Positions 1 to 38,660 of a stretch of 38,660 bases of DNA are shown piece after piece. Position numbers and translations under genes: made by a program. Numbering within the stretch: the stretch's first letter is position 1; each line of letters opens with the position of its first letter. This stretch comes from Planctomycetota bacterium. GTDB taxonomy: Bacteria > Planctomycetota > Planctomycetia > Pirellulales > UBA1268. The notes beneath the pieces were generated by a model. That model was not told where the DNA came from and searched no databases. It was given only the letters and a program-made list of their open reading frames with translations. The DNA is taken from the NCBI GenBank assembly GCA_027592945.1, contig JAQCJP010000005.1, positions 1-38,660 on the forward strand. Direction: 5' to 3'.

Positions 1-423
1 GACGGCCGTCACGAGGCCATCGACGAGAATCCATCCCCACGGGTAATCGCGAGGCACCGAAAAGGCGGCCATCAGCTTGGCCGCCGCTTCAAACAGAATC
101 AGGATGCCGAGAAACACCACCAAGGCCTCGATCCCCAGGCCCGGCACGGCGAGCATGACGGTGCCCGAGACGACCGCAAGGGCCCCGCAGAGGAGCGTCA
201 GCCAGAAGCCCTTCCAGGTGTAGGTGCCGAAGGCGGCGACCAGTTGCATGATCCCGCCGGCCAGCAGGAGCCCGCCGATGAAGAGGTTGATCGCGAGCGC
301 CGGAACCAGCGGCCAGGTGAGCGAGGCAGCCCCGAGCAGCAGCAGCAACGCGCCGACACCGAAGGACCAGTTGCGGAGCGTGGTGATCGGACTGGGCTGG
401 TCGCGGTGAGCAAGATCGGCCAT
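1..423 (-). CDS. HdeD/DUF308-family membrane protein, C-terminus cut by the window edge
   Basis: Reverse-strand translation from ATG at 423 (MADLAHRDQPSPITTLRNWSFGVGALLLLLGAASLTWPLVPALAINLFIGGLLLAGGIMQLVAAF...) runs open to base 1; repeated short hydrophobic TM segments typical of HdeD/DUF308. Confidence 0.7.
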   Translation of the reverse strand, partial: MADLAHRDQPSPITTLRNWSFGVGALLLLLGAASLTWPLVPALAINLFIGGLLLAGGIMQLVAAFGTYTWKGFWLTLLCGALAVVSGTVMLAVPGLGIEALVVFLGILILFEAAAKLMAAFSVPRDYPWGWILVDGLVTAV

Positions 424-565
424 TGAAGAGAATCCCAGAGGTGCAGAGCGCAGAAGATAGCAGTGAGACAGGGCCACAGGATGCCGCCGTTCGGCGGCCG
501 CAGACTCATGAATGGGCAGTGTACCGCGGCGATGCGAGTTCCGCGCGATTTCGGCTCCCGGAACG

Positions 566-1087
566 CTAGGCGGGTGGCAACCCCTCCATCCGCCGCCAGG
601 CGCTCATTTGCCCCAGGTGCATCATCATGTGCCCGCCGCAGTAAAAGGCCTGCGCCGAGCCGATCGTGGGAAACAGATCCTTCATCCGCCCGGGGGCCGG
701 GTTGGGCTGCTGGAAGACGTCGTCGGGCGTGCTCCGAAGGGCTCCGGTCACCATCCGATAGCCCTCGTGGAAGAAATCGAGCACCGCGTCCATCGCGGGA
801 TAGAGATCGCCGTCGGGATCGTCACGGCAGACGGCATCTTTGGAGAGCGCCACCTCAAACTGCCCCGGAACGCTCGGCGCTGGATGGCCGATCTGGATCA
901 GCACCTTCGGTGCGTAGAGCGAGAGGTGGCCGTAAATGAAGGCGGGATGGTTCGATTCCACCACCACGCCACCGGGCGACGCAAACCGGGCGAACCGCTC
1001 GGCCGAGACGCCCCCCAGGAGCCGATCGGCGTAGCCGAGCGACACGCCCAGCGAGTCGGCAATCACGTTTCCAAGCGAACGGGCCAT
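566..1087 (-). CDS. DinB-family protein
   Basis: Frame of ORF 566..1300, start taken at MARSLGNVIADSLG; HLSLYAPKVL, a C-terminal H-containing GGHMMMHLGQMSAWRR and four-helix layout resemble DinB/DUF664-type proteins. Confidence 0.7.
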   Translation of the reverse strand: MARSLGNVIADSLGVSLGYADRLLGGVSAERFARFASPGGVVVESNHPAFIYGHLSLYAPKVLIQIGHPAPSVPGQFEVALSKDAVCRDDPDGDLYPAMDAVLDFFHEGYRMVTGALRSTPDDVFQQPNPAPGRMKDLFPTIGSAQAFYCGGHMMMHLGQMSAWRRMEGLPPA

Positions 1088-1286
1088 TGGTGGAGCCTCC
1101 AAACTGCACTGGCGGGTTGGGGTGTCTCGCGGTGCAGGCCGCGGCACCCTGGCATCTTCCGGAATTGCAGCGGCGATGTCCATTCCGCCCGCGGGCGTCC
1201 ACACGCAGCTCGACCTGACCCCGCCGCGAGACCATCGTTTATCCTTAACTGGATTTTCCGCCACCGACGTCTCGTGGGCCACACGC

Positions 1287-2903
1287 ATGCTCGTCAGCAT
1301 TTACAACGATGTGATCGGTCCCATCATGCGGGGTGGGTCCAGTTCGCACTGCGCCGCCGCCCTGCGGATCGGCCGACTGGCCCGCGACCTGATGGGCGGA
1401 ACGCCCGAGACGGTCTTGGTCGAGTTCGACCGGGCCGGCTCGCTGCCGACAACGCACGAGTCGCAGGGCTCCGACATGGGACTCTTCGGCGGGCTCCTCG
1501 GCTGGGAGGCCGACGATCCGAGACTGCCCGAGTCACCCGCGGCGCTGCTGGCGACCGGGGCTGACCTGCGAATCGAGACGGTCGATGTCGCCGACCCCCA
1601 TCCCAACACCTACCGGCTTACGCTCACCCGCGGCGGCTGTCGCCATTCGCTGCGGGCGATCTCGACCGGTGGAGGCATGATCGAACTGATCGCGGTCGAC
1701 GAGATCCCGCTCTCCGTCCACGGCGGCTACCACGAGACACTGTTCCTGTTCCGGGGCGACGCCGCCAATCAACACGCGGCTGACCTGGCAGGCCGGATCG
1801 CGGCCACCGAGTTCGACTGGGAACCCGACGCCCTCGAGGTCCACCACGCCGACGCGGGGACGCTTGTGCAGCTCAGCACTGAGCAGCCAGTGTCACCGGA
1901 ACTCTCTGCCCGGCTGGTCGCCGGCTCCGCTCCAGCTGCCGTCCACTCGCTCGCGCCGGTTCTGCCGGTTCGATCCCGCCGCGGCATGCAGGTGCCCTTC
2001 AACTCGGCCGCCCAACTCCTGGCAGCCGACGCCGGCCGCGGCAGCCCGCTGTGGCGGCATGCGATCGATTACGAGATGGCCCGCGGCGGCCTCTCCGAGC
2101 GGGAGGTCATCGATCGCATGGTGGCCATCGTGCGACTCCTGAAAGGCTCGATTGCCGAGGGTATCGCCGGCACCGCCTACGAAGACCGGATCCTGCCCGC
2201 CCAGGCCCCCGGCTTTGCTGCGGCGCTGGCTGGCGGGCGTCTGCTTGGCGATGCGCTCCTCAATCGGATCGTGCTGGCCACGACCGCCCTGATGGAGGTC
2301 AAGAGTTCGATGGGGGTGATCGTGGCGGCACCTACCGCGGGTGCCTGCGCGGCCCTCCCAGCCGCGGTGATCGCCGCCGCTGAGTCACTGGATCTCGACG
2401 AGGAAGCGATGGCCCGTGCCATGCTTGCCGCCGGCCTGGTGGGCGTCTTCATCTGCACGCCCTGGTCCTTCGCCGCGGAGGTCGGTGGCTGCCAGGCCGA
2501 GGGAGGGTCGGCCGCCGCGATGGCTGCCGCCGGCCTTGTCACACTCGCCGACGGCACTCTCGAGCAGGCTCTGGCGGCCGCCTCGCTGGCGCTCCAGAGC
2601 ATGCTCGGGCTGATCTGTGATCCGGTCGCCGGCCGGGTGGAAGTGCCCTGCCTCGGCAAGAACGTGATGGCCGCGGCCAACGCCCTGGCCTGCTGCAACA
2701 TGGCGCTGGCGGGTTTTGCCGAGGTGATTCCCTTCGATGAGGTCGTCGCCTCGGCGGCCCGCGTCGCCGGCCAGATGCCCCGAGAACTTCGCTGCACCAC
2801 CCTCGGCGGCCTGGCGATCACGCCGGCTGCATCGACCATCGCCGACCAGTTGGCCGCTCGCAAGGCCGCCACCTGCGGCGCGGCTGGCTGCGGCTGCCGC
2901 TAG
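1287..2903 (+). CDS. sdaA: L-serine ammonia-lyase (L-serine dehydratase), fused beta+alpha domains
   Basis: MLVSIYNDVIGPIMRGGSSSHCAAALRIGRLARDL and C-terminal GVIVAAPTAGACAALPAAV..., CDPVAGRVEVPCLGKNVMAAANAL match iron-sulfur L-serine dehydratase; start chosen inside ORF 1122..2903. Confidence 0.88.
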   Translation: MLVSIYNDVIGPIMRGGSSSHCAAALRIGRLARDLMGGTPETVLVEFDRAGSLPTTHESQGSDMGLFGGLLGWEADDPRLPESPAALLATGADLRIETVDVADPHPNTYRLTLTRGGCRHSLRAISTGGGMIELIAVDEIPLSVHGGYHETLFLFRGDAANQHAADLAGRIAATEFDWEPDALEVHHADAGTLVQLSTEQPVSPELSARLVAGSAPAAVHSLAPVLPVRSRRGMQVPFNSAAQLLAADAGRGSPLWRHAIDYEMARGGLSEREVIDRMVAIVRLLKGSIAEGIAGTAYEDRILPAQAPGFAAALAGGRLLGDALLNRIVLATTALMEVKSSMGVIVAAPTAGACAALPAAVIAAAESLDLDEEAMARAMLAAGLVGVFICTPWSFAAEVGGCQAEGGSAAAMAAAGLVTLADGTLEQALAAASLALQSMLGLICDPVAGRVEVPCLGKNVMAAANALACCNMALAGFAEVIPFDEVVASAARVAGQMPRELRCTTLGGLAITPAASTIADQLAARKAATCGAAGCGCR

Positions 2904-3637
2904 CGCCGCCATCGGCCGCGGCCGATCATGGCGTAGCAGACGAATCCTGCGGCGAGCACGACAGCGACACCGCCCGGTTCAGGAACCGCCGCGATGTCGT
3001 CGATCAGGATCGTGTTCACCGACGTGCCCGTCTGGACGAACCCCCCGCTCTGATAACTCAGCGGAGCAGCCCCGGCAAGAACCTCAAATCGTGTGACCCC
3101 GCCGATCGTGTCGGCAAAGGTTCCGGTGCCGCCGCTGCCTGACACATACGAGAAGTTTCCTTCCTCGAGTCCAAACGAATACGTGCTCCAGCCCGAAGCG
3201 ACGCTCTGGGCGTCTGATGCGAACCAGCCTCCGGGGCCGCCAAAGGCGAGCCTCATGCTCACCGGGCTCGTCCCGGCATCGACGTTCGCCCAGAGGTCGA
3301 TGCCGGTGACGCCGGCCGCCGGGTAGTTCCCCTGCCACTGTGAGCCATCGTTCCACATCAGCCATTTGCCGTTGGACCCGCCACCGTCGGAGAAGTGACT
3401 CAGGTAGCCGACTTGTCCGTCAGGCCCAAGAGATGAGACCTGCGTCGGCCATGTGCCATTGCTGCCGATTCGCCAGCCTTCGCTGGTCGCCGAAAAGGTG
3501 TCGCGGGACGAAAGCGAGATCTCGGCCGCTGCCGGGCCGGCAGCCACCAGGAAAGCCGCCACCAGCAAGCCGAGTTGCCCGGCGGTCAGCCACCCGGCGT
3601 GCTTGGTCCTCATCAGTTTCAGATTGCCGCATCTCAT
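2900..3637 (-). CDS. PEP-CTERM sorting domain protein with beta-sandwich-like ectodomain
   Basis: N-terminal signal-like segment, C-terminal VPEPGGVAVVLAAGFVCYAMIGRGRWRR (PEP motif, TM helix, Arg cluster). Start at 3637 or 3613. Confidence 0.8.
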   Translation of the reverse strand: MRCGNLKLMRTKHAGWLTAGQLGLLVAAFLVAAGPAAAEISLSSRDTFSATSEGWRIGSNGTWPTQVSSLGPDGQVGYLSHFSDGGGSNGKWLMWNDGSQWQGNYPAAGVTGIDLWANVDAGTSPVSMRLAFGGPGGWFASDAQSVASGWSTYSFGLEEGNFSYVSGSGGTGTFADTIGGVTRFEVLAGAAPLSYQSGGFVQTGTSVNTILIDDIAAVPEPGGVAVVLAAGFVCYAMIGRGRWRR

Positions 3638-3778
3638 GGAACGAATCCTTTTGGCAAGAGTCTCGCTTGCTTTGTTGCCCATCCCCGCCGCGACCAGATG
3701 ATAGTCGCCGCACACCGAGTCGGCCAAATTTCAACGGTCGAAAATGCCGTGCTCTTGCCAAACAGGGGCTGGGGCCTC

Positions 3779-3803
3779 TTTTCCGCTTGTCGCGAGCGGA
3801 AAA
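3779..3803. terminator. Predicted intrinsic terminator hairpin downstream of purN
   Basis: Perfect 9-bp stem TTTTCCGCT-(TGTCGCG)-AGCGGAAAA, flanked by T/A runs usable on either strand; lies 3' of the minus-strand purN. Confidence 0.55.
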
Positions 3804-3918
3804 ACGGGTGGTTCTCCAGTTGGGCTCACCGGCTCACCGATTCCGGCGGGAAACCTCGTTGGTTCGGAGGTCACCGCCATCAGCTTTCTGCACACGCTGC
3901 GGAATGACGGAAGGCGGC

Positions 3919-4515
3919 TTACGGCAGCAGGCCCTTGGCAATCCGCCCGATCGCCCGCGGGAGCGTCTCGCATTCGGCGGCGAAGACTCGGGCCGCCAGC
4001 GACTCCGGGCTGTCGTCGGCGAGGACCGGCACGGTCGCCTGAAGCAGCACCCGGCCGTGGTCGTATTCGTCGTCGACGAGATGGACCGTGCAGCCCGAGA
4101 CGGTGCAGCCTCGCTCGAGCACGGCCCGATGCACGTGCATCCCGTGGAATCCCTTGCCGCCGAACGCCGGCAGGAGCGAGGGATGGATGTTGATCACCCG
4201 GCCGGCGAACTCGCGGGGAACTTTCACGAGATGGAGAAATCCCGCCATCACGACAAGCTCGGCCCCGGCCTCCCGGCAGACCCCGAAGAGCCGCTCGCTC
4301 CAGGGCTCCACCCCCTGCCCCTCCGCCGGCATGACCCTGACAGGAAGCCTCGCCCGCTCGGCGATCCGCACACCGCGGACATCGCCGCGACTGGCCACCA
4401 CGACGACCACCTCGGCCGGCAGCCGGCCGGCGGCGATCCGGTCGAGGAGGTTTTCGAGCGTACGGCCGGAGCCGGATAGCAAGACCGCGAGCCGGAGGTG
4501 ACGGTTTTCGCTCAT
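3919..4515 (-). CDS. purN: Phosphoribosylglycinamide formyltransferase
   Basis: LAVLLSGSGRTLENLLDRIAAGRLPAEVVVVVASR..., FLHLVKVPREFAGRVINIHPSLLPAFGGKGFHGMHVHRAVLERGCTVSGCTVHLVDDEYDHGRVLLQ: canonical PurN motifs. Confidence 0.9.
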   Translation of the reverse strand: MSENRHLRLAVLLSGSGRTLENLLDRIAAGRLPAEVVVVVASRGDVRGVRIAERARLPVRVMPAEGQGVEPWSERLFGVCREAGAELVVMAGFLHLVKVPREFAGRVINIHPSLLPAFGGKGFHGMHVHRAVLERGCTVSGCTVHLVDDEYDHGRVLLQATVPVLADDSPESLAARVFAAECETLPRAIGRIAKGLLP

Positions 4516-4616
4516 CAGCAGAGCCCTCTCATCCGAACAACCGCCAGCCTCGGGATCTGGTCACGACACGACGTGTGACGGTGCTGCATGTCACGAGGCC
4601 GTGCGCCAGGTCCCTG

Positions 4617-7600
4617 TCACGTCCGCCTCACGTCGATCACCAGCGGATGTCCGTCGATCTCGATCCGCTCGCCGCCTGCCGGCTCGTCCGCCGAGACGCT
4701 CGCGGTCGTCGCCAGCGTCTCGGCAGCCACGTAGTCGAGATGGGCCTCGATGGCCTCCCGCAACTCGCCCGAGGTCGAGGCGAAGACCAGTTCAATCCGC
4801 TCGGTGAACTCGAGGTCGAGCGTCTTGCGGCGGGTCTGGACCGAATGAACCACCTCGCGGACGAGCCCCTCGGCGACGAGTTCCGGCGTCAGGTCTTTCG
4901 CGACGACCACGACCGCCCGCGGCCCCTCGGCGGCCGCCCAGCCCGGCTTGGCCGTCGTCCGCACGATCACATCCCCCTCTTCGAGCATCGCCTCCCCGCC
5001 CCCGTCGAGAGGCACCGTCGCCTGGCCCGAATCGTGAATCGCCGCCAGGATCGCTGCCCCGTCGGCCGTGCCGAGGGCCTTGCGAAGCCGGGGCAGGTCC
5101 TTGCCCAATCGGGGCCCGAGCTTCTTGAGGTCGGGCAGCACGCTCCGCTCGATGTAGCGATCGGGCTCGCGACAGATCTCAAACTGCTTGACGTTGAGCT
5201 CGTCGCAGACGAGTTCGGCATGGGCTGCCAGCCAGGCCTCGTCGCCCGTCGCCGGATCGGTAAGGATCACCTCGACCTTCGAGAGCGGCTGCCGCACCTT
5301 GAGCCTTTCGGCGGCCCGGGCCGCCCGTCCCAAGGAGGCGACGTCGCGGACGACGCCCATCCGCCGGACGAGGTCGCGATCGACGAGCGCCTCGTCCCCC
5401 TCGGGATAGTCGGTCAGATGCACGCTCTCGGGCACGGCGTCGCCAGCGCCGGCCACGGCGAGGTTCTGCCAGATCGCCTCGCTGACAAACGGCACGAAGG
5501 GCGCCGCCAGCCGGGCGATCGTCAGGAGCGTCTCATAGAGCGTCCAGTAGGCGTCGAGCTTGTCGGGGTTGGCTTCCGGCCCGCCGTCGGCCCTGCCCGC
5601 CGCCCAGAAGCGATCCCGACTGCTTCGGACAAACCAGTTGCTGACGGCGTCGACGAGCCGGGAAAGCTCGCCCGCCGCAGCGAAGTGGTCGTAGGCGTCG
5701 AGCCGCTCGACCATCACCGCCGCCGTGGCGTGGAGTTCCGAGAGCATCCAGCGGTCGAGTTCGCCTCGCTCGGCAGCGGACCGCCAGCCGCGGGCCCGGG
5801 CCAGGTCGGCATGGTCGAGCTGGCCCGGAGCGGCGAGCACCGCCGCCGGATCGAAGCCGTCGATCTCGGCGTAGATCACGAAGAACGAGTAGACGTTCCA
5901 GAGCCGCAGGAGAAACTCGGGGATGCTTTCGCGGATTGCTCGCTCGTTGTAGCGGATCCCGGTCCAGGGCGGCTGGCCGGCCAGGAAGAACCACCGCAGG
6001 GCGTCGGCCCCGTAGGCGTCGAAGATCTCGGCCGGCTCGCGGTAGTTCCGCCGGCTCTTGCTCATCTTCTGGCCGTCCTCACCGAGCATGTGGCCCAGGA
6101 CGATGCAGGTCTTGAAGGGGTGCGGATATTCGCCTGGCGGGGCGGCGGCCCCGGGCGGCAGATCGCCCTCGTAGCCGGCCCCGAAGAGGAGCGTGCTGAT
6201 CGCGAGCTGGCTGTAGAACCAGCCACGGGTCTGATCGATCGCCTCGGAGATGAAGTCCGCCGGAAACTGGGCGGCAAACTCGTCACCGCCACGATGCGGC
6301 CAGCCCCACTGGGCAAACGGCATGCAGCCGGAGTCGAACCAGCAGTCGATCACCTCGCTGACTCGTCGCATCCGCTTGCCGGGAGCAAAGGGGGAGTCGT
6401 AGGTGACCGCATCGATGTAGGGCTTGTGGACGCGGAGGTCGTCGGAGAGGTCGGGATCGGCCCGCTTCGCCTGATCGAAGACCTCGACCCCGCCGACTCC
6501 CGGCTTGGCGAGCAGTGCCTCGTAGGAAGGCACTGCCTCGGCCTGGCCCGTCTCCTCGCAGACCCAGATCGGCAGGGGAGTGCCCCAATACCGCTCCCGG
6601 GAAAGGGCCCAGTCGACATTGGTCTCGAGGAAGTTGCCGAACCGGCCGTGCTTGATATGGTCGGGCAGCCAGTCGATCTGCTCGTTGTTGGCCAGCATCT
6701 GCTCGCGGAAGCGGCTGGTGCGAATGAACCAGCTCTCCCGCGGGTACTGGATCAGGGGGTCCTTCTCGGCCCGCCAACAGAAGGGATAGTCGTGGACGTA
6801 CTGCTCCTGGTGGACCAGCAGCCCGCGGGCCTTGAGGTCACGGGTGATGTCGCGGTCGCAGTCTTTCACAAACCGCCCCGAGCCCATCGGGAACGCGTCG
6901 GTAAAGGTTCCGTCGGGGGCGACCGGATTGAGGAGCGTCGGCTCATTGCCCGAAGCGAAACGGGCCTGCTCCGCCACCAGCACGCCGTAGTCGACCTCGC
7001 CGAACGCCGGGGCCACGTGGACGATGCCGGTGCCGGAGTCGGTGGTCACAAAGTCAGCCGCCACCACCCGCCAGGCGGCCGGCTCGGCCCCGCCGGCAGC
7101 GAGCGGCGCAGGCTGCGGCGGGCCCTCGGGCCGGAAGATGTCGAAGGGCGGTAGGTACGAGCGGCCGACGAGCGAATCGCCTCGCAGCCGCTCGACGACC
7201 TCGAACGCCATCTTGAGCTTCTCGCCAAAGGCCGCGGCGAGCGGCCCGGCGATGACATACTCGCGGCCGGCAGCCGGCTCGCCTTCGACGGCCGCCTCCC
7301 GCAGCACGACGTACTCGAGGTCGGCCTTCACCGCCGCGAACTGATTGGAGGGCAGCGTCCAGGGCGTCGTCGTCCAGGCGACGAGGCAGCGGGCGGTCGG
7401 CTCGCCGGCCTCGTCCAGCAACGGAAACGCGACGAAGACGCTCGGATCGGCCACCTCGCGATAGCCCTGCCCGACTTCGCCTGCCGAGAGGGCGGTTCCG
7501 CCCTGGCCCCACCACCAGACGATCTTGTGGCCCTTGTAGAGCAGCCCCCGATCGAAGAGCGTGGTCAGAGCCCACCAGACGCTCTCCACGAACGACTTGT

Positions 7601-8054
7601 GGTAGGTGACATAGGCCGTGGAGAGGTCGATCCAAAACCCGATCCGCTCGGTGAGGGTTTCCCACTCTTTGGTGTACCGCCAAACGCTCTCCTGGCACTT
7701 GTGGATAAAGGGCTCGACCCCGTAGGCCTCGATCTCGGCTTTGGAGTGAATGCCGAGCTCCTTGCAGACCTCGACCTCGACTGGCAGGCCGTGGGTATCC
7801 CAGCCCGCCTTCCGCTCGCAGTATTCCCCCCGCATCGTCCGGTAGCGGGGATAGAGATCCTTGATGGTGCGGGTCAGGCAGTGCCCGGGATGGGGCATCC
7901 CATTGGCCGTCGGCGGCCCTTCGTAGAACACAAATCGGGGGCCATCACGGCGGGCTGCCAGCGACTTCTCGTAGATGGATGCCGATCGCCAGAAGGCGGT
8001 GATGTCGGCTTCGAGGGCGGGAAAGTCAGGCTTGCCGCGGACGGGCTGAAACAT
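4617..8054 (-). CDS. ileS: Isoleucyl-tRNA synthetase
   Basis: HIGH-type motif (HPGH) in YEGPPTANGMPHPGHCLTRTIKD, KMSKS in DGQKMSKSRRNY, WDTHGLPVE, C-terminal anticodon-binding domain; start taken at MFQPVRGKPDFPALEADI. Confidence 0.95.
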   Translation of the reverse strand: MFQPVRGKPDFPALEADITAFWRSASIYEKSLAARRDGPRFVFYEGPPTANGMPHPGHCLTRTIKDLYPRYRTMRGEYCERKAGWDTHGLPVEVEVCKELGIHSKAEIEAYGVEPFIHKCQESVWRYTKEWETLTERIGFWIDLSTAYVTYHKSFVESVWWALTTLFDRGLLYKGHKIVWWWGQGGTALSAGEVGQGYREVADPSVFVAFPLLDEAGEPTARCLVAWTTTPWTLPSNQFAAVKADLEYVVLREAAVEGEPAAGREYVIAGPLAAAFGEKLKMAFEVVERLRGDSLVGRSYLPPFDIFRPEGPPQPAPLAAGGAEPAAWRVVAADFVTTDSGTGIVHVAPAFGEVDYGVLVAEQARFASGNEPTLLNPVAPDGTFTDAFPMGSGRFVKDCDRDITRDLKARGLLVHQEQYVHDYPFCWRAEKDPLIQYPRESWFIRTSRFREQMLANNEQIDWLPDHIKHGRFGNFLETNVDWALSRERYWGTPLPIWVCEETGQAEAVPSYEALLAKPGVGGVEVFDQAKRADPDLSDDLRVHKPYIDAVTYDSPFAPGKRMRRVSEVIDCWFDSGCMPFAQWGWPHRGGDEFAAQFPADFISEAIDQTRGWFYSQLAISTLLFGAGYEGDLPPGAAAPPGEYPHPFKTCIVLGHMLGEDGQKMSKSRRNYREPAEIFDAYGADALRWFFLAGQPPWTGIRYNERAIRESIPEFLLRLWNVYSFFVIYAEIDGFDPAAVLAAPGQLDHADLARARGWRSAAERGELDRWMLSELHATAAVMVERLDAYDHFAAAGELSRLVDAVSNWFVRSSRDRFWAAGRADGGPEANPDKLDAYWTLYETLLTIARLAAPFVPFVSEAIWQNLAVAGAGDAVPESVHLTDYPEGDEALVDRDLVRRMGVVRDVASLGRAARAAERLKVRQPLSKVEVILTDPATGDEAWLAAHAELVCDELNVKQFEICREPDRYIERSVLPDLKKLGPRLGKDLPRLRKALGTADGAAILAAIHDSGQATVPLDGGGEAMLEEGDVIVRTTAKPGWAAAEGPRAVVVVAKDLTPELVAEGLVREVVHSVQTRRKTLDLEFTERIELVFASTSGELREAIEAHLDYVAAETLATTASVSADEPAGGERIEIDGHPLVIDVRRT

Positions 8055-8143
8055 CTCGGACCAGGAGGGGACATGGAAACGCTGCCAAGCCGCAAATCCT
8101 AACGCGACCTCACGGCCCCGACCAAGGGCCGCTCGTGCCGCCC

Positions 8144-9508
8144 TCACTCCGGCAGCGGCCGACCACGGGTCTCCGGGGCGAACGGCAGGGCCAGCAGTCC
8201 CACGACGAACACGCCACACATCGCCAGTCCGGCAGCCCGGAGCGGCTCGTCACTCGCGCTGAAGACCCGGCTGCTGAGCAGCCCGATCGTCCAGGGCCCC
8301 GAGGCCGCCAGAAATCGGCCGACGTTGTAGCAGAAGGACGTGCCCGTGCTCCGCAGCGCAGTGGGGAAGAGTTCCGGGAAATAGATCGCGTAGCCGCCGA
8401 AGATGCCCAACATGAAGAAGCCCATCAGCGGGACGAGCGTGAAAATTTGCCAGGGACCTTCCAGAAACCGGAAGGTGACGGCCGTCATCAGAAGGGCTCC
8501 GCTGAAGGCCACGGCGAAGGCGATCCGCCGGTTCGTCCGCTGGGTGAAGGCGGTAAAGGCGAGCATCCCGGAGAAGGCACCGGCATTGAGCATCAGCGAT
8601 GTGGTCGCCTTCCATTGGCCGACCGCGCCCCTCAGGTCGCCACCGGTGAGCCCCTCGGCGGCCAGTCGCTTGCCCATCACCGAGCCGACCAGGTCAAACA
8701 CGAAAAACACGATCCCCCAGAGGGCGATCACGCCGGTGCAGGCCAGCACCAGTCCCACCAGGGCGTTGTGCCGCCAGCGGGGATGGCGAAACAGGGCTGC
8801 GTAGGAGCCCGCCTCCCCGGCCCCGCCCGCCTGCGACCGCATCTGCTGCCAGCGGTCGGGCTCTTTGAGCTTCCAGCGAACGACCACCGCCAAGATCGCC
8901 GGCAGCGCGCCGACGAGAAACATCAGCCGCCATTTCGCGAGCGACCCATCCAGCCCGCCGCTGCGTTCGAGCGTGCTGAGGCCCATCTCAACGAGAGCCG
9001 CTGCCACGTTGCCCACCGCCGAGAGCGCCTGCAGCAGCCCGAGGGCATGGGGCCGGGCCCTCTCGGGCATCACTTCGGCCACCAACGCCACGCCGACGGC
9101 AAACTCCCCGCCCACGCCCAGCCCGGTGAGAAACCGATAGGCGGCGAAGTCGGTGAAGCCCCGCGAGAAGCCGCTCAAGCCCGTGCAGAAGGAGTAGACG
9201 AGGATCGTGATCATCATCGTGCGGGCCCGGCCGATCCGGTCGCCGAGGCTCCCGAAGATCAGCCCACCGGTCGCCCAGCCGAGCACGAAGATGGCCGTCG
9301 CGTAGCCGCCGTATTCGGTGGGATCCTGGCCTGGCCCGAGCAGGTCGGCCATGGCCGGAGCCCGGGCGAGCAGGAAGAGTTGCTGGTCGAGACAGTCAAA
9401 CAGCCAGCCGAGCGCGGCGACCACGAGCACGAACCAGTGGTAGCGGGTCAGCCCGGCCCACCAGGGACCGCTCGGGGTGTCCTGCCTGTCTGCTGTCGCG
9501 CCGCTCAT
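8144..9508 (-). CDS. MFS transporter (sugar/metabolite:H+ symporter-like)
   Basis: Start at MSGATADRQDTPSGPWWAGLTRYHW; GSLGDRIGRARTMM loop 2-3 motif, RFLTGLGVGGEFAVGVALVAEVMPERAR, multiple TM helices. Confidence 0.88.
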   Translation of the reverse strand: MSGATADRQDTPSGPWWAGLTRYHWFVLVVAALGWLFDCLDQQLFLLARAPAMADLLGPGQDPTEYGGYATAIFVLGWATGGLIFGSLGDRIGRARTMMITILVYSFCTGLSGFSRGFTDFAAYRFLTGLGVGGEFAVGVALVAEVMPERARPHALGLLQALSAVGNVAAALVEMGLSTLERSGGLDGSLAKWRLMFLVGALPAILAVVVRWKLKEPDRWQQMRSQAGGAGEAGSYAALFRHPRWRHNALVGLVLACTGVIALWGIVFFVFDLVGSVMGKRLAAEGLTGGDLRGAVGQWKATTSLMLNAGAFSGMLAFTAFTQRTNRRIAFAVAFSGALLMTAVTFRFLEGPWQIFTLVPLMGFFMLGIFGGYAIYFPELFPTALRSTGTSFCYNVGRFLAASGPWTIGLLSSRVFSASDEPLRAAGLAMCGVFVVGLLALPFAPETRGRPLPE

Positions 9509-9698
9509 CTCGCCACCGTTGCTCCTGGCCGCCCTCGACTCGCTTCGGTGGACAAGTCTTGCCGATCCTCCGTCTGGTTGCCAATCGGCGCATGAACGAT
9601 CCGGCGGATCCCGATGCTCGTATAATCGGGAGAAAGCGGCGGTGATCGACGGCACGTCTTTGGAGACCGGGAGGCACCGCTCGTGAGCGAGGCGTGGC

Positions 9699-10916
9699 AT
9701 GCCAGCGGGGCGGGCCGAGATGCTTGCGTGGATCGACCGGCAGCAGGATCGGCTGCTGGAGACGGTCGCGGCCTGGGCGGGAATCAGCTCCTGGAGTCGC
9801 GATCCGGGTGGGATCGAGGCGATGCAAACCGCAGCAGCCCAGGCCTTTGGCTGCCTCGGGCCGGTCAGCCGGATTCCGGCGCGCCCCCGCGAGGAGATCA
9901 CCGACACCGGCGAGGAGCGTTTGGTCGCCGTCGCAGATATCCTGTCGGTGCGGCGGGAGGCTGCCGCAGCTCGCCCCCGGGTTCTGCTTGGCATCCATCT
10001 CGACACGGTTCATCCGCCGGGGCCCGCCTGCCCGCCGGTGGAACTCGCCGAGCATGGCCGCATCCTCCGCGGCCCTGGCGTCGCCGACGCCAAGGGTGGC
10101 CTGGCGGTGATGCTGGTTGCGATCGAGGCCTTCGAGCGGTACGGACCGGCCGACCGGCTCGGCTGGGAGGTCTTCATCAACGCCGACGAAGAGCTTGGCT
10201 CGCCGGGCTCCGGTCCGTTCCTCGCAGAGGCGGCGGCTCGCAACGATCTCGGGCTGCTCTACGAGCCGGCGATCGACGACGCCGGCACGCTGGCCGGGGC
10301 CCGCAAGGGCTCGGGCAACTTCACGATCGTCATCCGCGGCCGGGCGGCTCACGCCGGCCGCCACTTTGCAGACGGCCGCAACGCCCTGACGGTCGCCGCC
10401 CGGCTGGCCCTGGCCTGCGATCGGCTCAACGCCGCCGGCCGCGACCTGACCGTCAACGTCGCGGCCCTCCACGGCGGCGAGGCCTTCAACGTGGTGCCCG
10501 ACCTGGCGGTGCTGCGGGTCAACGTGCGGGCCACCACCGCCGACGACGCCGGTTGGGCAACCAGCCGGCTGCAGGAGGCCGTCACGCAGGCCGATGACAC
10601 CGAGGGCTGCTCGGCCACGCTGCATGGAACCTTTCACTGCCCGCCCAAGCCGCTCGACGCCCTGACGCGGGCCCTGCTCGAGCGGGTGACGGCCGCCGGC
10701 GCGACGCTGGGGCTGGGCATCGAGCAGCAGCCGACCGGCGGGGTCTGCGACGGCAACAAGCTCGCCGCTGCCGGGCTGCCGACGATCGACACGCTCGGGG
10801 TACGGGGAGGCGGCATCCACAGCCCTGCTGAATACCTCGTGGTCGAGAGCCTCGTCGAACGCGCCAAGCTCTCGGCGGTTGTGCTCGCGGAGCTCGCCGC
10901 AAGGGGGCTGCCGTGA
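9699..10916 (+). CDS. M20-family metallohydrolase (ArgE/DapE/CPG2-like)
   Basis: HLDTVH, GPGVADAKGGLAVML, NADEELGSPGS, AHAGRHFADGRNAL and GGVCDGNKLAAAGLPTIDTLGVRGGGIHSPAEY are M20 metal/catalytic motifs. Directly upstream of astA. Confidence 0.85.
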   Translation: MPAGRAEMLAWIDRQQDRLLETVAAWAGISSWSRDPGGIEAMQTAAAQAFGCLGPVSRIPARPREEITDTGEERLVAVADILSVRREAAAARPRVLLGIHLDTVHPPGPACPPVELAEHGRILRGPGVADAKGGLAVMLVAIEAFERYGPADRLGWEVFINADEELGSPGSGPFLAEAAARNDLGLLYEPAIDDAGTLAGARKGSGNFTIVIRGRAAHAGRHFADGRNALTVAARLALACDRLNAAGRDLTVNVAALHGGEAFNVVPDLAVLRVNVRATTADDAGWATSRLQEAVTQADDTEGCSATLHGTFHCPPKPLDALTRALLERVTAAGATLGLGIEQQPTGGVCDGNKLAAAGLPTIDTLGVRGGGIHSPAEYLVVESLVERAKLSAVVLAELAARGLP

Positions 10917-10998
10917 GCGACCCGCGAGCCGCCCGAGGCGGCCCCGATGATAGCCCTGAAAGACCGTTGGCCGACGCAGCCCGACAAGGAGTGACGGA

Positions 10999-12030
10999 AT
11001 GTTCGTGATTCGCCCAGTGCGAGCTGACGACCTCGACGGGCTGGTCGCCCTGGCCGGCCTGACCTCCTTTGGTCTGACCACCCTGCCGCGCGACGCCGAC
11101 TATCTGGCAGGTCGAATCCGTGACTCGGAAGAGGGCTTCCGCCGCCTTGGCGACGAGCGGCCCCGGGGTGAGGCCTATCTGTTCGTCCTGGAAGACACGA
11201 CCAGCGGGCGGCTCGTGGGGACCGCCGGCATCATTTCCAAGGTCGGGGGCTTCGAACCGTTCTATGCCTACCGGATCGAGACCAGCGTGCACGAGTCGAA
11301 GATGCTCGGCATCCGCAAGGAGATCCAGACGCTCCATCTCGAGGCGGAACACGACGGCCCCTGCGAGATCGGCAGCATGTTTCTCCACCCCGACACCCGC
11401 TCCCGCGGAATCGGCCGCGTCCTCTCGCTGTCACGTTTCTTGTTCATTGCCGAGCATCCCTGGAGCTTCGACGAGACGGTGATCGCCGAGATGCGGGGCG
11501 TGATCGACGATTCGGGCCGCAGCGACTTCTGGGACGCGGTTGGCAAGCACTTCTTTGAGATCGACTTCCCCAAAGCCGACTACCTGAGCCTGCTCAACAA
11601 GCGGTTTATCGCCGACCTGATGCCGCACCATCCGATCTACATTCCGCTCCTGCCACCGGCGGCGCAGGCCGTGATCGGCCAGGTCCACCCCGACACGCGG
11701 CCCGCCCTGGCGATTCTCGAAGGCGAGGGCTTTTCGTTCACCGGGATGGTCGACGTTTTCGAGGCCGGGCCGGTCGTCAGCTGCCCCCGCGATGAGCTGC
11801 GGCTCGTCCGCCAGAGCGAGCGGACAGCGGTGGTCGAGCTGAGCGACACGCCTGCCGATGCGGGCGAGTGGATCGTCGGCACCTGCGGGATCAGCTTCCG
11901 GGCCTGCCGGTCACCGCTCGAGCGGCTGGCCGACGGAGGCGTGCGGCTGCCCCGGGAGGCGGCCGCCGCCCTGGGGGTCGAGCCGGGCGACACGATCCGA
12001 ATCGGCCCCCTGCGGAGCAGCAAGCCATGA
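10999..12030 (+). CDS. astA: Arginine N-succinyltransferase
   Basis: MFVIRPVRADDLDGLVALAGLTSFGLTTLP..., FYAYRIETSVHESKMLGIRKEIQTLHLEAEHDGPCEIGSMFLHPDTRSRGIGRVLSLSRFLFIAEHP: strong AstA signature; followed by astD and astB. Confidence 0.92.
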   Translation: MFVIRPVRADDLDGLVALAGLTSFGLTTLPRDADYLAGRIRDSEEGFRRLGDERPRGEAYLFVLEDTTSGRLVGTAGIISKVGGFEPFYAYRIETSVHESKMLGIRKEIQTLHLEAEHDGPCEIGSMFLHPDTRSRGIGRVLSLSRFLFIAEHPWSFDETVIAEMRGVIDDSGRSDFWDAVGKHFFEIDFPKADYLSLLNKRFIADLMPHHPIYIPLLPPAAQAVIGQVHPDTRPALAILEGEGFSFTGMVDVFEAGPVVSCPRDELRLVRQSERTAVVELSDTPADAGEWIVGTCGISFRACRSPLERLADGGVRLPREAAAALGVEPGDTIRIGPLRSSKP

Positions 12031-13526
12031 GCCACGCAGCGACGCCAGCCGCCGCACAGTACATCGCGGGCCGCTGGGTCCGTGGTGGCGGATCACGGTT
12101 CGCCTCGACCAGCCCGGCGACGGGAGAGACGGTCTGGTCTGGCGAGTCGGCCGCCGCGGCGGACGTCGCCGCTGCAGTCGCCGCTGCCCGCGAAGCCCAG
12201 CCCGCCTGGGCTGCCCGCTCGGCCGCCGAACGGATCGCCCTGCTGGAGGCCTGCAGCCGCGAGCTCGAGTCGGGCGGGGCCGAACTGGCGGCGGCCATTT
12301 CGCTGGAAACGGGGAAGCCGCGGTGGGAGGCCACCGGTGAGCTGGCGGCCATGGTCGGCAAGGTGCCGGCCACGATCGCTGCCTGGCAGGCGCGGCAGCA
12401 GGACGAGGTCAGCGGCGAGCCTGGCAGCGGCGGCGATGTCGCGGCCACTCGCTACCGTCCCCACGGCGTCTTGGCCGTCCTCGGCCCGTTCAACTTTCCC
12501 GGCCACATCCCCCACGGCCACATCGTGCCCGCCCTGCTGGCCGGCAATACCGTCGTCTTCAAGCCGAGCGAGCTGGCCCCGCTGGCTGGCCGGCGGATGC
12601 TTGAAAGCTGGGAGCGGGCGGGACTGCCTCCCGGCGTGATCAATCTGGTGCAGGGCGGGCGGGAGACGGGCGAGGCGTTGGCGGCCCACCCCGCGCACGA
12701 CGGGATTCTCTTCACCGGCAGCTATCAGACCGGCGTCGCCCTCCGGCAGATGCTGGTGGCGGAGCCGGGCAAAATGCTGGCCCTGGAACTGGGCGGCAAC
12801 AACCCGCTGGTCGTCCACGACGTGGACGACCTCGATGCCGCCGCCAGCCTCACGATCCTCTCGGCCTATCCCTCCGCCGGCCAGCGATGCACCTGCGCCC
12901 GCCGGCTGATCGTGCCGGAGTCGTCCCGGGGGCAGGCCTTCATCGACCGGCTCACCGCTCGGATCGCCGGGATTCGCGTCGGCCTCCCGGCCGATGAGCC
13001 GGAGCCCTTTATGGGGCCGGTGATTCACAAGGCGGCCGCCCGTCAGCTGCTTGAAGCCCAGGCCGATCTGCTGGCCCGGGGCGGCGTCGCCCTGCGGGCG
13101 ATGGAACAGCAACGGGGCATCGCCACGCTCCTCTCACCGGGGCTGATCGACGTGACCGACGTGGCCCACCGGCATGACGCCGAGTGGTTCGGCCCGCTGC
13201 TCCAGCTCGTTCGGGTGCCCGACTTCGAGGCCGCGATCGCCGAGGCCAATGCCACCACCTACGGCCTGGCCGCCGCCCTGCTGAGCGACAGCCGCCCGCT
13301 CTGGGAGCATTTCCGCCGCGACGTGCGGGCGGGGGTGGTCAACTGGAACCGGCAGACGACCGGCGCCTCGGGACGGCTCCCCTTTGGCGGCGTCGGCCAC
13401 AGCGGGAATCATCGCCCCAGCGGCTTCTTCGCGATCGACTACTGCGGCTATCCGGTCGCCTCGCTCGAACGGGAGCGGGTCGGGCCACCGCCTCTGCCCC
13501 CGGGCTTGGGCGCGGAAGCCGGCTGA
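12027..13526 (+). CDS. astD: Succinylglutamate-semialdehyde dehydrogenase
   Basis: ALDH fold: RPHGVLAVLGPFNFPGHIPHGHIVPALLAGNTVVFKPSELAP, LALELGGNNPLVV, SAGQRCTCARRLIV. ATGA overlap with the astA stop. Confidence 0.92.
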   Translation: MSHAATPAAAQYIAGRWVRGGGSRFASTSPATGETVWSGESAAAADVAAAVAAAREAQPAWAARSAAERIALLEACSRELESGGAELAAAISLETGKPRWEATGELAAMVGKVPATIAAWQARQQDEVSGEPGSGGDVAATRYRPHGVLAVLGPFNFPGHIPHGHIVPALLAGNTVVFKPSELAPLAGRRMLESWERAGLPPGVINLVQGGRETGEALAAHPAHDGILFTGSYQTGVALRQMLVAEPGKMLALELGGNNPLVVHDVDDLDAAASLTILSAYPSAGQRCTCARRLIVPESSRGQAFIDRLTARIAGIRVGLPADEPEPFMGPVIHKAAARQLLEAQADLLARGGVALRAMEQQRGIATLLSPGLIDVTDVAHRHDAEWFGPLLQLVRVPDFEAAIAEANATTYGLAAALLSDSRPLWEHFRRDVRAGVVNWNRQTTGASGRLPFGGVGHSGNHRPSGFFAIDYCGYPVASLERERVGPPPLPPGLGAEAG

Positions 13527-13539
13527 ACGAGATTGACCA

Positions 13540-14877
13540 ATGCAGGCGATGGAACTCAACCTCGATGGCCTCGTCGGCCCGACCCATCACTACGGCGGGC
13601 TGGGCCTGGGCAATCTCGCCTCGCAGCGGCACCGCCACCAAGTCTCGAATCCGCGGGCGGCAGCCCTCGAAGGGCTTGCCAAGATGCGGCTGCTCGTGTC
13701 GCTGGGCCTTCCACAGGCGGTCCTCCCGCCGCAGGAACGGCCGCTCATCCCGGCGCTCCGGCGGCTTGGCTTTGCCGGTGGCGACCGGGCGGTCGTGGCG
13801 GCCGCCGCCCGCACGGCTCCCGGCCTCCTCTCGGCAGCCACCAGCAGCTCAGCGATGTGGGCGGCCAACGCGGCGACCGTCTCCCCCGCTGCCGACACTG
13901 CCGACGGCCGTCTCCATCTCACCCCGGCGAATCTCGTCAGCCAGTTTCATCGCTCGCTCGAGCCGCCGGGCACCGCCGCCGCCCTGGCCCGGATCTTTCC
14001 GGCGACCGATCGGGTCACGATCCATCAGCCGCTGCCGGCCAGCTGCGAACTGGCCGACGAAGGGGCGGCCAATCATCTGCGGATCTGCCGGACCCATGGC
14101 GAGCCTGGCCTCGAGGTCTTCGTGTATGGCCGCGACACCATCGGCACCCCCGGCGGCCGGCACCCGGCCCGCCAATCGCTGGCCGCGTCGCAGTCAGTCG
14201 CCCGGCTGCACGGCCTCGCGGCCGCCCGCACGCTCTTCCTCCGGCAGCACCCCGCCGCGATCGAGGCGGGCGTGTTTCACAACGACGTGATCGCGGTGGC
14301 AAACGAGCATCTGCTCTTGGCCCACGAGCGGGCCTGGGCCGAAGGCCCGGCGGCTGCCGCGGCGATCCGCGAGGCTTTTGCCAACGGCTGCGGCGGGGAC
14401 CTCGTGTTGATCGAGGTGAGCGAGCGGGAGCTCACCCTGGCCGACGCCGTCTCGACCTACTTGTTCAACAGCCAACTGGTCACGCTCCCCGCCGGCGGAA
14501 TGGCATTGATCTGCCCGGCGGAGTGTCGCCAGCACGAGGCCACCAGCCGCTGGCTCGACGGCCTGCTCGCCGCCGACAATTCCGTGGTGGCCGTGCATCC
14601 GGTGGAGGTGCGGCAGAGCATGCAAAACGGCGGCGGGCCGGCCTGCCTGCGGCTGCGGGTGGTGCTCAGCAAAGCAGACCTGGCAGCTGTGCATCCGGGG
14701 GTCGTGGCGACGCCGAGGCTCCTCGATGTGCTCGAGGCCTGGGTGCGGCGGCACTACCGCGACCGGCTGACGGTCGAGGATCTCGCCGATCCGGCGTTGC
14801 TCGACGAGGTCTCTCAGGCACTCGACGAACTCACCGGGCTGCTCGACCTGCCAACGCTGTATCCGTTTCAGCGGTGA
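13540..14877 (+). CDS. astB: N-succinylarginine dihydrolase
   Basis: LDGLVGPTHHYGGLGLGNLASQRHRHQVSNPRAAALEGLAKMRLL..., SMQNGGGPACLRLRVVLS: characteristic AstB. Confidence 0.93.
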   Translation: MQAMELNLDGLVGPTHHYGGLGLGNLASQRHRHQVSNPRAAALEGLAKMRLLVSLGLPQAVLPPQERPLIPALRRLGFAGGDRAVVAAAARTAPGLLSAATSSSAMWAANAATVSPAADTADGRLHLTPANLVSQFHRSLEPPGTAAALARIFPATDRVTIHQPLPASCELADEGAANHLRICRTHGEPGLEVFVYGRDTIGTPGGRHPARQSLAASQSVARLHGLAAARTLFLRQHPAAIEAGVFHNDVIAVANEHLLLAHERAWAEGPAAAAAIREAFANGCGGDLVLIEVSERELTLADAVSTYLFNSQLVTLPAGGMALICPAECRQHEATSRWLDGLLAADNSVVAVHPVEVRQSMQNGGGPACLRLRVVLSKADLAAVHPGVVATPRLLDVLEAWVRRHYRDRLTVEDLADPALLDEVSQALDELTGLLDLPTLYPFQR

Positions 14878-14912
14878 GCGGAGCACGGCCGCAGGGGCGA
14901 AGTCCCGGGGGT

Positions 14913-15026
14913 TGGGCGAGAGTGAACGTGGATTGGGCGGGTTGGTGGTGAACGCGGGTTGGCAATCGAGAGTTGGGCGGCCCAATGTCCCGCCGTTCCC
15001 CCGGCTCGCGCCGGGGGGCTTTGATG
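14913..15026 (+). repeat. Copy A of a dispersed hairpin repeat family
   Basis: ATTGGGCGGGTTGGTGGTGAAC...AGTTGGGCGGCCCAA...CCCCCGGCTCGCGCCGGGGGGCTT; inner palindromes TTGGGC-G-GCCCAA (14973-14985) and CCCCCGG-ctcgcg-CCGGGGG (14998-15017). Matches copies at 16389-16540 and 18531-18662. Confidence 0.85.
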
Positions 15027-15106
15027 GAAAAGGGGACTGGCTCCGAGCGAAGCGAGGTTTCTGCCCCCTTGTCCAGCACGAGGACGCACGGAATACGGGT
15101 TCGCGA

Positions 15107-15238
15107 GGGGTGAGCCCGTGCCAATCGAGCGGCGTAGAAATCCGAGCGGAGTCAGGATGACGAAGCGAGGAGTTCTCCGAGCGAGCGGAGGGCAGGATGC
15201 CCACAGCGAGCGTCCGCAAGATGGCACGGGCTCACCCC
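15107..15238. repeat. Structured element bounded by a 16-bp perfect inverted repeat with two REP-like sub-hairpins
   Basis: GGGGTGAGCCCGTGCC (15107-15122) and GGCACGGGCTCACCCC (15223-15238); interior has two related units GCGGAG-TCAGGATGA-CGAAGCGAG and GCGGAG-GGCAGGATGCC-CACAGCGAGC. Confidence 0.75.
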
Positions 15239-15258
15239 GAGCCCGCGAAATGATTGCA

Positions 15259-16353
15259 TCAGGCTGGCTGTGCTCGTCGAGGGCGGCGGATGACGGGGAC
15301 AAGCAGTCCGGCGGCGGCGAGCATCAAAGCGACCGTGCCCGGCTCGGGGACGACCGAGAGCGAGTAGAGATCCTGGGAGAGGCCGCCGCCGTCGTCGGAA
15401 ATCAACAGCAGGCTCGTCGAGCCGTCGGCCAGCGGCGGGCCGTAGGTCATGCCCTCGAAGTTGGAACTTCCGAAGGAGCCCTCCCAGAGGAGCGTCTTGG
15501 CCAGAGGCGTGAAACCGCCAGCGTCGATCGTCGGTAGCGCGGAGACGTCGCTGGCCGCGAGCAGATCAACCCCGTAAAGCCGGGAGCGAAACGTCGGCAC
15601 GACCGCGCCGCCAAGTTCCCGCTCGAGCACGAGCAGCGTCGTCGCCGACCAGGGGAGGACATCGACCACCCCGCTCCGCTCGGCCGAGATGAAGGGATTG
15701 AGGGCGGAGATCGGGTCGGTGCGGTAGGCCCATTGGCCTGCCGGCGTGAGCGTCTCGGCAAACCGTTGAATCCGCACCCACGTGCCAGCGGTGGTCGTGG
15801 AGAGCGGGCCGTCGGGCACCAGAGCCTCCTCGTTGGCGGTCCAGAGGCCGCCGGGGCCGTAGGCGAGCGACTCGAGGCCCATGTTGCTCTGCACGTTGGC
15901 CGATGCGTAGATCGCCGGCACACTCACCCCGCCGAGCGTGCCGCCGGTCACGGCGTCGAACTGCGTGATCGTCGAGGCGACCTCATCGGCCACGAACACG
16001 GTCCCGGTGCCGGCTCGATAAGCGATTCCCTCGGAATCACTGCCGAGGCCCGGGGCGGCAAGCGAGCCGGTCACCGCAGCCGACGAGATAAAGCCTGTCG
16101 CCGGGTCGACCGCGATTCCCACGGTCCAGAGCGACCCCGCCCCGTTGTCGCCAACCGCGAGGTAGTCGCTGCCACCGGTCCAGGTCAGGCCGCTGAGTTC
16201 GGCAGCGGCGGTGCTGCCGGAGGAGAGGGCGACGACGCCCTGGCCGGGGTCGATCACCGCGGGCAGCGCGGCCGCCACCGGCCGGCCACTACCCCAAAGG
16301 CACGCGACCGCCCCGACCACGCGGCACACGATCAGCAGCCGAACCGCTCGCAT
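15259..16353 (-). CDS. PEP-CTERM protein with esterase-like/phytase-like (PF13449-type) beta-propeller domain
   Basis: ELSGLTWTGGSDYLAVGDNGAGSLW..., DSEGIAYRAGTGTVFVADE, GLESLAYGPGGLWTANEEALVPDGP, NFEGMTYGPPLADGSTSLLLISDDGG; C-term VVPEPGTVALMLAAAGLLVPVIRRPRR. Start at MRAVRLLIVCRVVGAVACLWG. Confidence 0.82.
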   Translation of the reverse strand: MRAVRLLIVCRVVGAVACLWGSGRPVAAALPAVIDPGQGVVALSSGSTAAAELSGLTWTGGSDYLAVGDNGAGSLWTVGIAVDPATGFISSAAVTGSLAAPGLGSDSEGIAYRAGTGTVFVADEVASTITQFDAVTGGTLGGVSVPAIYASANVQSNMGLESLAYGPGGLWTANEEALVPDGPLSTTTAGTWVRIQRFAETLTPAGQWAYRTDPISALNPFISAERSGVVDVLPWSATTLLVLERELGGAVVPTFRSRLYGVDLLAASDVSALPTIDAGGFTPLAKTLLWEGSFGSSNFEGMTYGPPLADGSTSLLLISDDGGGLSQDLYSLSVVPEPGTVALMLAAAGLLVPVIRRPRRAQPA

Positions 16354-16388
16354 CACCACACCTCCACCTCCAAAGTCTACCACCTCCA

Positions 16389-16540
16389 TGGAAGCCCCTC
16401 GGCGCGAGCCGGGGGGACGGCGGGCCGTTGGGCCGCCCAACTCCCGATTGCCACCCAGCCTCCATCACCAACCCGCCCAATCCGAGTTCACAACCAAGCC
16501 ATCCCCGACACTTCGCCAGCCGACGGCGGGCCGTTGGGTT
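16389..16540 (-). repeat. Copy B of the dispersed hairpin repeat family
   Basis: Reverse complement aligns with copy A across ATTGGGCGGGTTGGTGATG...TTGGGCGGCCCAACGGCCCGCCGTCCCCCCGGCTCGCGCCG; also has a 17-bp direct repeat GACGGCGGGCCGTTGGG at 16416-16432 and 16522-16538. Confidence 0.85.
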
Positions 16541-16727
16541 TTCCCATGCGGGTTGTCCGCCGGGGCCGGCGGTGACGTGCTCGTGCGCCGGGGGATTTTG
16601 CTACAGGGTGCTCGTCCGGCCGAATGAACGTCGCTGCTGAGGCGCAAAGATTCCCCGGCTTCTGCGCGTGCCTCCGACCGCCCCCTCCCCCTAGAAACCC
16701 CTCAACGCGAGCCCGTACCATCTCGCC

Positions 16728-17516
16728 TCACTCCGGCAAGACCCGATGATCAAGCGCCGTCGTCTTGCCCCAGCGGAGGCTCCCGCCGATCGCAGCGGTG
16801 ATCAACGCCTTGGCCCGGGCGACAGCCTCGGCGAGCGGGAGCCCGTGGGCCAGGCCGGTGGCGATCGCGGCGGAGTAGGTGCAGCCGGTCCCGTGGGTGT
16901 CGACGCCGCGACGAAAGGGGGCGGAAAACCGCTCGCTGCCGGTGGGCGTCACGAGGATGTCGGTGGCGACGCGGCCGCCGAGATGGCCTCCCTTGAGGAG
17001 AAACGGGCACCCGTAGGCATCGACGAGCCGTCGGCCGGCCGCCTCCATGCCCGCGAGGTCATCGCAGGGCTCCCCCGAGAGGATCCGCAGCTCGTCGAGA
17101 TTCGGGGTCACCACCGCGGCCCGCGGAAAGAGCAGCCGCCGATACGCGGCGATGGCAGCCGGCTTGAGGAGCGGATCACCGCTGGAGGCGACCATCACCG
17201 GATCGACGACCACCGGCAGGTCGGCTGCCGTCGCCAAGGCCCCCGCTACGGCCTTGATGATCGCCGGCGAATAGAGCATCCCCGTCTTGGCGGCCTTGAC
17301 GGGAAAGGCCTCCAGCGAGAGCCGTATCTGGGCCTCGACCACCGCCGGCCTGACCGGCTGGATCGCCTCGACCGCCCCCGGCACCTCGGCCACCACGCAG
17401 GTGATCGCCGTCTGGGCGTAGCCGCCAAGCGCCGTGATCGTCTTGAGATCGGCCTGAGCGCCCGCTCCGCAGGAGTTGTCGGAGCCGGCGATCGTGAGCA
17501 CAACCGGCGGCGTCAT
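16728..17516 (-). CDS. thiD: Hydroxymethylpyrimidine/phosphomethylpyrimidine kinase
   Basis: MTPPVVLTIAGSDNSCGAGAQADLKTITALGGYAQTAITCVVAE..., VVDPVMVASSGDPLL, VVTPNLDELRILSG, LLKGGHLGG, DTHGTGCTYSAAIATGLAHG. Confidence 0.93.
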   Translation of the reverse strand: MTPPVVLTIAGSDNSCGAGAQADLKTITALGGYAQTAITCVVAEVPGAVEAIQPVRPAVVEAQIRLSLEAFPVKAAKTGMLYSPAIIKAVAGALATAADLPVVVDPVMVASSGDPLLKPAAIAAYRRLLFPRAAVVTPNLDELRILSGEPCDDLAGMEAAGRRLVDAYGCPFLLKGGHLGGRVATDILVTPTGSERFSAPFRRGVDTHGTGCTYSAAIATGLAHGLPLAEAVARAKALITAAIGGSLRWGKTTALDHRVLPE

Positions 17517-18469
17517 GCCCGCCGCCGCCGGGCGACCAGAAAGAGCCCCGCCGCCGCCGCGGCCGCCAGCGGCAGCACCGGCTCCGGAACCGCCGTCGCC
17601 TCGACGAGGGCGTCGACATTTGCGGTCATATCGGGCGTCACGGGCTGCGTGTCGAGAAAGGAGTAGGCGACATACCCCGCCGGGCTCGCCGAGGCCGCCG
17701 TGTCGGCGGCGTCGGCCGCCGAGAGACCGGCCACGAAGGTGCCCTGGGTCTCGGTGATGTCGAAGATCCATTGATGCGCAAAGCCCTGGCCAGCGGCCGC
17801 CGCTGCGGCAGCGTCGAGCGTCGCCTGGTCGGCGTTGGCCCCGCTACCGACGTAGACCGGAAAGAGCGCTGAGTTGGTGACGCCCTGCGGGGCCGAGCCG
17901 AGGATCGCGGCCAGGGCTGCGGCATTGGCGGCGGCCGTGGCCGGGTAGCGGACAGCCGAGAGATACTTGGGATTGACGTAGAGGCTGAAACCCTGCCCCT
18001 GGCCATTGGCGAGCGTCCGCAGGGAGGTCATCGTGGTCTGCCAGTTGGCTGGGAAGCTCTCGGTCGCTCCGGAAAACTCGGCATCGACCGTGATTCCCCC
18101 GTCGTAGTCCTGCTGCCAGTTGTTGGTGGTCAGGGCCGCTGTCAGGCCCGCCGCCGGATCCTGATTGGCCCAGTCGAAGGTGGGCGGGGCGTTGATCATC
18201 GCCGTGAAGACCGGCCGGGGCGTGCCCGTCCAGGCGTTTGGATAGAAGCGGCTGTTGCTGTCGAGTTTTGGGAGGATGTCGCCGTTCTCGGCGATATCGA
18301 CGGCCTTGAGAAAGACCGTGCCGACATCCGCCGGCTTCATCCCGGCCAGCGTCGGGATGCCGTCGACGCCGTTCTGGGAATACATGTACGCCGCGACCGG
18401 CTCGCCCCGGGCGGCAGCAGCAGCCAGCAGCAGGCCGGGAATCAGGAGGCCCAGCAGGTACAAACGCAT
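17513..18469 (-). CDS. PEP-CTERM protein with putative glycosidase-like ectodomain
   Basis: Signal peptide MRLYLLGLLIPGLLLAAAAARG; C-term VPEPVLPLAAAAAAGLFLVARRRRA. Stop overlaps the thiD start by 4 nt. The GH-like reading is by eye only. Confidence 0.78.
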   Translation of the reverse strand: MRLYLLGLLIPGLLLAAAAARGEPVAAYMYSQNGVDGIPTLAGMKPADVGTVFLKAVDIAENGDILPKLDSNSRFYPNAWTGTPRPVFTAMINAPPTFDWANQDPAAGLTAALTTNNWQQDYDGGITVDAEFSGATESFPANWQTTMTSLRTLANGQGQGFSLYVNPKYLSAVRYPATAAANAAALAAILGSAPQGVTNSALFPVYVGSGANADQATLDAAAAAAAGQGFAHQWIFDITETQGTFVAGLSAADAADTAASASPAGYVAYSFLDTQPVTPDMTANVDALVEATAVPEPVLPLAAAAAAGLFLVARRRRA

Positions 18470-18530
18470 GACAGCTCCTCGAGAACGATCTCGCCCTCTG
18501 AACCTACAGCCCTCCCGCAATCCCCGCAAG

Positions 18531-18662
18531 AAAAGCCCCCGGGCGCGAGCCGGGGGGACGGCGGGCCGCCCAACTCCCGATGACCGCCGCGCCTTCACCA
18601 CCAACCCGCCCGATCCGCGGTCACACCCAACAGACGCCCGACACCTGTGCCAGCCGACGGCC
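18531..18662 (-). repeat. Copy C of the dispersed hairpin repeat family
   Basis: AAGCCCCCGGGCGCGAGCCGGGGGGACGGCGGGCCGCCCAACTCCCGATG...TTCACCACCAACCCGCCCGATCC...CCAGCCGACGGCC aligns with copy B over about 125 bp, same orientation. Confidence 0.85.
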
Positions 18663-18664
18663 GG

Positions 18665-19744
18665 CTACGTCAGTTCAACCGTCGTGCCCGTCTTGAAGGC
18701 CTCGTCGGCGGCCAGCACGATCCGCAGGCTGTTGACCGCGTCATCCATGTGGTCTGAGAGATCACGATCGTTTTGGATCGCGTCGAGAAAGACTTCCTGC
18801 TCGAGCTGGCAGAGACCGTCGTGGTCGGGCTCGCCCGAGCAGTCGAGATATTCGTCGGCCTTGGCGAACGAGCCGTCGGGCTTCAACTCGGCATGATGCA
18901 GCTTGAGGACCGCGGCCTTGGTGTGGGCCTCGATGTCGTCGGTCTCGCTCTCCCCCTCCTTGACTCCCGCGATGCTGACACAGCCGCTCGGCCCGATCAC
19001 GTCCTTCACGAAGTAGGCCGTCTCGCTGATCATCGGGCCCCAGCCCGCCTCGTACCAGCCCACCGAGCCGTCGGCAAAGGCGACCTGGAGCTGGCCGTAG
19101 TTGTACATCCCCGGCACGAGTTCCTCGGACAGCCGGGCGCCGATCGCCGAGACCCGCACCGGCTTCGAGCGGGTCATTTGGCACATCACATCGACGTAGT
19201 GCACGCCGCAGTCGACAATCGGCGACATCGAATCCATCAGGGCCTTGTGGGTCTGCCACATCTCGCCGGACGACTGCTGGTTGAGGTTCATCCGCATCAC
19301 CAGCGGCTTGCCGAGCGTCTGGGCGGTCTCGATGAACCGCTTCCACGTCGGATGGACGCGGAGGATGTAGCCGACGACGAGTTTCTTGCCGGCCTCCCGG
19401 GCTGCCGCCACCACCTGCTCGGCCTCGGCTACCGTCACCGCCACCGGCTTCTCCAGGAAGACATGACAGCCGGCCTTGAAGGCGGCCAGGGCGTATTCAG
19501 CGTGGGTGTCTGGGTAGGTGTTGATCGAGACGGCGTCGGGCTTGGTGGCGGCGAGGGCCTCGTGGTAGTCGGCAAACTGCGGATACTCCGCGCCGACCGC
19601 GGCCAGCAGGGCCCGCCGCGACTTCTCGCCACGGGAGACGACGCCGACGATCTCGAAGCCGGGCATCGCGTGATAGGCCTTGGCGTGCGACGTGCCCATG
19701 TGGCCGCAGCCGGCAACGAGGATCTTGATCGGCGTGGATGCCAT
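18665..19744 (-). CDS. Gfo/Idh/MocA-family oxidoreductase
   Basis: IKILVAGCGHMGTSHAKAYHAMPGFEIVGVVSR, DAVSINTYPDTHAEYALAAFKAGCHVFLEKPVAVTVAEAEQVV: canonical N-terminal Rossmann and EKP motifs. Confidence 0.9.
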   Translation of the reverse strand: MASTPIKILVAGCGHMGTSHAKAYHAMPGFEIVGVVSRGEKSRRALLAAVGAEYPQFADYHEALAATKPDAVSINTYPDTHAEYALAAFKAGCHVFLEKPVAVTVAEAEQVVAAAREAGKKLVVGYILRVHPTWKRFIETAQTLGKPLVMRMNLNQQSSGEMWQTHKALMDSMSPIVDCGVHYVDVMCQMTRSKPVRVSAIGARLSEELVPGMYNYGQLQVAFADGSVGWYEAGWGPMISETAYFVKDVIGPSGCVSIAGVKEGESETDDIEAHTKAAVLKLHHAELKPDGSFAKADEYLDCSGEPDHDGLCQLEQEVFLDAIQNDRDLSDHMDDAVNSLRIVLAADEAFKTGTTVELT

Positions 19745-19835
19745 CGCTTCGGATTCCTTGCAGAGAAAGAAAAAGGGACTCAGGAAAGGTGATCGGGATT
19801 GAGCAGACCGCGCCGGCCGGCGGGACCGCAGGTGG

Positions 19836-20660
19836 TCAGCCGGCCGCCTTGACCGCCGCCAGAATGATCGCCCGCAGTTTCGGCTCGGCCGAGTTGGCTA
19901 CGGCGAGAATCTGTTCCACCGTCGCCACCTCGAGGGCATCGGGCAGGCACATGTCGGTGATCACCGAAATGCCCAGCACCCGCAGCGAGGAGTGGACCGC
20001 CACCAGCACCTCCGGCACGGTCGACATCCCCACCACGTCGGCCCCGATGATTCGGAGGAAGCGATACTCGGCCCGGGTCTCCAGATTTGGCCCTGTTACG
20101 GCCACGTAGACGCCACGGTGGGCCGTGAAGTCTTCCCGCCGGGCCACCGCCAGGGCGGCATCGACCAGCTCGGGCGTGTATGGGGCCGACATGTCGGGAA
20201 ACCGGGGCCCTAGCCGCTCGTCGTTGATCCCGGTGAGCGGATTGTCGCCGAGGAGGTTGATGTGGTCCTCGATCACCATCAGGTCGCCGGTCCGGTACTG
20301 CGGATTAAGCCCGCCGCAGGCGTTGGTCACGATCAGCAGCTCGGTGCCCAGCCGCTTCATGACGCGGACGGGGAAGGTGATCTGCTGGAGCGGATAGCCC
20401 TCGTACGCGTGCATCCGCCCCTCCATCACCACCACCGGCACGCCCTCGAGCAGCCCGCAGACCAGTTGGCCGGCATGGCCGTGGGCGGTCGAGCGGGCAA
20501 AGTGCGGAATTTCGTCGTAGGGAATCGTCACGGCGTCGGCGAGGGCTCCGGAAATGCCTCCCAGACCGCTGCCCAGAATGATCGAAACCTTGGGCGTGAG
20601 CGACCACCGCTCCCGGATAAAGGCCGCGGCTTCCGTGATCTTGTCGTATTGATCGAGCAT
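19836..20660 (-). CDS. Purine nucleoside phosphorylase (PNP I, inosine/guanosine type)
   Basis: VSIILGSGLGGISGALADAVTIPYDEIPHF, HGHAGQLVCGLLEGVPVVVMEGRMHAYEGYPLQQITFPVRVMKRLG, LIVTNACGGLNP, YVAVTGPNLETRAEYRFLRIIGADVVGMSTVPEVLVA. Confidence 0.93.
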   Translation of the reverse strand: MLDQYDKITEAAAFIRERWSLTPKVSIILGSGLGGISGALADAVTIPYDEIPHFARSTAHGHAGQLVCGLLEGVPVVVMEGRMHAYEGYPLQQITFPVRVMKRLGTELLIVTNACGGLNPQYRTGDLMVIEDHINLLGDNPLTGINDERLGPRFPDMSAPYTPELVDAALAVARREDFTAHRGVYVAVTGPNLETRAEYRFLRIIGADVVGMSTVPEVLVAVHSSLRVLGISVITDMCLPDALEVATVEQILAVANSAEPKLRAIILAAVKAAG

Positions 20661-20789
20661 TCGTGCTCCAGGGTGTCGATGCAGCGATGGCCATAAGCGA
20701 CGGCTCACCTGCCGCCGCCTCGGGGCGGCAGGAGTCTACCACCCTCCGCTCAACCCCGCACCGGGCCAACGCGATGTCCGCCGGCAGGC

Positions 20790-21254
20790 TCAGTCACCCA
20801 GCAGGGCCTGAAAGTCAGGGTGTTCGTGGAGCGACTCGAGATCCGGGTCGCTCTCCATGTGGTCGAGGTCGTCATAGCCGAGCAGAATCGCTCGCGACAG
20901 CGAATCGATCGCATCTTCAGACCGACCCGCGCGGGCCAGCGAACAGGCGAGGTTGTAGCGGGCCAGGAAATCATCGGGCTGCAGCATCACCAGCCGGCTG
21001 TCGAGTTCTACGGCCCGCTTGAGATTGCCCTTCTTCGAGACCAACTCGGCGAGAATCTTGAGCACCTCAACCGCGTCACCGCGGCGGACCAGCAGCCGCT
21101 CAAAGAAATCGATGTCGAAATCGAGCTGCCCGAGCCTGCCAAACCAGGGCTCCGGCGACCGCCGGCCTCCTCGGCCGCCCCGCGAGGACCGACCCGATCC
21201 CGCGTTGGGCTCATCGGGCACGAACTGGGGCGTGTCGATCCCGGACATGAACAT
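20790..21254 (-). CDS. TPR-containing protein
   Basis: RLVMLQPDDFLARYNLACSLARAGRSEDAIDSLSRAILLGYDDLDHMESDPDLESLHEHPDFQALL, a TPR-like pair. Confidence 0.7.
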   Translation of the reverse strand: MFMSGIDTPQFVPDEPNAGSGRSSRGGRGGRRSPEPWFGRLGQLDFDIDFFERLLVRRGDAVEVLKILAELVSKKGNLKRAVELDSRLVMLQPDDFLARYNLACSLARAGRSEDAIDSLSRAILLGYDDLDHMESDPDLESLHEHPDFQALLGD

Positions 21255-21300
21255 CCTTCCGGCTCAACGGGCGAGACCTGTTGATCGTCGCCCTCCGCGC

Positions 21301-21615
21301 TTACTTCTTTTTGCCGCCGCCCTTCCCGGGCGGCAGCGGCTCGGGCTCGAGGTCGTCAGGGTGATCCCAGTCGGGATCGTTTTCCTCCTCCTCGAAATCA
21401 TCATCGAACTCATCGTCGAAATCGTCAAAGTTCGATTCCTGATCGTCCGGATCCTCGTCTCCGGGCAGATCGTCGTCGGGGGTGTCCTCATCGTCGTCGG
21501 TGTCGCCGCTGGCCCACAGCGGCAGCGGCGTGAGGCGACCCCATCGGCGTGGAGAAAACCCGGACTCCCGGGAAGTAGCCGTCAGCGACGGACGATTGAC
21601 TGGCGTAATGACCAT
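21301..21615 (-). CDS. Hypothetical acidic protein with Asp/Glu-rich middle and Lys-rich tail
   Basis: ORF 21301..21696, likely start MVITPVNRPSLT; DTDDDEDTPDDDLPGDEDPDDQESNFDDFDDEFDDDFEEEENDPDWDHPDDLEPEPLPPGKGGGKKK. No known domain recognised. Confidence 0.5.
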   Translation of the reverse strand: MVITPVNRPSLTATSRESGFSPRRWGRLTPLPLWASGDTDDDEDTPDDDLPGDEDPDDQESNFDDFDDEFDDDFEEEENDPDWDHPDDLEPEPLPPGKGGGKKK

Positions 21616-21781
21616 TGGTTGAAACCGCGGAACTATCCCTCTCCCGGCCGCTCCGGCGGAGCCTCCTCGCGTTCGGACCGTTTCCGAATGCCGCACCGAT
21701 GAAACAGTCTATCACTGCCGGCGTCAAGGCGACCGCCCCGAGTGGTCTCCGGGCCGGCGGAACGGGGTCCGCCGGGGACTT

Positions 21782-23026
21782 CTAGGTGTGGTAGTCGGCG
21801 TTGAGCCGCACATAATCCGCCGTCAGATCGCTCGAGAAAAATCGGATTTGCCCGGGCCCCTGCCCCACGGACACTTGGATCAGCGTCTCACGCCGGTCCC
21901 GAATCCCCGCTGACACGGCATCGGCATCGAACGGCACGGGCGCCCCGCCACGAAACAGGAGCGTGCCGTTGAGGCGAAGTTCAACCGCGGCGGGCTCGAA
22001 GGCAACCCCGGAGTAGCCCGCCGCCGAGACGATCCGCCCCCAGTTCGGGTCGGCCCCGTGCACAGCCGTCTTGACCAACGGGCTGTCGGCTATCGTGCGG
22101 GCGATCCGGCGGGCTTCCTCCCGGTCGCGGCAGCCCTCGACCTCGATCCGCATGACGTGCGTCGCCCCCTCCCCGTCATCGGCCATCTCCCGGGCAAGAC
22201 TGCCGCAGGCCTTCCGCAAGGCCTCGCCGCAGGCCGCCAGGCCCGACCCGTGGAGCGTACTTCCGCCCGCCGCGCCGTTGGCCAGGAGCAAGACCGTGTC
22301 GTTGGTGCTCATGTGGCCATCGACGCTGACGCAGTTGAACGAGTCATCGGCCGCCTCGGTCAGCAGCCGCTGAGCGTCGGCTGGGTCGAGGGCCGCATCC
22401 GTGAGCACCACGGCGAGCATCGTCGCCATCTTCGGCCCGATCATCGCCGCGCCCTTGGCCATGGCAAAAAGCGTGTAGCGGCTGCCTTCCGCCTCGAAGG
22501 CCGTCCCGGTCAGCTTGGGCCGCGTGTCGGTCGTCATCATGCCGCGTGCCGCCGCGAGGACCGCACGATCGTCGCCGCCAAGTTCCCTGGCCGCCGCGGC
22601 GATGCCCGCGGTGACCTTTTCCATGGGGAGAAACTCGCCGATGATCCCCGTCGAGAGGACGAGTACCTCCTCGCCAGCCACGCCCAGCGCCGTGCCCGCC
22701 GCAGCCGCCATCCCGCGGGCGTCGTCGAGGCCGCGGACCCCGGTGCAGGCGTTGGCATTGCCGGAGTTGATCACGATCCCGCGAAAACCGCGGCCGGGCG
22801 TCAGGGCCCGATCGTAGGCGACCGGGGCGGCGAAGACGAGGTTGGTGGTGTAGACGCCGGCGGCCGTCGCCGGGAGGTCGCTGGTGACGAGCGTGACGTC
22901 CTCGCGGCTCGCGTCATACTTGATGCCAGCCTTGACTCCCGCGAGGCGGAAGCCCCGCGGCAGCGACGGGATCGGGTGGGGGACGGCGGTCGCGTCGGTT
23001 GGCATGATCGCAATCTCACCCGGCAT
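21782..23026 (-). CDS. argJ: Bifunctional glutamate N-acetyltransferase/amino-acid acetyltransferase
   Basis: GFRLAGVKAGIKYDASREDVTLVTSDLPATAAGVYTTNLVFAAPV, VINSGNANACTG, KGAAMIGPKMATMLAVVLTDA, NCVSVDGHMSTNDTV, GADPNWGRIVSAAGYSG. Start 23026 or 23005. Confidence 0.93.
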   Translation of the reverse strand: MPGEIAIMPTDATAVPHPIPSLPRGFRLAGVKAGIKYDASREDVTLVTSDLPATAAGVYTTNLVFAAPVAYDRALTPGRGFRGIVINSGNANACTGVRGLDDARGMAAAAGTALGVAGEEVLVLSTGIIGEFLPMEKVTAGIAAAARELGGDDRAVLAAARGMMTTDTRPKLTGTAFEAEGSRYTLFAMAKGAAMIGPKMATMLAVVLTDAALDPADAQRLLTEAADDSFNCVSVDGHMSTNDTVLLLANGAAGGSTLHGSGLAACGEALRKACGSLAREMADDGEGATHVMRIEVEGCRDREEARRIARTIADSPLVKTAVHGADPNWGRIVSAAGYSGVAFEPAAVELRLNGTLLFRGGAPVPFDADAVSAGIRDRRETLIQVSVGQGPGQIRFFSSDLTADYVRLNADYHT

Positions 23027-23065
23027 CCAGCGGGTGTCAATCAGATGCTTCCGGAGGCGTCTCTC

Positions 23066-23112
23066 GCCCCACGTCCCGCCGTCCGCCCCGGCTCGCGCCG
23101 GGGGGCTTTTAT
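23066..23112 (+). repeat. Copy D (short form) of the dispersed repeat family, in the argC-argJ intergenic gap
   Basis: CCCACGTCCCGCCGTCCGCCCCGGCTCGCGCCGGGGGGCTTTT: shares the CCGGCTCGCGCCGG core and the GTCCCGCCGT flank; the + strand ends in a T run like an intrinsic terminator. Confidence 0.7.
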
Positions 23113-23119
23113 TGCGCTT

Positions 23120-24130
23120 TTAGAGGAGGCCGGTGTGTTCGGGGAGCCCGAAGAGGACGTTGAGATTCTGAACCGCCGCCCCGGCGGCGCCCTTGACGAG
23201 GTTGTCGAGGCAGCTGATCAGGAGAATCCGCCCCCGGACGACCCGGGCCGTCATGTCGCAGAAGTTGGTGTCGACCGTGTCCTTGGTGCCGGGCAGATGA
23301 TCCACCACCCGGACAAACCGCTCGCCGGCGTAGGCCTCGCGAAGCAGGCCGAGCACGTCGGCCTCGGTGACGCTCTTGGTGGGCCGGGCGTAGATCGTCG
23401 CCAGGATGCCCCGGTCCATCGGAACGAGCTGGGGCGTGAAGATCACCTCCGGGCGGCTGCCAGCATGGCGAGCCAGGATCTGCTCGATCTCGGGAGTATG
23501 CCGGTGGCGGCCCACGTTGTAGGCCGAGATGCTCTCGTTGCACTCAGGGAAGTGGGTCATCAACTTGGGCGACCGGCCCGCTCCGCTCACGCCGCTCTTG
23601 GCGTCGATGATGATGTCGGAGAGTTCGACCAGCCCAGCCTTCAGCAGCGGGGCCAGCGGCAGGATCGCCGCGGTGGCGTAGCAGCCGGGATTGGCGACGA
23701 GTTGCTGGGTGATGATCCGCTCCCGAAAGAGTTCCGGGAGGCCATAGATCGTGGTGCCGAGCTTGCCGGCATCGGGGTGATCATGACCGTACCACTCGAG
23801 ATACGTCGCGGCATCGTCGAGCCGGTAGTCGGCGCTGAAATCAACGACCTTCGCCCCGCCGGCAAGCACCTGCGGCAGGATCTCGGCACTGGCGCAGTGC
23901 GGCAGACAGCCGAACACGCAGTCGGCCCGCCGCCCCACCTCCTCCGGCTCGAGGTCCTCGAGTTCCAACTCGAGCCGCCCGACCAGGCCGGGATGAACGC
24001 TCGAGATCGGCGGCCGACCTTCCTGGCGGCTTGTCACGGCGACGATCTCCGCCTCCGGATGCCGCAGCAGAATCTTGATCGCCTCCAGGGCGGTGTACCC
24101 AGTGGCTCCCAGCACGGCGACGGTGATCAT
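23120..24130 (-). CDS. argC: N-acetyl-gamma-glutamyl-phosphate reductase
   Basis: [82 protein letters not shown]. Confidence 0.93.
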
Positions 24131-24195
24131 GATTCGCTCCTCGTTGGATCGCCGGCCGGCAGACATCGCGGACCGGCCCGCTTCGATTCAGCAGT

Positions 24196-24834
24196 TTACC
24201 CGGCGTCTGCCACCAGCCGGTCTTCGACGAGCCGGATCAGCCAGGCGGCGACCGACTGCTTGCTGCCCGCCTGGCTGCCGACCATCTCGTGGCCGCGATC
24301 GTAGACGCTGACGGCCGTCTCGGTGCCCTCCATCGCCGTCAGGTCGTTGACGACGATCAGGTCGCACCGCTTGGCCTCGATCTTTTCGAAGGCCCGGCGA
24401 GGATCGGCCCCCGGCTCCAAGGCGAAGGCTACAAACCAGCGGTCGGCCGGAGCCTCCCTGGCCAGGGTCGCGATCACGTCGGGCGTGGGCCGGAGGGTGA
24501 GCGTCAGTTCGTCGCCCGCCCGGGGAATCTTGCCGGCAACCTTCGCCGCCGGCTCGAAGTCGCAGGGCGCAGCCGCCGCGATCACACCGTCGCAGGCCGG
24601 CAGCTCGGCCCCCGACGCCGCCAGCATCTCGGCGGTCGTGACGACCGGAATCACCCGGGCCCGCTCGGGATAGACCACCACCACCGGCCCGCTGACGATC
24701 GTCACCTCGTGGCCACGATCCAGGGCGGCGTCGGCAAGTGCGGCCGCCATCCGGCCGCTCGAGGCGTTGGTGAGGTAGCGGACATCGTCGATGAAGGCCC
24801 GGGTCGGACCGGCCGTCAGGAGAATGCGTGCCAT
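24196..24834 (-). CDS. coaB: Phosphopantothenate--cysteine ligase (CoaB domain, standalone)
   Basis: MARILLTAGPTRAFIDDVRYLTNASSGRMAAALADAALDRGHEVTIVSGP, AAAPCDFEP, DLIVVNDLTAMEGTETAVSVYDR. Confidence 0.85.
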   Translation of the reverse strand: MARILLTAGPTRAFIDDVRYLTNASSGRMAAALADAALDRGHEVTIVSGPVVVVYPERARVIPVVTTAEMLAASGAELPACDGVIAAAAPCDFEPAAKVAGKIPRAGDELTLTLRPTPDVIATLAREAPADRWFVAFALEPGADPRRAFEKIEAKRCDLIVVNDLTAMEGTETAVSVYDRGHEMVGSQAGSKQSVAAWLIRLVEDRLVADAG

Positions 24835-24861
24835 GGGGCTTTCCCGGGTGCCGGCCTCCGC

Positions 24862-25431
24862 TCACTCCCCGCGGGGTGGACGCGGGGCGAGCGTCTTCTC
24901 GATCACGGCCAGAATCTCCTCCGGCTCGGCCATTCGCCCGGCCCCTTCCTTCCGGCAGGAGAGCCAGCCGCTGCCGGGTGGGATCACCTCCACACCATCG
25001 TCGACCAGCCTGGCGACGTTCCGCTGCACCGCGGGCTTGGCCCACATCGCCGCGTTCATCGCCGGCGCCACCAGCACAGGACACTCGACGCACAGCAGCA
25101 GCGTCGTGAGCAGGTCGCCGGCCCCGCCGGCGGCCGCCGTCGCCAGAAAGTCGGCCGTGGCCGGCGCGACCACCAGCAGGTCGGCCCGCTCGGCCAGCTC
25201 GATATGGGCCCCCAGCGGGAAGGCGGCCGGATCAAAGCTCCGCGAGGCGACCGGCCTGCCGGTGAGGGCGGCGAAGGTGGCTGGGCCGACGAACCGCTTG
25301 GCGTTGCGGGTCAGCACGGCGGTCACACCGGCCCCGCACTGCACGAGGCTGCTCGTCAGGGCCGCCGCCTTGTAGGCCGCGATCCCCCCGCTCACCCCCA
25401 GCACGATCTCGCGCTCAGCGATTGCGGTCAC
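24862..25431 (-). CDS. coaC: Phosphopantothenoylcysteine decarboxylase (CoaC domain, standalone)
   Basis: EIVLGVSGGIAAYKAAALTSSLVQCGAGVTAVLTRNAKRFVGPATFAALTGRPV, HIELAERADLLVVAPATADFLATAAAGGAGDLLTTLLLCVECPVLVAPAMNAAMW. Confidence 0.9.
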   Translation of the reverse strand: MTAIAEREIVLGVSGGIAAYKAAALTSSLVQCGAGVTAVLTRNAKRFVGPATFAALTGRPVASRSFDPAAFPLGAHIELAERADLLVVAPATADFLATAAAGGAGDLLTTLLLCVECPVLVAPAMNAAMWAKPAVQRNVARLVDDGVEVIPPGSGWLSCRKEGAGRMAEPEEILAVIEKTLAPRPPRGE

Positions 25432-25691
25432 AGGATCGTGGGATCGAAGTCGAGCGGTCCGCCGGCCTCGGTTGACTCGCCGGTGATCCGGAGGTTCATC
25501 GAGGTGTCGAGAAAGATCTTGTCTTGCTTGATCTCCTCGATGACGATCTGCATCTTGTCGTCGGTATCGACATCGACCAGCGGCCGCCCGCCGGCGTTGA
25601 GGGCCACCAGCCGCTTCTGAATGAGGGTCGAGAGCTTGAACCGCCCGCCCACCTTGTTGACGATCTCTTCTTCACGCAGTTCGTCGATCAT
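25428..25691 (-). CDS. rpoZ: DNA-directed RNA polymerase subunit omega
   Basis: MIDELREEEIVNKVGGRFKLSTLIQKRLVALNAGGRPLVD, located between gmk and coaC with 4-nt overlaps on both sides. Confidence 0.82.
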   Translation of the reverse strand: MIDELREEEIVNKVGGRFKLSTLIQKRLVALNAGGRPLVDVDTDDKMQIVIEEIKQDKIFLDTSMNLRITGESTEAGGPLDFDPTIL

Positions 25692-26326
25692 GCATTGACT
25701 CCTGGTCTGGTCGTGGTTGTCGCGGCCGTCTCGCTCGCCGCGGCGGAAGCCGGCCCGAAGCCCTCCGCCGCAAGTATGCCCTGCACCCTGGCCACCGCCT
25801 CGTCGACATCCTCGTTGATGACGCGGTAGCGGTAGCGATGGGCCTCCAAGAGTTCCCGTCGGGCCACCTCCAGTCGGCGGGCCATCGCCTCGGGCGACTC
25901 GGTGCCGCGGCCTCGAAGCCGCTCGAGCAACTGGTCGGGACGGGACGGCTCGATGAAAATGGTGATCGCCTGAGGGAACTTCTCAAGAATGGAGAGTGTA
26001 CCCTCCACATCGATCTCGAGCACGACCCACCTTCCGGCCGCCAGCCGGGGGGCCACTTCGTTCACCAGGGTGCCGTACCAGTGCTGCCGGCCGTACACCT
26101 GGCAGCACTCCAGAAACTCGCCCGCCGCCCGCCGCCGCTCGAACTCCTCGTCGGAGAGGAAGTGGTAATCGACGCCGTCCCGCTCCCCCGCCCGGGGCGG
26201 CCGGGTCGTCGCTGAGACGCTGGGAACAAGGGCGGGAAAGGCCGCCAGCACCTTCCGCAGGAGCGTGGTCTTGCCGACCCCGGAGGGGCCCGAGATCACG
26301 ACGAGTTTGCCGCAGCGGTCTTCCAT
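25688..26326 (-). CDS. gmk: Guanylate kinase
   Basis: KLVVISGPSGVGKTTLLRKVLAAFP, SATTRPPRAGERDGVDYHFLSDEEFERR, YGTLVNEV, VVLEIDVEGTLSI. Confidence 0.95.
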   Translation of the reverse strand: MEDRCGKLVVISGPSGVGKTTLLRKVLAAFPALVPSVSATTRPPRAGERDGVDYHFLSDEEFERRRAAGEFLECCQVYGRQHWYGTLVNEVAPRLAAGRWVVLEIDVEGTLSILEKFPQAITIFIEPSRPDQLLERLRGRGTESPEAMARRLEVARRELLEAHRYRYRVINEDVDEAVARVQGILAAEGFGPASAAASETAATTTTRPGVNA

Positions 26327-26407
26327 CCAGATGTTGTACCCGAGCCGGGCGGCGACTGGGAACTGCCCGCGGCAGCCTGCCCGCCGCAGCCGCCTTGCGG
26401 CCCGGGC

Positions 26408-27289
26408 TCACTCCAGGTTTTGCACTTGCTCGCGGAGCCGTTCAATCCGGGTCTTGAGTTCAACCACGGCGTGGGCGATGCCGACGTCGGCGCTCTTCGA
26501 GGCGATCGTATTGGCCTCTCGGGCGAGTTCCTGGGAGAGAAAGTCGAGCGGCCGGCCCGGGCTCTCCTCGCCGAGCAGCCGCTCGAACTGCGCCAGATGA
26601 CTCTCCAGCCGAACGATCTCCTCGGCAATGTCGGTGCGGTCGGCGACGAGGGCGATTTCCCTGGCCACGTCGGCTTCCGCGAGGCTGACGCCCCGCTCCG
26701 CCAGGATGCTCGAAACCCGCTCGAGCAGCCGGACCCGCTGCTGCTCGACGGCCTGCGGCACCCGCTCCCGGATGCCCGCCACGAGCCTGGCGATTTCTCT
26801 GCAGATCGAACGCATGTCGGCAGCCAGCGTCTCCCCCTCGGCCCTCCGCATCGTGTCGAGCGCCGCCAGGGCCCGTTCCACCGCCTCGGCGACGAGCGGC
26901 CAGGCCCGCTCGAGGGCGGCCTCCTCCGGCGGCGCATCGGCCGTGATGCCCGGCAGGCCGAGCAGTCCATCGATGCTCCGCGGCAGCGCCAAATCGTGGC
27001 TCGCGGCGAAATCCTCGAGCTGATCGAGATAGGCCGCCAACTGGGCGGCATCGATCCGCCGCATCACCGTCGCCGCGGCCCCGGTGAGGTCGAGGGTCAT
27101 CTGGACGGTTCCCCGCCTGACCCGCTGCCGCACCAGTGTTTCGACCCGAGGTTCGAGACCGACGAAGCCCTCCCGGGTCCGCAGAGAAAACTTGAACGAA
27201 CGATTGTTGACCGTTCGCAGTTCGACGCGGCAGGTGCTCTCGCCGGCAGTGGCGATGCCCTCGCCGCAGCCGGTCATGCTGTTGGGCAT
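26408..27289 (-). CDS. YicC/YloC-family endoribonuclease
   Basis: MPNSMTGCGEGIATAGESTCRVELRTVNNRSFKFSLRTREGF, C-term RPLDFLSQELAREANTIASKSADVGIAHAVVELKTRIERLREQVQNLE. Confidence 0.93.
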   Translation of the reverse strand: MPNSMTGCGEGIATAGESTCRVELRTVNNRSFKFSLRTREGFVGLEPRVETLVRQRVRRGTVQMTLDLTGAAATVMRRIDAAQLAAYLDQLEDFAASHDLALPRSIDGLLGLPGITADAPPEEAALERAWPLVAEAVERALAALDTMRRAEGETLAADMRSICREIARLVAGIRERVPQAVEQQRVRLLERVSSILAERGVSLAEADVAREIALVADRTDIAEEIVRLESHLAQFERLLGEESPGRPLDFLSQELAREANTIASKSADVGIAHAVVELKTRIERLREQVQNLE

Positions 27290-27292
27290 TGG

Positions 27293-27730
27293 CTATTCGG
27301 CAGCGGGCTCAGCAGCCGGTTCGGTCTCCACCGCCGGCTCGGCTTCCGTACCGGTCTCTGGCTCCTCGGTGATCTCCGACTCTGCCGGCTCCATCTCCGT
27401 CGCCTCAGCGTCGGCGGTCGTGCCGTCACCCGTCTCCGCCGGCACCGCCTCCCCGGCTGCGGCGCCGAGAGCGGGCGAGAGCCGCGACTGCTTCGTGCCG
27501 AGCACGTTGGTCGCCAGGATGCAGAGGATGATCCAGATCGCCGCCGCGACGACCGTGATCCGCGTGAACAGGTCGCCCGCCTTGGTGCCGAACGCGCTCT
27601 GCCCCCCCGCCCCGCCGAAGGCACCCGCCAAGCCGCCCCCCCTGCCTCGCTGGATGAGCACCAGCGCGATCAGAAAAAACGCCATGAAGACGAGCATGAA
27701 GCCGAGCGTAAAACGGACGAGCAGGATCAT
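27293..27730 (-). CDS. secG: Preprotein translocase subunit SecG with acidic C-terminal extension
   Basis: [62 protein letters not shown], followed by a Glu/Pro/Ala-rich tail; adjacent to tpiA. Confidence 0.88.
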
Positions 27731-27833
27731 GGGATGCGGTCACTCCAGTGGCATCGCCGGCGGTGGCGACAGGCTCGCAGCATAGTCGCTTTCGACCGCC
27801 GCGGGGAACCCGTCCTCCTTTCCGCCCCGGTCT

Positions 27834-28619
27834 TCAGGCCGATCTCGCGGCGAAGGCCTTGGCGATCGCCAGGAAGTCGTCGGCCTTGAGGCTCGCTCCT
27901 CCGACCAGCGCGCCATCGATATCCGGGCAGGCGGCCAGGTGGGCCGCGTTGTCGGGCTTGACGCTGCCGCCGTACTGGATCCGGACCTTCGCGGCGGTTT
28001 CCGCCGAGGCGAGGCCCGCCAGGAGGCCGCGGACCAGGGCGTGTACCTCCTGGGCCTGCTCCGGCGTGGCGACCTTGCCGGTGCCGATCGCCCAGACGGG
28101 CTCGTAGGCGACCACGGTCTTCTCGAGGGCCGCGGCATCGAGTCCGGCGAGTGACCCGTTGACCTGCTCGGTGACCACCGCCTCGGTTCGGCCGGCCTCC
28201 CGCTCCTCGAGCGTCTCCCCGACGCAGACGATCGGCAGGAGACCCGCGGCGAGGGCCGCCTTGGCCTTGGCATTGACGCTCGCGTCGGTCTCCCCGAAGA
28301 GCGTGCGCCGCTCGGAGTGGCCGAGGATCACGTAGCAGCAGCCCACGTCGACCAGCATCGGCGGGGCGATTTCCCCGGTGAACGCCCCCTGCTCCTTGTC
28401 GGAGGCGTTCTGACCGCCGATCGCCACATCGCCCCCCGCCTCGGCGACCGCCCCGGCCACCGGCACGATGTAGACCGCCGGCGGGCAGAGGACGAGATCA
28501 ACCCCGGCAGCCTCGCTCCGGCGGCCGGCCACGGCGGCGGCCAGCGCGATGCCGGCAGCGTGGTCGAGGTTCATCTTCCAGTTGCCGGCGACGATTGGCG
28601 TGCGGGCGGAAGCGGTCAT
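27834..28619 (-). CDS. tpiA: Triosephosphate isomerase
   Basis: [94 protein letters not shown]. Confidence 0.95.
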
Positions 28620-28629
28620 TGCGTTGCTC

Positions 28630-30420
28630 CTAAGGGCTGGGATTGGCGGACTCGGGAATCGTAGCGGCCCGTGGCTCGGCCGCGAAGGCGGCCGGCTCGG
28701 TGAGCACGAACAAATGGCCATGGTCGCTGGTCACGATCACCGCCGCGTCATCCCAGGCGTCGTGCCGTTCGATCCAGTCGACCACTGTTTGAAAGGCGGC
28801 GTCGCCGCTCCGCACCGCCCCGATCGCGGTGTCGATGTTGTTGGCATGGGAGCCCCAGTCGACATCTCCGGCCTCGACGAGCAGCCAGAACCGCCCCCGG
28901 CCGCCGAGCACCTCGAGGGCCGCCGCGGTCATCTCGGCGAGGGTCGGGCTCTCCTCGATCTCGGCCTCGCTGTAGTGGATGTGCGAGCCATATTTTTTAC
29001 GGAGCCGATCCTCGTCGGGGCCGCCCTCCGGCTCGGGGTTGCAGTTGCCGGGATCGAAGTCGCCGTTGGTCGTCTGAAACGGCAGGTTGCCCTGGGGGGT
29101 GCCAAAAAAGCCGAACAGCCGCACGCCCCGCTCGGCAGCCTCGGCGGCCGCGGCCTTCAGCAACTCGCCGCCCTTGCGGCCCGCCGTCCGCTCCGCCACG
29201 AGATACCGGCCGCCGGCGGCCGCATCGATCGCCGCCCGCGTCGAGCCGGCCAGGTATTTGTTGCCCGGCTCGTAGTTGCGGCCCTGCTGGGCCGAGTCGT
29301 CGTCGGCCGTCACGCCGAAGCCGGCCCCGATCACGACATCGAGGCCCGGCAGCGGCGCGGCGTGGCTCACGGAGGGCTCCCCGAGCAGGTCGCGGGCGAT
29401 GTCCTGATAGTCGTCGCGGGTGACGTTGTTGGCATACGCGGCCCCCGGCGTCGCATGGCAGATCGGCACGCTCGTCACCACGCCGGCGGCGTAGCCCTGC
29501 TGCTGGAGCCGGCGGGCCACCGACTCCAGGGGCCGGCCGGCGGCATCGACGCCGATCGCGTCGTTGTAGGTTTTGCAGCCGACGAACAGCGACGTCGCCG
29601 AGGCCGCCGAGTCGGTGACGGCATGGGGAAGGTCGCGGTCGCGGCCAATCAGATAGGAGAGATTGGGCCGCGACTCCCAGGCCGTGCTGCCACCGCGGGC
29701 GGGATCGTAACCGCCCGGCGTATTGCCACCCGGGTTCTTGACCGCCTGAGCATCGGGATCGACCTCGGTGCCGGCGTTTGCCGGGCTGGTCACGCAGAGG
29801 CCGTAGTCGGTGGGGCAGCCGCGATAATCCTGGAAGGCAAGGCCGCTGCCCCGGCCCTCGGCGTAGGCGACGCGGCCGGTGGTCGCGATCGCCGCCGTCC
29901 GCGTCGTCACCCAGTCGAGGCCGTCGAACACGACCACCACGATGTACTTCTTCCCCGCCTCGGCCGCGGCAAGTTGCAGTTCGGCGATGTCGGTTTGGTC
30001 GAAGTAGTCGGCCGCGGGGTTGAGCGTCTCCTCGGGCAGGCGGCCATAGAGTTCCCGGAGCCGGGCCTCATCGCGATAGACGCTCCGCTCGCCGGCGACC
30101 GCCTTGAGATCGATGCCGAAGGTGTAGACCGGAATCAGCCGATTCGAGTGGTTCGACCAGGCGACATACCGATCCGGCTGATCGCCCCAGTGGCCCCAGG
30201 GAGCGGTGCCGGTTAGTTCCGCCTCGCACTGCAGGATCCGCACCGGGTCGAAGGGGTCGGTCGCGGCCGGTGGCCCGGCGGGGCTCTCCTGGCTGGCCGG
30301 TGCTCCAGGGGGAGCGGCAGCGGGCTGGACAGCAGCAGCACATCCGCCCGCGGCGACGACAGCCGCCAGGAGGGAGACGGGCCAGGGCTGCAATCGGCAT
30401 CGTGCGAGAGGGTCGATCAT
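28630..30420 (-). CDS. Alkaline phosphatase (PhoA superfamily), probable lipoprotein
   Basis: Start MIDPLARCRLQPWPVSLLAAVVAAGGCAAA (lipobox-like AGGC); KYIVVVVFDGLDWVTTRTAAI, DSAASATSLFVGCKTYNDAIGVD, RFWLLVEAGDVDWGSHANNIDTAIGAV, AAVIVTSDHGH. Confidence 0.85.
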   Translation of the reverse strand: MIDPLARCRLQPWPVSLLAAVVAAGGCAAAVQPAAAPPGAPASQESPAGPPAATDPFDPVRILQCEAELTGTAPWGHWGDQPDRYVAWSNHSNRLIPVYTFGIDLKAVAGERSVYRDEARLRELYGRLPEETLNPAADYFDQTDIAELQLAAAEAGKKYIVVVVFDGLDWVTTRTAAIATTGRVAYAEGRGSGLAFQDYRGCPTDYGLCVTSPANAGTEVDPDAQAVKNPGGNTPGGYDPARGGSTAWESRPNLSYLIGRDRDLPHAVTDSAASATSLFVGCKTYNDAIGVDAAGRPLESVARRLQQQGYAAGVVTSVPICHATPGAAYANNVTRDDYQDIARDLLGEPSVSHAAPLPGLDVVIGAGFGVTADDDSAQQGRNYEPGNKYLAGSTRAAIDAAAGGRYLVAERTAGRKGGELLKAAAAEAAERGVRLFGFFGTPQGNLPFQTTNGDFDPGNCNPEPEGGPDEDRLRKKYGSHIHYSEAEIEESPTLAEMTAAALEVLGGRGRFWLLVEAGDVDWGSHANNIDTAIGAVRSGDAAFQTVVDWIERHDAWDDAAVIVTSDHGHLFVLTEPAAFAAEPRAATIPESANPSP

Positions 30421-30552
30421 CGTGGCCGACAGCATACTGGAGGGCCCGCAGGGTGGCGAAGAACGGCCAGGCCGCTGTACCGCGCGTGAGGGCGAACCGC
30501 TCCCGCTCACGACCCGCTTGCCACGAAACAGGCGGGCCACCAGGCCTGAGAC

Positions 30553-32859
30553 TCAGGCCGACCGCGACGGCCGAAACCATCGGCCAGCGCGGGTGGTGAG
30601 AAGAGCCGGCAGCACGACGAGGTCGCCCGCGAGTGCCGCGCAGACCAGCAGCGACAGCATCCAGGCGAAATGCCGAGTTGGGGCAAACGGGCTGGGCGCA
30701 AAGGCGAGGATGCCGATGCCACACACGAGCGATGACTGCACGAGCGGCCCCGCGGCGTGCTCAAAAGCAGCATGCACGGCCGCGATCCGATCCGGCCGCC
30801 CTTCAGCGGACGGCTTGTCTCGAAGGGAATGCCTGAAGAACGTCAGGAAGTGAAACGTACCGTCGACAGCCATGCCAAGAGCCACCGATGCCGTCATGAC
30901 GCTGCCGATGTCGAGCGCCGCGTGCGTCCAGCCGAGGAGTCCAAAGAGCAGAAGGATCGGAAACATGTTGGGCACCATGGCGATCATCCCGGCCAGCACG
31001 CCTCGCTCCACAGCCATCGTCACCAGTGAGATCACGCCGCACGCGGAGAGAAAACTCACGAAAAGGTCGCGGAGGAGCGTTCTCTGGATCGCGTCGATGA
31101 GTGGCATGGCCCCTGTGTAGTTGACCGTGATGCCGCGGCCGGCGCCGCCATGAAGCGTCACAATCGGCTCCACGACCTGACGAACGGTTTCAAGAAAGTC
31201 ACCGAAGTCGAGGCCTGCGAGTGCCGAGGTTCGCGCCGTCACCCGCCAGAGCTGCTCTCCCTCCTGCTGACGGATGAGGTGCATGTCCGTGAGGCGTGCG
31301 AGGGCCGCCTCCAGCCGTCTGGCTACCACTACTTTCCGGACGGCCGTCACCGCTGGAGATGAGTCGGGCAACTCGGGGAGAAGCAAGGCGGCAGATGCCA
31401 CGCCCTTCACAGGCTGCAGCGTTTCGAGTGCCTCGCCAATCTCCCTCGCGATATCGAGCCGCTCGGCCGGCCGCGCCTCCGTGTCGGCGGCATACCGCAC
31501 CACCACCTCGACCGGCACGAGCGGGCCAATCTCATGCTCGAGCCAGGCGTAGTCGCGGATCACGCGGCTCGAAGGTGTGAACAACGTGTCGATGCCCACG
31601 GAGGTGCGGATGCCCGGAATCCCCAAGGCCGCCACTGCCAAGGCTGCCACCGCCGCCGGCACGATCAGCCCCGCCCACCGCGTTACCCAGCCCGCCACAG
31701 GCGCAGCCGGTGTGCGACGTGAACTGCCGGCGACCCGCTGCCGGATCGGCCAGCGGGCGAAGATGCCCGGCAGCACAAGAAACAGCACCACAACCGTTCC
31801 CAGCACGCCGATGGCAGCGTGGAATCCAAACACGCGAATCGGCTCGAGATCGCTCATCACGAGGGACGCGAGGCCAAGCGCTGTCGTGCCTGCCGAAAGG
31901 CTGCAAGGCAGCCAGGCCACCTTCACGGCCCGCCACGCCGCCCCTCGGGCAGGCCCTTGCTGATAGGCGTCCACGAGATAATTCACGAGATGGATGCCCC
32001 CGGCGACACCGAGTGTCAGTACGAGCAGGGGCATCACGATGAGCACGGGGTTCATCCGGTCGCCCCAGGCCGCAAGCGATGCAAACGAGAGCCCCACGCA
32101 CCCGAGCGACAGGACAAACACCACCATGGCATAGCGAAACGAGCGCAGGGCAAGCCAGGTGAGGGCGAACACGAGCACGGCGGCGGGCCCGCCATACACC
32201 CGAAGGCTCTCATCGCTGGCGGCATCCACGGTGACATTGTCGATCACCGGTCCGGCCAGGTGAATCGCGTCGGGGTCGGGTTCCGCCATGTGGAGAAGCA
32301 CATTCCGAATCCATGCCACGGCACGCAGCCGATCAGCCAGTCCAGCCGGTGTGAAACCGATGATCAGGCAGGTGCGGCTGCCATCGGGGCCCACGAGGAC
32401 TCCCTTGAGCCGTTCGATGGCCGTCTCGAGATCGAGCGCAAGCGGCGGCATGGTGAGCCTGTCGAGCGCCTGCTGCCCCGTGGTGACCGATTCAAACCAG
32501 GGCTCGCCGCCGGCATTGCAGGGCGCCGACGTCCCAGTGGCCGCGTCGATGACGCGAGCGATGGCAGGTTCGCCCAGTCTGCACCCCGGCCACGAGGCGA
32601 CCACCACGTCGCCGCTCTCAAACTCGCTTGTGAACCGTGCATACGCCTGTCGTGCCGGGAAAGAAGCTGGCACCCACTCAATAGGCGTGGTTGACTGCGC
32701 GCCCAGCGTGGCAAGGGCAGCCAGCACCACCCAGGGCAGTGGCACCATCAACACCATGAGGGATGTGAGACTCACGCGAAAGAGCCTCGCCGCTGAGGCA
32801 TCGGCCCAGAAACGCCTCTGCGACACGGTCTGACCACCATGCTTTGACGAAGAAGGCAT
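30553..32859 (-). CDS. RND/MMPL-superfamily exporter
   Basis: 768 aa with two TM bundles: ALRSFRYAMVVFVLSLGCVGLSFASLAAWGDRMNPVLIVMPLLVLTLGVAGGIHLVNYLVDAYQQ and LAGMIAMVPNMFPILLLFGLLGWTHAALDIGSVMTASVALGMAVDGTFHFLTFFR. Confidence 0.85.
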   Translation of the reverse strand: MPSSSKHGGQTVSQRRFWADASAARLFRVSLTSLMVLMVPLPWVVLAALATLGAQSTTPIEWVPASFPARQAYARFTSEFESGDVVVASWPGCRLGEPAIARVIDAATGTSAPCNAGGEPWFESVTTGQQALDRLTMPPLALDLETAIERLKGVLVGPDGSRTCLIIGFTPAGLADRLRAVAWIRNVLLHMAEPDPDAIHLAGPVIDNVTVDAASDESLRVYGGPAAVLVFALTWLALRSFRYAMVVFVLSLGCVGLSFASLAAWGDRMNPVLIVMPLLVLTLGVAGGIHLVNYLVDAYQQGPARGAAWRAVKVAWLPCSLSAGTTALGLASLVMSDLEPIRVFGFHAAIGVLGTVVVLFLVLPGIFARWPIRQRVAGSSRRTPAAPVAGWVTRWAGLIVPAAVAALAVAALGIPGIRTSVGIDTLFTPSSRVIRDYAWLEHEIGPLVPVEVVVRYAADTEARPAERLDIAREIGEALETLQPVKGVASAALLLPELPDSSPAVTAVRKVVVARRLEAALARLTDMHLIRQQEGEQLWRVTARTSALAGLDFGDFLETVRQVVEPIVTLHGGAGRGITVNYTGAMPLIDAIQRTLLRDLFVSFLSACGVISLVTMAVERGVLAGMIAMVPNMFPILLLFGLLGWTHAALDIGSVMTASVALGMAVDGTFHFLTFFRHSLRDKPSAEGRPDRIAAVHAAFEHAAGPLVQSSLVCGIGILAFAPSPFAPTRHFAWMLSLLVCAALAGDLVVLPALLTTRAGRWFRPSRSA

Positions 32860-33136
32860 CCTTGGCCCTGCGTGAAAGATCCGACTTTTTCTAACCGCAG
32901 GCCTTCTCAGCTACGACCCCTTGGCGTAATTCTCGTCGACGGGCATTGCAAGAAGGATGATTGTCATGTTGAGCGTCCACTCGGGCTCGCGTCGAGAGTG
33001 GATCATGGCCGACTGCCGGCTTCTGATGTCCACGCACCGCCCCCCCTTTTCGCAACGGTGAGGAATCCGCACTATTCTCCTTACCAAGCGGTTCGGCGGC
33101 CTCCGGAGCGTCCACACGATCCTGCCGCTCGATCCA

Positions 33137-34660
33137 TTGCTGCCCGCGCCCGCGGAATCGGGAAAGGTCACGTCGTTGTCCGTTCTGATTCGACATCTCA
33201 TCGCTCTTGGCTACGGCATCGTGTGCCACGCGATGTTCTTTGCCGGCATCACGACGATGATCGCAATGATGTACTTCGGCATGAGCCGGAGCGGGGGGAG
33301 GCTGTCGCCGCCGTGGAGCCTGCTGGCCAACGGCATGCTGCTCGCCCAGTTCGCAGTCCTGCACTCCTTCCTGCTGTCCAAAGGCGGCCGCACGGTGCTC
33401 GCCCGCCTCGCGCCCGCCGGGTTCGGCCGCGATCTGGCGTCGACGACGTACGTCGCCATCGCGTCCACCCAGACCCTGTTGTTGTTTGCGGGCTGGTCGC
33501 CCTCGGGGATTGTCTGGTGGCAGGCGAAGGGAGCGGCGCTGGTCGTCCTCACGGCGCTCTATGCGGCGTCGTGGCTCTTGCTCGGCAAGGCCATGATGGA
33601 CGCCGGGCTCGCGCTGCAAGCAGGCTGGCTCGGCTGGCTCGCGGTGTTTCGGGGCACGAAGCCGGTCTACCCGCCGATGCCCGAGTCGGGGCTGTTTCGC
33701 ATCGTCAGGCAGCCGATTTACGTCGCCTTCGCGCTCACCCTGTGGACGGTGCCGACCTGGACGCCCGACCAACTCGCCGTGGCGGTCTCGCTCACGGCCT
33801 ATTGCGTGGCCGGACCGCTCCTGAAAGAGTCACGGTTCGCCGACATCCACGGCGAACGGTTTGCGCGATACCAGGCGCGTGTCCCCTTCTGGCTGCCGTG
33901 GCCGCGGCCGGCCGCTCCGTCGCGAGATCGATCAAGGCGAAATGACATGCGCGACGAGGTGACGATCTACAGCACGTATGCGCGGAACTGGTGGGATGGA
34001 TCGCAGAGATTCCTCCGCCTCCTGCAGAACATCGTGCCGGCGAGAATGCGGCATTTCACGCAGGTCGTCGGGGCTTGGAACGGCAAGAGCGTGCTCGAAG
34101 TCGGCTGTGGCGGCGGGTTCATGGCGGAGGCGTTGGCCCGCGCGGGCGCCGACGTCATCGGCGTGGATCCATCCGGTCCGGCGGTGCTGGCCGCCCGCGA
34201 GCATGCGCGGCTCGAAAACCTCCCCATCGACTACCACGTCGGCGTTGGCGAGCGCATTCCCCTTCCGGACGAGGCCGTCGACTGCGTGGTCTGCGTGGAC
34301 GTGCTGGAGCACGTCGAAAACGTCGATCTAGTGCTGGGCGAGATCACTCGCGTGCTCAAGCCGGGGGGATTGTTTCTCTTTGACACGATCAATCGCACCC
34401 TCCTCGCCAAGGTCGTCATCGTCGGGCTCGGTGAATCGGTGCTCCGCCTGCTGCCCCGCGGGACACACGATCCCGCGAAGTTCATCACGCCGGCGGAGCT
34501 TTCCCGGAAGCTCGTCGATCGTGGCTACGAGGTGGGGCCGATCGTTGGCCTTGCGCCAGTGGGCATCGGCTGGCGGCTCGACTTCACGTTCGGCCGGTTT
34601 CCCTCCACGCAGATCATGTACATGGGGCACGCCCGCAAAGCTCGCTCGCCGCTGCGATGA
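33137..34660 (+). CDS. Fusion: N-terminal ICMT/MddA-like membrane methyltransferase + C-terminal UbiG-like SAM-dependent O-methyltransferase
   Basis: No stop between domains. N-term: IALGYGIVCHAMFFAGITTMIAMMYFG...GLFRIVRQPIYVAFALTLWTVPTWTPDQL...ERFARYQARVPFWLPW. C-term: NWWDGSQRFLRLLQNIVPARM...VLEVGCGGGFMAEALARAGADVIGVDPS...LFLFDTINRTLLAKVVIVGLGESVLRLLPRGTHDPAKFITPAEL. The start codon is non-ATG (TTG 33137 or 33176). Confidence 0.78.
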   Translation: MLPAPAESGKVTSLSVLIRHLIALGYGIVCHAMFFAGITTMIAMMYFGMSRSGGRLSPPWSLLANGMLLAQFAVLHSFLLSKGGRTVLARLAPAGFGRDLASTTYVAIASTQTLLLFAGWSPSGIVWWQAKGAALVVLTALYAASWLLLGKAMMDAGLALQAGWLGWLAVFRGTKPVYPPMPESGLFRIVRQPIYVAFALTLWTVPTWTPDQLAVAVSLTAYCVAGPLLKESRFADIHGERFARYQARVPFWLPWPRPAAPSRDRSRRNDMRDEVTIYSTYARNWWDGSQRFLRLLQNIVPARMRHFTQVVGAWNGKSVLEVGCGGGFMAEALARAGADVIGVDPSGPAVLAAREHARLENLPIDYHVGVGERIPLPDEAVDCVVCVDVLEHVENVDLVLGEITRVLKPGGLFLFDTINRTLLAKVVIVGLGESVLRLLPRGTHDPAKFITPAELSRKLVDRGYEVGPIVGLAPVGIGWRLDFTFGRFPSTQIMYMGHARKARSPLR

Positions 34661-34705
34661 CCGATCACAGGAACTCTCGCGTCTGTGGAGGCTCGCTGAA
34701 GTACC

Positions 34706-35941
34706 ATGACGCTTCCAGCGTCGATCCAGCTTCTTTTTCGGAATTTGAAGATGCAGCCCCAGGCCACGGTCCCCGACGCGATTTCCATCACCGATGCCGG
34801 CCGTGACCTGTGGGATGTCGTGGTGGTGGGGGCCGGATTGTCGGGATCCGTCGCGGCCCGGGAGGCGGCACGGCTCGGGAGCAGGGTGTTGCTCGTCGAG
34901 AAGGCGAGTTTTCCGCGTCGCAAAGTCTGCGGCTGTTTTCTCAATGCCAACGCCCTGGCCAGCCTCGCGCACCTGGGACTGGACTCCCTGATCGCCGCCA
35001 GCCGGGCCCCTGCGGTCCGGGGCGTGTTTATGGCCGCGGGCCGGCGGCACGCCTATCTTCCGCTTCCCACGGGAGCCGCCCTGTCGCGGCACTGGCTGGA
35101 TGCTGAACTTGCGCGCGAGGCAACCGCCGCGGGCGCATCGCTGCTGCTGCGGACGGAAGCTCACCTGATCGGCGTGGACGACGACCGGTGCCGCTTGCGT
35201 CTGACTCGCGATGGCGAAGAGATCGAGATCGTGTCGCGCGTCATCGTGGCTGCCGATGGGCTCGCCGGACGGCTGGCGCGGCAGACTCCGGGCTGCACCC
35301 ACTCGGTGAATCCCCGTTCCCGCATCGGGGTGTCGGCGACGACGTCGCTCGTGCCGGAGGGATACCAGGCGGGCACGATCCAGATTGTTGTGGGCCGCGA
35401 GGGCTACATCGGCGGGCTGCAGGTGGAAAATGGAAATCTGGAGCTCGCTGCGGCGCTCGAACCGGCGGCGGTGAAACGCTGGGGCCCGGGCGAAACGGTG
35501 CAACGGATTCTCCACCAGTCTCCCCTGCCGAAATTCGAGGCGGTTCGCGACCTCAACTGGCAGGGCACGACGCTGCTGTCGTGCCGCACGTCGCCACCGG
35601 CCGTTCACCGCATCTTTTTCGTGGGCGACGCCGCCGGCTACATCGAGCCCTTTACGGGGGAGGGCATGGCCTGGGCCCTGGCCTCGGGGGCCGCTGTTTC
35701 GGGAATCGCTCATCAGGCCGCCCGGCACTACTCCGCCGATCTGCCCCGACGCTGGATCGCCGAGCGCGGGCGACTGCTGCGAGGTAGAATGCGGCTCTGT
35801 CGCCTCGTGACGCAGAGTCTGCGCTACCAACGTCTCACGGAGTTGAACGTGACCCTGCTGGGCCGGCTGCCCTTCCTGGCGACTCCCGTGATTCGCTGGC
35901 TCAATCGTCCACGTCCAATCACGTCCGGGCCGCGGCGATAG
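34706..35941 (+). CDS. FAD-dependent oxidoreductase, geranylgeranyl reductase/SrsC-like family
   Basis: VVVVGAGLSGSVAAREAARLGSRVLLVEKASFPRRKVCGCFLN (FAD Rossmann), VIVAADGLAGRLARQ, IFFVGDAAGYIEPFTGEGMAWALASG. Confidence 0.87.
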   Translation: MTLPASIQLLFRNLKMQPQATVPDAISITDAGRDLWDVVVVGAGLSGSVAAREAARLGSRVLLVEKASFPRRKVCGCFLNANALASLAHLGLDSLIAASRAPAVRGVFMAAGRRHAYLPLPTGAALSRHWLDAELAREATAAGASLLLRTEAHLIGVDDDRCRLRLTRDGEEIEIVSRVIVAADGLAGRLARQTPGCTHSVNPRSRIGVSATTSLVPEGYQAGTIQIVVGREGYIGGLQVENGNLELAAALEPAAVKRWGPGETVQRILHQSPLPKFEAVRDLNWQGTTLLSCRTSPPAVHRIFFVGDAAGYIEPFTGEGMAWALASGAAVSGIAHQAARHYSADLPRRWIAERGRLLRGRMRLCRLVTQSLRYQRLTELNVTLLGRLPFLATPVIRWLNRPRPITSGPRR

Positions 35942-35974
35942 CTGTTCGGCGTCTTCTCCTTCCCCAACATCCCG

Positions 35975-36769
35975 GTGAGCCTCATCCCCGTGTCGAAGTT
36001 GCCATCCGAACAGACGGACTACCTTCGCGTTCCCGAGGCCAAGCGCGACTACAACGAAATCCTGTTTGCCGAGGTGGCACGCCGCTACGACCTGGTGACA
36101 CGGGCGCTCTCGCTCGGTCGCGACCAGGCCTGGAAGCGTGCGCTGCTCGACTCGTTGCCTGACGGGGAAGCGGCGCCACACGGTGGCTCTCCGGTCTGCG
36201 TCGATCTCGCCTGCGGTACGGGAGATGTCGCGTTCGCCCTGGCCCGTCGGTATCCCCGAGGCACGGTGTGCGGGGTCGATCTCACGCCGGAAATGCTCGC
36301 GATCGCCCGGGCAAAGAACCAGTTCCCCAACGCGTCGCTGGAGCTGGGCGATATGCATCGGCTGTCGTTCCCGGTCGACGGCGTCGACATCGTCACGGGG
36401 AGCTACGCCCTGCGAAACGCCCCCTCGCTACCAGTCGCCCTGCAGGAAATCCATCGCGTGCTGCGTCCCGGAGGCACGGCGGCCTTCCTCGACTTCTCGA
36501 AATCCCCCAACTGGCTGTGGCAGCGGCTGGCACACGCCGTGCTCTACGTCTGGGGCGGGTTCTGGGGACTCGTGCTCCATGGTCAGCCGGCCGTGTATGC
36601 CTACATCGCCAAGTCGCTTTGGCACTTTCCCGATCGCGTCGCGCTGCGAGAGGAGTTGGCGCGAGTCGGTTTTGTGGAGGTGTCGAGCCGGCAGTTCTAT
36701 TTCGGCACGCTGGAGTTGATCGCGGTCGTCAAGCCACTCGACGAGCCGGAGCGGGCTGACGGTGAATGA
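35975..36769 (+). CDS. UbiE/MenG-like class I SAM methyltransferase (GTG start)
   Basis: FAEVARRYDLVTRALSLGRDQAWKRALLDSLP, VDLACGTGDVAFALARRYP, GVDLTPEMLAIARAK, YALRNAPSLPVALQEIHRVLRPGGTAAFLDFSKS: UbiE signatures. Confidence 0.86.
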   Translation: MSLIPVSKLPSEQTDYLRVPEAKRDYNEILFAEVARRYDLVTRALSLGRDQAWKRALLDSLPDGEAAPHGGSPVCVDLACGTGDVAFALARRYPRGTVCGVDLTPEMLAIARAKNQFPNASLELGDMHRLSFPVDGVDIVTGSYALRNAPSLPVALQEIHRVLRPGGTAAFLDFSKSPNWLWQRLAHAVLYVWGGFWGLVLHGQPAVYAYIAKSLWHFPDRVALREELARVGFVEVSSRQFYFGTLELIAVVKPLDEPERADGE

Positions 36770-36825
36770 TTTCTCCCGCCGCGCCTCGGAAGCCGAATTG
36801 ATGGATCACCGGAGTTGCCTGATGG

Positions 36826-37038
36826 TCAGCCATCCACCGGGCGGCGACGAGCAGCGATGCCGCGATCATTTTGCTCGACGGCCGCCACGAAGTCGACCTT
36901 GTCGCGCACGCCGCAGTCGGGACACGCCCAGTCGTCCGGCACCTCGCCCCACGGCGTTCCCGGCGGGAACCCCTCGCGCGGATGCCCCTGCTCCTCGTCG
37001 TAGACGTAGCCGCACCCCGGGCAGCGCCAGCGACTCAC
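36826..37038 (-). CDS. Rubredoxin (AlkG/RubA-like)
   Basis: RWRCPGCGYVYDEEQGHPREGFPPGTPWGEVPDDWACPDCGVRDKVDF: two CxxC knuckles. GTG start at 37038; downstream of alkB. Confidence 0.9.
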   Translation of the reverse strand: MSRWRCPGCGYVYDEEQGHPREGFPPGTPWGEVPDDWACPDCGVRDKVDFVAAVEQNDRGIAARRRPVDG

Positions 37039-37106
37039 GAGCGGCCCCACCCCTTCCGGTGCGCTTTATGGACCCCGCAGATCCCTAAGCCGCGCCGGAA
37101 GCTCAT
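37035..37106 (-). CDS. 23-codon mini-ORF bridging alkB and rubredoxin (coding status uncertain)
   Basis: MSFRRGLGICGVHKAHRKGWGRS*; its ATG overlaps the alkB stop (ATGA) and its stop overlaps the rubredoxin GTG start (GTGA). Confidence 0.3.
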   Translation of the reverse strand: MSFRRGLGICGVHKAHRKGWGRS

Positions 37107-38293
37107 GCTGCACCTCCGTAGCGGGCGAGGATGCGCTTGCGGGCGCTGGGTTGGATGTTGGCGCGGCTGGCGTCGCCACCGTAGTGCTCGATCAGACGGT
37201 GGTCCATTACCCGGCGCCAGAGCGGCGGGATCCAGGCAAGGACGATCATCCCGGCGTAGCCGGTGGGCAGCTGCGGCGCTTCTTCGACGTGGCGCAGGGC
37301 CTGGTAGCGGCGGGTCGGGTTGGCGTGGTGGTCGGAGTGCCGCTGGAGGTGGTAGAGCAGCACATTGGAGGCGATGCTGTTGCTGTTCCAGCTGTGCTCG
37401 GCGCGGCAGCGCTCGTAGCGGCCGTCCTCCTGTTTCTGACGCAGGAGCCCGTAGTGCTCCAGGTAGTTGACGACCTCGAGCAGCGAGAAGCCGAGCACCG
37501 CCTGGATCAGCAGATAGGGCAGGACGACCGGGCCGAAGCCGATCGCCAGGGCCGCGAAGAGCACGACGGTCATCGTCCAGGCGCCGACGAGGTCGTTGTG
37601 GAGGCTCCAGTGCGACTTACCGAGCCGGTCGAGGCGGGTGCACTCGATCCCCCAGGCCGAACTGAGACTGCCGGCGACGGTGCGAGGCAGGAAGGCCCAG
37701 AAGCTCTCGCCCAGCCGCGAGCTGGCCGGGTCCTCGGGGGTCGCGACGCGCACGTGGTGGCCGCGATTGTGCTCAATGTAGAAGTGCCCGTAGCCGGTCT
37801 GGGCGAGGGCGACGCGGCTCAGCCACTTCTCCAGGCTGTCGCGCTTGTGGCCGAGCTCGTGCGCAGCGTTGATCGCGATGCCGCCGACAACGCCCATGGT
37901 CAGCGCCAGGCCGATGCCCTCCAGCCCGCTCAGGTCGCCGCTCGACCAGAGCCAGCAGGCGAAGACGAGGCCGGCGTACTGGACCGGGATGAAGAGGTAC
38001 GTACACCAGCGGTAGTAGCGGTCCTGCTCCAGCCACTTAAGGATGCTGTCAGGCGGGTTGGAGGGATCGACCCCGATCGCGATGTCAAGGAGCGGGAGGA
38101 CGCCGAAGACGAACAGCGGGCCGACGAACCAGAAGCCCTCGAAGCCGGTAACCGCGACACTCGCCCAGGCGATGAACGGCGCGAAGGGAATGATCAGCCC
38201 GAGCAGCCAGGCGTAGCGCTTGCTGTCCTTCCAGGTCGCCGCGTTGAGCTCTACCACCGGCTCCTGATCGTGGCTATCCGCCACTGCGTCCAT
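37103..38293 (-). CDS. alkB: Alkane 1-monooxygenase (AlkB-type membrane diiron hydroxylase)
   Basis: His boxes NAAHELGHK, EHNRGHHVRVATPEDPASSRLGESFW, NYLEHYGLLR and LQRHSDHHANPTRRYQ, all in canonical order. Confidence 0.94.
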   Translation of the reverse strand: MDAVADSHDQEPVVELNAATWKDSKRYAWLLGLIIPFAPFIAWASVAVTGFEGFWFVGPLFVFGVLPLLDIAIGVDPSNPPDSILKWLEQDRYYRWCTYLFIPVQYAGLVFACWLWSSGDLSGLEGIGLALTMGVVGGIAINAAHELGHKRDSLEKWLSRVALAQTGYGHFYIEHNRGHHVRVATPEDPASSRLGESFWAFLPRTVAGSLSSAWGIECTRLDRLGKSHWSLHNDLVGAWTMTVVLFAALAIGFGPVVLPYLLIQAVLGFSLLEVVNYLEHYGLLRQKQEDGRYERCRAEHSWNSNSIASNVLLYHLQRHSDHHANPTRRYQALRHVEEAPQLPTGYAGMIVLAWIPPLWRRVMDHRLIEHYGGDASRANIQPSARKRILARYGGAA

Positions 38294-38339
38294 TCAATTC
38301 CTCCTCGGCAGACTCCCGGGAATTGTAACACTCGCTTTC

Positions 38340-38353
38340 AAGTTTGTGAACTT
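38340..38353. promoter_or_regulatory. Short palindrome in the alkB upstream region, candidate operator
   Basis: AAGTT-TGTG-AACTT, 47 bp upstream of the alkB start in a locally AT-richer stretch. Confidence 0.3.
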
Positions 38354-38474
38354 TGTCAACCGGCGCAACAGGGCAGAGCAGTTTGTCGGCGACCATTCCG
38401 CTCCTCCTTCCGAAACCCTCGTTCTTTAGGGCAAAGGACAGCGGAGCGGGGTTTTTGGGGGCTGGCTACCCTGC

Positions 38475-38660
38475 GTGACCGTGTGCACGCTGCTTGGAAT
38501 CCTGCAGGTGATCATCTCGGGGGTGCTGATCTTTCTGATCCGCCTGCACTCCGGGAAAGACACCGGGCTGTCCGGCACCCTCGGCATCGGCGGGGGCGGC
38601 GGTCACGCCACGGAAGGCTGCTGCGACGCGAATCAAAAGCCCCGCTCGCACGCCACGTCA
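38475..38660 (+). CDS. Partial SecG-like ORF running off the window edge
   Basis: GTG start; VTVCTLLGILQVIISGVLIFLIRLHSGKDTGLSGTLGIGGGGGHATEGCC...; the LxHSGKxxGLS motif is typical of SecG. Sequence after the Gly run is atypical. Confidence 0.5.
   Translation, partial: MTVCTLLGILQVIISGVLIFLIRLHSGKDTGLSGTLGIGGGGGHATEGCCDANQKPRSHATS

Follow-up and report, generated by a model that had tools for sequence, protein, structure and literature searches.

A planctomycetal tailoring locus with a HidB-family flavoprotein: a putatively split variant of the hierridin-like phenolic-lipid pathway

Hid-type operons, in which genes for a HidA-like methyltransferase, a flavoprotein oxidoreductase (HidB) and a type III polyketide synthase (PKS; HidC) follow one another, are the closest known systems found for the locus described here. 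This layout is present at 58 of 96 planctomycetal type III PKS genes (mtr-fdo-t3pks; PMC10896814) and is shared by the cyanobacterial hierridins, as in hidABC of Cyanobium (PMC8086630). When the methyltransferase/oxidoreductase pair of Gimesia maris was co-expressed, a single methylation resulted that was probably C-linked (PMC10896814).

The window, by which we mean the whole stretch of 38,660 nucleotides analyzed, is contig C125 of the draft MAG G000 (3.56 Mb, 326 contigs, approximately 95% complete). An MMPL-family transporter gene is divergent from three closely spaced ORFs on the opposite strand (Table 1), the first of which fuses an ICMT/MddA-like and a UbiG-like domain in a single open frame (33137-34660, +, 507 aa). 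The spacers within this run are 45 bp and then 33 bp, so that it looks like one operon. ORF and profile checks bore out the preliminary description in its account of the genes and their divergent arrangement, and also in its statement that a synthase is missing: no match to a type III PKS, an ACP or a ketosynthase was obtained within the window. Remnants of HidC, or of the P2/ACP/ketosynthase genes introduced below, were likewise sought there and not found, and an Rfam scan of the window returned no RNA family.

Table 1. Features of the tailoring locus (window coordinates) and the evidence for each assignment.
Feature	Position	Strand	Evidence
MMPL/RND-family transporter, candidate exporter	30553-32859	-	768 aa; Pfam MMPL PF03176, 1e-14
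ICMT/MddA-like membrane methyltransferase domain	33137-33931	+	residues 1-265 of 507-aa ORF; NF045656 87 bits (cut-off 270)
UbiG-like O-methyltransferase domain	33932-34660	+	residues 266-507 of same ORF; TIGR01983 149.7 bits (cut-off 102.95; assigns subfamily, not substrate)
HidB-family flavoprotein	34706-35941	+	411 aa; GG-reductase superfamily TIGR02032 124 bits (cut-off 158.8); tree, neighbourhoods, AlphaFold/Foldseek
UbiE-like methyltransferase, type-III-PKS-linked clade	35975-36769	+	264 aa; 158 bits (equivalog cut-off 216); tree

The locus, including the fused ORF, is reproduced in a second, independent assembly (L146, JAQBZA010000093.1, matching window positions 28967-38660) that is 99.86% identical over 9694 bp. 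L146 sits in a MAG (G207) that is otherwise of a different species. At the other loci compared, G207 shares only about 66-81% DNA identity with G000 and was therefore rejected as a conspecific genome; L146 most plausibly stems from a G000-like genome and was mis-binned. Relative to the related genome G157, differences in the four domains fall mostly at the third codon position (0.15/0.08/0.41 differences per site by codon position for the flavoprotein gene and 0.16/0.06/0.40 for the UbiE-like gene), indicating that these are real genes under purifying selection. Beyond the run, 37103-38293 (-) encodes a membrane protein of the fatty-acid-desaturase family (Pfam PF00487) whose histidine motifs resemble those of AlkB-type alkane hydroxylases; it is split into two ORFs in L146 and is not kept beside the cassette in relatives. 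This gene and an alkaline phosphatase gene were both rejected as cluster members because the relatives' loci hold no homologue of either.

With the window flavoprotein as query, a scan of approximately 85,000 species genomes yielded six near relatives and 74 loci at 32-44% identity. These 74 loci were found only through that flavoprotein identity, and a HidA-like methyltransferase is encoded at 73 of them and a type III PKS at 66; a Synechococcus hid operon is among them. Phylogenetically, the window-type flavoproteins constitute one clade (100/100) nested inside the HidB family (98/82 node) and branch nearer to HidBs from other families than to the HidBs found in their own. The tree has only two outgroup rows, both very long, and its root is therefore weak, such that the assignment leans on neighbourhoods as well as on tree topology. 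On this evidence the flavoprotein is a HidB-family member, of a lineage different from the native HidB, and groups with neither archaeol nor menaquinone enzymes. It scores below the cut-off for the geranylgeranyl (GG)-reductase family, and its AlphaFold model (pLDDT 89) finds flavin halogenases and aromatic hydroxylases as best Foldseek matches, with a GG-reductase at rank 40. The hid-type phylogeny and neighbourhoods, together with this ranking, favour a ring oxidase or hydroxylase over a prenyl reductase, and the protein is likely to act on an aromatic ring.

Among the methyltransferases of the cassette, the ICMT-like domain falls below the cut-off for MddA methanethiol S-methyltransferases and is 63% identical to a stand-alone gene in G157, in which the two domains fused in the window are separate genes. 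The UbiG-like domain passes TIGR01983, a match that assigns a methyltransferase subfamily and not a substrate, and has orthologues (63-72%) in relatives' loci bearing a PKS, an MMPL gene or the flavoprotein/UbiE pair. The UbiE-like enzyme, which lies under its equivalog cut-off, is separated at 99% from housekeeping UbiE in the tree and belongs to a clade that holds homologues adjoining type III PKS genes in a distant planctomycete family. Both G157 and G165 have a window-type UbiE plus a housekeeping UbiE; a housekeeping-clade UbiE/MenG was not found in the G000 draft, nor in several further draft genomes from the family.

Neighbourhood comparison found the flavoprotein and UbiE-like genes conserved together in five other species. 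In all six species that have a window-type flavoprotein (the G000 species included) its gene adjoins a UbiE-like gene, while the same locus contains UbiG in five of the six and a type III PKS in three. These three loci (L148, L149, L150) each link a type III PKS and a ketosynthase to the cassette. L148 and L150 (the latter from G165) carry a divergent type III PKS, here called P2, whose catalytic Cys, His and Asn are conserved, together with genes for an ACP and a FabF-like ketosynthase and a further ICMT-like gene; the flavoprotein frame of L148 is interrupted, on a draft contig. L149 has a type III PKS different from P2, plus a ketosynthase. Its full cassette (9001-16718) lies in a record labelled as a cyanobacterium with a GC content of 58%, which may reflect transfer or mis-binning. 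In the genome of L151, P2, ACP and ketosynthase genes are found on a separate short contig. The cluster of type III PKS, ACP and FabF-like ketosynthase recurs more widely (L150 5257-6516, 4881-5246 and 3523-4881; also L129, L148 and L284); Pfam sees only the C-terminal chalcone-synthase domain of its PKS, and UbiG- and ICMT-like genes adjoin it. No description of this cluster, or of the window-type clusters of relatives, was found in the literature searched. G165 additionally has a HidA-like gene beside an MMPL gene, with neither HidB nor HidC there.

The synthase had been supposed to be encoded elsewhere in the genome, and so it proved: a PF00195 profile search of G000 recovered one type III PKS above cut-off, on contig C22. 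It is of HidC type, keeps the catalytic Cys-His-Asn in alignment, and is preceded by a HidA-like methyltransferase in a hidABC-like operon. C22 matches the window in GC content and carries a hemL-like gene that has no close second copy in G000, which makes it unlikely to be a contaminant contig. A candidate second PKS on C89 was discarded as an ordinary FabH-like fragment.

Between HidA and HidC on C22, HidB persists only as pseudogene pieces matching residues 14-32, approximately 199-262 and 347-386 of a 390-aa HidB. HidB of G157 is reduced to about 23 C-terminal residues. Among the genomes examined, G000 and G157 are the only two that combine HidC with a window-type flavoprotein, and the HidC tree indicates that their HidB losses were separate events, a comparison that depends, for the sister G154, on a HidB whose gene extends past the end of its contig. 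Other assessable HidC genomes of the family keep HidB, whole or cut by a contig edge, with apparent breaks in the draft assemblies G155 and G178. That both losses occurred in HidC genomes with a window-type flavoprotein is the main evidence for functional replacement, and replacement of the native HidB by the window flavoprotein is the best reading of these sequences; the pattern comprises two events in draft genomes and was noticed after the fact. As counter-cases, some operons lack HidB in genomes with no window-type cassette, among them those of G205 and of Stieleria maiorica (PMC10896814).

The exporter role proposed in the preliminary description fared less evenly. The MMPL gene is present as claimed, but it is tied to the pathway less firmly than the other genes are, since its own subclade is not PKS-linked elsewhere. 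Next to the hid operons of G150, G163, G168, G183, G201 and G190 lie MMPL relatives, 52-66% identical within the family and about 40% beyond it, and G000 has a second MMPL copy at C116. In L178 (labelled "bacterium") and L219 (Planctomycetota), HidA, HidB and a methyltransferase are followed by an MMPL gene and a PKS on the other strand, an arrangement that supports an exporter role in hid-type loci. Export of the pathway product by the window MMPL protein is plausible.

Taken together, we consider it somewhat better than an even prospect that a type III PKS phenolic-lipid pathway is divided between two loci, with tailoring and possibly export encoded in the window and the other half on C22. 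The HidC-type synthase would make a 5-alkylresorcinol, to be methylated by the HidA-like enzyme; the window flavoprotein would then oxidize or hydroxylate the ring, standing in for the decayed native HidB. Further methyl groups would be added by the UbiE-like enzyme, probably to carbon, and by the UbiG/ICMT-like enzymes, probably to oxygen, giving a polymethylated alkyl-hydroquinone or methoxy-resorcinol for which the MMPL protein may serve as exporter. A common substrate for the two loci is inferred, as are the order of steps, their chemistry and export. The two loci lie on different contigs of a draft MAG, and the C22 synthase could instead feed an unrelated or decaying pathway. A broader history can be offered tentatively, as a possibility short of an expectation: the cassette of HidB-family oxidase and UbiE-/UbiG-like enzymes would have evolved with the PKS-ACP-ketosynthase cluster, been re-wired, in two or more lineages, to the HidC pathway already present there and let the native HidB decay. 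The products would be polymethylated alkyl-benzoquinones, similar to ubiquinone or plastoquinone but with a straight alkyl tail.

The main rival to a pathway shared with C22 is that the cassette serves an ancestral synthase of the P2 type, accompanied by a dedicated ACP and ketosynthase as seen in G165 and L148, that these genes are absent only through incompleteness of the MAG, and that the C22 hid operon is separate or dying. The ties of P2, ACP and ketosynthase to the cassette in L148 and L150, their occurrence on a short contig in the L151 genome and the estimated completeness of G000 all lend it some weight. However, a search for a P2 homologue in G000 found none, and G157 contains only a truncated P2 N-terminus (C39, L320 5042-5200; residues 5-70, 47% identity) without ACP or ketosynthase neighbours, indicating that the synthase was lost there; HidB decay at the hid operon would, moreover, have to be a coincidence. 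We regard this explanation as rather unlikely. A cassette orphaned by the loss of its synthase and heading for decay would accord with the lack of a linked synthase in the window or in G157, and with the HidB and P2 remnants as signs of ongoing turnover, but is improbable given that the ORFs are all intact in two species and show strong third-position bias.

Slightly less probable again is a role for the methyltransferases in the metabolism of the respiratory quinone (menaquinone), which would make this a housekeeping or host-quinone modification locus. Similarity to UbiE and UbiG profiles and the missing housekeeping-clade UbiE of the G000 draft point in that direction; the coexistence of both UbiE types in G157 and G165 disfavours it, as do the separation of the two clades and the sub-threshold equivalog score, and the host-derived quinone suggested earlier as an alternative finds no support. 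It is very improbable that the flavoprotein is a true geranylgeranyl or prenyl reductase and that the locus makes an isoprenoid lipid. Its best NCBIfam profile is indeed that of the GG-reductase superfamily and its best PDB sequence match an archaeal digeranylgeranylglycerophospholipid reductase, but the profile score stays below the family cut-off, tree and neighbourhoods are hid-type, and aromatic hydroxylases and halogenases outrank the GG-reductase in the Foldseek search.

The seeming displacement of a native HidB by a HidB of another lineage, together with extra methyltransferases, amounts to a natural complementation experiment. It bears on what the flavoprotein does in the alkylresorcinol operons of planctomycetes (PMC10896814) and predicts a more decorated product. 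A split tailoring locus of this kind would be missed by mining only around the synthase. The genomes of relatives also point to an apparently undescribed cluster of type III PKS, ACP and ketosynthase.

In srsABC of Streptomyces griseus, a PKS, a methyltransferase and a flavoprotein are combined for phenolic lipids, with the PKS inside the operon. The locus described here shares that concept and differs in having no PKS in the window operon; the preliminary description had drawn its comparison with srsABC and bpsAB, but the closest known systems found are of hid type. With the clusters of L148, L149 and L150, the window shares flavoprotein, UbiE and UbiG genes related at 63-78% identity. Unlike the window, those clusters include a linked type III PKS and ketosynthase (and an ACP in L148 and L150), and the window ICMT domain is of another type and fused to UbiG. 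As in hidABC and mtr-fdo-t3pks (PMC10896814; PMC8086630), a HidB-family flavoprotein occurs with a HidA-like methyltransferase and a HidC-type PKS in the same genome, and the type III PKS product is expected to be methylated and oxidized. In contrast to those operons, G000 places the flavoprotein gene apart, among genes for UbiE-, UbiG- and ICMT-like enzymes and an MMPL protein, and the native HidB is a pseudogene; the contiguous methyltransferase-oxidoreductase-PKS order is thus found neither in the window, which has no HidA-type methyltransferase or PKS, nor on C22, where HidB is broken. The system is best described as a variant of the known hierridin-like phenolic-lipid pathway.
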